A stretch of 64,000 bases of DNA, from assembly GCA_021234155.1 (NCBI GenBank), contig JAJEKV010000147.1, positions 62,001 to 126,000 of the forward strand. The letters are read 5' to 3'. The stretch comes from Isoetes taiwanensis. Its lineage: Eukaryota; Streptophyta; Lycopodiopsida; Isoetales; Isoetaceae. Both the position numbers and the translations under genes were made by a program. Below the pieces are notes generated by a model. It made no database searches and had not been told where the DNA came from. It was given only the letters and a program-made list of their open reading frames with translations. Shown piece by piece: positions 1-64,000 of this stretch (the stretch's first letter is position 1; every line of letters starts with the position of its first letter).

Positions 1-2588
1 GGTTGCTTCTTGAGTCTAATATTGTGAAGGAGGACTTAAAAGCAATTTGGGCTCTCTTGAAAAGGGATAAATGCCCGGGTCTTGATGGCTTTTCTATTGA
101 ATTCTTTCGGAAGTCTTTGGGACCGGGTTGGAGGATGACATATATGATGCCTTTTGTGAGTTTTTGAGATTTAGGAGCCTTGATAAGATTTTGAATACAG
201 GTTGTATCTCTCTCATTCCAAAGAACAAGGAACCCAAGACTATTTCCTCGACCGGGCGACCTATTACATTGCTTTCCTCTCGTGTACAAGATCTTTGCTA
301 AGACATTGGCGTAAAGAGTCCGAGACATCTTGGCCGACGCTATCTCGTCGGCACAACTGGCTTTCTCCCTCGTCGTTGTATTCTCAACAACGTGGGTCAC
401 GTGATATGAAGGAATATATTGGGCCCGATTACGTGGTCATAGAGCGGTGTATCTTAAGCTTGATTTTGCTAAAGCCTACGATAGTGTTGATTGGGGCTTC
501 TTGGAGAAGTGTCTTCTTGCACTTGGGTTTGGGGAGTCATTCACAAGGAATGTCATGAAGCTCCATACATCAGCCGGATCTGTCCTTTTCGTATGGAGCC
601 ATCGGATATTTTTGTAGTGGGTAGAGGAATTCGGTTGGGGTTGTCCCTTAGCACCCTTGCTTTTTCACAATTGTGGCGTAAGTCTTGTCCCAGCTCTTCT
701 CCGTGGCTACCCAAGATGGCGTTATTCAAGGCCTCCCAATGGACGATGGTTCTCAAGAGGTATGTAACCAATATGCCGATGACACTTTTTGTTCCTAATT
801 GCCGAGGCTGAGAATCTTCGTAATGCTAAGCTATTATTAGACACATTCTCCTTAGCATCGGGGAGTTCTTGTAGGGTGGCAAAATGTACAGCCTTTGTGG
901 ACGTTGGACAGTCCCATCCCTCCCCTGTATTTTGGACTATCCTTGGAAGATTCTTCGCATGGCAATACCACAAAGTTGCTTGGTATCCCGGTTGGAATTC
1001 ATGTCTCGCCCGGATGCTTGGGATGAAATCATTAGTGGGTTGCAAAAGCACTTGTTTTGGTGGAATACTGCCTAAACCGGGTCCATGCCCGGTAGAATCA
1101 CTGTGGCTAAATGTGTTCTTAGTAATACTCATGTCTACATGGCGTCTGCTTTACTAGCTCCGCAGTGTAAGATGGAGGAGATTGTGCGTATCGTCAGAAA
1201 TTTTATTTGGGGTGGAAATGAGTTAGGCAAGCGATGGTCAAGGTAGCTTGAGTTTAAAATGCATTAGACCTAAGGCAGCTGGTGGTCTTGGTATGTTGGA
1301 TTTTCACCTCCAAAGCAAGGTGATGATATCAAAGTTCATTTGGAGGATTTTCATTGGTAAGGATGATTCTCCTGGCCTGAGGTTGTTGGTGCAATCGATT
1401 CAGCATTGTCTCCCATTTCATAAGGCCTCCATTAAGCCCCTCCTTCCTTGGGCTTTGCTTTATCATATGCATCCGTATCCTAATGCTTCTCCCTTTCTAA
1501 AGGGGTTGCTTGCGGCTTGGGACAATCGGTCTCTTTTCCATATTAATCCCGAGGCATGTCTTGGGTTGTCCACTCCATCTTTGGTGGATTCCTGCGGGAC
1601 ACTCGAGGAGAATGTGCCTCTAAGTGTGGTTGTTTATCCAAAGACACAACGACGATGGGTAGCAGCTGGTATCAATACTATTGCGGCTTGGTATGAGTCC
1701 GATCATCTCATGTCATGGGAAGCATTTAGAACAAAGTTCTTGTTGTACGATGGGACAGAGTAACGGAATCATATTCTTTGCATTGTTGCCACGGGGATTC
1801 CGGGTCCACAGATTGAGGTAGTCATATGGGGTTGCCATCGGGATATCCAGCCAGGCGGTTTGTGTCTTACGTGTATAAATTGCTTGTGCATTTCGAAATC
1901 CCGCCTCCATCTAATAGATGGCATCTTCGTGTCCCTCAGCCACAATGGAAAAGTGTTTGGATATGGGTATGGGATAAGTCGCTTCACCCCAAAGTAGTAG
2001 TTTTGTGGTGGCAAGTGATCCATAGATGCCTCGAGTCAACGGGTTAGTCCATAAAATGGATAATCCGATTTTGAGCTCGCCCTTTATGCAAAGCAAAGGG
2101 TTGAGAGTATTGAGCATTGTTTTTTTCTTGTGTGAGAGGCTTGGCGGGCATGGTCTTGGTTGTTGACCCTTTTGGCACGTCTCGATCTAGCCGGCAAATT
2201 TTGCTTGCTATCTATCCCGATGCTTGGCCCAAACAACGTAAACGAAGCTTTTCATCTCGCATGCATACCGGCTTTTATGGTCAATCCGGAAGAGAAGGAG
2301 GTTGTTTATCTTTAAGGGCATAGATACTGCAGATGAGGTTGTTCTTCAGTGGGCGCAAGATAAAATTGTTATGGCTTACAATTGTTCTTCTCTTGATCAA
2401 GAGAAGAAAGTACTGATCTGGCATACTTACCTTCAGATTCATTCTTTTGCATAGGCAGGTGGTTGTGCTCAGTTGGATCGGTTTGTCCACTGGGGTTATA
2501 ATCCTGTCTTTGCATTTATGTTGCTCTGGTTTCTAGTTGGTGAATAAAGCTTGACGTCCTTCAAAAAAAAAAAAAAAAAAAAAAAAAA
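1..2588 (+). mobile_element. L1-like non-LTR retrotransposon (LINE), decayed, cut by window start
   Basis: This is the 3' part of a plant L1-type LINE. Translating in shifting frames gives reverse-transcriptase landmarks in the right order: KCPGLDGFSIEFF near 70-110, KLDFAKAYDSVDW near 452-495, the post-RT region from about 1240, and a zf-RVT-like segment (W..VWDKSLHPKVVVLWWQVIHRC) around 1950-2030. It ends with TGAATAAAGCTTGACGTCCTTC and a pure run of 26 A at 2563-2588, a classic LINE tail. Many stops and frameshifts make it inactive. It is the same family as the copy at 51571-55089: both share the KFIWRI, SPGLRLL and LLPWAL blocks and the 3' terminus before the A tail. The endonuclease domain would lie upstream of the window. 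Confidence 0.9.
1248..1763 (+). pseudogene. LINE ORF2 C-terminal fragment (post-RT region)
   Basis: This is the longest open stretch of the first LINE (about 171 codons). It reads K.IRPKAAGGLGMLDFHLQSK, then KFIWRI, SPGLRLL and LLPWALLYH, the conserved segment that follows the RT domain in plant L1 ORF2 proteins. The equivalent segment in the 51.6-kb copy reads KCILPKHCGGLGMIDFLLQSK. The upstream RT and downstream zf-RVT regions lie in other frames, so this is one open block inside a dead ORF2 and its ATG is not a real start. Confidence 0.8.
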
Positions 2589-3180
2589 GCACTATGGTAG
2601 ACTATTGCAATATGTTGTGATTACACTTTTCTATTAAAATATAGAACTATCAAAATATAGAACACATTTAAAGAATAAACTTTTTTTTTTAATACAAAAT
2701 CTAACATGCAAGGTTCACTATCCATTATGTCAATACATAATCTAACATGCAAGGTCCAATATCCATCTACATAAGCTATGTTGGCTTTCAATTTTTCATG
2801 TAAGATGCAAGGTCCAATATACATCTAGATAAGCTATGTTTTCAATTTTTCATCTAACATGCAAGGTTCAATGTACGTCCACATAAGCATGCTGGCTTTC
2901 AATTTGTCAGCATAGATGCGGGAAGCCAAGACATGGTAGCCCCAAAAACATATAAGCCAATGCACTTATCGAAGACAATTTCCAAATTGCACATAGATAA
3001 CTCTGTACATTTCTAGGAAGGGACTCGCGAGAGACACAAAACCGGCCGATAGGCTTGTCATTCATCACAGCAGCAGTATACAATGTGTGAAAAACTAAGG
3101 AGAGAGAGAGAGGGGATAGCCGACCATAGGAACAATATCGGACTACCCCCTAAAAAGAAATGTGCCAAGGCAAAATAAAA
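2589..3180. repeat. Non-coding spacer with degenerate ~55-60 bp direct repeats (2700-2910)
   Basis: No gene is recognisable here. At about 2701, 2742, 2802 and 2854 the phrase CTAACATGCAAGGTYCAAT or a close variant recurs, followed by AT(A/C)CATCTACATAAGC and TTTCAATTTTTCAT. This makes four imperfect direct copies of roughly 55-60 bp. They lie directly downstream of the LINE poly(A) and look like a small decayed tandem array. Confidence 0.6.
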
Positions 3181-3187
3181 GGGTAAT

Positions 3188-3264
3188 GGCGACAAATTCT
3201 CATCGGGATAAAAAACCCCGCCCTTTCGGGTTTTCGAGGAAAACCCTAATGAGAAATAGTCGCC
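3188..3264. repeat. Imperfect long inverted repeat (hairpin)
   Basis: GGCGACAAATTCTCAT at 3188-3203 pairs with ATGAGAAATAGTCGCC at 3249-3264 (14 of 16 positions). The intervening AT- and GC-rich segment contains further pairing such as CGGGTTTTCGAGGAAAACCC. Read on the minus strand, the inner part (AGGGTTTTCCTCGAAAACCC) resembles the stem-loop found in the 3' UTRs of the LINEs at 31.9 and 34.1 kb, so it may be a detached LINE 3' end or a small foldback element. Confidence 0.5.
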
Positions 3265-3569
3265 AACAACCTTGAATGTGTTGCCTGGAGAACGGAGAGA
3301 AACGAGTTGATGGCTTAACGAAAAAATAGAGCACGACTCGCTAAAGTGCCCCGAATGTGTCCATGGAGAACCAAGGAGAGGGGTGATGGCTTAACGTAAA
3401 TAGAACAGACCCCGCCAGACGGTGGAAAACGACGGAATCCCCGCAAGCAATACCAACAAAGCTCCCAAAAAAGAACACCCGTGAAATGGTCGAGAGAAAA
3501 CAAACAAAGACAAGCGCACCAAGAAAGTCCGAAAATAAAAAACAGAGGAAAAAGAACATAACAGTAAAA

Positions 3570-3800
3570 GATAGCATCACCCAAATGGGTGGAGAACCAT
3601 TATGTAAAATATGCATCACCCTCGAGGTGGAAATAAACAAGATAAAGCATCACCCCCGGGTGGAGAACCATTATGTAAAAATATGCATCACCCTCGAGGT
3701 GGAAAAAAAGATCACCAGAGGTGGAGAACAAACAAACAGAGGGCGATGGAACGTAAAACATAAGAATAGCAACACCTGCTGTGGAGAACAACAAAGAGGC
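3570..3800. repeat. Short tandem repeats with palindromic core, ~36-bp spacing
   Basis: A palindromic unit of the form ATCACCC..GGGTGGAGAACC recurs: 3575 (CATCACCCAAATGGGTGG), 3611 (CATCACCCTCGAGGTGG), 3645 (CATCACCCCCGGGTGG), 3684 (CATCACCCTCGAGGTGG), 3709 (GATCACCAGAGGTGG) and, more degenerate, 3770. Spacing is about 34-39 bp and AT-rich linkers such as ATTATGTAAAATATG separate units. Further relics may extend left to about 3340-3430. No coding function is apparent. Confidence 0.6.
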
Positions 3801-3863
3801 ATGAACAACAAAAATACAAATGAAAAGACTCGCGCGCCACCGCCGCCAGGCGGGAAGGGAGGG

Positions 3864-3987
3864 AAGCCACGAGAGGAGAAGAAGAACTGCCAGGAGAAGA
3901 CGCCGATAACCGAGCCAAAACGTAGAAAAGGCCTGAGATGCTGGCCCCTTCCTGAATGGCGATCCGATGGCTCGGATCGATGGGATT
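3864..3987. repeat. Direct repeat, left copy (partner at 10621-10747)
   Basis: This 124-bp segment begins AAGCCACGAGAGGAGAAG and ends GGCTCGGATCGATGGGATT. It recurs in the same orientation at 10621-10747 with a few substitutions and small indels. The unit contains the short palindrome CGATCCGATGGCTCGGATCG. Sequence outside the two copies does not match. The two copies bracket about 6.6 kb of purine-rich, repeat-dense DNA. Confidence 0.75.
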
Positions 3988-6135
3988 CCCGGGAAGGGAC
4001 TCGCGAGAGACACAAAACTGGCCGACTACCAAAGGACTTCCTCAACTATAAGCCTAGTCACTATTTAAACCTCCAAGCCTTAAGCCGGTAGTAAGAAGAC
4101 ACTCCGCCACCACCTCCGAAAGCAAATGGATAGGATAAAGGACGCAGAGAGAAAGGAGAGGAACGAAAAAGAGGGTCACGGACGGAGTATCGAGGAGATG
4201 ATAGGAACCCAAGAGAAATCGGGCTACCAAGGCGATGTTGACGGGCATGCGAATGAAGGCAAGCGGCCAGGGGAGAAAGTAAACTAGGATCCAAGAATAT
4301 GGTTCTGCTGCAGAAGGAAGCTACACGCTGATGACGAACCAGCAAGCGAAGCAAGCCGGGAGAGAAAACGGCCGAAGAAGAAGAGCCGGAAGCTACCAAG
4401 CATACGGACGACATCACCAATGACCGAAAAAGGAAAGGACATTATAGAAAAACAATGAAAAGAGAAGTACGCCGCCACGATGACTAATCTAAGGAAGCCT
4501 ACCGGATGGCAATGACCTGAAAAAGGAAGGACATTTGAGAACAAAAACAATGAAAAGAAAGGGACGCCGCCACGATGACTAATCAAGGAAGCGCCCGGCA
4601 TGCCAACGAACGCAACAAGGCGATGACAAAACAAACCACGTTACACGCATAATGCACATATGATATGAATGCAAGTCAACAAAGGAACCCTTCAACATGG
4701 ATCCCCAAAAAGAATAAACAATAACGATAAATAAGAAGGAAAAATACCAAGTAACTGCGAGAAAAAGGCAAAGAGGAAAAAACCTACGCATAGGAATGTA
4801 AAAATGCATAGATATAAAGATCGGACGAGAAACATGGCGAAGGTTGAGTAGAGTCGCACACCACGTAGCGAGCGAGAGAAGACGAGGACCGCCAGCAGCC
4901 GTCATGCCAATTGAAGGCAAGGGGCTCCGAGATGCGCAAAAAAGCGGCAAAGGAAAATACGACGAGAGCAGCGCGGGCCAGAGAGGGAAAAGAAACCGCG
5001 GGATGCGCGAAGTGGAGAACAAAAGAGCGTACATGCTGAGGCACGAGAGGAAAAAAGGTACGAGGGGGGCGAGCTCGACGAGAGGTAGACTGACGAGCCA
5101 AAGAGGGTAAAGGTAGAATGGCAGGAGAGGGAAGTTGAAAATTTAATGAAATTCGCGATGATGACGAGAACTGCCAAAGACGAAAGCGAGCCGTGGGGAG
5201 AAAACGGTTTGAGGGAGAAGAGTCGAAGTGCCCGCGAGAATAGACGGCGATCACCAAAGGACTGAAAAAAGGAAGGACATTAGAGAACAAAAACAATGGA
5301 AAGAAAAGCACGCCAACTACGAGACGAAGAAAAAGGTCGCCTCCATAAAACAAGTCCTGCATGATGACGAGTCGAAGAAGACACCCCAGCAGGCGAACGA
5401 GAAGGACAACAACGAGAAGAAAAGAAAACCATGTTAAGGTAAAAATGCAGCCGGTAGCAAGATAAGGCTTAAAGGAGGAAAAAGATAAAGAAGAAAACTT
5501 TTCCCCGGAAAGTGTGGAAGCGGCATACACTGGGCATAGGGCAGACAAAATACGCCACAGAGACAATAACAGGAAAAATGAAAACTCAGGAAATGTCCTG
5601 TATGCATAAAATGGGAAAACAACACGAGAAGAAAACAAAGCAGGATATGGATAGAGTTTTAATAAAATGAGGCCCACATATATGCAAAACTAAAGAGCAC
5701 GATACAAATGACGGTAATACTAAGGTCCGTTCTGTGGTAGCATAGGAGAAATATGTGGTGAAGCGTAAGATAGATAGAATAGATAGTATTTTATGGGGCC
5801 AATACCATATGCATAAAGCCAAAACAAATACCATATGCATAAAGCCATGAATAAAGGCCTCAATAGGAAAAAAACATACTTGGGCAAACGAGGGACGAGA
5901 TTGAGGAAGAGAATGTAGACATACCAAAGACCCAAGCAAAAAAGAATGGTCGAGAAGGAAACGGAAACTAAAGTTAATTCGAGCACAAGGAAACTAAAAA
6001 AATGAGGCGAACTTCAAAAACGATAAGCCCAAGGAAACAACACATAGGCCACGAAAAAGAAAATAAAGTAAAAATGCGCCGTAACATAAACAAGAAAATC
6101 AACTGGAATAACCTGCATAACCGTGGAAAGAGTGT
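3988..6135. repeat. Purine-rich non-coding DNA with ~90-bp imperfect repeats
   Basis: The plus strand is strongly A/G-rich. A unit beginning roughly GAAAAAGGAAGGACATT and continuing AACAATGAAAAG...CGCCGCCACGATGACTAAT is seen at about 4424-4500 and 4516-4590, with a more divergent copy at about 5260-5320. Long minus-strand open frames here are Phe/Leu/Ser-rich low-complexity translations of polypyrimidine DNA. I recognise no protein and see no gene. Confidence 0.55.
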
Positions 6136-7639
6136 GGGGCATCAAAAAACAAGATAAACCACAAGTGCAAAAAATAAAATCCAACAACTATGGGAAACCA
6201 AGAATGTAGAAGATAATACCACCCGAATAACGTATACCACCTAATAAGCACAACATGGAAACTAGTTTGAGACACCGTATATAGGAAAAAAGCAAATTCA
6301 AATGATTTAACATAAAAAGTCAAACAACCATGTAAACGCATATAATGCAAAAACATGCCAACATAAAGCGGAACCATATTGTCAACCATAACGCAAAAAT
6401 GATAACAACCATGAAACATCTGGAAACAAGATAGAGGCAAAAACATGAAAAAGCAAATGCAACCATTGTAATGCTCCGTCTGCCCAAAAGAGGAGAACAA
6501 CGTTCAAGAATATAAAAAAGAAAATCAACCCTCATAGTGCAGAATAAGCATAACGTGGAAACCAAGTGGAGACATCGTATATAGGAAAAAAGGCAAATTC
6601 AAATGATGCCGAACATAAAAAATCAAAATAGATCACGTGAATGCAACATAGGGATAATATCAAGGTAAACAACAAGAATGACGAAAACATAAGGTGCCAG
6701 AGATGAAAAGGACAATACATGTAGAATAATATGCCACACGGACCAGATTCGCCCCCCTATGCTAAAAGCAATATACACGTGCAAAAACACACCTTATGGA
6801 AAAAACACTTTAATGATCAAGTTAAACCCATACAAATGCACCCATAAGTTCAAAAGGCCAATGCTCTCCCATCATCCTAAAGAAATTCCAAACCACGGGG
6901 CATCAAAAAACAAGATAAACCACAAGTGCAAAAAATAAAACCCAACAACTATGGGAAACCTAGAATGTAGAAGATAATACCACCCGAATAACGTATACCA
7001 CCTGATAATAAGCATAACATGGAAACTAGGTTGAGACACCGTATATAGGAAAAAAGCAAATTCAAATGATGCCGAACATAAAAAGTCAAACAACCATGTA
7101 AACACATATAATGCAAAAACATGCCAACAGAAAGCGAAACCATATGGTCAACCATATAACAACTATGAAACATCTGGAAACATATAGAGGCAAGAACGTG
7201 AAAAAGCAAATGCAATCAATGTAGTGCCCCGTCTGCCCAAAAGAGGAGAACAACGTTCAAGAATATGAAAAAGAAAATCAACCCTCATAGTGCATAATAA
7301 GCACAACGTAGAAACCAAGTGGAGACATCGATAAAGAAAAAAAAATGCAAATTCTAATGATGCCGAACATAAAAAGTCAAAATAGATCACGTGAATGCAA
7401 CATAGGGATAATATCAAGGTAAACAACAAGAATGACGCAAACATAAGGTGCCAGAGATGAAAAGGACAATACATGTAGAATAATATGCCACACGGACCAG
7501 ATTCGCCCCCTATGTTATACACGTGCAAAAACACACCTTATGGAAAAAACACTTTAAGGACCAAGTTAAACCCATACAAATGCACCCATAAGGTCAAAAG
7601 GCCAATGCTCTCCCATCGTCCTAAAGAAATTCCAAACCA
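6136..7639. repeat. Tandem duplication, two ~750-760 bp copies
   Basis: The sequence starting GGGGCATCAAAAAACAAG at 6136 starts again at 6897 and is followed for roughly 740-760 bp. Both copies end with the phrase CCTAAAGAAATTCCAAACCA, at about 6895 and 7639. Differences are scattered substitutions and small indels. Within each copy there is a further internal repetition (GGAAACCAAGTGGAGACATC near 6553 and GGAAACTAGTTTGAGACACC near 6258). No reading frame is conserved between copies beyond what the DNA identity itself imposes, so this is a non-coding duplication. Confidence 0.8.
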
Positions 7640-10620
7640 ACAGGAACGACACATGTCCAGACAAAATTGAATATGTAACAAGATGAATCGTAACAAATAA
7701 CCCCAAAATATTATGCTAAGGATTACGAAATGAAATGGACATGAGAGCAAATGCAGAAAATAGGAAACATGCTAAAACCACATTTGCACAATGAAAATCC
7801 ATAAAGGTCTATTCAGATATGCCAAGGTAGAAAACCCACCAAGAGTAGTTACCGTGGAGTGTTATGTAGTAATGCGTTCAACCTCAAAAGCACAAATGAG
7901 AAGGAACCGAAGAAAATAAAAGAGCACCACAAGATTAGAAATTGAACATTGGCAAAATATGAGCACGTATAAGTTTGTTGTCCGACCCAAATTGTACATA
8001 TGACAAGAATTGAAAGTTTCCATATGAAAGCAAGTCATGCACCATATTCACCTCTTTATGAAATACACATGCAAGAATGCACCTCATGAAAACACAATCC
8101 AATGATTAATCCGTAACCATACTCAAACGAATTAATGCAAAGCAATATGGATAAAACGAATACCCCACCTGGGACTCAACTTATATAAAAACACGACAAA
8201 TCCAAATGATGTATGCCCCAAGTCCGAATCAAACAATGCAAAAATTAATCCCTATGGCAATAATATACGTAATATATAACCGATGGCATGATGTGATGGA
8301 GGTAAAGGATGGAGCTCCCAAAACAGAAAAAGAAAAAGAAAGTAATTAGAAGCTAAAAATCGATGGAGAGGACAAAAAAATAGCTGTCCGTGGCAACCTG
8401 GATCCAAACGGGGACAAACACAAGAACAACGGAAAAAACCTATAATTCGAGGCGCTAGAAATCCATCCGAATAAAGAGAATGCCAATCAAAGTAAGAACA
8501 AATCAAGCTAGGCCATTGCGGAAAATGCATAACACGAGAAGAAACCCAACTATGTCAATGCGTACAATGCCAAAGATGCAGCCCCTTATGCAAAACCCCC
8601 AAGTCATCAAGAATGAGAAATAACTTAATACCAAAGCAATAAGATGAAGGGGAAAACCCCGATGGTAACACGTATAAACGTTAAAAGATAAAGGCAACCT
8701 CGTCGATGATGAACAAGAAAACACCAAGCCAGTGAGGCAACAGAATCAAAAACACGACATGGACAAGAATGCGAAAAGGAACCGAAACCACCGTGAATGT
8801 GCCGTATGCCTAAAACAAGGAAAACAACATGCGAGACCAACCTTTCAAAGGGAAAATACAACAGGACAACAAATGAACTTAACCAAAGCACAGTCAAGAC
8901 GCAAAGGAAATCGAACGCCAATAATGTATAGTACAAATAATGTCGAACTAGTGTGATACAACGCAAATTCAAATGATGCCCAACAGAAAACATCGAACAA
9001 CCTATGGTTCATAAGAGGATGCCAACATATAAAGAAACCTTCATTGTCAACCAAATGTGGAAAAAAGTAAAAAAGCAACACAAGGAATGAGATAAAAGCC
9101 CAAGTCCAAACCCATAAAACATCCCATCAGAAAGCCCCTATAGGTGTGCCATACACGGCAAACAACAAGAAGTATGAAAGAAAGCACATATAGAAGCTTA
9201 AACCCACATGATTTTGGCATGTAAGATCCCACACCGAACAATATAACATTAAAAAAGCAAAACAATTGTCTTATTCCATATTATTCAAGAGATGGCATCA
9301 ACACCCCTACAATGCCAAACCACAAAACACAAAACACGTCTCGCAGAGATCAGGGACAATCACCTAAAATTTCTATTGTCTCACGAATGGTGACAAGAAC
9401 CTGCAAGCCGATTGAATGGAGGCCAAGAGGGGCTGGAAAAAAGCATGCAAGAACGAGTGGCAGCCAAAATCCAGCAAAACTAGCGAGCCCAAAGGGGAAC
9501 AAGCAAGAATACAAATGTATCAATTGGTGGAAAATAAGTTTAAACATACCGTGAGGAGAGCCGAATTGCCGATTTTGCTCAAGACAAAGAATAAGAGGAG
9601 GCAAACCCGACCAGAAACCTGCAAGCCAAGGTTGAATGATCTGCAGACAGCGCCCATGCCCCAAGGAGGCGGCAGAAAACCCCCAATTTCGACCCAAGGG
9701 AAGCGACTCACGGTGAAGGAGGAGGAAATCCAGGGAACAAAGGCGAAAGCGAGAGGTGGATAGCGGAAACGGATCGCAAAAAGGCGATATGTGTAAGGGC
9801 AAGATGAGATAGAATGAGCAACGCTGGCCCCCGTGCCGCGGCCATGACAGAGAGGCTCAGAAGACAGATAGAAGCGCCGAGCTGAGGGAAACACCGAGGC
9901 AAAAGAGCAACCCATCCAGCCGGAATAATGCAGGGTAAGAGGCAGAACAAGAAGCGGAACGACGGAATGAGAAAGAAGGGAGCATGAAATGTAACCAAGA
10001 TCACTGATAAGCCCAAGCAGGAAAGGGCTCAAGAGAGGATGAAACCAAACCCAGAGCAAGGGCGAACCGAAAAATGCGTAAAAGAAGCCCGGCAATCACC
10101 CCAAAGTGAACCAGGGAATGGATCAAGGGAAATCAAGGAATAGGAAGAAGCATGCGCAACCAACGCCCAGTCCGCCCAACACAGAAAAATTGCTCCACAC
10201 AGGAAAAACCCAGAACATACAAGGGAACCCGATCAAACCATTCAACAGAACTCAACCAAGAGCCCAAAAACGAACCCATCAAACCCGAACATCCAAAACA
10301 TAACTTAAGCCCATCATTACACTTCCACCACGGCCGTCTCATAACCAACAAAGAGCCTATGCACCAAAAACTCAACATGCGAATAACCATAGAAGAGCTA
10401 TGCGATGCGAAATAGAAACAACAGAAAGAAAGAGAAGCCATGCATGATGAAGATAAACTATAGAACAAATCTGGAGAATCAGGCTGAGCATGTAAGAGAA
10501 GGGAGCGTACCGCCCAAAGGATGATGAAGAAACTCGCCAAGCAGGTGCAGGCGGCGAGGAGGTGAAACACGAGACTGGTGGAGAAGCTGGTGAAGAAATC
10601 CATTAGTTGAAGGGCCATCG
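7640..10620. other. Purine-rich non-coding region, no gene recognised
   Basis: The plus strand remains A-rich. Minus-strand frames of 100-190 codons (for example 9520-10095 and 10133-10675) are compositional: Phe, Leu and Ser dominate, no domain motif is visible, and overlapping frames are open together. Nothing here supports a gene, RNA gene or defined mobile element. The segment lies between the tandem duplication and the right copy of the 124-127 bp direct repeat. Confidence 0.5.
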
Positions 10621-10747
10621 AAGCCACGAGAGGAGAAGAAGAACTGCTGTGAGAAGACGCCGATAACCGAGCCAAAACAGAAAAGGCCTAATATAGGCGC
10701 TCGTCCCTTCCCAGAATGGCGATCCGATGGCTCGGATCGATGGGATT
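10621..10747. repeat. Direct repeat, right copy (partner at 3864-3987)
   Basis: This is the same 127-bp phrase as at 3864-3987, in the same orientation, from AAGCCACGAGAGGAGAAG to GGCTCGGATCGATGGGATT. It is followed by unrelated AT-rich DNA and, at 10815-10832, a short TTCTA microsatellite like the tails of the LINEs at 32.0 and 34.2 kb. The pair could be terminal repeats of a decayed element or the ends of an old large duplication. The sequence does not decide between these. Confidence 0.7.
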
Positions 10748-11148
10748 AATAAATCTAGCCAAAACATTTATAGGCTCTCAAGCAACACCCAGCAACGCTG
10801 GGCACCATTACTAGTTCTATTCTATTCTATTCATTAAGTAGATTAGGCCCAATTTAAAATATCCTTTCTTCCTTTTTTTGCTTTTGGAAGATAAATAATT
10901 TTCCTTTATAAATAAATATTTACAAAGCGCTATAGCATATAGATACCCTCTTGAACTATTTTGAAGATGGAGTAGCTACAAAGCCCTTTTACGTAGGACA
11001 TATAGATGACTTTTTATTATGGTGGTAGCTTGATGATTGTTTTCTAGACTAACATATGAAGGGAACATCACTCTCAAACACAAATTTGAACTTTCTCGAT
11101 TTATCTATGAGTATGTGCAGTACTTGAGAGCCTGTAATATATGCACCT

Positions 11149-12290
11149 TCACTTAGAGTAAAAGTGTGACATCTTTTTCAAATGGTAACAAAGCCCATGA
11201 TCTGACATTATAAAAGCAATATGTTTTGAGAATGTCCATTTTGCTGGATATATACCTAGTTGCCAATGCACTATTGAACAAATCCATGCACCAAAAACCC
11301 ACGCAATTTGCAGGTCATTGCACTCTACTAAGCAGTATTCCATAGACCCTTCATCAATAATGCATAATGGACATAGTGGGCTCATGTCAGACCTTAATTT
11401 GGATACCTTGCTATTCACCATAGGGCCTTTGTGAACCACTTGCCATAAAAATGAATTCACTTTGGGAGGGAGAAGTTTCATCCAGACACCTCTCAAAATT
11501 TCCTTCAGTTGTGTGTCTGTAACATGCACATTCCACTTTGCTTGCAGTGCTATAGTACCTTTTGTTTTCAGTGGCCTCACCTGTAAGAATGGGTCTGCTT
11601 GTGCAATGTCTTACTACATTTCCACATTGCTTTGTCCTCACTTTGAAGGCCAAATATCTACTTGAAGACTATCTAATCTGTTAATTGACTGCATTTACCA
11701 CATTACGCATGAACATGCCACAGTTGATCCACCTTCTCACCACTCTAGCATCAGTCAATAGAACCAAAGGTCCATTTCCCGCAAAGAATTGTCTGAAATC
11801 CACCATCGCGAAGTAGTATTCCTACTATTTTAATGTGAAAAACTTTTTCACCACATTCCATGCAGAAACATCATCTTAGAACCGAGGAGGCCTTGATAAA
11901 TAACTTCAAGCCATAAATAGAGATTATGGAAGAGATACTTGTGCTAATACTTTAGAATGCCCGTAGGAAAATATTATAGCCTACATTATGAGCTGGACCT
12001 CCAGATCACTTAAGGTAGAAAAATTCAATAGCAAACCTCAAAAGACTAATTGTTCATACCCTTCCCAGAAAATGGTAGTAATCCTCAAATCGAGGTGGCT
12101 TGCAAAGATGGATTGATTTTTGAGTTTTGATTGCCTAGACTGGTAAAGAAAAGTTGTTGGAAGGCAGTAGTGAAATCCTTGACCAAGTGAGAGTTCAGAC
12201 CTGTGAGTTATTCGAGCTCAAATTTGGGCCAAAATTTGGTAAATGAAGGTCAGACTACAAAGCGATGATCAGAAATGAGGATTTTGAGTT
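11149..12290 (-). mobile_element. LINE remnant, 3' part with zf-RVT-like domain
   Basis: On the minus strand 11580-11149 is open and reads LRGVWMKLLPPKVNSFLWQ, HKGPMVN and then MSPLCPLC...E.YCLVEC, the plant LINE zf-RVT pattern (W...PPKV..FLW, CPLC, later Cys). Farther upstream on the same strand (11700-12290) are fragments compatible with the post-RT region, for example an ITTIFWEGYEQ-like phrase near 12080, but stops and frameshifts are frequent. No RT catalytic motif or A-tail could be identified, so the boundaries are approximate. Confidence 0.6.
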
Positions 12291-12360
12291 GTCAATGAGA
12301 TTTTTGAAAAATTCCAAAGCCAATGTGTGTAGAAAGTAAGTATCTTCCAATCTCCTTAAC

Positions 12361-12590
12361 CTAGAACATGGCTTGACCAAATGTTTGACCACAAATATAA
12401 AACCTCTTATGAAATTTGATTTTGAATGCTTTGTGTTGACCTTGAAGATGAGTTTCTCTTGACCTTAACCCAGAGTCTTCTAGAACATGGCTTGACCAAA
12501 TGTTTGACCACAAATATAATACTTCTTATGAAATTTGACCTTGAATGTTTTGTGTTGACCTTGAAGATGAGTTTCTCTTGACCTTCACAC
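12361..12590. repeat. Tandem duplication, 119-bp period, two copies
   Basis: CTAGAACATGGCTTGACCAA starts at 12361 and again at 12480. Both copies run through TGTTTGACCACAAATATAA and GTTGACCTTGAAGATGAG to a TTTCTCTTGACCTT phrase. There are few mismatches. It is non-coding and lies about 1 kb upstream of the FLA gene. Confidence 0.85.
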
Positions 12591-13578
12591 CAATGTTGCC
12601 TACCAAGGTATTCCAAACTTTGGCCTAGTCTTAAAGCATAGACCAATAGTTACTATGTTGCCCTTTGGGGGCAACACTTGGCACTCCATATCCATGGACA
12701 CGATTACGTTTACTGCTCTTTATTCCACCTCCATACTCCATACTCCATGATGCTTTTTATTCCACCTACATACTCCATTATGTCTATCCATTCCACATGT
12801 CCAAGAGTAATACACGGTATTGTCGGCACACATTTGATACCCTTATGTGGGGGCAATTGCAATGTGTTTAAGTCTTTTATGATTACCAGTACATGTTTGA
12901 TAATTTTTAAGACCTAGGGTGGTTCTTTTGCACTTCCTTATGAACCATTGATGTCCCAGCATTGTGTAGGATGTCACTCTTCGTTGGGGTGAGGGTTGTG
13001 ATCAAAGAAAGAAAGATTTGGAGTATAAAGGAAAGCCCCTCTAACCTTGAGGGATAACCCAGCCTTCCCTCCATTGGGCTTCATTCTGGGGTTGAATGTA
13101 GGGTAAGAATTTCTAGAATGCATAGTAAACTGACACAATGGAAGGTAAATCGACGGAGTGCATCGGCTGTGTTCTTGCTCGACTTCCAGATAAAGAAGAT
13201 ATGCCACGTGCTATAGCTTGATTGGAAGCCAAGCCAAGACAGAGTGAAGCCCGAAGGTTTTTTACGTTCCCAAGAAGATCTAGTAATATGTTTACGCATA
13301 AAGGAAACAAAATCAAAATGAATTTAAAAAATGGTGGTCCGTAACTAAAATGAGGTGGCAAGTTGTGGTTATCCTCCAAGTTAGGAACGTTGACCGAGAG
13401 GCAAAAGGCTGCATGTTTCCATAAGCGGGAGGACACGTGGAGGATCGAAGGATGCATGGAGCAACATGCAGGCGCGATCTGATTTATTCTTACATGCGAT
13501 AAGGCTGGGGCTCTGCCAAATCTAATCTGGAACGAGCTAACGAGCGTCTGTTATCTCCGAAGCATTTGAGCTCCAGAA

Positions 13579-14418
13579 ATGCTGTCAAACAGCGGGTCGG
13601 AAACGGCGCGCACGATGGCTGGCCTGTTAGCGATACTCCTCATGGCTGTAGCAGTACATTCGCAGAATCCAAGCGACGGGGGCAGAGTGATACCCAAATC
13701 CGACTTTCTTCGTATTTCCAAGGATCTGAGAAGCCAGGGCTATACCGTAGCAGCGGTGATAACGGAATCGCTAAGCAACTTCATCCCTTTCAGATCCACC
13801 CTGCTCATCCCCACCAACAGTGCCATCGAAACCGTGAGTACCCTTTCCCAGACCGATGTCTTGCGTACCTTGGAGTACCATGTTGTGCCCATGTTGGCCT
13901 CCTCTCGTGCCCTTTCTAAGATGAAGGTTGGGGACAAGCTTCCCACCCTCTTGGAGGACCACTACTTGACCTTGACTTCCAACAAGGGTGGTAACTTCTC
14001 CCTTGACGGCGTCCCCGTCACCCGCCCTAACCTCTGCCGCACCACCAAGTGGATGACTTGCCACGCTGTCGGTCGCGTCCTTAACTACTCCTCCTCCCTT
14101 GCTGTCTCCCCTTCCCCTAGCCTTGCCCCTGGCCCTGGCCCTGGCCCTGAAGGTGAATTTGCCCCTGAAGCTGGTCCTGAACTTGCCCCCTCTTCTGAAC
14201 TTGCCCCTTCTTCTGAATTCGCCCCTGAGCTCTCTCCTAGTGTCTCTACTACTGGTGAATCTCCACTTGGCCAGTCCCCAGTTGCTACACTTGCCGAGCC
14301 CCGGTCTCCGCCTTCCACTACCTCTACTTCGAAAAATAGTTCCCATCGCAACATTTTCAATGGTGCCACATTGATGGTTAGTCTTTTGATTGCAGTCCTT
14401 GGGATTTATATGCCCTAG
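13579..14418 (+). CDS. Fasciclin-like arabinogalactan protein (FLA), single FAS1 domain, GPI-anchored
   Basis: An uninterrupted 279-codon frame encoding a secreted cell-wall/plasma-membrane glycoprotein. Residues 13-28 (MAGLLAILLMAVAVHS) form a signal peptide, so translation may really start at Met13 (13615) rather than Met1. A FAS1 domain spans about 36-170 with an H1-like motif TLLIPTNSAI (74-83), a Tyr-His pair at 100-101 and an H2-like CHAVGRVLN (161-169). Residues 176-245 are rich in AP, SP and GP dipeptides (arabinogalactan glycomodules), including near-repeats of ELAPSS. The C-terminus (about 259-276) is hydrophobic, as expected for GPI-anchor addition. Likely N-glycosylation sites are N139, N169 and N253. 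FLAs act in adhesion and wall assembly and are usually intronless, as here. This is the only convincing intact host gene in the window; the exact FLA subgroup is not determinable by eye. Confidence 0.92.
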   Translation: MLSNSGSETARTMAGLLAILLMAVAVHSQNPSDGGRVIPKSDFLRISKDLRSQGYTVAAVITESLSNFIPFRSTLLIPTNSAIETVSTLSQTDVLRTLEYHVVPMLASSRALSKMKVGDKLPTLLEDHYLTLTSNKGGNFSLDGVPVTRPNLCRTTKWMTCHAVGRVLNYSSSLAVSPSPSLAPGPGPGPEGEFAPEAGPELAPSSELAPSSEFAPELSPSVSTTGESPLGQSPVATLAEPRSPPSTTSTSKNSSHRNIFNGATLMVSLLIAVLGIYMP

Positions 14419-14480
14419 ATTGTTGCAATAATTAAGAAGATTTGTTTCTGTGGGTTGTAGGCATTTGATGTTTAGGGATT

Positions 14481-14519
14481 AATAAATTTGTTTGTTCCTT
14501 TATAGTAGCCACTAATAAA
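14481..14519 (+). promoter_or_regulatory. Polyadenylation signals of the FLA gene
   Basis: AATAAA occurs at 14481-14486 and 14514-14519, 63 and 96 bases after the FLA stop, in an AT-rich 3' region. Position and spacing fit near-upstream elements for plant 3'-end formation. No clear TATA box was found before the start codon. Confidence 0.5.
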
Positions 14520-14974
14520 ATTTAATTATTCATGTTAATTATCTGGTACTTCTAAGAAACATATGTTTATCTAGCTCTTTGGTAATGTTATTCGAGTCAA
14601 TTGGTGGGGGATCAATTTATCCATTTTAATTATGTGATTTGTTTTGTTTGTTTGGATTTAAGGATTACAACTTTGAAATTTTAGCTTGTTATATGGCGAA
14701 ATTTGAAATATGTTTATATAATATATACAAATTGAATAAGGTTGGCTTTAGCTTTTTATATAGCAAAATTTGTGAATGTGTTTATATATTTGGTGGTTGG
14801 TTATTTAGTTAATAAGGTTGGTTATGAAGTTTTTTTTTATTGTACATTTCTAATCCACTAACAAAATTGTAAGAATTTTGGTTTAATTTTTGTTTATTAA
14901 CCATGTGCGTGACATTATATACATGTGATATTATATATTAGCCATAGGTTAAAAATGCATTTACTCATCACGTG
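14520..14974. other. AT-rich downstream region, nothing recognised
   Basis: A T-rich stretch downstream of the FLA gene with TATATA-type low complexity (14710-14950). No open frame, RNA gene or repeat of note is visible. Confidence 0.5.
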
Positions 14975-15167
14975 GTCTACCTTGATATACCAAGAACAAT
15001 GGCTATTTAGTTGATCATCATGTTGGTTAGCTATTAATGGCATGGAGTTTCATCCAAAACATGTTAGCGGTCTATCTTGACATACCAAGACAAGAACAAT
15101 ATGGCTATTTAGTCGATCATCATGTTGGTTAGCTATGGCATGGAATTCCATCGAAAACACATTAGCT
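14975..15167. repeat. Tandem duplication, ~95-bp period
   Basis: GTCTACCTTGATATACCAAG at 14975 and GTCTATCTTGACATACCAAG at 15070 begin two copies. Both contain GGCTATTTAGTYGATCATCA and TGTTGGTTAGCTAT and end in AAAACAYRTTAGC. It is non-coding and AT-rich. Confidence 0.75.
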
Positions 15168-15517
15168 AAGTGCCAATAAACAAAAAAAGTCAAAATCTTG
15201 AATTAGAGCCATGTTTTTCTCATCAAAAATACATACAACTTCAGGATTTAGTATAAGAGAGGATATGTTCCATAGTAGAGGCTAAAACCCAGCTATAATC
15301 TAGCTATAAGAGATGGCAAGAATCATAAGTAAAATTTGTTTGGACCATTGGATTGGAGCATATTACAGATATTCCCTCTCATGGCCTTTTTGCCCTTCAA
15401 TGCAAATCAAGATGGGGTCAAATCCACCGCATTTGACTTACCCCTCCAACAAAAAACTACCCATGGTTCCATATTTATGACAAGCACCATATATGGCCAT
15501 CAAATTGTTATGAGCCT

Positions 15518-15600
15518 GGGGAGTCGAACCCCAGCATGATTTCCATGCTCATCCAAACATAACAGTCATCCCACACAAGGGATGGCTACTATGCCCAGGA
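15518..15600 (-). repeat. tRNA-like / SINE-head candidate
   Basis: Read on the minus strand, TGGGCATAGTAGC (15597-15585) resembles an RNA polymerase III A box. GGTTCGACTCC (15530-15520) is a perfect B box inside a 5-bp T-arm-like stem (GGGG...CCCC). The boxes are 54 nt apart, within the range allowed for tRNA-derived promoters. I could not fold a full cloverleaf or find a matching acceptor stem, so a tRNA-derived SINE head or tRNA relic is more likely than a functional tRNA. Confidence 0.4.
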
Positions 15601-17180
15601 GCCGAAGCCCACTAATACATCAAACAGGTTAGTCCCTCTGTGAAACAACAATACAAAATGACTTAACAAATGATCTCAAAATAATTTCGGATGAGTCGCA
15701 ATGACACATGATTTTGGATGAGCAGCATGTTCATATGCATACAGCCAACAACACCCACTTTCAGCACAACCATACATTACCTAAAAATGAACTGTACAAA
15801 TGTGTTGAAAGAGACTCAACCAAGCCAAGGAAATTGAGCTCCCCAACTCCAGCGTGCTCCTGCAAGCACTACAGTAAACGACCACATCAACATGGATCAC
15901 AAGCTCACATGGAAATAAGAAAATATAAATAACAAAGCACAAGCACGATAAGAACACTAATTCATGGCTGAGCCACTCTGTGCATGCCTTATGACTGCAT
16001 CTACCTAACATATCTTCTGAACAAGCAAGGCTCTTGCAAGGCTCATATGAGAGCGCAGCGTATGTAACTCAGAAACTGCGACACCCAAGTGCTCCCACTC
16101 CATAATAGATATAGCACTATCAATGGACATGTCGAGTGCCCTAAGCTCACACTGACCCCAATTTTTGGTCCACAGTTGTTTTTTAGTTGTACGGAAGTGT
16201 TGTTTTATGCCAAAAACAACACCAAAATGGCCCCAAAAGTCCACGTGGCCTGTTTATCCGGATTTGCACAAAGAGACAGTGGTCTCTTGGCAGAAAAATC
16301 CACGCGTAGAAAAAATTGACATGGTTTTTGTGAATTTTTGTCAACGTGTACTTTTTTCCTTCACTGTTGTTTTTTGGCGGAACCATACGTTGTTTATCTT
16401 TAAAATAGCACGTGTAGGTTTTAATTTTACTACACCTGAAAAACTAAATTACAACAAAGAGAAATAAAACACTACAAAAAAAAAAAAACACATAGGAAAT
16501 AGAAAATTGATGTTTTCAAGTGTTCTTTTTCGCGATGTGGACATGTTGTTTCAAGTGTTGTTTTGCAAAATTAAAAAAAAAATCACATTATGGCCTTTTT
16601 TTTAATTTACAAAACCCTACATGTGTTATTGAAATCTAGCTATAGTTTTCCTAAAATAAGGACATACGAAAAAATAAAATTATTACACGTAGAAAAAATA
16701 TGTGTTTCTAATGTGGTTGTTTAACTAATGAGATATTAACACGTGGCATATTTTTTAAAAAAAAAAACATTATTCTTGCTAATCAAATATGGACACGTGG
16801 CATACTTTTGAAATAAAAAAAGCATTATTATCACACGTAGGAAAAACAAAGTATTGTTTTTAATATGTCTTCTAACAAATCAAATGTTGACACGTCGCAG
16901 ACATTAAAAAAAAAATTCCTATAGACCACAATTTAAAAGCTAATATATTATGAACTTTATATTGCTCTTTTTATTTTAAAAAAGGAAAACCTTTTTGGGA
17001 ATCGAACCCAAAAAAGTCCATAAGGCATAATATACAATGTTATCTAGATTCTCATTCACGCATAATAATAGATTGCAATCTAAATTTCAACGTTAGATTA
17101 AAACATTCAATGGTAAAGGTCCAAAACAATTGAATTAATGGTTAAGATTAAAAACAATGTAGCACAATTGATGCGGCTAA
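15601..17180. repeat. Non-coding region with dispersed ACACGTGG-type repeats
   Basis: From about 16,410 to 16,900 the phrases CACGTGTAGG, ACACGTAGAA, ACACGTGGCATA (twice), CACACGTAGG and ACACGTCGCAG recur at intervals of about 50-110 bp, with A-runs and CATTATT between them. The stretch 16146-16178 (CTCACACTGACCCCAATTTT and onwards) matches the reverse complement of 24808-24839 beside the Rep pseudogene. A minus-strand open stretch near 16005-16160 (ALDMSIDSAISIMEWEHLG...) looks protein-like but I do not recognise it. Confidence 0.4.
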
Positions 17181-17399
17181 TCGGCTTTGATCAAACCTCT
17201 TGGTTCAAGCACGCAATGCTATGTCCCCTGCTTCTTGGAGAGGCAACACCATTACCATTCACCACACAACTTTTTCAGATTTTTCAGGTATGGTTGCAAG
17301 CTCTTTAAATTCTTCTAGTAGTGGAAGAGAAGCAAGCAACCGACTCCGCTTCATCCTGCATATGCATACTCCGGTTCTAGGATTTGCTCGAGGTTGAAT

Positions 17400-18860
17400 T
17401 AGCTAGCTCTAGGGTTAATAGTGCTCACAAAAAACCGCCAGGCGGTAAGGACAGACAAGCTTCTTTGGATTTAGGCGGGCAAGCTTCGGCCTTTAAGCGG
17501 CACAAGCTTCTTTGCCTTTAGACGGACAAGCTTTAGATGTATCCAGAGCTGCAGCTTGTTGAGGAGAAGCTTGTGGTTGATCCGAAAAGAAAAATAAAAG
17601 GGAAAATGAGTCCCGGCGTGGTTTGATCCGAAAAGAAAAACAAAGGGAAAACGAAAGGAAGAATCGAGGAATGAAAATGAGTAAATATACCATTGCGATG
17701 GGAACTTGCATGAGTCGGGACCATAAAGAGTTCTTTTCGACCGATCGCTATTGTGAATGCAACTGCCTTTAGCCACTTCAAAACCTTAAATCCGACATGA
17801 TAATAAAACAATTTCCATTGTTATTGATCTGAAATGAAGAGAAAACCAGGAATAACCCGAGAAATAGATCAGCCGGGGTCTTTTGGATCCGAAAAATGGC
17901 AGCGAAGCAAAAAATTCGCGGCAAAGATCGGGCGGTGTAGAATCCGATCTCTCTCTGTATTCAATAACGACAGGAGGCAGACCCAAAAAAGGCGTGCTTT
18001 AGCTGTGGAGTGGGATTTATCCCAGACACAAAAACCGTTGTTTTTACCACCTATCTGTGGCTCCTTCCTGTCGCTGCAAGCCATAACCCCAAGAAGCGGA
18101 AGCAGCTCTGCCCTGTCGCTACAAGCCATAACCCAAAGATCGGAAACAGCCAATGGAGAGAAAGGAAAGATACAGGGCACATTGCCATAGCCAAGGAGCT
18201 CCGCCATCGCCATAGCATAGGAGCTCCGGCATCGCCATAGCCAATGCATGGAGCATCGCCATAGCCAATGCAGGCGCGGGAGCATTGCCATAGCCTAGGA
18301 CCTCTGCCATCGCCATGGCCAAGGGAGGGAAACGAAAAAACACAAGGAACCTCAGGCGGGCCAATGAGGGTAGAGGACCCGGATCAGCATCTTGGCCGTT
18401 GATCGCGTCATCAATCGCAGCCGTCGTTTTTAAGGGCCAATAACATAATAGGACGGGATCAAGATCTCCACCATGCATCTTGATTAATGAAATATTTTTA
18501 ATGGTTTAATTCATATCTTATTTTTTATAATTCAAATGTTGTGCCCCTAGGATTCACCATGCTACCTGGTTGGCTCCAACATGCCCCCTCTACTGTAATA
18601 TCCGGCCTGAGCAGCTACTGTATTATCCGGCCCCCTCCATTGAACTAATCCGCCCCCCCTTTGAACCTATCTGACCCCCCCCCCCCAACTTCATCGCCCA
18701 GATAAGACAAACTGTACTAGATTTTTGGTATTTTTTTTACTGTACTAAATCGGCAGCAAAGGGGGGGCGGATAGGCTCGGGGGAGGGGGTGTGTGGGGAC
18801 ATCTACTTCAATCGGCCGCACAGCCTAGGATACTACAAAGAGAGGGGGGCGGATTATTCA
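17400..18860. repeat. Non-coding region with repeated CGCCATAGC units (18180-18330) and homopolymer tracts
   Basis: Between 18180 and 18330 the phrase CATCGCCATAGCC recurs about five times, separated by AGGAGCTCCG or AATGCATGGAG. On the minus strand these read as ATGGCNATGGC (Met-Ala runs). A similar run occurs at 26290-26345, just upstream of the Rep pseudogene, and a looser one at 56.9-57.2 kb. From 18540 to 18860 there are C- and G-homopolymer tracts (for example 12 C near 18676). At 17450-17530 AAGCTT-centred short repeats are present. No gene is supported. Confidence 0.45.
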
Positions 18861-18869
18861 AACTAGCCC

Positions 18870-19790
18870 ATGTCACGCGGGCTCAAACATGCCACCTAGG
18901 CTCCAACATGCCAAGGTGGCTCAAACCTGCCACGTGGGCTCCAACATGCTAAGGTGGTTGAAACATGCCACCTAGGCTCCAACATGCCACCGGTGCTCAA
19001 ACATGCCATGCGTGGAGTGCCTAGGTGGCGTGCTTGAGCCTAGGTGGCATGCTTGAGCCACTAGATGGCATGTTGGAACCACCTTGGCATTTTTGAGCCT
19101 AGGTGGCATGTTTGAGCCACCTTGGCATGTTGGAGCCTAGATGGCACGTTGGAGCCCGCGTGGCTGAACCAGCTTGACATGTTGGAGCCTAGGTGAGCCT
19201 GTGTGGCATATTTGAGCCACCTTGGCATGTTCGAGCCTAGGTGGCATGTTAGAGCCACCTTGGCATGTTGGAGCCCACGTGGCATGTTTGAGCCACCTTG
19301 GCATGTTGGTGCCTACGTGGCATGTTTGAGCCACCTTGGCATGTTGGAGCCTATTGGCATGTTGGAGCCACCTTGGCATGTTTGAGCCACCTTGGCATGT
19401 TGGTGCCTAGGTGGCATGTTGGAGCCTAGGTGGCATGTTTGAGCCTAGGTGGCATGTTGGAGCCCACGTGGCATGTTTGAGCCACCTTGGCATGTTGGGG
19501 CCTCGATGGCATGTTTGAGCCACCTTGACATGTTTGAGCCTAGGTGGCATGTTGGAGCCACATTGGCATGTTATTGGAGCCTAGGTGGCATGTTGTAGCC
19601 CATGTGGCATGTTTGAGCCACCTTGGCATGTGATGCCACCTAGGCTCCAACATGCCAAGGTGATGCCACCTAGGCACGAACATGCCACCTAGGCTCGAAC
19701 ATGCCAAGGTGGCTCCAACATGCCACCTATGCTCCAACATGCCAAGGTGGCTCAAAAATGCCAAGGTGGCTTAAACATGCCATGTGGGCA
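18870..19790. repeat. 19-bp minisatellite array with orientation switches
   Basis: Units of the form GAGCCWAGGTGGCATGTTK or GAGCCACCTTGGCATGTTG (19 bp) repeat throughout. From about 18870 to 19010 and again from about 19632 to 19790 the units are in reverse complement (GGCTCCAACATGCCAAGG). The middle part, about 19015-19630, is forward. The array is therefore a large inverted structure (reverse-forward-reverse) capable of hairpin formation. Open frames inside it encode Met/His/Pro/Leu repeat peptides and are artefacts. Confidence 0.85.
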
Positions 19791-20625
19791 TGATGATAGG
19801 ACTTCATGCAAGAAATATGATAACCTTTGGAACTTTTGGTAGAGGCATTTTGTCGTTCGAACAGTACAAAGGCTCTGAAATAGAGATTCGACTTCGCCAT
19901 GCCATCCTAAACGGGCTTAAATTACCCTAGGGACCAAGTTAAACGGTCATTTTTTGCAACTTAAAAAATACGAACCCTCTACATGGCAAAGATGCGCAAC
20001 CACCTCTTAGACCGGTTGACTCTGAACATGTTGGACATGAGCTACTTTGGCTTCTTGAAAAGGGGTAGTCTTCTACCCACTAAACTTGGTCTCCGTGGTA
20101 ATGTCAACGTTTTGAGTCCATTGGCGAGTCGGTTCCACGCCCGAGTGGGAAAGTTGCCCATCCGTGGCCAAGGTTCTTTGGGAGAGGACCTTTGGGGGGC
20201 GCCTCGGGAAGGTTTTAAAGGCACATCTTATGGCATCAACACCCTCCCTCTACGTGATGACATTGTGCAAGATTTTGGTCGAATCTGACTAGGATATAGC
20301 CTCCGAAACGTAAACCCTGTGTGTTGCTAGGTTATTGAAGGGTTTACGTTATGGGGGTCGAGTCTTAGTCGGTTGCACTTGGGACATGGTTGAGAAGCTG
20401 CAATTGAAAACATGAAGCAATAGGAACTGATAGAATGGGGTTTGGAGTTATCCTCCTCCCAAAGGTGGCAATTAGAAGTCAAGAGCCTTTTGCAATTAGC
20501 AAAACTGTTTGGGATCATTCGGGATGGCCAATAGATCCAAACTCGTTATTTCAGTTGCCATGGCTCAAGATATGTGGTTAGCAAAGGCTCGCCTAGCTAT
20601 CCAAGAAAACGACCCTTTCGTGGCT
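19791..20625. other. Spacer between minisatellite arrays; no recognised gene
   Basis: An open frame of 101 codons (19983-20288, +) contains no recognisable motif and has no support beyond length. A 12-bp perfect inverted repeat AACGTAAACCCT / AGGGTTTACGTT lies at 20307-20318 and 20339-20350 with a 20-nt spacer. It resembles the longer palindromes at 20755 and 21071. Confidence 0.45.
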
Positions 20626-21130
20626 GAAGGGGAGTCTGGAAAAGCATGCTGCGCAGGGGGATTCGACCCCATCTCCGGGCATGGTCCCCAGAGCATACAC
20701 AGAGAACTCCATGCAAAGTTTCGGATGTGTGAGTCTCCGTCTTGACGCTCGAGATGTAAACCCTAGCAAACCCTAGGGTTTGATAGGGTTTACATTCTGG
20801 GGATGCTCCGATGACCCAGAGGGCCCAGGATCTGACGTGGAATACCCGTGCTGGATTACCCTCATGGCACTGGGAGACAGAGCCAAATTTCCCGGTGCAG
20901 CATACCTTTCGGAGACTCCCCTTCACAAGCCCCTTTCCAGTGAAGGGGAGTCTGGAAAAGCATGCTGCGCAAGGGGATTTGACCCCATCTCCGGGCATGG
21001 TCCCCAGAGCATACACAGAGAACTCCATGCAAAGTTTCGGATGTGTTAGTCTCCGTCTTGACGCTCGAGATGTAAACCCTACCAAACCCTAGGGTTTGGT
21101 AGGATTTACATTCTGGGGATGCTCCTCTGA
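20626..21130. repeat. Tandem duplication (316-bp offset) containing 40-nt palindromes
   Basis: GAAGGGGAGTCTGGAAAAGC begins at 20626 and again at 20942. The copies share the phrases CATCTCCGGGCATGGTCCCC and AGTTTCGGATGTGT. Each holds a near-perfect 40-nt palindrome centred on AAACCCTAGGGTTT (20755-20794 and 21071-21110), each with a single mispaired position. A 14-bp stem with a 13-nt loop (AGACTCCCCTTCAC / GTGAAGGGGAGTCT) lies at 20913-20953 across the junction between copies. Confidence 0.8.
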
Positions 21131-21143
21131 TCAAGAGGGCCGT

Positions 21144-22347
21144 GGAACTTGTCCCCTAGGGTAATTTCGGCGTTCCAGATGACATGGAGAGGTCGGATCG
21201 CCAATCCGGGGCCTCCTCCATGCCCCAAAATCGAAAACGTGGTCTAAACCCTGTCAGGGCCAACGGTGGCCATCCCAATCAAAAATCGAGGGTCTAAAGC
21301 TCGCCCGAAAATACCGGGGATTTTCCTGTACACTCGCGGCCACTTGGCAAGCCAGCTGGCTGAAAATCAGGATTTTTCCCCGCCCCATGCATTAATTATG
21401 AATTTCCGGAGCATAAACACAAAAAACAACACAGATAAAAATCCGGGTCTCGAAAAAAGGTGAAATCTTGGCAGGATATGCAACATGACGCTGCACACGC
21501 AAGAGAAAATGCACCGACAATAGAAGCACAAGCAGAGGCATGAGACGAAGCTTCGAAAGCCAACCCCTTCGGGGAGGCCACCGGTCGGTAACGCCCCTCG
21601 AAAGCAGTGGAGCTAGCTTTTCTTCTCCGTGGTCACATGTATACCACCTAGCAGTCCTAGTGCTCCTATTGTCACTTCAATCTTCTACCAGGGCCTCAGG
21701 GTGAACCCCAAGTATCTTGTTCTTGCAAGGCTAATCCAAGCCGGGGGTCGAGGACGGGCTGGACCCCACTCAGAATCGAAGGCGGCTCCGCCAATGGACC
21801 CTAACATCCCCATTACCTAGGGGACCAAGTTTAGGTGGGCGTAAGACCACCCCTCTCCAAGAAACGCCAAAGTAGGTCGCTTACTACACACTTGTAGTCA
21901 ATTGGCATGGAGGTGGATGCTGAATACCTCCTAGTGAGGGGTAAGTGATTGATCCCTTGGGAAAACTCGCCGTGGAACTTGTCCCCTAGGGTAATTTCGC
22001 TGCCCGGACGACGACGGGCGAGGTCGGATCGCCAATCGGGGCCTCCTCCATGCCCCAAAATTGAAAACGTGGTCTAAACCTTGTCGTGGCCAATGGCGGC
22101 CATCCCAATAAAAATCGAGGGTCTAAAACTCATCCGAAATACCGGGATTTTCCTATACTCTCGGGGCCACTTGGCAAGCCAGCTGGCTGAAAACCAGGAT
22201 TTTTCCCCGCCCCATGCATTAGTTATGAATTTCCGGAGCATAAACACAAAGAAAAGCCATGATAAAAACCGGGTCCAAAAAAAAAGGTGAAGTCTTGGCG
22301 GGATGTGCAAAGATGACGCTGCAGACACGCAAGAGAAAATGCACCAA
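21144..22347. repeat. Direct duplication of a ~370-bp segment (21144-21513 and 21969-22347)
   Basis: CGTGGAACTTGTCCCCTAGG starts both copies. Shared phrases include GCCTCCTCCATGCCCCAAAA, CACTTGGCAAGCCAGCTGGC and TGAATTTCCGGAGCATAAAC, ending with CACGCAAGAGAAAATGCACC. The intervening 455 bp is unique. No conserved reading frame was recognised. Confidence 0.8.
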
Positions 22348-22559
22348 GATATCTACCTTCTGGAGACTCCCCTTCACAAGAAAGGGGTCCGTCGAGGTGC
22401 CCGCCCGGTGTTTGCAAAGACATCCAAGGTCCATGTCACCATCATCTAGCCGTGTCACCTAAAATTTGCCAACATCACCCAATCGAAAAGACCAAAGATG
22501 GACATCTTTGGTTTTTGGCCTAGTCAAAACTTGACCTTGCTTACTTGGCATGCCATGTC

Positions 22560-24095
22560 ACCACTTGGGGTGCCTAGGTGGCATGCTTGAGACTAGGTGG
22601 CATGCCCCGAGCCACCTTGGCATGTTGGAGCCCCCGTGATGGCATGTTGGAGCCACCTTGGCATGTTGGAGCCCACGTGGCATTATGGAGTCCACGTGGC
22701 ATGTTTGAGCCACCTTGGCATGTTGGAGCCTAGGTGGCATGTTTGAGCCCACCTTGGCATGTTTGAGCCACCTGGCATGTTTGAGCCTGGGTGGCATGTT
22801 GGAGCCTAGATGGCATGTTTGAGCCACCTAGGAATGTTGGAGCCTAGGTGGCATGTTGGAGCCCACGTGGCATATTTGAGCCACCTTGGCAAGTTGGAGC
22901 ATAGGTGGTATGTTGGAGCCCAGGTGGCATGTTTTGAGCACGTTGGAGCCTAGGTGGCATGTTTGAGCCATTTTGTCATGTTGCAGCCTAGGTGGCATGT
23001 TTGAGCCACCTTGGCATGTTTGAGCCTAGGTGGCATGTTGGAGCCAACCACCTTGGCATGTTTGAGCCTAGGTGGCATGTTTGAGCCACCTTGGCATGTT
23101 GGAGCCCACGTGGCATGTTTGAGCCACCTTGGCATGTTTGAGCACGTTGGAGCCTAGGTGGCATGTTTGAGCCACCTTGGCATGTTAGAGCCACCTTGGC
23201 ATGTTGGAGCCTAGGTGGCATGTTGGAGACCACGTGGCATGTTTGAGCCACCTTGCCATGTTAGAGCCTAGGTGGCATGTTGGAGCCCCAGGTGGCATGT
23301 TTGAGCCTCCTTGGCATGTTGGAGCCCACGTGGCATATTTGAGCCACCTTGGCAAGTTGGAGCATAGGTGGCAATGTTAGAGCCCGCTGGCATGTTTGAG
23401 CATGTTGGAGCCTAGGTGGCATGTTGGAGCCACCTTGGCACGTGGCATGTTGGAGCCCACGTGGCATGTTTGAGCCTAGGTGGCAGGTTAGAGCCACGGT
23501 GGCATGTTGGAGCCTAGGTGGCATGTTTGAGCCAACTTGGCATATTTAAGCCTAGGTGGCATGTTGTGAGCCACCTTGGCATGTTGGAGGCTAGGTGGCA
23601 TAGTGGCGCCCACGTGGCATGTTTGAGCCACCTTGGCATGTTTGAGCCTAGGTGGCATGTTGGAGCCTACGTGGCATGTTTGAGCCCACCTTGGCATGTT
23701 TGAGCCGCTGGCATGTTTGAGCCTAGGTGGCATGTTGGGAGCCTAGGTGGCATGTTTGAGCCACCTTGGCATGTTTGAGCCTAGGTGGCATGTTGGAGCC
23801 ACCTTGGCATGTTGGAGCCTAAGTGAGCCTGCATGGCATGTTTGAGCCTATGTGGCATGTTTGAGCCACCTAGGAATGTTGGAGCCTAGGTGGCATGTTG
23901 GAGCCCACGTGGCATATTTGAGCCACCTTGGCAAGTTGGAGCATAGGTGGCATGTTGGAGCCTGCGTGGCATGTTTGAGCACGTTGGAGCCTAGGTGGCA
24001 TGTTTGAGCCATTTTGTCATGTTGGAGCCACCTTGGCATGTTTGAGCCTAGGTGGCATGTTAGAGCCACCTTGGCATGTTGGTGCCCACGTTATG
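22560..24095. repeat. Second 19-bp minisatellite array (same unit family)
   Basis: Roughly 1.5 kb of GAGCCTAGGTGGCATGTTG, GAGCCACCTTGGCATGTTT and GAGCCCACGTGGCATGTTT units, essentially all in one orientation. Occasional units carry insertions or the truncated form GAGCACGTTG. It is the same family as the 18.87-19.79 kb array but without the flanking inverted blocks. It ends at TGCCCACGTTATGC. Confidence 0.85.
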
Positions 24096-24099
24096 CAAA

Positions 24100-24670
24100 A
24101 ATAGGTGTTAAGTAATTGAAGTAGTTGAAGTAACTTGTGTTACATGGAATACTAGTATAAGAACATGTGATCGTGCACGTGCATCACATGTAGCAAATCA
24201 AGTACTCTGTCCTACCACTATAAAGACCCGTGATATGGAAGGATAGGACATGTAGAGAATCAAGTACTCTTTCCTACTTCTATAAAGACATGTGAGAATA
24301 GAAGTATTCCACATGTCGTAATTCATGTATTCTTTCCTACAATGCCTTAGTACTACTATAAAGACATGTGACATAGAAGCATATGACATGTAGAGAATCA
24401 AGTATTCTTTCCGACTTCTATAAAGACATGTGACAATAGAAGTATTACACATGTCGTAATTCATGTATTCTTTCCTACAATGCCTTAGCAAATAAAGTAC
24501 TCTGTCCTACTACTATAAAGACATGTGAATGGAAGTATAGGACATGTAGAGAATCAAATATTCTTTCCTACATCTATAAAGACATGTGACAATAGAATTA
24601 TTAGACATGTAGAAATTCAAGTACTCTTTCCTACAGTGGATTGTATTATAAAATGACATGTCACAATAGA
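24100..24670. repeat. ACATGT-rich tandem array, ~138-bp higher-order period
   Basis: The phrase TATAAAGACATGTGA recurs at about 24221, 24281, 24357, 24419, 24514 and 24577, alternating with GACATGTAGAGAATCAAG and CACATGTCGTAATTCATG and with TATTCTTTCCTAC. Two neighbouring blocks repeat with a 138-bp period (CTACAATGCCTTAG near 24337 and 24475). The array lies immediately on the 3' side of the Rep/HUH pseudogene (minus strand) and could be part of the same element. Confidence 0.65.
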
Positions 24671-24839
24671 AGAAACTACAAAACAACAGTGGATGTTTTA
24701 GTCCACTGAAAAAAGAACACCATTATCGAACAAAACCATACCTTCACAAATCCACATGTAGGATTCTTTGAAAACAGGACATGTAGACCTACCAAAACTG
24801 ATGTTTTCAACAGTGGACCAAAAACCGGGGTGAGTGTGG

Positions 24840-26250
24840 CTGCCGCCTGAGCACACGGAGTTTGCAATCCTATGCGCCTCAATGCCCACCTGAATCACAT
24901 TGTTAATAAACTCTTGAGCAGAGAATGCTACCTCTGGCTCAGCTGGATACACAAAGGGGTCGGATGAGAGGCATCTATGGCAGATGAAATCAAAGATTGT
25001 GGCAAGGATACAACTGGCTGCTGCACACCACGAACTGGGTCCGAGTCACTCTCCATTACTCCTGCAGCTGTACACCAAAGAAATACGTGAAAACAATAAA
25101 ACTAAACTGTACAATGAACACCCAAGCAACTCTATCAACCAACGACCATCGTACGTTCACCCTTGTGGACGGGGATGTAATTCGCACCAGGTTCAAGTAT
25201 CACCACATCAGGGCTATCAGCACTGTAAGAAGGATCATATATGTCCTCAAAATTGTTATCCTCCTCATCAGCAGGAACGGCGTCATCCCAATAATGCCTA
25301 TGGCCAGGCCCATTCCTTTCCATTGGCACAAAGCCTATTGGCAACCCAAATAAGATGGTCCTCATGCCGGGACGTCATGCGTTGGCTAGGATTCAAAGAA
25401 CACCCTCCAAGCTGCTTTCGAACCCGTGCTCATTGATGTGAGCCGTGTTTGAAGGTATGATCCAGGAGCTAGAGAGAGTAAACTTCCCAGATTGGTCTGT
25501 CCAAGGTATATAACAGGTTAGCATTTAGCCTACGGTTGCCATGGTAATTGACAAAGTGTGCAGCTCTATTCAAAAGATTCTTATTGTAAAAAACAACAAG
25601 GCTCTTTGTATCACCAGCTCCCTACCTCAAATACAGGTCTTTTCCCTTCTCAATAGCAGCTTTACTGACATTATGCAGATGGAAAACATAGTAGACTTTA
25701 CCAACGTCTTTCATGCAATACCCGACCATGCCGTCAAAGCAATGAAGGCGGCTGTTTTTGAGGGCCTTGCATACCAGAATCACGCTTGCTGGCTTTGATG
25801 CCGAATTAAAATCTTTCTTAATAGCATCGTTCATAGCCTTGGGGCTCTTGAATCGGGCTCTAAAGACAGCCTGGCAGTGCAAGTGATCCACACTTGCACC
25901 ACATTCCATGGCCACGGCTCCAGCCAGGCACCTTCTGTTGCAAAAACCAACAAGGGCATCATAGAAGCTTGTGGGCACGTCTTGCCCAGACACACTCAAA
26001 GTCACGCTCACATCTATGGCACTCCAATCCTGCCAAGAGAAGGGCCAGCAGAAGGCCCTCCAATTTGAGGGTCTCTAGAAGAAGACCCAATTTTCAATGA
26101 GCTCAGAGAAGGAGGCACAGAGCAGGCGATACCCTTCCCATTCCTCGTTGCTCTCCTCAAAGGCATCACAGAATAAAACAACGAACAGAGATGGCTTACC
26201 TGTAACTGAAGTCGCCTGACAATATCCTGGAGCTGTAGCTGCAAAAAAAC
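24840..26250 (-). pseudogene. HUH (Rep-type) endonuclease-domain gene, spliced but broken
   Basis: On the minus strand an open segment 26037-25622 carries three Rep-like motifs in order: VTLSVSG (possible motif I), HLHCQ at 25885-25871 (motif II, HUHUQ) and YCMKD at 25720-25706 (motif III, YxxK with the nicking Tyr). They are spaced about 40 and 50 residues apart, as in rolling-circle Reps. Upstream there are plausible splice sites: TTTTTTTGCAG, a 39-nt exon (LQLQDIVRRLQLQ), GTAAGC, then CTTGGCAG before GATTGG, all joining in one frame. Downstream the frame is stopped after KDLYLR and resumes in frame (LVVFYNKNLLNRAA), then continues in shifted frames to an acidic segment at 25365-25135 and possibly to 24850. 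HUH Reps nick single-stranded DNA during rolling-circle transposition or replication. I see no helicase domain. Host domestication, a replitron-like element or an old viral-type Rep insertion are all possible. Confidence 0.6.
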
Positions 26251-27079
26251 CCAGCCAATCTCTAGTTATAGCATGCGAGCGACACATACCCAGCCAGGAA
26301 TAGCCGGCCATCTGCGCCATCGCCATCTGTGCCATCGCCATCTACTGCCCACGTGAACCCCAGCAGTCCCAACCAATAGTAGACTAGATTCGAACCCTAG
26401 ATTCCCCTATTTGGAATCCAGGTTGCCAGCATCACCATCTACGGTATTCATATACGAATACCAGCAATAACCAAGGAAAATCTTAGGTTATATTTCTACC
26501 CTTTCTTATTTCGGCCAGATTATAGCTATGACTTGAAAGCCACTTCTTTCAAAATGGAAAGGTTAATAGTCTAAAATAGGTAAGCCACATAGGCGGTGAG
26601 GTAATGGCATAAACTTAAGAGCATTTCCCTCTATAATATCAGAAGGCTCAATCAACCCCCCTTTTGAATAAACTAAGAAACACATATTGCATTAACAAAT
26701 TTCCATACATGAGCATTTGAATCAATAAACAAATAATTCCCTAGAAATATACTAAAAAAACAAAGGGTAAGAAGGAGGAAGTAAGACTGTCAGGAGGGAT
26801 GAGTTACATGTCAAGTGCCAGAGATATGACAAGAAAGGTAACAATTCTTCATAAAATGCACAGAGATAAAAGGCAAATCTGAGGGAAAGACACTAGCAAA
26901 TGTGACATAGTCCAAAAGATTAATTTGGCTCCATTAAAATTTGCCAAATTATAAAAAAAAAAATAAAAAATAAAAAATGTAATGCAAGGAAACCTTTAAT
27001 AGTTTACGCTTTAGTTTGAAGAAGCATGAATGTCTATAATTTCAAATGAGTCTCTATAATTATAGCACATCATTATGGT
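26251..27079. other. Non-coding region upstream of the Rep pseudogene and LINE-A
   Basis: At 26290-26345 the minus strand reads ATGGCGATGGCACAGATGGC (a Met-Ala-rich run), similar to 18.2-18.3 kb. It may represent the 5' exon of the Rep-type gene. From 26400 to 27079 the sequence is AT-rich with an A/T tract at 26950-26980 and no recognised feature. Confidence 0.4.
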
Positions 27080-28393
27080 GAGATGGCCCCGGTAAATAGT
27101 CTATGTCCATTGCTCTTATTAGGAAGTTTTCTGTACTTGATGACAGTCTTGATATTCCAAGTCCATTACATTATTCATATGTTTATCAGCAAAGGCGGAC
27201 ACGTCAGCAAGGCGATGAACTGGGCACTGATTATAAGTGGACGGAGCAGGTCTGTTGCAGTCGGATATAGCACAAAAGGCCATACTAGACAAAATAACGA
27301 GAGCTTCTTTTCTCTTTTGCAAGCATGTTTGGATGCCAAAGATGCCAGGAAAATGGAGCTCAGGCTAAGACTGTTGAATAGGGATTTGAGACCCTTTGGT
27401 GTATCATATGGAATGTGAATGGCTTTACTAATAGGAAACACGTTTCAATTGCGTCTTTGTTAAAAGCTGTAGATTTTTTAGTTTTATCAGAAACTTGGGA
27501 ACACGAGATGGACAGATTAGAAAATTTACCAGGTTTTGTATTGATTGAATCGGCTTGGAGTATGAAGGGAGGGGCAGAGGCTTTGGTGGCATTGCCTGCT
27601 ATGTGGGCACACAATATGCTCATGTTGTACACGTGATGAAAATATGTGAGTAAAACAACATATGTGGTTGGAAATAAGAGGTAAATTGTAGTATATATTG
27701 CAGTGGTTTATTTTACCTCACTAGACAGTCCCGTGTATAAGCAATCAGGTATTTCTTCAGAGCATCCATTCATTCATCTTGCATGAGATATTGCTGAATT
27801 TAAGTTGTCGAATTGCTCAATCAAGCAAATATCAAGTTGGAAGGGATAAAAGATCTATTGCTTCAAGAACTATGTGTACACGAGATGGAAGTAGCAGGTT
27901 GGCAAAGGTGTTCTGAAAATAATATAGAAAATGATATGGGACATCTTGTACCTCAGCTTTGTGAGTCATCGGATACAGTAATTTTTAATGGTATCCCTGA
28001 ATTTCCTTCCTTTGGGGCAATGACATGCACTCGCCCGCAAGGGGCTAATGTAATAAATTATTTGATGGGGGATCAAACTTGGTTGAGGCTTGTAGATTGC
28101 TTTCAAATGGAGATAGAACCATAATCAGATGTTGCATTAAAATTTAATTTATCTTTAAAGATAATTAAACAACTACTTTGAATGCTCTACAAGGCAAGCT
28201 AAAGTGTAAATGGGAAAAAGTAGGGGATTATGCAATAGAGTTGGAGATTGCTCTTCAATCTATTGAATGGTTAGGGGACCTTTATGTTAAAAATACATTG
28301 CTTATGAACACAATATCGCAAGTGGCAAACAATGTCTTCGGGGAGGACTTTTAGTTTGCACTCCCGAAAGCATCAACCATGGCGGGGTGAGGA

Positions 28394-28984
28394 ATGTGCG
28401 CAAGGAATCATGCAAAGTCAGAAGCTAGAAAACAATTTAAGAAGGTTACAAAGAGGAAGGAAGCAATGTGGAAAAAACAATGGCAAGCGAAGCTTGCACA
28501 TGAACTTCGGCATTTTCCCAAGGAATTTTGGAATAAATTAAAATCTCCATTTTCTAATGCAGGTGACTTTAGTAGGCATGAACTACTGGATTTTGTTCGG
28601 GAGATCTATATTATGCCAGAAGCAACTCCTATGGATTTAGTATCCATTGATGTGCCTGACATATTTGATGTTGAGGATGTGAAGATATCTTTGCAGAAGA
28701 TGGCAAATGGGAAAGGTCATGATGCAGAAGCCTTTGCCATTTAGATGCTGAAATGGGAAGGGGAGAAAATGCATGCTAAAATAGCTGAGTTGTTTAACTT
28801 AGCTCTTCATACTGGTTTTCCTGAGCAATGGTGCATGAGCAGGATAGTGACTATCCTGAAGGCTGGAGATCCAACTTGTGTTCGAAATTACCGTACTATT
28901 ATGATTAGTAGTGTAATGGCTAGGCTGTTTGGAGCTATATTAGAGAAAAAGATTTCAGGCTGGGCTGACTTACAGGGGGTGTGA
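28394..28984 (+). pseudogene. LINE-A reverse transcriptase, N-terminal half
   Basis: Two consecutive open segments in the same frame (28394-28741, then 28745-28984, separated by one TAG). The first includes the linker between endonuclease and RT (W.KQWQAKLAHELRHFPKEFWNKL) and the RT entry motif KMANGKGHDAEAF. The second carries GFPEQWCMSRIVTILKAGDP and NYRTIMISSVMARLFGAILEKK, matching RT motifs 1 and 2 of LINEs. The stop falls inside the conserved block, so the protein is dead. Confidence 0.8.
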
Positions 28985-29283
28985 GCTTTAAGCCAAGCAG
29001 GATTTAGAAGGGGTCACTCTATTGTCACTTAGTGACTTTGCGCGCCATCTGAAGGAGCTAAAGGTGCAAAGGTTGTGCACTATGTTCTTTATTTTCTGAG
29101 ACTTTATGAAGGCATTTTTGTGATCCGTGTCCAGTAGCAACCTAGGGACATGCTTGGAGAATTTGGGGGTGCCAATCCCAAGATGCAAAGGTTGTTATAA
29201 CTGTATAAGAGAGTGTTGGTAGAACTGACATTTCCTCTAGATGGTTTAGAGAAGGTGGAGAGTAATATTGGGGTGAAACAGGG

Positions 29284-29526
29284 ATGTCCTTTGTCGTCCA
29301 CACTTTTTGGTCTCGAAGCATGGCAAGTAAAAAAAATGTAGGTGTTAGTGATTACATTTTGAGACTTTTGCTTTATGCTGATGATGTTATACTTGTCTCT
29401 AGGACTGAAACAGGTTTGCAGCGCCTGGTACATGTGCTTGAACAATTTTGCAATAACACCGGTATGAAAGTGAATAAAAGTAAAACAAAGGTTCAGATCT
29501 CAAGACACAATGACAATGCATTTTGA
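29284..29526 (+). pseudogene. LINE-A reverse transcriptase, palm with YADD
   Basis: This open segment holds the polymerase catalytic block LRLLLYADDVILVSRTETGL followed by LEQFCNNTGMKVNKSKTKV, the standard motif C/D region of LINE reverse transcriptases. It is displaced by a frameshift from the preceding GVKQGCPLSS motif. The next open segment (29702-29995) continues with VVLYGYPAWG and KEIKQIQKKFLFKELGV, the thumb/post-RT region. Confidence 0.8.
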
Positions 29527-31339
29527 TTGTGAAATCCTGGACCGGGTAAAACAATATATATATTTGGGGATTGATTTCACAAATGACTATAGATGGTCAG
29601 TAGGGGTAGGATAGCGGGTAGCTGGGGGTCTTTGGGCTTTGTATCATTCTTTTAGCATGTGGCGACAACGACATATTTAGCGCTGGTCTCTTCGGAGGCT
29701 TATGTTTAAAGTGATGGTGCAAACAGTTGTGCTTTATGGTTACCCAGCTTGGGGATCAGGTTTGGCCCAGGCAAAATGGAAAGAAATCAAACAGATACAA
29801 AAGAAGTTTTTGTTTAAAGAATTGGGGGTGAAAATCCAAAGTCCATATGAGATGCTATTAGCAAAGACATTTGTATCCACTGGAGGTAGAAGCCTTGTTT
29901 CAGAACTCTCACCTATTATCAAAGGATATAAAGCATGGACGATGAAAGGATACCTAAATAGGCTTTACGAGAATCTCAGACACAGAGTCATGTAGGATGG
30001 TATAGACATCTTGTAGAGTGGGCTACATTTTGAACTTGATGATCTCCCAGACACAGATGTTGGACTGTGTGCATTAGTGACTGAACGAGCTTTATAGAAG
30101 CTGTGGCTAAATGGTGAGCTTGGAGTAAAGAGAAACATCTACAAGAAGTTAATGCTATGATAGTTTATGAAGAGCAGGCATATCTAAATATGGAGCTTAG
30201 TTGCAAAAAATGACAACTCATTGCTAGATTGAGACTTAGTTCGCATTGTCTAGAAATCGAAAGAGGGGGAGAGCAAGGGGTGGCAAGAGGGTTGCTTTTT
30301 TGCCCATGTTGTCTTGAAGCACAAGTCGAGGATTAGGATCATGCATTACTGAGATGCTCAACCTTTGATCATATCTAAGAAGATTATCAGATCACATGTG
30401 GTTCTTTTTCCCTTTTGTTAGATCTTTCTCCATCGAAACATATCTTTGTGAATACTTTAAATGTATAAAAGAGCTAGTTAGCTCTATATAGAATGGCTGA
30501 AAATTTTCTCACCTAGGGGTGAGCCTTGTTGACATTGTTGACATTGTTGTTTCGTTTTTCGCTGATGGACTTGATGGCCTGAAGGCGTGACAATAATATT
30601 ATTATTATTATCATCATACCACAATCACGTGGAAACTTTTCTAAGCCTTGTTTTACATGAATTGTTAATTTGCTCAATAGATATTTCATTTTCAAATAAA
30701 TATGACCTATGTTGTTCATTGATAATTTCATAGGAAAACAAGTAATTTTCTTGGAACAAGAGCTTGCAAACGTTTTAGATATATGCATATTTAACAAATA
30801 GCAATTAAGAAGAACTCAAAAACACATGTTTTAGTCCTTAGATAATACTAAATAAGATTGACAAACTCCAAGTAGGGTTATTGAGACCAGTGTATGAACT
30901 TCTTGGGTCTATTAAGACTTGGACTTCTATGTTTATGACCTTTGCAATGACAATGATGACACTAGGTTAGTTGTCAAGGTTACTGTTTCTATTGCTACAT
31001 AGATGGTCATCATTTCTTCCTCGTCTAGTTCCACTTCTGTGTTAGCTAAGGTGTGTCATAGCCATCCATGTTGTTCTCCTCTTTCTCTCCCTCAAACTCA
31101 TTGTTCCAATTAAAAATCCAAACTAGTAGGGCTTAGGGTAGGGCATTGTAAGTCATGTGGTCTGCCTTCATACATCGAAAATATAGCCTCTTTTCTATTG
31201 CCAACTTGATCTGGTCTGTGTGACTTCCTTTAAGAATTCTCTCGTGTGCTCATGCATGGATAGTTTCCTTATGTCTTTCTAGGTAAGGCTATTTGTTGAT
31301 ACAGGACTTGCGTTAAGGTGGGGGAGTAAGTCATATAGA

Positions 31340-32049
31340 TTGGAGAAGCAGTTATACATATACATTATGTGTCCGCAGCTGTCATCCTTTCGATTCCTTA
31401 AATTGTCTCTTCCTCCTCAAAAAGCCCAAGTGAAAACTCAAAAGATATGGGACGCAGTTACTTTGGCCCAAGTGAAAACTGGTCATTATCATGCACACAT
31501 AAATCCCACCTTGGCACCAGGGCCCCAAGCTTATTTGCTTGCTTCATTGTCCAGGAACAAGCTTGTAGCTATTGCATCAATTCGCCGACGGGTCCCACAG
31601 CTACGGATTGAGGCAGTAGATGGGGAGCGGTGGCGAGACTATGTGCCTGTTACCCGATTGCCAGTTATTGAAGATGAAAGCCATACTCTTACGAGTTGCC
31701 CCGCTTTTGAGATAGTTCGAATCATTTTTGACCTTAGCATTCCATTCCACGCTTCCACAACTTCTCGAGCACCATCGTGCATGACTTGGCATTATACATA
31801 CTTGAGGTTCTAGATAAGCGTCTGCGCAATTTCATTGAGCCCTCGGTAGTCATTATCTCCGCTTGTCTAGTATCATCATTACTGCAAAGGTTTTTCCCTT
31901 GAAAACCTTTCGAGGCAGGGGTTTTTTAATCCTAGTAGTAATGATTGTACTAGCCCATTGTATGGGTCCCATGACCTATTGGTCTCCGTGGAACTATTCT
32001 ATTCTATTCTATTCTATTCTATTCTATTCTATTCTATTCTATTCTATTC
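31340..32049 (+). mobile_element. LINE-B 3' fragment with (TCTAT)n tail
   Basis: The open stretch 31340-31810 encodes the C-terminal cassette of the same family as LINE-D: VKTGHYHAHINPTLAPGPQAY, then a basic block and IRRRVPQLRIEAVDG, then a Cys/His-type EDESHTLTSCPAFE. The 3' UTR contains AAGGTTTTTCCCTTGAAAACC (about 31886-31907) and ends with TTGGTCTCCGTGGAAC (31979-31994) directly joined to a TATTC pentanucleotide run (31995-32049). The RT domain is absent, so the copy is strongly 5'-truncated or its 5' part has decayed beyond recognition. Confidence 0.75.
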
Positions 32050-32269
32050 CTCCTTTGTGGTATGCTTCCCTGTTTTGCTCGTCTTGCCTATTTCCCTTAT
32101 TCTCAATCCAATTCAATTCAATTCAACTTAGAGGTGCACTACTACAGTCATCGGATTCGTCGATCCTATGACTCAGATCGTATGTTGGGACCTCTGGGCA
32201 CCTCTCATTTCGCTTATAGTCATTTATGATTAGAGGTGCCTATTGATTTTGAAGTATGAAATACGATTT

Positions 32270-32420
32270 TGCCTAAGGTTTTGAGAGAATATCGAACCTC
32301 TATATGGTTTGCCTAGGATTTTAGAATATGCGATACGGAGGCTCGAACCTTTACCAAAATAACTCAAAGTCCTAATAAGACTACTTTAACCAATGTATCC
32401 AGTGAGCTAATGTGATTATT
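32270..32420 (-). repeat. tRNA-like / SINE-head candidate
   Basis: On the minus strand TGGTTAAAGTAGTC (32393-32380) resembles an A box and GGTTCGAGCC (32349-32340) a B box, about 30 nt apart as in a tRNA gene. The phrase GCTCACTGGATACAT precedes the A box. No complete cloverleaf was established. A tRNA-derived SINE or tRNA relic is the likeliest reading. Confidence 0.35.
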
Positions 32421-32429
32421 TTTTATCTT

Positions 32430-33635
32430 GAATCTATGTTTTTTTTATAACAACCCATTCAATTGTTTTAGGGATATATGGTCTATGGTTTCAGGAATTG
32501 TTATTTTTACGTCCATATGAAATCCCCCTGGAACCCCCTGTTATTTTGCTACATATTTATGACAGTTCTCTTGATTGTTCCTAAAGGTTGGCTTGTTATC
32601 TTTTGTATTTTGTGCAATAGTTACATGCTTGGTTGTTACTCATTCCATATTCTTGCATTTTTCTCAACTTCCCTTGTTGATGTGGGTCGGTATTTCCTTT
32701 TATGTATAATCTAGTATGCTCTAAGACCGATTTGTCACTTCGGTTTAATTTTTCTAATGCTTGTTGTTGCTCATCAAGAAATCACTTCGGATCCAATCCT
32801 TTCTGAAAATGGCCAAAAGTTCCATCTATTTCTAACTCTATGAGGTTTCTCCACCAAACGTCGGATGTTTTCCATCTGTCTGCCCATATCCACTTCTGTG
32901 CATACTTTAGATCATAGGTTGTTGTCCGATTGAATATGGTCAATCCATTCTTCCACTATTATTCCTTTTGCCCTTTCTGCTCCTTCAAATATCTGCAAAC
33001 TGGTGTCATTTCATAAATAATGCTATCATTTTGTTCTATCTCTTTATTTTTTTCACTTTTTCTTATGCACTCCTTCCTCACTTTGGTTCATATTCTTGCT
33101 CGAAGCAATCTGTGTATTAGCATCAGTTGATGTGGAATATTATTTGTCCCTCTTATGCTTTCCTTCCAATCTGAAAGGTATACTCCTCCTTGAAAATGTA
33201 CTTGTTCTGGAGGTTTCGATGTTTGTCTTTGGACCTGTCATACGTTGGGCTATTTGGAGGTGCTCTTTGTTCTCTAAGTCCTCATGTCCCCTATTGAGTG
33301 TGCTCTTGTTGCCCTGCCTTTAATTGGAGACATTCTCCAATATTCAGAGGTTTCTATCCTCTCTTTACCTACTCTCTTGGAGATACTTCTCTCACTTTTC
33401 ATTTCTCCACCTCCTTGTTTAGTATTCTAAGCTCTGTTGAGGTGAAGTACAATGTTTTCTCCAATTTGAGAGTTCAAAACAAGGGCACCTGATTTGTTAT
33501 TTTGAATATTTTATGGAGGGATCCTCGGACTAGGGTAGTGTCAATCGGTCCTTCACAATCATTGCTATAGTTGTTAGGTCCCTCCATTTTTGTGATTACA
33601 TTAAATCATTTACAATGCACTAAAGCTGTACCTAG
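32430..33635. other. T-rich spacer, nothing recognised
   Basis: Pyrimidine-rich, AT-rich DNA between LINE-B and LINE-C. Short open frames of 60-90 codons are hydrophobic and compositional. No repeat structure or gene stood out. Confidence 0.4.
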
Positions 33636-33639
33636 ATGC

Positions 33640-34252
33640 TACTTTCCTTCAGAAGCTCTGGGATGCAGATGCTGTGGCGCACGTTAAGCTGGCACACTAT
33701 CAGCAGCAAGTCAATCCTAGGCTCGCGAGAGGCCCACACCAGTACTTGTACACCCATTTGCCCATGAAGAAGCGCAGACTTATAGCTTCCATTCGCACGG
33801 GTGCACATCGTCTCCGCATTGAGACAGGGCGTTGGACTCGGGAAGCACGGGAGGAGGGGCTTTGGGTTGCCATGTCAGTGTTGCCATTGAATGTCATACC
33901 CTCCAGATCTGCCCAGCGTTTTCCCATATCCGAGCGCGGTATGTTCGGTTACTAATGACTGGCCAGCCGTTGCATGAGTTATTGAATATGGGGTCCGTGG
34001 ACTTGTTGGGGTTATACATCCAGGAGGTTATAGATGCACGGACTCAGTTGTGTCCTCCGGGATAGTATTGATTTGTCGTATACAATTGTACAGTGTACCA
34101 ACATACTTATTACTGCTAAGGTTTTTCCCTCGAAAACCCTTCCAGGAGGGGAGGGTAATCGATGATAATACACTTGTTTGCTCTCTTTTTGTTTGGGTCC
34201 CTACGTCAATTGGCCTCCGTGGACGATAAAAAATCTATTCTATTCTATTCTT
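33640..34252 (+). mobile_element. LINE-C 3' fragment with (TCTAT)n tail
   Basis: Reading frames at 33650-34065 give the family C-terminal cassette: KLAHYQQQVNPRLARGPHQY, then MKKRRLIASIRTGAHRLRIE and TGRW, followed in a shifted frame by CHTLQICPAFSHIRARY and a Leu-rich end finishing at a TAG near 34063. The 3' UTR has AAGGTTTTTCCCTCGAAAACC (34118-34138) and the terminal phrase TTGGCCTCCGTGGACG (34210-34225), then ATAAAAAA and a TCTAT run (34234-34251). It is the closest relative of LINE-D in this window. Confidence 0.8.
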
Positions 34253-34730
34253 TATTCCTCTAGGTTATATTTTAGCCTATTTATCTTATTTAAGATCAGA
34301 TATCAAATGGATAATAAGAAGAAAAAAATGTTTCTAGTAATAGAAATAACTCCACCAACATTCACGTTCATGACGTCGGCGAAGAAATGCAAAGCCTCAC
34401 CACGTCCGAATGGACAACAGCCTTTCCCACTACTCTGTAACCCCTAATATACGCAAGTTCATGGTTCTGGTAGTGACATATACCGAGGTAGCATGCTTTT
34501 GGGGAATTCACCTGCATGTATATTGGATATGCTATCTGCGATGATTGGGTCAGGTAAAAACCCCTTATTTACCACTATTCTAACAGAAAACCACATTTCA
34601 TACTCCTATCCATCCCTCTGCATGTATACCTTATAAAATATTTCTACAAAGAAACTAGTAAACTTCAATATGTATTCTCTGCCCATATTCAAGTTTCTTA
34701 CATATTATTATACATATTTATGCAACTAAG
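34253..34730. other. Spacer between LINE-C and LINE-D
   Basis: AT-rich sequence with no recognised coding or structural feature. It contains ATGGATAATAAGAAGAAAA-type low complexity near 34308. Confidence 0.4.
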
Positions 34731-35649
34731 CCTAAACTTGCATATTTTTTTGGTACATATATTGCCGCGACAACCATGTGGTATGGCTTCACATCATATA
34801 TATAAGCAAATGCTAGGTTTCTGCCCTGTCCACTCCACGAGTGATCATATTTTTACTCTCAGAATCCTTATAGAAGCTAGCCGCAATGCACGACGTGACT
34901 TGTATTGCTGTTTCGTGGATTTTAAGACGGCATATGATACAGTCCCTTGGGACCTGTTGTGGCAACGCTTGCAGGAGCTACATGTCCCACAGGATTTGCA
35001 GAATGCCATCTACAGGCTCTATGACGGAATATATGCCACTTTGCCTGCATCTGACCACCGGGTGAATAGCACCATAGGTGTTAAATAGGGATGCCTGTTA
35101 TCTTCAACGCTTTTTGGACTCTATATTGACAAGTTGGAGACCTGGATGCAAGAACATGGAGGTGGTGGCCAGCAGTTGCCAGAGGCATATACAGTAAAAC
35201 AGTTGCTCTATGCAGATGATCTGGGCTTATTGTCCCATACAACTAGGAGTATGCAGGAACATTTGGATGCGCTCAGTCAATTATGTGACATAGCAGGAAC
35301 GACAGTCAACCAGCAAAAAACCAAGCTGTTCCCAATCCTGTCGGCGGAGCATGATATCCCAGAATTCTATTACAGAGGACAAAGGATGGAAGTTGTAAGG
35401 ACCTTTAAGTATCTGGGAATCGATTTCTTTGCTAATATGCTATGGGATGACTTTGTAGAAAGAAGGGTCAGCGCGGGATGGAAAGCCATGTACGCAATGC
35501 AGAATAGCTATTACAGAATAGATCTCTGTGATTGGGCACGCAAAGCACACCTGTTCCGAGCGCTCATGGAACTAGTATTGTTGTATGGGGTAGAGGTCTG
35601 GGGGCCAGCGGTTAGGAAGGGTACTTGGGATAAGCTAGAGAGGGTCTGA
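34720..35649 (+). pseudogene. LINE-D reverse transcriptase
   Basis: Two open segments (34720-35085 and 35134-35649) in consistent order encode the RT fingers-palm-thumb of LINE-D. The palm carries FVDFKTAYDTVPW (motif A) and YADDLGLL (motif C); FKYLGIDF and LLYGVEVWGP mark the post-RT zone. A single stop falls between the two segments at GVK-stop-GC, and the N-terminal RT motifs and endonuclease are missing. It is one of the less damaged RT genes in the window. Confidence 0.82.
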
Positions 35650-36514
35650 AGGCTTTCCCCGACATACGCGGGCCAAGGACACGGGCGTTATCCGTTTTTT
35701 TTGTATGAGTCCGCTTTTTGGCCCTGCGGCAGATACGCTATCTTTTGAGCACCTTGCATATTTCCATAAGGTTGCCGAAATGGATGCACAACGCGTCTTC
35801 CTCCCGGGTTACATTATTGGCACAAGGGTCACAACGCGTCGAAGAGAGTGTGGCGGGGAGCATTGTAGGGGATGGTTTGCAAGATTGTCCATAGACTATC
35901 AACACATTATGGATATGTCGGATATCGTGGAGCAGGAGCTGCATTTGAATGAGCGCTTCTCTCTGTGGGATGCCCCCACTCTTGCAAAGCCCAAAACCGA
36001 GCACTACCACACGCAGGTTAATCCGTCGCTTGAACATGGCCCCCACCAGTATTTGAAGGCACACATCTCTACCAAGAAACGGAGAGCTATAGCTGCAATA
36101 AGGACAGGGTCCCACCATCTCAGAATTGAGACAGGCCGCTGGGGTACGGATGGAGGGCAGGGAATCCCCCGGCATGAGAGATTATGCCACAGATAGTAGA
36201 AGATGAACACCATGCTCTACAGGAATGCCCAGCATATGCACACATCCGAGCAGCTCATGCCGATCTCAGATGCTCTAAGATAGCAATTCATCAACTGCTG
36301 GCTTCCCTAATGGTTGCACGTCTCGCGTCCTACATTCTGCAAGTCTCCACCGTTAGGGAGTCCCTCACAACACAGGGAATTTGAGCGCCCAGATAGGGCC
36401 TCTGAACGCCTACTACAAGGGTTTTTCCTCCCACATGGGGGGTTTGTTCATCCCAGTGGTAGAGACACATTGTACAGGGTCTTTGTGGTTTTCTTTTGTG
36501 TTTGGAAACTTTCC
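34735..36514 (+). mobile_element. LINE-D, 5'-truncated, split by the Ty3/gypsy insertion (first part)
   Basis: This LINE begins within its RT domain (LGFCPVHSTSDHIFTLRILI near 34828) and runs through FVDFKTAYDTVPWDLLWQRL, GVK-stop-GCLLSSTLFGLYIDKLE and LLYADDLGLLS with YADD at 35209-35220. The post-RT part continues to 35649, then in shifted frames to the C-terminal cassette KTEHYHTQVNPSLEHGPHQY, KKRRAIAAIRTGSHHLRIE (about 35990-36140) and EDEHHALQECPAYAHIRAAH (36196-36255). At 36514 it is interrupted by the LTR retrotransposon. The remaining 3' end resumes at 49619. The stop at 35086 is a TAG where the family has CAG (GVKQGC), a probable C-to-T change. Confidence 0.88.
36510..36514. repeat. 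Target-site duplication TTTCC (left)
   Basis: TTTCC directly precedes the left LTR terminus TGTGACG. The identical TTTCC follows the right LTR terminus CGTCACA at 49619-49623. Five-base duplications are typical of Ty3/gypsy integrases. Confidence 0.92.
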
Positions 36515-38144
36515 TGTGACGCTCCCTGCTAAACATACGGCGCCCGGCCGTACACTCGGCAGGAAATCCCCCGTCCGGCTCAACAACCGCACAGGCCCTT
36601 CGTCTACCCCGCACTCTAAGGTGACCCTAGTGCGGGGAGGGGACACGAAGGTGTCTTGCGCGCCCTTCCCCTATGGGCTCCTATAACAACGGAAGCGATA
36701 AACATGTCAGAACTAGCATCAACAATACAAATACTACCTCGAAGGGTAGTCCATCACATATCCACAAGTGCAAAGATGATAATCATAAACCATAAAACAT
36801 GAGAGCTCCTACCCAGGCTCAGACTCGTAAGGAGGATGACTAACCGGCTAGGCCTCAAGATAGAGCAGACCGAGTCATGGCAATGGCGAGGGCTGGCATA
36901 AGACAATGGCTAGGGTTGACCACTCCATCCGCCCCTCCTGTGCATACTTTGCAGATGGGCTAAATCAGGCTCTGGCGTGACTCTAGCTTTCCGGATACGC
37001 AATCCCCTGGCATCACCCATCGGGACTACTCCAGGTTGCATCTCCCTGGTCCGACGAGGCAGGAAGAGTTGCATCTCCCCTTCCTGTGGTCTAGAAGTTC
37101 AGGTGGGCGGCTAGAGAATCGTGGCGACACACGATTCGTACCCGACTTAACCCCCCAAAACGAGAGCCAAGCCGACACTTGCAGCTCTCGAGAGGCAGGG
37201 CGGCACCATTGCCCCAGGAGGTGTCGAACCCATGCTCGGCCCTCACGAAGTGACCGACCATAAGCCTAGCCCACTATGGGATCCCCCGAAGCCCCCACTC
37301 GGCAGGGATCCTCCCTCCACATTACTTCTAGCCCCGTTGTGTGGTGCTGAGTCGCATCATAGCCCCAATAGCCTGGTGGGCTCCTATGCACAGGCCGCAA
37401 CTAATAGGAACTAAGGGATCTACTCTAGGAGCATACTACATATGGCCCTAGGTCTCTACCCCCCTTCCCAATACAAGAGGAGCAAACATGATCAACCATC
37501 ATCACATAATCATCATATCATGAGAATAATCATAAGAACATCTTAACCTAATCATACAAATCTAACTAATGGTTAGGGTTCAAGATGATGAATACGGGTT
37601 CTAGGATGGCTCTACCCTAGATACAAGATACTAGCACATCTGGAATGCTAATTCCAGATGAACTATCATAACTACTACCCTACATACCTGCTCCCGAAGC
37701 TCTCTCTCCAGATCCGGGTGTCTCCATGGTCTTCGACTCACGTAATGCTGCTCTTGCTCCAAGAACGGGTCTACCCTACGGGGGCTGCTGCACCAGTCTA
37801 TGCCACATCAAACGATGTTCGAAACGGGGTTTCGAGCAGGTAGATGAGTCTCTGGGAGCTAGGGCTGGAAAGAGGCCTAGGGTTAGGGTTCCCACTAATA
37901 TAAGTTAGGTCCACCTAGGATGCCACGTGGCACCAATAGGGTGAGTCCTGTGTGGCGAGTGCCCAATAGGTTAAGGCCACGTGGAAAATGGTCTTAACCT
38001 ATGGTTGGCTAAGTTATGTGAATAACTTAGTCATGCCCCCTAGTGCCACAATCCATGGTATACAAGACTATGAACTTAGGCTTGTATAGTGATCGGGTCG
38101 AGGAATATAACGTATTTATGGCGATATTCTCCCCGAACGCCACA
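36515..38144 (-). repeat. 3' LTR of the chromovirus
   Basis: This LTR runs from TGTGACGCTCCC to GAACGCCACA on the plus strand and matches 47991-49618 along its full length with scattered substitutions and small indels. The terminal inverted repeat here is TGTGACG/CGCCACA, one mismatch from the perfect TGTGACG/CGTCACA of the other LTR. Because the element is on the minus strand this is the downstream LTR. Confidence 0.93.
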
Positions 38145-38154
38145 TTCTCCCCTT
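38145..38154 (-). promoter_or_regulatory. Polypurine tract
   Basis: On the minus strand AAGGGGAGAA lies immediately upstream of the 3' LTR. This is the expected position and composition for the primer of plus-strand DNA synthesis. Confidence 0.8.
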
Positions 38155-39003
38155 AGGACAATGCTGTCCTCAGCATTGCGCTAAGGTGACGAACCTACCT
38201 TATGCCTGCAAAAGAAACAACATAGCATACACTTTAATTTAATTTACGATCAACTTTTATTAGTTAAGAGTCAAAATTTAGGCTATATTTGTACCTATAC
38301 AAAATTATATAGCCTTAACAAGGTTATTTCTTACAATAATTCAAAATATTATTATAAGAGTTATTAGGGTTCATAATCTAGATTATCGCTCCCCCTATCT
38401 TCTCGTAATGCGCTCCTCATTAATGCCCGCCTTTTACTTGCCTGCACAAGGAACACATTACGTTAGTTTAATTAATAAATTGTGGTTTTAGGGGACCACC
38501 CCCCTTACCTCCTTGAGCCGAACTACTGGCTCAAGGTTGTCCTACTACCTTGCACAAGATCATGGCCCTTTCGGATTTGAGCTTAAGGATCATTTAAGAT
38601 GCTCCCGTCATCGCCCATGATCAAGTGCTACCTCGTACACGATCGCCCCGATCGAGTACACCCCAGTGCATCATGCTCCCAAGGGTTTTAAGCTAGGGAA
38701 CGTCTCACGATCCCATCATTGCGCATGATCACTTGAACTTCACCATGACCCTCCTACAGCCAGGTGTGCGTCCCCCGCATCGTGGCATAGAGATCATCCG
38801 ATCGATGTCCCATCATCGCCCACCATGCCTCATTCCTCACTCACATGACCCTAATGGTCATGCGCACCTCTTGGTGCGTGTGGCCTAGAGAATGCCCTAA
38901 AGGCATATCCCATCATCGCCCACACGATCCAAGATTCTGGCACATGCACCCTACTAATTAGAATGCATGCGCCAGGGTCTAGGCTAACTAACAAGCATAC
39001 TAG
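38155..39003 (-). other. Non-coding 3' region of the chromovirus
   Basis: About 850 bp between the end of the chromodomain frame and the PPT. It contains repeated short phrases such as CCCATCATYGCSCA(C/T)GATC around 38590-38930 but no open frame of note. Confidence 0.6.
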
Positions 39004-39555
39004 CTAACCACCTGGCAAGTCGGGGTCGACTAAGTCGAAGACGACTCGCCCATCAAACTCCTTCATAAACTCTGGGTATTGCTTCTCCAAATCTTGCTTC
39101 AATACCCATGTCGCGTCTTCCACGGGTAAGTGCTTCCACTTAACCAAATATTGGAGGAACTGAGACCTCCTAGTCTTTTTGAATGACTTATCAAGAAGTA
39201 ATTCAGGCACGATTTCTACTTGCTCCTCCGTCATTTCCAACAAAGTTGGAGTATCCAAGACCTCCTCAGGGTTAGGATTGTGCCTTTTTAATAAACTTAC
39301 GTGGAAGACCTTGTGAACCTTAAGATGGGCCGGAAGATCCAACTTGTAGGCTTGGGAGCCCACTCTCTCCAAAATCTTGAACGCCCACCTAGGGGCAAGC
39401 TTCTTGCAACTCCCAATCCGAAGCTTGGCTTGCTTAACCTTGATCTTCAACCAGACGCTATCGCCTACCTTAAACTCTCTTACGGCCCGGCATGCGGCCA
39501 CACTCTTTCGCCCGACTTCTTGTGCCAATAAGTAACCCCTTGCTTCTTCCACCAC
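39004..39555 (-). pseudogene. Integrase C-terminus with chromodomain
   Basis: An open frame of 183 codons on the minus strand. Residues 27-95 form the integrase C-terminal SH3-like region (REFKVGDSVWLKIK ... LDLPAHLKVHKVFHVSLLK). Residues about 113-168 form a chromodomain with the hallmark aromatic and Lys/Trp pattern (QFLQYLVKWKHLPVEDATW and a following YPEFMKEF). Chromodomains on chromovirus integrases bind modified histone tails and steer integration. The frame is the best-preserved part of pol and its stop (after LPGG) looks like the genuine end of the polyprotein. Confidence 0.88.
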
Positions 39556-39643
39556 CTTTGATATCTCCTAACATCTGGCCTGTGATACTTCAACCCGACA
39601 CATGATTGTGCGGTATCAGGGGTTAGGTAATCGGTACCGTAAT

Positions 39644-40207
39644 TTACCATGAAAGGAGACATCCGAGATGACTCTGTTTGGCACTATTGTAGGCGAATTC
39701 CACCAAGTGGATGTACTCATCCCACTTGGACTGCTTATTCCACACATAGCTTCGAAGCATGTCTTCAATGATTCGATTCGTTCTCTCCGTCTGGCCATCT
39801 GTTTGGGGATGATACGCCGTGCTCATGGAGAGCTTCGTCTGAATGGTGCTAAAGAGATCCTGCCAAAAGGCACTCATAAACTTAGAATCTCTATCAGATA
39901 TTATCTCCCGAGGCATGCCATGGAGTCTAAAAATCTCCCTTACAAATAACTTGGCAGTATCTAATGCGGTGTCAGTAGTCTTGCAAGGCACAAAATGTGC
40001 CATCTTAGATAACTTGTCTACGACAACCATCAATGCATCCTTGCCACGAAGAGTTCTAGGGAGTCCTGTGATGAAATCCATGCTTATGACCTCCCACTTC
40101 GCATTTGGCACTCCCAATGGCTCTAAAGCACACTGAATCTGGTTGCTCCGCTTTGGTCTGTGACACAACCGGCAATCCCGAATATATGCAGCTATCCGCC
40201 TCTTCAT
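39644..40207 (-). pseudogene. Integrase catalytic core (D,D-35-E)
   Basis: An open frame of 187 codons. It contains a CRLCHR zinc-binding half (Cys12, Cys15) and the catalytic residues Asp44 (ISMDFITGLP), Asp105 (IISDRDSKF) and Glu141 (DGQTERTNRIIED), giving exactly 35 residues between the second Asp and Glu. The N-terminal HHCC His residues lie in the preceding frame at about 40290-40230 (HDTHNSPIAGHAG). The frame is broken shortly after AYNSAKQSHLG, just before the C-terminal part in 39004-39555. Confidence 0.9.
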
Positions 40208-40916
40208 TCTGGCGCCAAGTAACTACCCGAATCTTGAAATAAGTCTTCATGAAGCCCGCATGCCCTGCTATTGGGCTGTTGTGTGTGTCGTGGAGAATTA
40301 GCTTCCTTACCCCTGACGACTCGGGCACACACAACTTATGCTTGTGATACAATAGGTTGCCTTCCTTCTTATAATACTTGAAGGCTTCCCGCTCTTTGTC
40401 TGTTCTAGCTTCCCTCGAGAGGCTTTCCCATACCTCCTTGAAGTGCACATCCGTTGGCAAGGACTCCTCAATCTTCTTGCCAAACTCACTCGAAAGAGTG
40501 GAAATCGCATTACAATGCGTCCTTGTCTGAAATGGTCTCCTAGAGAGGGCATCTGCCACAACATTAAGCTTGCCGGGCTTATATATAATATCAAAATCAT
40601 AGTCCTCAAGAAATTACATCCACCTCCTTTGCCTTAAGTTGAGGAGTGGCTGGGTGAAAAGATCTTGAAGGCTCGGTGATCGAGAGATCTAATCAAACTT
40701 CCTCCCCAAAGAAATAATGCCTCCATATCCTTAACGCATACGACAATGGCTAGCAGCTCCCCGATCATGGGTTGGATAGCGTTGCTCGGCATCGTTCATC
40801 TTCTTCGAGTCGTAGGCAACTACCCTTCCTTCTTGCATCAAGACTGCCCCTGTTGCTATCTTGCTTGCATCCGTTGCTATCAACTTATCTTTACTCGGAT
40901 CTGGGAGAACAAGCAC
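40056..40916 (-). pseudogene. RNase H and RNase H-integrase linker of pol
   Basis: At 40916-40731 the frame reads SKDKLIATDASKIATGAVLM followed by VVAYDSKKMNDAEQRYPTHDR, the Ty3 RNase H start with its DAS motif. At 40559-40056 it reads MADALSRRP, the conserved phrase closing RNase H, then the linker and the integrase zinc-binding His residues. Frameshifts separate the pieces. The enzyme would degrade the RNA strand during reverse transcription. Confidence 0.82.
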
Positions 40917-41169
40917 TGGAGCTGTTGTTAAGGCCTCCTTAAGCTTCTCAAAGGAAGCTTGGACTTTCTCTAACCAATGGCTAGTCTAACCCTTAATCTT
41001 CTTGGCCTTGGTGAGGTCCGGACAAAGGGGGCCCACTTAGCAAAGTCCTTCACGAACTTTCTATAATATCCCCGCCAACCCGAAAGCTTCTTACTTCGCC
41101 ACATTCCTTGGAGCTGGCCAATCAACTATTGCCTCAATCTTAGATGGATCGTGGAGATTCCCTCGGATG

Positions 41170-41739
41170 TTACCACATGCCCCAAATATTCCTTTCTACT
41201 GTTGCAAAGTGGCACTTGGAGAGCTTCCCATACAACCGATGACGTCTCAACTTTTCTAGCACTTTCCTCAGATGCTGACAATGCTCTTCAATGGACTTGC
41301 TGTAGATTAGAATGTCGTCGAAGAAGACAATAACAAACTCATCTAAGAAATCCCTGAAGATGTCGTTCATGAGGCGCATAAACGTTGCTGGAGCATTCGA
41401 CAATCCAAAGGGCATTACTGTAAACTCAAAATGACCATATCACGTTCTAAAAGCGGTCTTATGGATATCCTCTTCTTTTATTCTTATCTGGTGGTACCCT
41501 GACCTCAAATCAATTTTAGAGAATACCTTTGCTCCTTGTAACTGGTCCATTAAATCATCTGCCCTTGGCAATGCATACTTATTCTTTATCGTCTGCTTGT
41601 TGAGCTGGCGATAGTCTATGCACATTCTTAAGCTCCCATCTTTCTTCTTCACAAAGAGTATAGGTGCTTCAAAAGGAGACACACTTGCTCTAATAAAACC
41701 AAGCTCAAGCAATTCACGAAAGCCGCTTCTTGAGCTCAA
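41170..41739 (-). pseudogene. Reverse transcriptase of the chromovirus
   Basis: Two same-strand open blocks. The first (41739-41440) has [40 protein letters not shown] and [16 protein letters not shown]. The second (41415-41170) has [18 protein letters not shown] and the catalytic [11 protein letters not shown] (FDD at about 41314-41325). Between them the frame is intact apart from one TGA at the position where Ty3/gypsy elements have an Arg (RT-R-YGH), consistent with a CGA-to-TGA change. The order and motifs are those of Ty3/gypsy RT. Confidence 0.92.
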
Positions 41740-42380
41740 TCAATTCGGGGGGTGCTCATTCCATGACGGCCGCCTTCTTTGGTAGGCTTCATGATCGGAG
41801 CTAATGTGATCTCACATTCCACACCCCTATAAGGTGGTAGCTGCCTGATTTCATCCGGGAATACATCCTTAAACTCTGAAATAAGCCTTGCTATTTGCTT
41901 GGGCATTTGATTCCCCTTTGGGTGACTTCCATCCTGATTGCTTGGCTCAGCTGATTCCATCCTCAAGATGTAGTCCACCTTATTCCTTTCTATACTCTTC
42001 CTTAGCTGCTTCAAAGAGATACACTGCATGGGAGAAGCTACCTTCTTACCTTTCACTATCAGTTTGTTGCCGGCTGGTGCCATCATAGTGACTTCGTTCC
42101 GGTCACAATCGATCATGGCTTTGGCTGGCTTCAAGAATTCCATCCCCACTATAAGATCATATCTTCCAATATCCATGACTTCCGCCCCCATCGGCCACTT
42201 AATCCCACTAAGGTCTATGTCAAAGATGATCCTTCTCCCCTTAGTGTGCCGAATGGCACCGTTTGCCATAGCCACTGGCCTTGGCTTAGACTTCAATACC
42301 TTGTTCTTCATTAGGGCAGCCAACCTAGGAGATGCAAAGTTGTGAGAGCTACACCAGATCTATGAGGACTACATATGGAT
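41736..42380 (-). pseudogene. Aspartic protease region of pol
   Basis: Downstream of gag the frame 42323-41736 contains DIDLSGIKWPMGAEVMDIG and YDLIVGMEFL, the conserved second half of Ty3/gypsy proteases, then the linker to RT. The active-site Asp segment is at 42330-42380 (LIDL... followed by SSHNFAS in a shifted frame), so the catalytic DSG loop is disrupted by an indel. Confidence 0.78.
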
Positions 42381-42571
42381 TACTATCTATGATCCCATCA
42401 GCCCATGATGGCCGGACCGTGATTTTCAATATCACCCGACTCAATGTTTGCACATATGTGGCACTCACCATCTATGAAATCCACGGGCCTCATCTTTGGT
42501 CGCCGTCTTCGTCCGGCCGTTGGGGAATCCCAATCCACAAGTTCTGCCAAGGCTGCCTGCATGACGAATGG

Positions 42572-43904
42572 ACAATCATGCGTTCGGTGCCCTGGCTGGA
42601 AGCACCTGAAGCATAGCTTTTTCTCGATACATTCCTGTCTCTTCTCCTTTGGCAGACTGTCTAGAAGACGCTTTAGAGCACTGCCCCCTGATGCATTCTG
42701 TGGCTTACGGTCCCCAAAGGCTTTACTCTGACCTTTACCTTGGTGCTGGCCTCCTGATGGTGTAGCTGCTGATTGCTTACCCTGATATTGCCCCTGATAC
42801 TGCCCTGAACTCTTACCCCTGAAGGTTGACTGTTTCTCTGCTGGAGTTGCTGGTGCCTCCTCTAAACTTATCGCTTTATCTTCGGCCCTGCAACTGACCT
42901 TGGGTTGATTGCTCTAACAAGCCTCTTGATATTGTTGTTCAACCCCTCAATGTAGGTATCAACCGCTTGCCTTTTCGAGACTCCAGGGACATGGAGCCTG
43001 AGCCGCATGAATTCCTCTGTGTACTTTGCTATTGACAAGCTACCACGGTTCAACTCAGAATTTTGGATCCTTTCGCTAGTATGCGATCTTGGCACATAGT
43101 GCTTGCGAAAAGCCTTGCTGAAAGTCTTAAATCTGCAATTGTTCCTCCTCAGCTTGTTGGATCATATCCTTTCCACCAGATCCTGGCCGGTCCAATGAGG
43201 TTAGCTGTAGCAACTTTCCCTATATCCTTGTCTTTCATACCATAGGAGTTGCCAAATTCTTCCATTTCATCAAGCCACGCTTCAGCTTCCATGCCTGATC
43301 TGTCCTTCCCTGAGAACTGGCCCAGTTTCCTTGTCTTCCATACATTGCTCATAGCACTATCCACCTTTTTCTGGTAGTCGTCTATCTTTCTTCCCCTTTT
43401 TCTTGCTCTAGGTGTGTCGGATTGACCGGCCGGAGCTAGAGCTGTCCTCACTGGAAGAACTATCTGATGTGTTGGAGCTAGATGATGATGGGCTCCTGGT
43501 TCTCCTTTTCCTTCTCTTATCCCTGACGTTCCCCTGGTTACCCTCCCCTTCCTGCTGAGGGACTTCATCACCACCTGGTGCACAAGGTGGAGGTGGAGGT
43601 AGAGGACCATATTCCTGCAAGATTCATCGGAGGTGTTGCCCGCTGGATCAGGTGTTGCATCTGGTTCCTCATCGTACCCAGCCTTGCCTCGGTGACATGT
43701 CTTGCTTTCGATGTCTTCTTGTTCTCTGCCAGAACAAGTTCCTTGGCACCCAATTGTGTTGTCGGTCTTTGGTCTTGAGAGATCGCACTGAAGTTCCTTT
43801 TGCCGCAAGGATTGATCATCAATACATGTTATTTGGGTTATACGTTGATCAATTTCTCTTGTAATTGAATTAATTTTGGTTATAAAAGAAATCATGTGAA
43901 GCAT
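42572..43904 (-). pseudogene. gag (capsid and CCHC zinc knuckle)
   Basis: The frame 43904-43149 ends with a retrotransposon gag start: FSGKDRSGMEAEAWLDEMEE and ATANLIGPARIWWKGY. It continues in 43095-42868 with NRGSLSIAKYTEEFMRLRLH and QAVDTYIEGLNNNIKRLV, the conserved gag core. A zinc knuckle CFRCFQPGHRTHDC (CX2CX4HX4C) lies at 42613-42572. The N-terminal portion is Ser/Arg-rich. Indels at about 43140 and 42860 break the frame. Gag would form the virus-like particle and bind the element RNA. Confidence 0.88.
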
Positions 43905-44038
43905 TGCATTTATAAAAACAGTTAATAGTCATTAATACATAGAAGTTACATGGTAGACTAGATATGTACTAGCACAGTAGGGTACAAGAAAACATTTAGC
44001 ACAATTTTAAAAACTTAAAAGGGAAATTTTACAACTAT

Positions 44039-45563
44039 TCAATGACCTCCTGAAAGCTTAAAGAAATTCTTGACATCCCTGAATCGGAGGCCTTTGCCGA
44101 GGTTGCGCAAGATGTTCCTTGTCGACCTTCCTTCGAGTGCTCGGGTCATCTCCAGTTCCGGGAGTTCTGGTGCAGTTGCTGCTACTACTGAAAGTGATGT
44201 GTCCCTGAGGTGTCCTCTAGCAAAGTCGAGGCAATGGAGCGCGACGGACCTCTTGAAAAGGATGATGTGGTCCGCATGGGCGTATATTTTCGAATGCTGC
44301 CCGAAGCCCGAGAGTGCTATGAGAAGTGCCACGGATTCTTCCCCCTTGGGCTGAACTCCTTGTGGAAGACTACCATTTGCCCTTGGCTGAGGGCTGGGAG
44401 ATAGTAGCGAAGTGCCGTGCCTTTACCCGTGCCTCGCGATCCGGTGCCCTTCCTTTGAGCCGCTCCGCCGTAGGCGTCTACTGCCATAAGATCTTCATGA
44501 TCTCTCCACATGCTGGTTGCATTGTCCAAGTTGATGCTGCTGGACCCTTCCCTCATGCTCCTGGATCGAACTGCCCGGCTTGAGCTTGGGCCCCTCCCTG
44601 GTTTATACAATGTGCTCTGTATCTGCTGGAATTCCTCCTCCGAAATGATAGGTTCCTGCTGTCGATAGATCTCCCTTATCTGCTGATAGGTTGCTATGTC
44701 TGACATTGTCTCCCCAGCATAAGAGTGTCTCTCCACCAGCTCCCTTGGAATCTCCTGGTATGAATAGTCGATGAGGTCCGCGCTTTTCCCATGTGCTATC
44801 ATGCCTAAGAGCTCGTCGATTCGAAGCCCCTGTTCCTGGCAATATGACAAGTTGAGGATGTCATTTGCTAAAATGTACTCCTCTCCGTCGATGACTATCG
44901 GTGACAGAGCTGTGATGCCGACCGGTGGCTCTTCTGATGTCGTCGTCGTGCCTCGACATGTATCTCTGCATCCTTGTTGCCTCCCTGCTCTCCCACTCTG
45001 GGTTTTGCTCCCCTAACTGGTGCCCCCGACGTCGTGCCATGGTATTCATACGCGGAGGAATCTATATTGAGGATTTGATCCTGGGCCCTACGGGTATCAA
45101 GTGGTGCTAAGTCTAAGGGCTGAACGGAAGGTTCCCCTACTTTGTTGATTGACTTATAGTGCATGAAGAGGGCAAGGGCTGTCTGAGATGAAAGGTACCT
45201 ATGCCTATTATGTCTGTAGGTCATGTAATCGGGCATGGTCCTAGTCCTATCCCATAGCTGACTCTTGCCTTTGGATCCTCCCATCTCTCGACCTAAGGCT
45301 TGGGTGAGTGTCTCAAGAGAAACCCAATTCCCTCCCCTAGGAGGTAGTCTAACTTCCCAAGGCAGGACCTGTTGGTCGTATTGGCACATGATATCTATGT
45401 AGTATGGTGTTCTAGTCAGAGTTGCATGAAGATCAAACAAGTGGTCAAACACAGAGAAGGCTTGCTCAGCAGGGAGCTGATGGATATGGCTTGCAGCATT
45501 GTACCATCTTTCAAAGTTGCTGGGCGCCATTGAGCAAAGAAGAGTGCAGAAAATGGCTTGCAA
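44039..45563 (-). pseudogene. Unrecognised pre-gag ORF of the chromovirus (~500 codons, frameshifted)
   Basis: On the element's coding strand, between the H3-like ORF and gag, three open blocks follow one another: 45563-44895 (FERWYNAASHIHQLPAEQAF; YLSSQTALALFMHYKSI), 44905-44317 (VIDGEEYILANDILNLSYCQ; YQQIREIYRQQEPIISEEE) and 44332-44039 (LFKRSVALHCLDFARGHLRD; LRNLGKGLRFRDVKNFF). Each block ends where the next frame takes over, which suggests one ancestral protein with about two indels. The start may be MAPSNFERW near 45530. There is no zinc finger, protease or polymerase motif and I do not recognise the family. It could be an accessory protein or an unusual gag-related product. Confidence 0.6.
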
Positions 45564-45619
45564 GGATGAGTGAGGAGTCAGAAAATCGCCTAAGTGGCTG
45601 GGAGCAGTTCTGTTGAAGG

Positions 45620-46329
45620 GAAAATGGCAAATGAGGCCCCTTTTTATAGACTATGGTTGGCCTCGGGATTCGTGCAAAAGGTACCTAGATGAGAAAGGCC
45701 TTTGTTCTATGGCTATGGGTGTCCAAATGAGCTACCATGAAGTGCAAACCTAAGCAAAACAAAGCAAGAAACACTACATGGTAGTTTGTTGGGTCAAATT
45801 TGGCTAATTTGGGTCGAAAATGGGCTGACCCGGGTGAATCCGCACGGATGGCCTCCGCGTCGCGAACGCAGACGCGTTTGGCGCGGTCTCACCCGGTTGG
45901 CCTATTTTTGAGCCATTTTTTGTCATTTTTAAGAGTTTGAAGATGCTAACATGACTAATTGGATCAATTCTAACCTAACTAGCAACTTATTTTGAGCAAA
46001 ACTGACACCTAAAAGCAATTTTTCTGAGCACCCGGGTGAATCTGCGCGAAACGCGCCCGCGTCGCGAATGCAGAGGCCATTGGCGCGGTCTCACCCGGTT
46101 GGCCCATTTTTTGCTTTTTGATGACATTTTTTTGTCAAAATTTTGTTGTAGACGTGGTTTCTAGGCTATTCCCAAGCATGCTAAAAAAATTCTATTACAA
46201 TTTGATTTAATTTCCTACATTTCAAGCATCAAAATTTTTACTTACAGAGGAAAACAACTTTTATATTAACAGGGAAAATACATTTACATGAAAACTTAAT
46301 TGTCTAACAAAATTTGCAAAATTGAGGGT
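45620..46329 (-). other. Non-coding gap between the two pre-gag ORFs
   Basis: AT-rich sequence with a duplicated phrase: GACCCGGGTGAATCCGCACG near 45828 and CACCCGGGTGAATCTGCGCG near 46028, each followed within about 40 bp by TTGGCGCGGTCTCACCCGGT. This gives two imperfect copies with about 200-bp spacing. No open frame is recognised. Confidence 0.5.
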
Positions 46330-47408
46330 CTAGGGCCTCTCCCTGCGAATCCTCCGTGCTAAGTGTAGGTCTTTTGGCATGAGCGTGACCCTCTTAGCAT
46401 GGATGGCACAGAGATTCCCTTCTTCAAAGAGCTGCACCAGCTCTGCTTCAGCGGCCTCTTGCAGGGCCCGGGTCATTAGAGGGGTAACCCTATAATCGGT
46501 CCGAACTCGCATGATTTCTCAAGGAGGCGCCGAAGGCGCCTTCCTTATGAGGAGATTTGTGCACACATCGGAAGTGCTTGATCTCCCTAAAAACACAGGC
46601 GTGCGGACTATTTGGCCCGTGGTGAACCCTTTTGGGCTTCTCCGGTCTAGGTGGGGGTGGCTTCGGCTGATTTTTCTTCGGCCTGCCGCCCTCGACGGAT
46701 CTCTGCACATTCTGACGGCAGTACCAGTCGTTGTACCTCGTCCAGCGACGGAGGTACTCTTGGTACGCCTTCATCTTGCGCGATGAATTCACGATCACGG
46801 TGGGCGTGAATTCCCGTTCTCCACCTTACGCTTTTGACCACCGGTTAGCTCCCCGCTTGGGGTAAGGTGGTCTTCGCGTCGGGGTTGGAAGACCCCGGCG
46901 CCCTGGCGCTCTGCTCTTCTTCGAGGCTCTTCTATGGCGGCCGTCCCTGCGAGGCCGTCGTTTCTTCGTCCTTCTCTCCTCTGCCTCGGCTCCTCTCGCG
47001 CTCCCTCTTCTTCCTAGCGGCCTTCTCCTCCGGCCACTCTGCAACCCTTCTCCTTGCCCTTCTTCTTTGGTCTTTGAAGGGCCGCCTCTTGAGTTTGGTG
47101 CTGCTGCTGCTGCCCATCCACCGCTCCTCGCTTGCTCTTCTATCTCGGTGTCAAAAAAAAGGGCCCAAAGTGGCGGGAGTCGCCCGGTTCTCACGGGAGC
47201 CTGCCGAGGAAGAGCTTCTTCTTTGGGGCTCGGTCGTCCTCTTGGCGTCGTGGAAGGTGTCGCGGCTTCTGGGAGGAGACTCCTCATCTCCGGGCCGGGT
47301 CGAAGGTGCTCAGGAACCTTCTTGACGTGCCGACCTGGTGCTGCTTGCGCCATTGAGAGGGTGGGTCGCTCGTGATACTTCCTTCTTTGTCTGTTTAGTT
47401 CGAGCCAT
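46330..47408 (-). pseudogene. Histone H3-like ORF inside the chromovirus
   Basis: On the element's coding strand, just after its leader, an ATG at 47408 begins MARTKQTKKEVSRATHPL; the first seven residues are identical to the start of histone H3. This frame stops at 47312-47310. About 0.7 kb of very basic coding-like sequence follows (Lys/Arg/Ser/Pro-rich, frame uncertain). Then the H3 fold appears: VFREIKHFR (about 46600), CTNLLIRKAP in a shifted frame (about 46560) and, from 46512 to 46330, [20 protein letters not shown] followed by [21 protein letters not shown] and [10 protein letters not shown], ending at TAG. That last block is unmistakably helix 2 to helix 3 of H3. Loop 1 has canonical H3 length, without the CENH3 insertion. 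At least three frameshifts or stops break it. A tail of roughly 250 residues between the H3 N-terminus and the fold has no counterpart in ordinary H3. Confidence 0.88.
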
Positions 47409-47977
47409 ATCTTACGGTTCGTGAAATGGATGACGAAGTCGTGAGCAAAAGAGAGAGATGGTGGGGAAAGGTTGGAGAAGGAATGAGGTGTCAGATATTT
47501 AAAAGGAAGGTCCCTAGGAATATTATCCCACCATAATTACCCCTATTTATTAGCCTCCCTTATTAATTACCCCATATTTAGTAATTATTTAATTATTAAT
47601 GTATGTATTATTTCTGTATTAATTCGTATTATACTTTAAAATTTTCGAATTTTCAGAATAGCGGTTTGAAGTGCTAATTATGGATTTGCGCCATTTTTCA
47701 CTGGGGTCTCCGATTGGCATGATTCTTCGACCCATTTTAGGTGAAATTTGATGCAGATACATAATTTCCACTCCAATTTTACTAGAGGATGAATTAGACT
47801 TCATTCATTCTTCGTCTAACACTTAACCTTACTCCGGACCCACTACCTAAGAGAAAAAATTTTTTTCCCTCATTTCCGGGGTTCGATGGTGGAAATTTTT
47901 ATTTCACACCCCTATAGGCCTGTTAGACTACTTTCATGGTTATGGTCAGTGCTAGTTCCTGGTCAACCAAGAACATT
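47409..47977 (-). other. 5' leader of the chromovirus
   Basis: Non-coding sequence between the PBS and the H3-like ATG. It is AT-rich in the middle (47520-47640) with no open frame and no recognised signal beyond its position. Confidence 0.6.
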
Positions 47978-47989
47978 GCTCTGATACCA
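47978..47989 (-). promoter_or_regulatory. Primer-binding site (initiator Met tRNA type)
   Basis: On the minus strand TGGTATCAGAGC lies one base inside the 5' LTR. It is complementary to the 3' end of plant initiator methionine tRNA, the usual primer of plant chromoviruses. Confidence 0.92.
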
Positions 47990-47990
47990 T

Positions 47991-49618
47991 TGTGACGCTC
48001 CCCTCGCTAAACATACGGCGCCATCACCGTATTACACTCGGCAAGAAATCCCCCGTCCGGCTCAACAACCGCACAGGCCCTTCGTCTACCCCGCACTCTA
48101 AGGTGACCCTAGTGCGGGGAGGGGACACGAAGGTGTCTTGCGCGCCCTTCCCCTATGGGCTCCTATAGATGAACATGTCAGAACTAGCATCAACAATACA
48201 AATACTACCTCGAAGGGTAGTCCATCACATATCCACAAGTGCAAAGATGATAATCATAAACCGTAAAACATGAGAGCTCCTACCCAGGCTCAGACTCGTA
48301 AGGAGGATGACTAACCGGCTAGGCCTCAAGATAGAGCAGACCGAGTCATGGCAATGGCGAGGACTGGCATAAGACAATGGCTAGGGTTGACCACTCCATC
48401 CGCCCCTCCTGCATGCATACTTTGCGGATGGGCTAAATCAGGCTCGGGCGTGACTCTAGCCTTCGGGATACGCAATCCCTCGGCATCACCCATCGGGACT
48501 ACTCCTGGTTGCATCTCCCTGGTCCGGACGAGGCGGGAAGAGTTGCATCTCCCTTCCCTGTGGTCTAGAAGTTCGTGGGCGGGCTAGAGAATCGTGGCGC
48601 ACACATCTGCATTCGCACTTAACTTAACCCCCCAAAGCGAGCCAAGCCGACACTTGCAGCTCTCAAGAGGCAGGGCGGCACCATTGCCCCAGGAGGTGTC
48701 GAACCCATGCTCGGCCCTCACGAAGTGACCGACCATAAGCCTAGCCCACTATGGGATCCCCCGAAGCCCCCACTCGGCAGGGATCCTCCCTCCACATTAC
48801 TTCTAGCCCCGTTGTGTGGTGCCTGAGTCGCATCATAGCCCCAATAGCCCCGGGTGGGCTCCTATGCACAAAGCCGCAACTAATAGGAACTAAGGGATCT
48901 ACTCTAGGAGCATACTACATATGGCCCTAGGTCTCTACCCCCCCTTCCCAATACAAGAGGAGCAAACATGATCAACCATCATCACATAATCATCATATCA
49001 TGAGAATAATCATAAGAACATCTTAACCTAATCATACAAATCTAACTAATGGTTAGGGTTCAAGATGATGAATACGGGTTCTAGGATGGCTCTACCCTAG
49101 ATACAAGATACTACCACATCCGGAATGCTAATTCGGATGAACTATCATAACTACTACCCTACATACCTGCTCCCGAAGCTCTCTCTCCAGATCCGAGTGT
49201 CTCCATGGTCTTCGACTCACGTAATGCAGCTCTTGCTCCAAGAACGGGTCTACCCTACGGGCCGCCATCTGCCTATGTCACAAAGAACGATGTTCGAAAC
49301 GGGGTTTCGAGCAGGTAGATGAATCTCTGGGAGCTAGGGCTGGAAAGAGGCCTAGGGTTAGGGTTCCCACTAATATAAGTTAGGTCCACCTAGGATGCCA
49401 CGTGGCACCAATAGGGTGAGTCTTGTGTGGCGGGTGCCCAATAGGTTAAGGCCACGTTGAAAATGGTCTTAACCTATGGTTGGCTAAGTTATGTGAATAA
49501 CTTAGTCATGCCCCCTAGTGCCACAATCCATGGTATACAAGACTATGAACTTAGGCTTGTATAGTGACGGGTCCAGGAATATACGTATTTATGGCGTATA
49601 TTCTCCTGGAACGTCACA
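47991..49618 (-). repeat. 5' LTR of the chromovirus
   Basis: This 1628-bp LTR runs from TGTGACGCTCCC to GGAACGTCACA and has perfect 7-bp terminal inverted repeats TGTGACG/CGTCACA. It matches 36515-38144 over its whole length. As the upstream LTR of a minus-strand element it should carry the promoter; no TATA box was assigned with confidence. Confidence 0.93.
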
Positions 49619-49703
49619 TTTCCGCTATATTGTATCACCGTCTCATAGGCCAGTTGGCCTCCGTGGACGTTACAATATACTTCCTTCCTTCCTTCCTTCT
49701 TTG
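49619..49703 (+). mobile_element. LINE-D 3' end resuming after the LTR-element insertion, (CTTC)n tail
   Basis: After the second TTTCC the sequence continues the LINE 3' UTR and contains TTGGCCTCCGTGGACG at 49654-49669. This is the same terminal phrase that closes LINE-C at 34210-34225. It is followed by TTACAATATA and a CTTC tetranucleotide run (49680-49703). This proves that the chromovirus landed inside LINE-D. Confidence 0.9.
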
Positions 49704-51570
49704 AGAATGACTAAATATAAGGGCTCTATTAAGCAACAGGCTAGCCTAAACTTTGAGGAGATATAATATCACTTGCAGGTGATAAGAAGAGCCATAGGCA
49801 GAATCTGGCCTCCACACCAGAATGTGGTTCTAGATGAGTTAAGGGCTTCTAAAAGAGCTACAGCACGAGAGAACTGTAGTTGTTCAAAAGAGACCAAATA
49901 TTAGTAGATGATTTATCAGTATTTGGCAGCAGGAGAAGTAAAGAAAAAATATGCAACATATGCAACCTGGAATAGAACTCAGCAATTGACCTGATATGCA
50001 GCATCATAAGCTCCTCGCAAATCTTCATGATATGTTGCTTATATCAATCATGTTGTGCATAAAATTTTGTAAGCAAAAATACATATAATGCAAGATCCAT
50101 CTCCAAAAGACGCAAAATCATCATATCGTACTGATGTAAATTAATCATACCTTCATCCCTATAAATAAAGTAGAATAAACTGGAAATCCCACAGAGTAAC
50201 AATGATGCAAATCAGGCATGCTTAGAAATTCTTTCGAATTTAGGGGGATCCCTGTCAGATCAAGCATAACTTGTAACACAGATTAATCATCTATTCTCCG
50301 CCAGAAAGGCTGTGGGCAAATTATTGTGATCTTCTTAGCTTGTCTAGCCTACCCATGCATACCAGTCTTTGAAGTTGGTGAAGTGACACCTGCCCGACAA
50401 AGGAACATAAATTCTAGATGAACTCGTCCCTTCCTGATTAAGGGGGGATATTTTCTCTTATAAAAACAGTCTTTTCTGCATGTTGTTTTTTCGATATTTC
50501 GGAATCTGCACTTTTCTTGCATTTGAGAAAAACGTCTTCTTGCATTGAATGCCTTCTATTATTGAAGCCTTGAACTCGTCGGTACCCAATGGTTATCACA
50601 TTCCAAGATACTTCTGAATCTATTACTTTCTACAGAAATAGTTTGAAAATAGAGGCTATAGGCCCTTGTCGTTGGAGAAGATGATTCAGCTGTCAGAGCA
50701 AAAAGAAACATAAATCTGCAAGAAAAATAGTGTGTGAAATGCTGGTTAAGACAATGCCAAAGGCATAAACAGCTGCTTATGAAAAGCTTTTAACATTGGT
50801 AAGGAAATTTGTTGCCGTAATAGACAATGGAAAGATGGGTCACTAATGCTGAAACCTGGCAAGAGATGGACTTTTGCATGACCTTGCAAGCATTGAAGCA
50901 TATTGACACCTCCGATGCGCCAAATCATATGCAGTTGACTTCACTACCTTTGCTACAAATGAGAATCTGTCATACAACATAATCCCTTTCCCTTCGAAGA
51001 CGCAAGACATCCTCCATAAATAAATATGATGAGCCAACCTGAGGAATGAGATTCACAAAGATCATTTTTCAAATTGGAAAAATTCATGATGCACAGGCAG
51101 AATCAGACAGCAAGAGCCTAGAAATCGTGCTTCCAAAAATAAAGAAGGCAGAACACAAAACAATTGCAGCAAATTTGTCTCCAACTCAAAGGAATATACC
51201 GTAGGCTCGCATCCAACGATCTGCAGGTAAAAGTAGCCTTGCATCAATAGGAATGAGGTAAAAGCTTCAAGAAAAAAATGTAAACATTGGTATAGAGAAG
51301 AAACAAAATGGCCAAACGCCATTCTAAGCTCATAAAGAATCCGAACCTGTAGGAGAAAGCTTCAAGTGTCACTCCAGGTCTCCACTGTGGCGTGAGGAGT
51401 GTGTCTTCCAAAGGCAGAAAAGGGAGGGCTGAAAAAAATTGAAAATTCGTATGAACGCCACCGTCCCGCAAGGGGAAAGGGAACGCCGCATGTGGCGTAA
51501 CATGCGGCGTTCCCAGGTACGAAAACCAACACACTCTCTTTTTAATAAAGAAGATATTTATACATAATCT
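49704..51570. other. Non-coding region with one perfect hairpin
   Basis: No gene or mobile element is recognisable. Near its right end GGGAACGCCGCATGT (51479-51493) and ACATGCGGCGTTCCC (51500-51514) form a perfect 15-bp stem with a 6-nt loop. A related phrase, GAACGCCACCGTCCC, lies just upstream at 51453. Confidence 0.5.
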
Positions 51571-51574
51571 AGGT

Positions 51575-52852
51575 GTGCTACTAGTAGGGGACTTCAACAT
51601 GGTTGAACTTGAGGCTGACAGGTGTGGCAGGGGGACTGAGACTGTTCAAGGTTTCGAACGCGAACAATGGCAACGCCTAATGCAAGACTGTAACTTTGCA
51701 GAAGTGGACGGGGACCCGGGCTTCACTTGGTGCAATGGCTGGTTGGGTGATGGAAGGGCATATGCAAGACATGATAGGGGGTACTATAATGCTTTGGCAG
51801 CTGGTTGCATGCCCACTTTCTTTCGCAAAAACGTGCTGGATATTTCTATTTCAAATCACAATCCACAAAGCTTTTCTTCTGCTCCGGATATTGCACATAG
51901 TAGGACTAGAACTTATTTCAAGTTAAATGTCTCTTTCTTAAAGGATGCGGAGTTCCAGGCCCGTTGCAGACAAGCTTGGTCGTCTGCATTTTCTAGACGG
52001 AAAGGGATGGCAGGTATTGTTGATGTGCTTGCTGCAGTAAAGTCCTTTGCTAAAGGCTGGGGTCGTGAGCATGCAACTGCAAATCGAGGGATCTTAATGG
52101 AACTTTATCAGCAACTAGTGGCATGTAGATCAAGGTTTCCTTCGGATGGCCAAATGGAGAAGCAAATTCTGGCAAACATTCGGCAAATGAAGTCTGAGCA
52201 GGTTCACCAGGCTCGCGTTAAAGCTGGACTGCAATGGTTCAAGGAGGGAGATCGTTGTACGAGTTTCTTCTTCAGAGCCGCAAAGGCCAGGAGACAAGCA
52301 TCCGCTTTGGTGTCGCTCGAAGTTCCTGATGGTTCTCTTATTTCTGACCCAGACGAGCTCAAGAATTTTGTGCATCATCATTTCTCTGGCTTCTTTGCGG
52401 CCTGTCGTCTTCCCTTTCAGCAGGATTTTCAAGAGGCATTGCTTGCAAAGATTCACCATATTGTCTCTGAAGAGCAAAAGGCTAGTCTGGAAGTTGAGAT
52501 CACTCTCAATGATTTGGCGGATGCTACATCTCTTTTGAAGCAAGGCAAATGCCCCGAATTGATGGTATTCCTATGGAGTTTTTTGAAGTATTGGCACCGG
52601 CTTGGTGAGGATGTCTATAATGCTTTTGGATTTCAAGAGACAACGACGATTTGGATAAGCTCCTTAATTGGCTGCATCTCCCTCATCCCCAAGTGTAAGG
52701 AGCCTTCTTCAATTTCTGATTGGCGTCCCATTACCTTGTTGTCTTCTGTTTACAAGATCTTTGCTAAAGCTTATGCTCAAAAGCTTCGTGACATTCTTGC
52801 TGATTCTATATCCTCTACATCGGGTTTCACCGCGATTGACGGTGTATTTTAA
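51575..52852 (+). pseudogene. LINE ORF2: endonuclease C-terminus and RT N-terminus
   Basis: This 425-codon open frame starts within the endonuclease (GDFNMVELEADRCGRG; DPGFTWCNGW) and passes through the linker (WFKEGDRCTSFFFRAAKARR, about residues 220-240). It enters RT with TSLLKQGKCP, where a one-base deletion near 52554 shifts the frame, and later shows SLIPKCKEPSSISDWRPITL and YKIFAKAYAQKLRDIL. The first Met is internal to the domain, so it is not a natural start. ORF2 of L1 elements nicks target DNA and primes reverse transcription. Confidence 0.85.
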
Positions 52853-52932
52853 ATAATGTAGCGGCTGCCTATGAGGGTATTTATTGGGCAAGATTGCGTG
52901 GGCTCATGAGATTGTTTACTTGAAGTTGGATT

Positions 52933-54138
52933 TTGCAAAAGCCTATGGCGGTGTTGATTGGACTTTCTTGGAAAAGTGTATCTTGCATCTTGGCTTTGGT
53001 GCACACTTCCTTTCTTGATGTAATGAGACTCCACTATTCGCTCATTCTGCTTTGTTCTTTTTCAAGGAGAGCCTTGAAAGATTCTTTTCCGGTTGGTCGT
53101 GGCATTCGTCAAGGTTGCCCATTGGCACCATTGCTCTTCACAATTGTAGCAGAGGTCCTCTCTCAAATTTTCTCACTTGCTGCACAAGATGGCATCTTGC
53201 ATGGACTCCCCATGCATAATGGGTCGCAGGAGATTTGTAATCAGTACGCGGATGATACTTTTCTTTTCCTAAAGGCTGATGAGCAAAATCTGCAGAATGC
53301 CATCTCTCTATTGGATTCCTTTTCCTTAGCATCTGGTATCTTCGTTGGATGGCAGAAGTGTACTGCATTGTGGACGCAAGATACTCCAGTTCCACCGAGT
53401 GTTACTGCATTTCCATGGAAGGTCCTTCCTCATGGCAAAGCGACCAAGCTTCTTGGTATTCCTGTGGGGATTCATATTTCAGCTGGAGATGCGTGGGATA
53501 CTGTTGTTAAGGGCTTGGAAAAACACTTGTTCTGGTGGTCCACAGCTAAATTGTCCATGGCAGGTCGAATTACTGTAGCCAAATCAGTGTTGAGTGGCAC
53601 ACATGTCTATATGGCTTCAATTATACTGGCACCACAAGCAAAGATGCAGCTCATCATCAGAATTGTTCGGAATTTCATCTGGAGTGGCACAGAAGAAGGG
53701 GCTGATGTCAAGGTCAGTTGGGTGAAGTGCATCTTACCAAAGCACTGTGGGGGACTTGGGATGATCGACTTTCTCCTACAGAGCAAAGTATTAATTTCCA
53801 AGTTCATCTGGAGGATCTTGAATAATGTTGATGTGTCTCCTGGCTTACGACTTCTGTCCCAATCATTGCAGCTTTGTCTCTCCTTTGGCTCTCCTTCTAT
53901 CAAGGCACTGCTTCCTTGGGCTCTTTTCTATCCGTTGTCGAAACTTTATCCTAACGCTGCGTCTCCTTTCCTCAGAGGGTTGCTTGATGCTTGGAATATT
54001 GTGCGTACGCTTTTCCATCTCCACCCTATGGCAAGAAGTTTTACTGGAGCTAGTTGTTGGTGGATCCCTTTGGGCGATAACCAAACAGATGCGCCTTTGG
54101 TAGCATCAGTTCATCCCCGACACAAATGGGGTATTTGA
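52933..54138 (+). pseudogene. LINE ORF2: RT palm/thumb and post-RT region
   Basis: An open frame of 401 codons. The RT palm shows VGRGIRQGCPLAPLLFTIVA and the catalytic QYADDTFLFL with YADD at 53244-53255, followed by LLDSFSLASGIFVGWQK. The post-RT region has KLLGIPVGI, LFWWSTAKLSMAGRITVAKS and GGLGMIDFLLQSKVLISKF. The preceding motif A (LDFAKAYGGVDW, 52925-52960) is split across frames. The zf-RVT domain follows in another frame. The Met used as start is arbitrary. Confidence 0.87.
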
Positions 54139-55089
54139 AACTAGCAGGTGTGCTTACAATTTCTGCGATGGTACGGTGAAACACGATTGCGGACATGGGA
54201 AGAATTTCGGATAAAGTTCCTTCTTTTAAGATGGGATCGCACAATTTAGCGGAGCAGTCATTGCCATTCTTCCTCCTATACCACAAGTAGTGGCTTCCCA
54301 TCTCCGGGTGGTTCATGAGAATGTTAAGGCTGAGCATTTGGTGAATTCTATGTATAAGATCCTTCTTTTGGCCAGAGGTGTTGCCCCCCTCACAAAATGG
54401 CCTTTGGTGGTACCGGTGAATCAACGTAAAGTAGTTTGAACCGGGTTTGGGACAAGTTACTTCATCCAAAGTTGTCGGTTTTGTGGTGGCAGATCATCCA
54501 TAGATGTGTGTGGCGTCAATGTTTTGGTCCACAAATTTCGTCCCGAGGTGCAGGACATGCCCTTTATGCGCTTTCGGAGGGATGAGACAATCGAGCATTG
54601 TTTCTTCTTATGCCAAACATGCTAGACCGGCTTGGTTGTGGCTTCGTAGTCTTTTTGATTGCGGTTTGAATAGTCAACAAGTCTTATTGGCATTGTACCC
54701 AAGTTCTTGGGACAATATGGCAAAGAGGGCATTTCACTTAGCTTCAGCATGGATCATTTGGTCAACATGGAAAAGAAGAAACCTCTTTATTCAAGGGCCA
54801 TAGAGCCCCTGATGCTCAAGTGCTTATTGAAGCTAAGCAACGCATCGTCAAAGCGTATATATCTTCCTCCGTAAAGGATGAAGTGAAGAATCGTATTTGG
54901 GTACACTATCTCCAGATTAACACTTATATGTAACTCATTTACATGTTGTGTGCTGTAAGGTGGCGGGTGGTTTTGCTCGTGGACAATTCCTCCCTTTGGG
55001 TTTTCAGTCCCCATCCCCCCCATGCATTGCTTCGTTTCGATGATTAATAAAGTTTCACGCCCTTCAAAAAAATAAATAAATAAAAAAAA

Positions 55090-58000
55090 TGTGGGTGTGC
55101 ATGGGTCCAAATTTTTTGGTTCCCCCGGGGCCTAGAGGTGGTTCTGTATAACATGAGCTCCATAGTTAAAAAATACTACAATGTAACTACATGGAAAATG
55201 GATCATGGGATATGAAATAATATCAATACATCAACGACCAGAGATAACGTATGTTGTAGAATATAAGAAAGTCTAAATATCCCTAGTCTAGCATACCTTC
55301 TTCTCTGATAGGTTGCGTTGCAGCTTCAAATACTTTAAAAATATACCATGGCCTCTCAAATCTTAGTGTATTTTGCAAATCTTGTTATACAATATAGTAA
55401 ATTGTGTACATGCATACCCCACAAATGAGGAATTTTATGTGCGGTGTAGATTAAGGAATAAGGGGTGAATATGCCTATCCAACAGCTCTCGTTGCCCTAC
55501 GTCACCCCCCGTGTGAATATGCACCCAAACCAAAGGGGGTTTCAAGGGGGATTTAATTTTAGAGTGTTGGATGTAATGATTTGTGTGTTAACCCAAAAAA
55601 AATTTTGGCCCCTTCGGGGCCTTAAGAATTGTCGAACGAATTAGAAAACATTCATAATGATATTATATGTGTCATATGTGTTGTTGTATTAAAAAAATAT
55701 AACGTCCCTATATAGTAGCATTTCATATGCTAAACATCTGTTTAGGAAATGGACCCATGAAGAATCTCACATTTGCTTAAATCACTAAACTGAACCAAGT
55801 CAAGTCACAACCATACCAACTAAGCAACCACAATCGATAACGATAACAGGAAGAAAGAAATGTGCAGCCAAATATCATTAGAAAAATTATTGCACATAAA
55901 CATGTCATTTGAATTATAATGATATTATAAAAGAAATTTCGAAATGAACATATAATTAGTAGCTTAATAGCGACCTTATAATATGGGATTTCAACTCATT
56001 ATATCCGTGCATATATATCTTTGAAAACATATAAGATTGCACAACTGGACATTCTCACAAACACATTTCCTTTCTGTGTCAGTTCCCTGCATTGCATACC
56101 AAGGACCGCTTGCCACAAATTGCATACTTTGGCAGAAAGCAAAAGAATTAGAGACATTAAGACTTACCTGATGGCCGTTTTCTGGGGAGAATCAATAGAA
56201 AAAGATGTAATGAACAGCACAACAGGATGCCCTGTTGGTTTCTGCATTGATGAGCTAGCACAGATATGCATCCCATTCTGCTCTATACATGTATCCTTCC
56301 AGCCGCAGCAAATTGGGCATCGGCCCTATGTAATCATTCTGCGAGTAAGCAATGATGGTGCTAATGGGAATGGGCACATGCAATGCAGCAATAGGTTATT
56401 TCAAGTTCCCTGTTCAAAGCACCAGCAGCCAGAATCAACTAGAATTGCTAACCTGAAGAACAGTGGCCTTATTTGAGATGGTGGATCCATCTTATTCAAT
56501 CTTTCACCTCTCTTCTTCCATGCGCTCCTTCAAGTTATCAGGATTATTAACAAACGGGTAAGTTTTATAGAAAGCCGTCTGAACTTGAGATTTATGACCC
56601 AAGCTCAGTTCTGACGACGCACTCATGAATCTGCTCTGCATATCACTACAACTAATATATTAATCACAACCTTCTATTCATCGTGTCCAAAAACAAGATT
56701 CTACCTTAGACAATCCATCCTCGTATCCCCTAATACCACAATTTCAAGGTACAAATTTTGGAATTCCAACTCCGGCGAGAAAAGTACCAGTAATCTCAGA
56801 TATGGAAGGAAGGATGCGCCAAGAAGAATAGTCCAATGGAATACGTCAAAACCCCATCTCAGTTTGTCAGATCCGAGAAAAAACAGAGCATTGGCTATGG
56901 CCATCGGCAGGGGCAATGGTAACAATAATACAAAAGTGAAAGAAAAATCCAAAAACAGCATTGGCTGACATGGCCATGGCAGAAAATAAGAAAAGGATAT
57001 GGTAGGAACCCAACAGAAAAAACAGAAAGAGAACCAGAGTTTATGGGTGTGGCTGGCTATGGCAGAAGAAAAGGGGGCAATGGTAACAATGGTACAATTT
57101 TTTTTCTTTTCAGCCAAAACAGATCATTGGCGGATATGGCCATGGCAGAAAACAAGAAAGGATAGAACCCAATTTAGAAAACTAGTGGCTATGGCTATGG
57201 CAGAAGGAAAGAGGGCCGAACCCAGCCTTACGCGGTTGCAGGGATAAACCTTCGATGGTGATGGTTATGGCGGATTAGACGTGCAGCCAAGTACGAAAGC
57301 CGAATGCTGAATCTTGAAGCATGTTCGAACCCTGCAGCATTGCATTGCTTTCGATTCTTGCCTCCTTTCTTCCTAACCCTAAAACATGATGGCACGATGC
57401 TTGCATGCAAAACTTTGAAAATGGCAACTAAAATAAAAAGAGGGCTTTTGTTGTGAGCCCTTGGATGTTGGACCATTGAAAAAAAAAGCTAAATCAACGA
57501 CTAAGAAATTGTGCACTCTAGATGTACGCATTAGTACATCCATTCGAATACGCCATGAAATCTTAGAAAAACCTTTATGAAAAGCGTACAAAAACACAAA
57601 GAAAACCCCTTGTTATTATGCTACATATTGAAATATATGTAGAGTCTTTGTAACAATAATAAAACGAACAAATAAAGGAAAGCAATAACACATCATCATC
57701 ATCTTCTTCTTCTTCTTATTACAAATAGACAAACAAATGTGTAAATAATAATAAAGTGTAGCATAATAATAATATGCATTCAGGATACACATTGGAATTA
57801 CATTACAAGCAGACATTTCAAAATATCGTATAAGTAGTTTGTCCATTGGCAATAAGTTAGCTTATTATAACTTGCAACTTTGATCTTCCGTGGAATAACC
57901 CTTGCGCAATATGCAAATCACAACTATGCAACTATACAACTTGGCAAAACTTACTTCAAAGCTTTCTTCAGGTGGATGCACATCACGAAGAGGCTTGCAA

Positions 58001-58560
58001 ATTATGCTTTGAGAGGTATATCCTTCTGTTTTTCTTTGAAGGACGAAGTACAAACAAAAGCAACGAAACTTTCATGAACATAGTATGCAGACTTTGTCAC
58101 TGCATGATTTCTGATATCACACCTTGCCACTCAAGCATAATAAGCTATATCTGTATGAATTGGAACTTTTGAATTCTAGCTCTCATACAAACAAAGCTAA
58201 TTTGTAGATTTACAATCAAGATGAATGTTGTATGCCTTCTATGTGCAAATATGTATATAATGGTCGGAAAAAGAGAGAGAGAGTAAGCAATGTGCTTTGC
58301 ACGATATTAAGTACTAAAGGGACGCAATATGCATGCATGGTATGCATTCACTGTGTGTATGCATTATATGCATGTAATGCATGCACGCGTGCATGCCAAA
58401 ACCATAGGTTGGGAGTGCGAACTAGCTAAAAACATAACACGACTCTAAAAATATTGCTGGCATACCCTCACACAAATACAACAACAGAATCATATGTAAA
58501 CTATAACAAAATGGCCATATAATTATATGTTTTCGTGATGAGCCATTTTTTACGATATTG
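55090..58560. other. AT-rich non-coding region; minor repeats only
   Basis: No gene is supported. An open frame of 151 codons at 56021-56476 (+) has no recognisable motif. Between about 56,955 and 57,215 there are two imperfect copies of a segment containing GGCCATGGCAGAAAA(T/C)AAGAAA and GAACCCAA, part of the ATGGC-rich family also seen at 18.2 and 26.3 kb. Microsatellites lie at 57690-57718 (CAT then CTT runs) and a GCATGC-rich palindromic stretch at 58325-58398. Confidence 0.5.
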
Positions 58561-58569
58561 AATAAGATA

Positions 58570-59100
58570 TGCAAGTTTGTGCAGTAGTTGATCAAGGGAC
58601 ATCACAATTGCAAGCATATGTAGTGGCAGATTGAAGTAAAATCAATGGAGTTTCTTTCAGTATTTTGATTGATACAGAAGCTACACACAAGCTTATTTCT
58701 CCAAGGCTTGTTAAGTTGTTTGGGTTGGATGCTAATCAACAATCCTTAAGAATGGCGAAAATGGCTGATGCTAATAAAAAAACCACAAGCAAATATGTGC
58801 ATGACATAGATTTAAAAGTGCAAGAAATGCCTACAATTGCGAATTTCCATGTACTATAGCTTAGACTAACATGCTATGATTTTAGGCATGGAATGGCTTA
58901 GTAAGGTGCATGGTATAGTAAATTGTCATGAGAAAGTTGTGAGAGTAAAATCTAATAAACATCAACAATTATATACATTGGAAGGATTGAATAAGCAGTA
59001 TTTTACTCAACCTATTGGTCGCAAGAAAGTCAATCGATCAATTAGGAAGCATGAAATACTGGGATCCGTTAAGGGAATGAGGAGAAATTAATTAAATATC
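58570..59100 (+). pseudogene. Ty3/gypsy-type retropepsin fragment
   Basis: The frame from about 58650 reads ILIDTEATHKLISPRLVKLF, the aspartic protease region of Ty3/gypsy pol, with DTEA where active enzymes have DSGA (Ser-Gly replaced by Thr-Glu). After a stop it continues at about 58876 with MILGMEWLSKVHGIVNCHEK, the usual second protease motif (ILGMxWL). Neither RT nor integrase could be recognised downstream to 59560, although the region has scattered short open stretches. It is a lone decayed fragment, not the same sequence as the 36.5-49.6 kb element. Confidence 0.7.
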
Positions 59101-60590
59101 CATGAAGGATATGCAGGATATCCTCGAGGAATTCAAGGAAGTGTTTTTGAGAACTTATCATGTAGAAACTACAAGGTAGTAACTGGCAAAGCAACGTGTT
59201 AGCTATTTTAAAGGGCTCTTCTGGAAGAGCACTTAAAACATTGCATGTGATTTAAAAGCTACAAGTTGATGATCCGTGTAAAGCCGGTAAGAGTTATCTT
59301 AAGCGATTGATGGTATCGTGTAATAAAATATTGTAGCATTCGTTTCAATTGATTCTGGAAGTTGTCTCTAGGAGGACCAATACAAACAGAGCTGCAATAT
59401 TGATTAGAATATAAGGTTGATTGGACTATGTGATTCCATATAAAGCTTTACTTATGTTCAAAACTAAATTAATGAGGTTGGTTAAAAAATCTCAATATCT
59501 TTTGTTTGGAAATAAGGACATTAGTTAAGTTATATTCCTGAAGGAACTAACTCTTTATACACAACTAGGAGTCATGAAATTCCTATACCCAAGGGGACTT
59601 ACATCTTATTATCCAGTATGTTCAAGAGGGGCTTGGGGTAAAATATATGGGTTGCAATATACTAGAAGGCTTGAGGTTGATTTAACGTATGCAATGCCTG
59701 AGTTCGATAGAACGCATATTCATACTGATTGCAACAATTGGTCAATGAGTCTTGAGACTCTGTCAGGGCTTCAGGATTTCAGGAAATTTCCACTGAGCAA
59801 CATAAATGGTGACAATGTTACCTTAGGTCTGCCCATTGATGAATCAACTTGGGGCAGGGTGGCAGATGTATCATCTGTTGATGTAAGAGCCAGTATTTAT
59901 GGACATGGAAGGCATGATGCATCAATTTATATGGATATTGGTCGGCAATTTATATGATATGTTCGACTATGTCGCAAGTTAGGAAGTTAAAAAAGGAAGG
60001 TAGTTCTTCCCAACATTCTGCACTACCGTCAACTGAGAGAAAGAGTAGGAAGATTAGTGTGTTCAATTGCCTGGGACCTCAAGATAATACAAGGATTTCT
60101 CCTGTGAAATCCCGGGATCTTGAAATGCGACAGCAGAACCGGTTAGCAAAGGCTGGACATCATGAAAATGAGAATATAACTTTATCCCCTGGAGAAATTA
60201 GTTCTTATGATATGAGAGATTATCTGAATAAGAAATTGGAACATTGATCTTCACAAGTAACAAGAACGTCCGTATATGGAGTCCGGGATCCGGTATTTCT
60301 GGACAAAGTTTGTCCGATGTTTCTGGACATCCGAGATCAGCCAGTCCATGCCCATCCGCAGATCCATGGGTGCATCGATGCCAGGACGCCCGAGCACCCA
60401 TGCATTCCGGGCATCTTGAACCGCATGGTTGAACCGCGCTGTTCTCGAATGGACAGCGTCGTACTTGTGGTAGATTCGTTTGAGGTTGCCAGGTGCATTA
60501 AATCCAGGGTCATGATTGTATGCTCGCCAAATTCAAACGGGATTGCATTGGCCACAAGCGTGAGGAAATCCCTTGCTGTGGGTATGGTGT
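59101..60590 (+). other. Region with two unrecognised open frames (59574-59957, 59954-60247)
   Basis: The two frames overlap by four bases. The first (127 codons) includes GDNVTLGLPIDESTWGRVAD and the second (97 codons) is hydrophilic, with GPQDNTRISPVKSRDLEMRQ and SPGEISSYDMRDYLNKKLEH. Composition looks more protein-like than surrounding DNA, but I recognise no domain and see no splice or promoter evidence. They could be remnants of the retroelement whose protease lies at 58.6 kb, or exons of an unknown gene. Confidence 0.3.
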
Positions 60591-60594
60591 TCTG

Positions 60595-61860
60595 GCCAAA
60601 AATGTGGTTGGTGTTTCAGGCCAATAGCCTGGTATTTCTGGCTATGGGTGCTTGTGGTCATGGGCTTGGTCTTCCTGGCCATATGATACAAATGCTATAC
60701 AAACATCCCATTGACATAGTGTAGAAAAGTATTGTGAATACAAATTTGCAACCCGGTATGGAGTTGCAACTCACAACATCTTGAGACATCTAATTAGAAC
60801 ACAATATCTAAAACATTGAATTGCAACCCACGACATCTCAATTGCAACTCATTATTAAATAAAAATCTCAAATGGAAATGATAACTTAATAATGTAAAGA
60901 ACATTGGAACACAATATCTAAAACATTAAATTGCAACTTTGAACATGTCAATGCAACTCATTGTTAAATAAAAATCTCAATTGGAAATGATGACTTGATA
61001 ATGTATAGAACATTGGAAGGACATTTGCAATAGGCATGGTACCATGGCCTTGGCGTTTCTGGGCATATGCCTGGCATTTCTGGCCATATGCTTAATGTTT
61101 CTAGCCATGGTCTTGGTGTTTCTAGACATAACCTTAGTGTTTCTGGACATAGAATTGGTGTTTACGGACAAAGGCATGGTGTTTACGGCGAGCTTTGGTG
61201 TTCGGCCAAGGACCGGTGTTTACGGACGGTATGTGTTTCTCGGCGAGCATTGGTGTTTCGGCCATAAGCATGGTGTCCCGGCGGACAATTGGTGTTTCGG
61301 CCATAAGCATGGTGTTTATGGCCATATGATTGGTGTGTTTAGGCGGGGTCTAGGTGTTTAAGCGCGGACTTCGAGGTATTTTTGGCCGAGGACTTGGTGT
61401 TTGGCCGAGCCTTGGTTTTCGGCCAAGGACACGAAGTTTACGGGGCCGAGCTATGGTGTTTTCGGCCATAAGCATGGTGTTTGGCCGAAGAATGGTGTTT
61501 CGCGCGGAATTGTGGGTGTCTCGACCATAAGCATGGTGTTTCGGCCATATGATTGGTTTTTCGGCCGGAGGCTTGGTGTTTCTGGCCAGAGGCTTGGTGT
61601 TGTTGGCCAGAGGCATGGTGTTTCTGGCCACAGCCTTGGTGTTTCTGGCCAGAGGCATGGTGTTTCTGGCCTAGGACTTGGTGCTTCTGGCCAGAGCCTA
61701 GGTGTTTCTGGCCAAGGACCTAGTGTTTCTGGACAGAGGTATGGCGTTTCTGGCCAGAGGCTTGGTGTTTCTGGCCAGAGGCTTGGTGTTGCTAGCCAGA
61801 GGCATGGTGTTTCTGGCCTAGGACTTGGTGTTTCTGGCCAGAGCCTAGGTGTTTCTAATG
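60595..61860. repeat. 21-bp minisatellite (GGTGTTTCTGGCCAGAGGCTT), interrupted
   Basis: The unit GGTGTTTCTGGCCAGAGGCTT is regular from about 61,570 to 61,855. More divergent units such as GGTGTTTCGGCCATAAGCAT occupy 61,050-61,560, and a few early relics lie at 60,595-60,690. The array is a multiple of three per unit, so all frames translate as heptapeptide repeats (VSGQRLG in one frame). The segment 60,790-61,018 inside it is instead two copies of a 115-bp AT-rich unit (AACACAATATCTAAAACATT at about 60799 and 60909). Confidence 0.85.
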
Positions 61861-62769
61861 CAAAATCTAGATTTGCAGTTTCATGGGTTTAATTCTCTTG
61901 CAACTGAGTTGAGTGTTTCATTTCTTTCCTCAAATGAAGCAATCTTAGGTACTGCTTCAACTAGGACTACAAATCATACCATAGAAGACGATGGCACGCT
62001 AAGGTCCTGAGGCTAATATAGTTTGTGGCCTCTTGGTCAACCGATGGCCCAATACTGTTTTAGGCACAAATGTTGGCGCCTCTGCGTCTAGCCTGCTATT
62101 GGATATCTGTCCACTCAAGGACGGTTCTGCAACATCCTGAATCTGACACTGAGTTTTCACATACTCATCATCTGCTTAAGTCCACAACTCATTTTATTAA
62201 TTGTCTCTTCTTGTTTTTATGCACTCTGGCTTAGCCCCAGAGTCACAATTGCAATCTGGGGGCTTCGCAATATTAGGGCTACTCGATTCAGACTTAACCT
62301 CGCAATCCTCCTGGTTAATGGGTTTAGAATCTTGATGGTTTTGGTAACCCATATATGCTTCCCCTCTGTGCAGAAAGTTAATGGAATTCATAAGCAATAG
62401 ATATGTGTAATGTCTCTAACTTGTTCTTGTCACAGTGAAGAAATAGATGAATATGTGAAGTGTGTACTTAACAACGGTATATGTATAATATACCAATTTC
62501 TTCTTGAAAAAATCTTGTTTTTCTAGTCCAAGCTTCAGAATTCTTGAAAATTTTCCAAATTCTTCGTAGGCATTCTTACTATCCAAAATAAAAGTCAGGA
62601 TATGTTAAACATCCATTTCTTAATGTGTATCTTGATAATCCTGAATATCCATTTAACAAATACTAATCTTCCAAACTAGAGTCTTCCAAGGGCAACCCAT
62701 TGATGCGTTAGCATCTTGTTTATTTTTAGCGCAACAGCCTGATCTCGAAGGCTAGCCTATCCACGTTTC
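61861..62769. other. Non-coding region, nothing recognised
   Basis: AT-rich sequence with short open frames only. A 66-codon minus-strand frame at 62397-62197 (CNCDSGAKPECIKTRRDN) is Cys-containing and hydrophilic, but without context it cannot be called an exon. Confidence 0.4.
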
Positions 62770-63245
62770 AAAAAATCTGAGTGGTTATGGCTTACGCGGT
62801 CCTTCAAAATTCGATGGCCGTTCTGGACGTTCGCCTAGGTTAGAGCAGAAGATGCTCCACAAAGGTATGGATCCACGCCTTATGATGCTCCACAAAAATA
62901 AATCAGGGTTTTGTTAGCTCTGTTTATCGTAACTCTATTTCAGTTTTAATTAAGATCATATTCAAGATCATAGTTCCCGGCATCGCAGGATAATTTGAGT
63001 TGGATGTGGCTTAAGCCATTTGATCATGACCTAGAGTAGACTGTTTTCAAAATTCAATGGCCGTTTTGGACCGTCGCCTAGGTTAGATCAGAAGATGCTC
63101 CATAAAGGTATGGATCGTCGTCTATGGTTAGGTCAGAAGATGCTCCACAAAGGCAAATTAGGGTTTTTATAGCTCCTATTTTTCGTAGCTTTACCCGGTC
63201 TTAATTAAGATAATATTCAAGATTAAGGTCCCGCCATCACAGAAT
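62770..63245. repeat. Tandem duplication, ~240-bp period, two copies
   Basis: Both copies share AAAATTC(G/A)ATGGCCGTT, TCGCCTAGGTTAGA, CAGAAGATGCTCCA, TTAATTAAGAT and ATATTCAAGAT. The first lies about 62770-63005 and the second about 63006-63245, differing by scattered changes and a short internal duplication of GATGCTCCACAAA. It is non-coding. Confidence 0.75.
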
Positions 63246-64000
63246 AATGACGTCCTGGCATTTGAGACGTGAGTTACTATGCCATGCCATTTGCATTTCG
63301 GGTTCTCACTTTGGTATGGACCAACATGTCTATTTGCCAGAGTGTGCTCTGTAATCTGTGCAAGTTGATGTTTAGATGTGGTGGGGTCAGTTCTAGCTGC
63401 AAAGGCATGTGCAATGCATTCTTTAGTAAAAACCTCTGCATGACATGATTAAAAGTTTTATCTGATGAACAGGGCCTGAGTGATAATTTCTCTGGTGCTA
63501 GCCTTTATATGGCAATTATGCAGTGTATGGCTTTTAATTCATCAACACAAAGGTATGCCAGTCTGCATGTCTCTTAAGTTGCCGGCTGCTTTCAATGCAT
63601 CAAATAAGAAGGGGCGATTTGAACTCAATGCATCAGCATATGGCTATGACTCTTTTACATTAATTATTCGAATTTGAAAGACCAAAACGTCTCCCTTTGC
63701 TATATGTAGGACAATAATGGTAGTCAATCCACATTTTGATCTACATACCTTGCTGCTGATGTGTTGCAGAACCAAAAATTCTATATGAAAATGCAGCATT
63801 CTGTATCTCTAATGTGGCCACTCCTCGCTCCTTCAGCCTGCCATTTCTTTCCTAGGGTTATCTTAATCAATTATTATCAGCACATAATGTTGCAAACTGG
63901 TAAAGAACGTATATGTGCTGGCACAAGGTCAATTCTTGGTTCGTTTTTGAGGTTATGACTCTGCATATTGCTTTGTTTATCTTCTCTTGGATTATAGGGT
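63246..64000. other. Right end of window, no recognised feature
   Basis: AT-rich sequence with open frames of about 65 codons at 63480-63677 and 63761-63958 that show no motif. No gene is supported. Confidence 0.4.

Follow-up and report, generated by a model that had tools for sequence, protein, structure and literature searches.

The LTR retrotransposon described here, a chromovirus in the genome of Isoetes taiwanensis, carries between its primer binding site and gag a histone H3-like gene that holds a constant position in the element, remains open in many copies, evolves under selection and encodes a complete H3 fold. This gene probably forms a shared and functional part of a multi-copy chromovirus family, with a product that would be an H3-derived, nucleosome-competent variant of the element's own. 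Chromoviruses are known for reading chromatin; we know of no retrotransposon that supplies its own part of the nucleosome. The DNA analysed (the window) is a 64,000-nt stretch of contig JAJEKV010000147.1 (positions 62,001-126,000 of the forward strand), and feature coordinates are those of the window (Table 1).

Table 1. Features of the histone-bearing chromovirus in the window.
Feature	Coordinates	Strand	Remarks
LTR chromovirus, whole element	36515-49618	minus	LTRs and one target-site duplication, TTTCC, on both sides
Target-site duplication TTTCC, right	49619..49623		
5' LTR	47991..49618	minus	1628 nt
PBS-like TGGTATCAGAGC	47978..47989	minus	adjoins the 5' LTR
AT-rich leader	47420..47977	minus	upstream of the H3-like gene in 20/20 flanked copies
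H3-like gene (MARTKQT start, variable tail, H3 fold)	46330..47408	minus	broken in the window copy
H3 fold part, REIKHF to RRERP	46330..46588	minus	frames broken
Spacer	45828..46111	minus	two 82-nt GC-rich repeats, 85% alike
ORFX	44042..45530	minus	second additional gene upstream of gag
gag, broken	42401..43904	minus	pieces resembling capsid and zinc knuckle, scoring under the curated Pfam cut-offs
pol, broken	39007..42359	minus	protease, reverse transcriptase, integrase, chromodomain
3' LTR	36515..38143	minus	
Target-site duplication TTTCC, left	36510..36514		

The element has the structure of a chromovirus: two LTRs with TG..CA ends, a short target-site duplication, Pfam domains running gag, protease, reverse transcriptase and integrase along the minus strand in broken frames, and a chromodomain at the C-terminus of the integrase (PF00385, E 1.3e-11). 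The reverse transcriptase and integrase core score above the Pfam cut-off, the protease (RVP_2, E 0.001) and the gag capsid (Ty3_capsid, E 3.6e-05; curated cut-off) score below it, and the gag zinc knuckle seems to be kept, judging from weak Pfam matches and from CFRCFQPGHRTHDC recognized by eye. The LTRs (1628-1629 nt) are 96.6% identical over 1607 aligned gap-free positions (55 substitutions, K2P 0.035, plus 19 gaps), or 94.6% identical by blastn with gaps counted. The site TGGTATCAGAGC is presumably a primer site of the initiator-Met tRNA type, as in chromoviruses. The first-pass annotation had placed the H3-like gene between the primer site and gag of a chromovirus, a placement borne out here, the whole element being bounded by one target-site duplication. 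Elsewhere in the window there are short, related tandem-repeat arrays (18869-24680 and 61047-61857; ~75-95% alike), long open frames that by eye resemble the endonuclease and reverse transcriptase of a non-LTR retrotransposon (51455-54135), and an open frame (13570-14415) whose product, signal-like at its start and proline-rich in its tail, resembles a fasciclin-like arabinogalactan protein.

Within the window copy, the H3 C-terminus that had been reported at 46512-46330 (minus strand) was found as described, with 60 residues and a natural stop (PF00125, E 2.8e-17); the 60 PDB matches listed for its translation are all histones of H3 type or entries labelled as histone-domain proteins (best E 1.2e-18), and chance is ruled out as the source of the match. 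The helix fragments VFREIKHFR and CTNLLIRKAP do lie just upstream as claimed, the former in another frame and the latter in the C-terminal frame, but a stop separates CTNLLIRKAP from the C-terminus. The ORF said to open with MARTKQT at 47408 has that start, but its frame closes after 32 residues, so the window copy does not hold one continuous ORF. A period-3 signal over the full gene is absent (0.7), and the middle of the gene is GC-rich and codon-biased in one 150-nt window. Frame lesions, counted as lower bounds, amount to 2.8 per kb in the H3-like stretch, 3.3 per kb in pol and 6.4 per kb in the fold part alone; the H3-like stretch is T-poor and would therefore acquire few chance stops. 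An intron in place of a tail was considered, as a splice-like site precedes REIKHF, but rejected on the GC-rich, codon-biased middle and the one open frame across it in other copies. Flanking duplications of the H3 segment inside the element, named beforehand as a sign of separate insertion, were sought within 43800-48000, where no direct repeat of 11 nt or longer surrounds the segment.

The position of the gene in other copies was determined by searching the genome (1.66 Gb, 1110 contigs) with the H3-like DNA, which gave 48 matches from the best 40 of 1612 first-look candidates. Apart from the window itself, the 20 best-matching copies were retrieved with their flanks and another 19 as short stretches; since these copies were chosen by their H3 match, they show where the gene sits and not that every element of the family has it. 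In all 20 flanked copies the H3-like segment occupies the same place of the same element, as the annotation had required of a genuine component. The leader precedes it in every one, and an LTR end precedes the leader in 19 (the exception being L023). ORFX follows in 20/20, in partial form in L015, L023, L025 and L027 and with intervening inserts in L023 and L028; gag follows in 18/20 (after an insert in L012), and the protease-reverse transcriptase region in 15/20 within the stretches covered, that of L015 ending with its contig and those of L023 and L028 ending inside gag. L023 also contains three H3 stretches in 10 kb, with leader and spacer duplicated, which may be read as nested or tandem copies of the family.

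The same arrangement extends across the genome. A natural-protein query scored at least 112 H3 loci (21354 first-look candidates) and an integrase query at least 150 loci (27270 first-look candidates). For at least 30 of the 112 H3 loci, an integrase is listed on the same strand at 4-16 kb downstream, the left coordinates mostly being 6.6-7.3 kb apart; among the loci listed, other arrangements within 16 kb are limited to one integrase on the opposite strand and one upstream. Likewise among the loci listed, ORFX lies 1.8-2.3 kb downstream on the same strand in 17 of 21 H3-ORFX pairs within 20 kb, the integrase lies 4.1-5.4 kb downstream on the same strand in 17 of 24 ORFX-integrase pairs, and at least 17 of 83 listed ORFX loci have a listed H3 0.5-4 kb upstream, the absence of a partner among the loci listed being uninformative either way. 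In four other copies ORFX has natural frames of 511-522 aa that are free of stops, and its dN/dS values are 0.16-0.54 in six pairs. With pieces as queries, no relatives of ORFX were found in the protein database, PDB, Pfam or NCBIfam, and its single-sequence structure models are uninformative (pLDDT 36 and 35). A TATA-like stretch precedes the gene.

A continuous H3-like frame, which the annotation expected of intact copies, is kept by some of them. Among 40 copies (the 39 fetched and the window copy), nine have a frame that starts at MAxTK and exceeds 330 residues, and six of these nine reach a proper C-terminus; these six full-length natural frames (L009, L012, L014, L033, L039 and L047) encode 365-378 residues, and the full-length frame is missing from the other 34 copies, that of the window included. 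The 84-residue fold alone is open in 32/40. Genome-wide, at least 69 of the 112 loci gave a one-piece stop-free alignment, most over residues 1-365 (97 in one piece, 28 with stops; counted by eye).

The encoded protein opens with an H3 start, ARTKQT, and continues with a variable tail (~200 alignment columns), then a better-conserved block (~97 columns) and finally the H3 fold in complete form. Natural proteins P0199-P0201 begin MARTKQTARKY, and a second tail type, seen in L031, L033, L035, L036 and L038, begins MARTKQTYRKT. Both types have K4 and K9 in place; the second type has Y at residue 7, and in place of S at residue 10 there is Y or T. This is not a canonical H3 tail: the first 7-9 residues alone match and are followed by ~280 other residues, the fold being preceded by 278-291 residues in those frames of L009, L012, L014 and L025 that start with MARTKQT. 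The "long basic tail" of the first-pass annotation is thus long, but its charge is mixed (K+R 58 and D+E 43 in L009, 58 and 53 in L014), the window copy reading as basic partly because its frames are broken. In the suggested PF00125 profile check, whose cut-off is 26.4 bits, three natural proteins scored 101.4, 103.6 and 101.2 (E 1e-29 to 6e-29), and the best PDB matches of the natural protein are H3.

Compared with the host H3 (L048-L057, the ten best-scoring host genes, all of one sequence), the element fold is identical at 57/84 positions, with 27 majority differences and no indels. C110, H113, R116, D123, L126 and R129 are identical in 32/32 open folds, and R63, K64, R69 and R83 are each kept in 31/32; we take these positions to be tetramer and DNA contacts, the H4-facing residues included. 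Residues 86-90, which we take to be the chaperone motif of H3, differ from the host SSAVL at all five positions in 32/32 folds, the majority reading PLMTR; K56 is replaced by M in 31/32 and K79 by R in 30/32. A lengthened loop 1 and a CENH3-type C-terminus are the marks of CENH3; identity with CENH3 was rejected because the fold shows no change of length against the host H3, the comparison used, and it ends RRIRRERP.

Variation among copies indicates strong purifying selection, which weighs most heavily on the fold. In a set of three disjoint open-copy pairs, pN/pS is 0.06 in the fold (7 N, 33 S), 0.21 in the block before it (30 N, 41 S) and 0.32 in the variable tail (202 N, 183 S; alignment less sure), the tail of the same copies serving as a control for CpG decay, which can raise synonymous change. 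Identity in three pairs is 91-94% in the block and 66-84% in the rest of the tail. Another set of three pairs gave 6 N and 30 S in the fold, with a binomial P of ~3e-14 that is not exact because pairs share ancestry. Over 496 pairs of the 32 open folds the median dN/dS is 0.06, and disjoint closest pairs of all 32, broken copies included, give 0.17 (38.5 N, 68.5 S). Higher fold values were obtained for the open-copy pair L014-L039 (0.43, on 3 N and 2 S) and for pairs with L025 (0.26-0.35), owing to the frameshift at the end of that copy. One pol pair has a dN/dS of 0.10, pairs with L011 having been left out as its pol piece is out of frame (32 stops). The fold is the best guarded of the parts measured, with dN/dS clearly below 1 among copies, and as natural selection keeps the protein intact, these data suggest that it does something for the element.

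A host H3 lineage captured by the element, followed by long evolution inside it, is the simplest reading of the sequence comparisons. No close relative of the H3-like gene was found in a database of 5.8 billion proteins, among candidates within the length windows of the query. The top matches are tandem or duplicated H3 pieces (P0075, P0078-P0080 and P0085-P0090 were checked and are all duplicated), and a longer query was again headed, within its length window, by histone H3 proteins longer than one domain. Among the best single-domain matches are unnamed ENA proteins (P0091, P0092, P0094, P0096, P0099, P0100, P0106, P0107, P0113, P0117, P0118 and P0120) that carry YRVTP and IQPKD; most share YRVTP and LVQL with the window gene and, unlike the element H3, they are without a long tail. 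In these proteins 29 of 30 changes from a consensus R are of CpG type (to C, H, Q or W), the pattern of a decaying methylated repeat, and this multi-member family is possibly another repeat-borne H3. In a tree over 56 columns the window gene joins the YRVTP proteins weakly, with bootstrap/SH-aLRT values of 95/70 for the group with P0093 and P0098 and 89/13 for their direct joining. When the full fold is compared, the H3 of the element is nearer to host H3 (57/84 positions) than to the YRVTP proteins (49-55/84). Common descent with the N-terminal extension of P0093 was rejected, as the alignment is no better than shuffles; the MARTKQT frame scored better than each of 300 shuffles of P0101 and than all except 5 shuffles of H3, a result carried by MARTKQT. 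Scans of viral contigs and of prokaryotes found nothing.

A search with canonical H3 (9022 first-look candidates) scored 150 loci, of which 15 are host-type (96-98% identity) and the other 135 are H3-like with an identity of 71-86%, many of them lying in open frames 420-567 residues long (e.g., G000:C1044:6217178-6217492 and G000:C974:15275215-15275541). Among the loci listed, all of these 135 are more than 2 kb away from the 112 H3 loci of window type and more than 20 kb away from the 150 window-type integrases. One H3-like locus of this other type follows an ORFX relative on the same strand at a distance below 1 kb (G000:C1078:20994065-20996385), in the reverse of the window order, and may mark a second type of histone-bearing element.

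Several other explanations were weighed against an H3 variant that works in nucleosomes. The protein could act as a histone mimic outside nucleosomes, its H3-like start and fold tying up silencing enzymes or chaperones so that the element stays active; both observed tail types retain ARTKQT and K9, and the presumed chaperone motif has diverged from the host in every open fold, but the surroundings of K9 (ARKY or YRKT) differ from those of H3, selection is strongest on the fold, and a pure tail mimic would not need to keep the presumed DNA and tetramer contacts. We regard mimicry as unlikely, though the strongest of the competing explanations. Less likely again is a packaging role, in which fold and tail would compact the RNA or cDNA of the element in particles or in the pre-integration complex. 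The location upstream of gag in the flanked copies and the basic stretches of the tail would suit such a role, but gag seems to keep a zinc knuckle of its own, the charge of the tail is mixed, and the residues thought to face H4 are retained.

That the gene is a functionless passenger, captured from the host and merely carried through each round of copying, has a precedent in that plant LTR elements are well known to capture pieces of host genes (the available part of PMC13317346), but it is already contradicted by the fold pN/pS and the many natural open frames, and has very little probability. The least probable explanation, with a likelihood close to nil, is a one-off insertion of a histone pseudogene into the window copy: that copy is broken, more densely so in its fold part than in pol (6.4 against 3.3 lesions per kb, both lower bounds), but the occurrence of the gene at the same position in 20 flanked copies refutes and rules out a single event.

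For an H3 variant of the element's own acting in nucleosomes, we infer a sequence of steps in which the protein would be made from the element, would pair with H4, and would enter nucleosomes on the element's own DNA or on new insertions by a route that bypasses recognition of the usual residues 86-90; by marking itself in this way, the element would have its chromatin state set in its favor. A broader proposal, to which we give somewhat less than an even chance, is that the retrotransposon builds its own chromatin, an element-specific H3 variant on its own DNA controlling silencing or integration, and that histone-bearing elements may represent a radiation in this genome; the possible radiation is suggested by the 135 further H3-type loci, with open frames of up to 567 residues. 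If the variant does act in this manner, the element would be the first retrotransposon known to us that contributes a nucleosome part of its own, namely a core histone on which purifying selection is strong. Whether mobile elements can write their own chromatin state thereby becomes open to direct testing, and nature provides here an H3 in which the (presumed) chaperone motif is replaced and the tail carries an insertion of ~280 residues.

The element's chromodomain does not favor a scheme in which it reads the element's own H3 tail. Its best PDB matches are CHD1-type chromodomains and, by eye and with HP1 positions as the guide, the W of VKWKHL is plain and there is no aromatic at the expected first or last site; own-tail reading was thus set aside, as the chromodomain looks cage-less by eye and gives it no sequence support. 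According to the available part of PMC6317226, type I chromodomains, which read H3K9me, have aromatic cage residues at three sites, type II chromodomains are without cage residues and have partners that are not identified, and the plant Ty3/gypsy chromoviruses include Tekay, CRM, Galadriel, Reina and Tcn1.

In the accessible parts of the literature no LTR element encoding a histone was found, an absence only weakly tested; the word "histone" is absent from the available part of PMC13317346, and in that of PMC9289625, a screen of 121 angiosperm genomes in which 15 extra domains were counted, no histone is among those named in section 12. The closest parallel is offered by orchid Ty3/gypsy elements with an ORF for an AlkB-type RNA demethylase (same part of PMC9289625), where a cellular gene related to nucleic acids has likewise become fixed as an extra ORF of an LTR family, although the protein differs. 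The element resembles plant chromoviruses in its LTRs, Met-type primer site, gag, protease-reverse transcriptase-integrase with a C-terminal chromodomain and 5-bp target duplication, and differs from them in having two further genes between primer site and gag, one of them an H3 histone. That histone, in turn, shares with canonical host H3 (L048-L057) the ARTKQT start and a complete fold without change of length, whereas ~280 extra residues between start and fold and the replacement of residues 86-90 set it apart.
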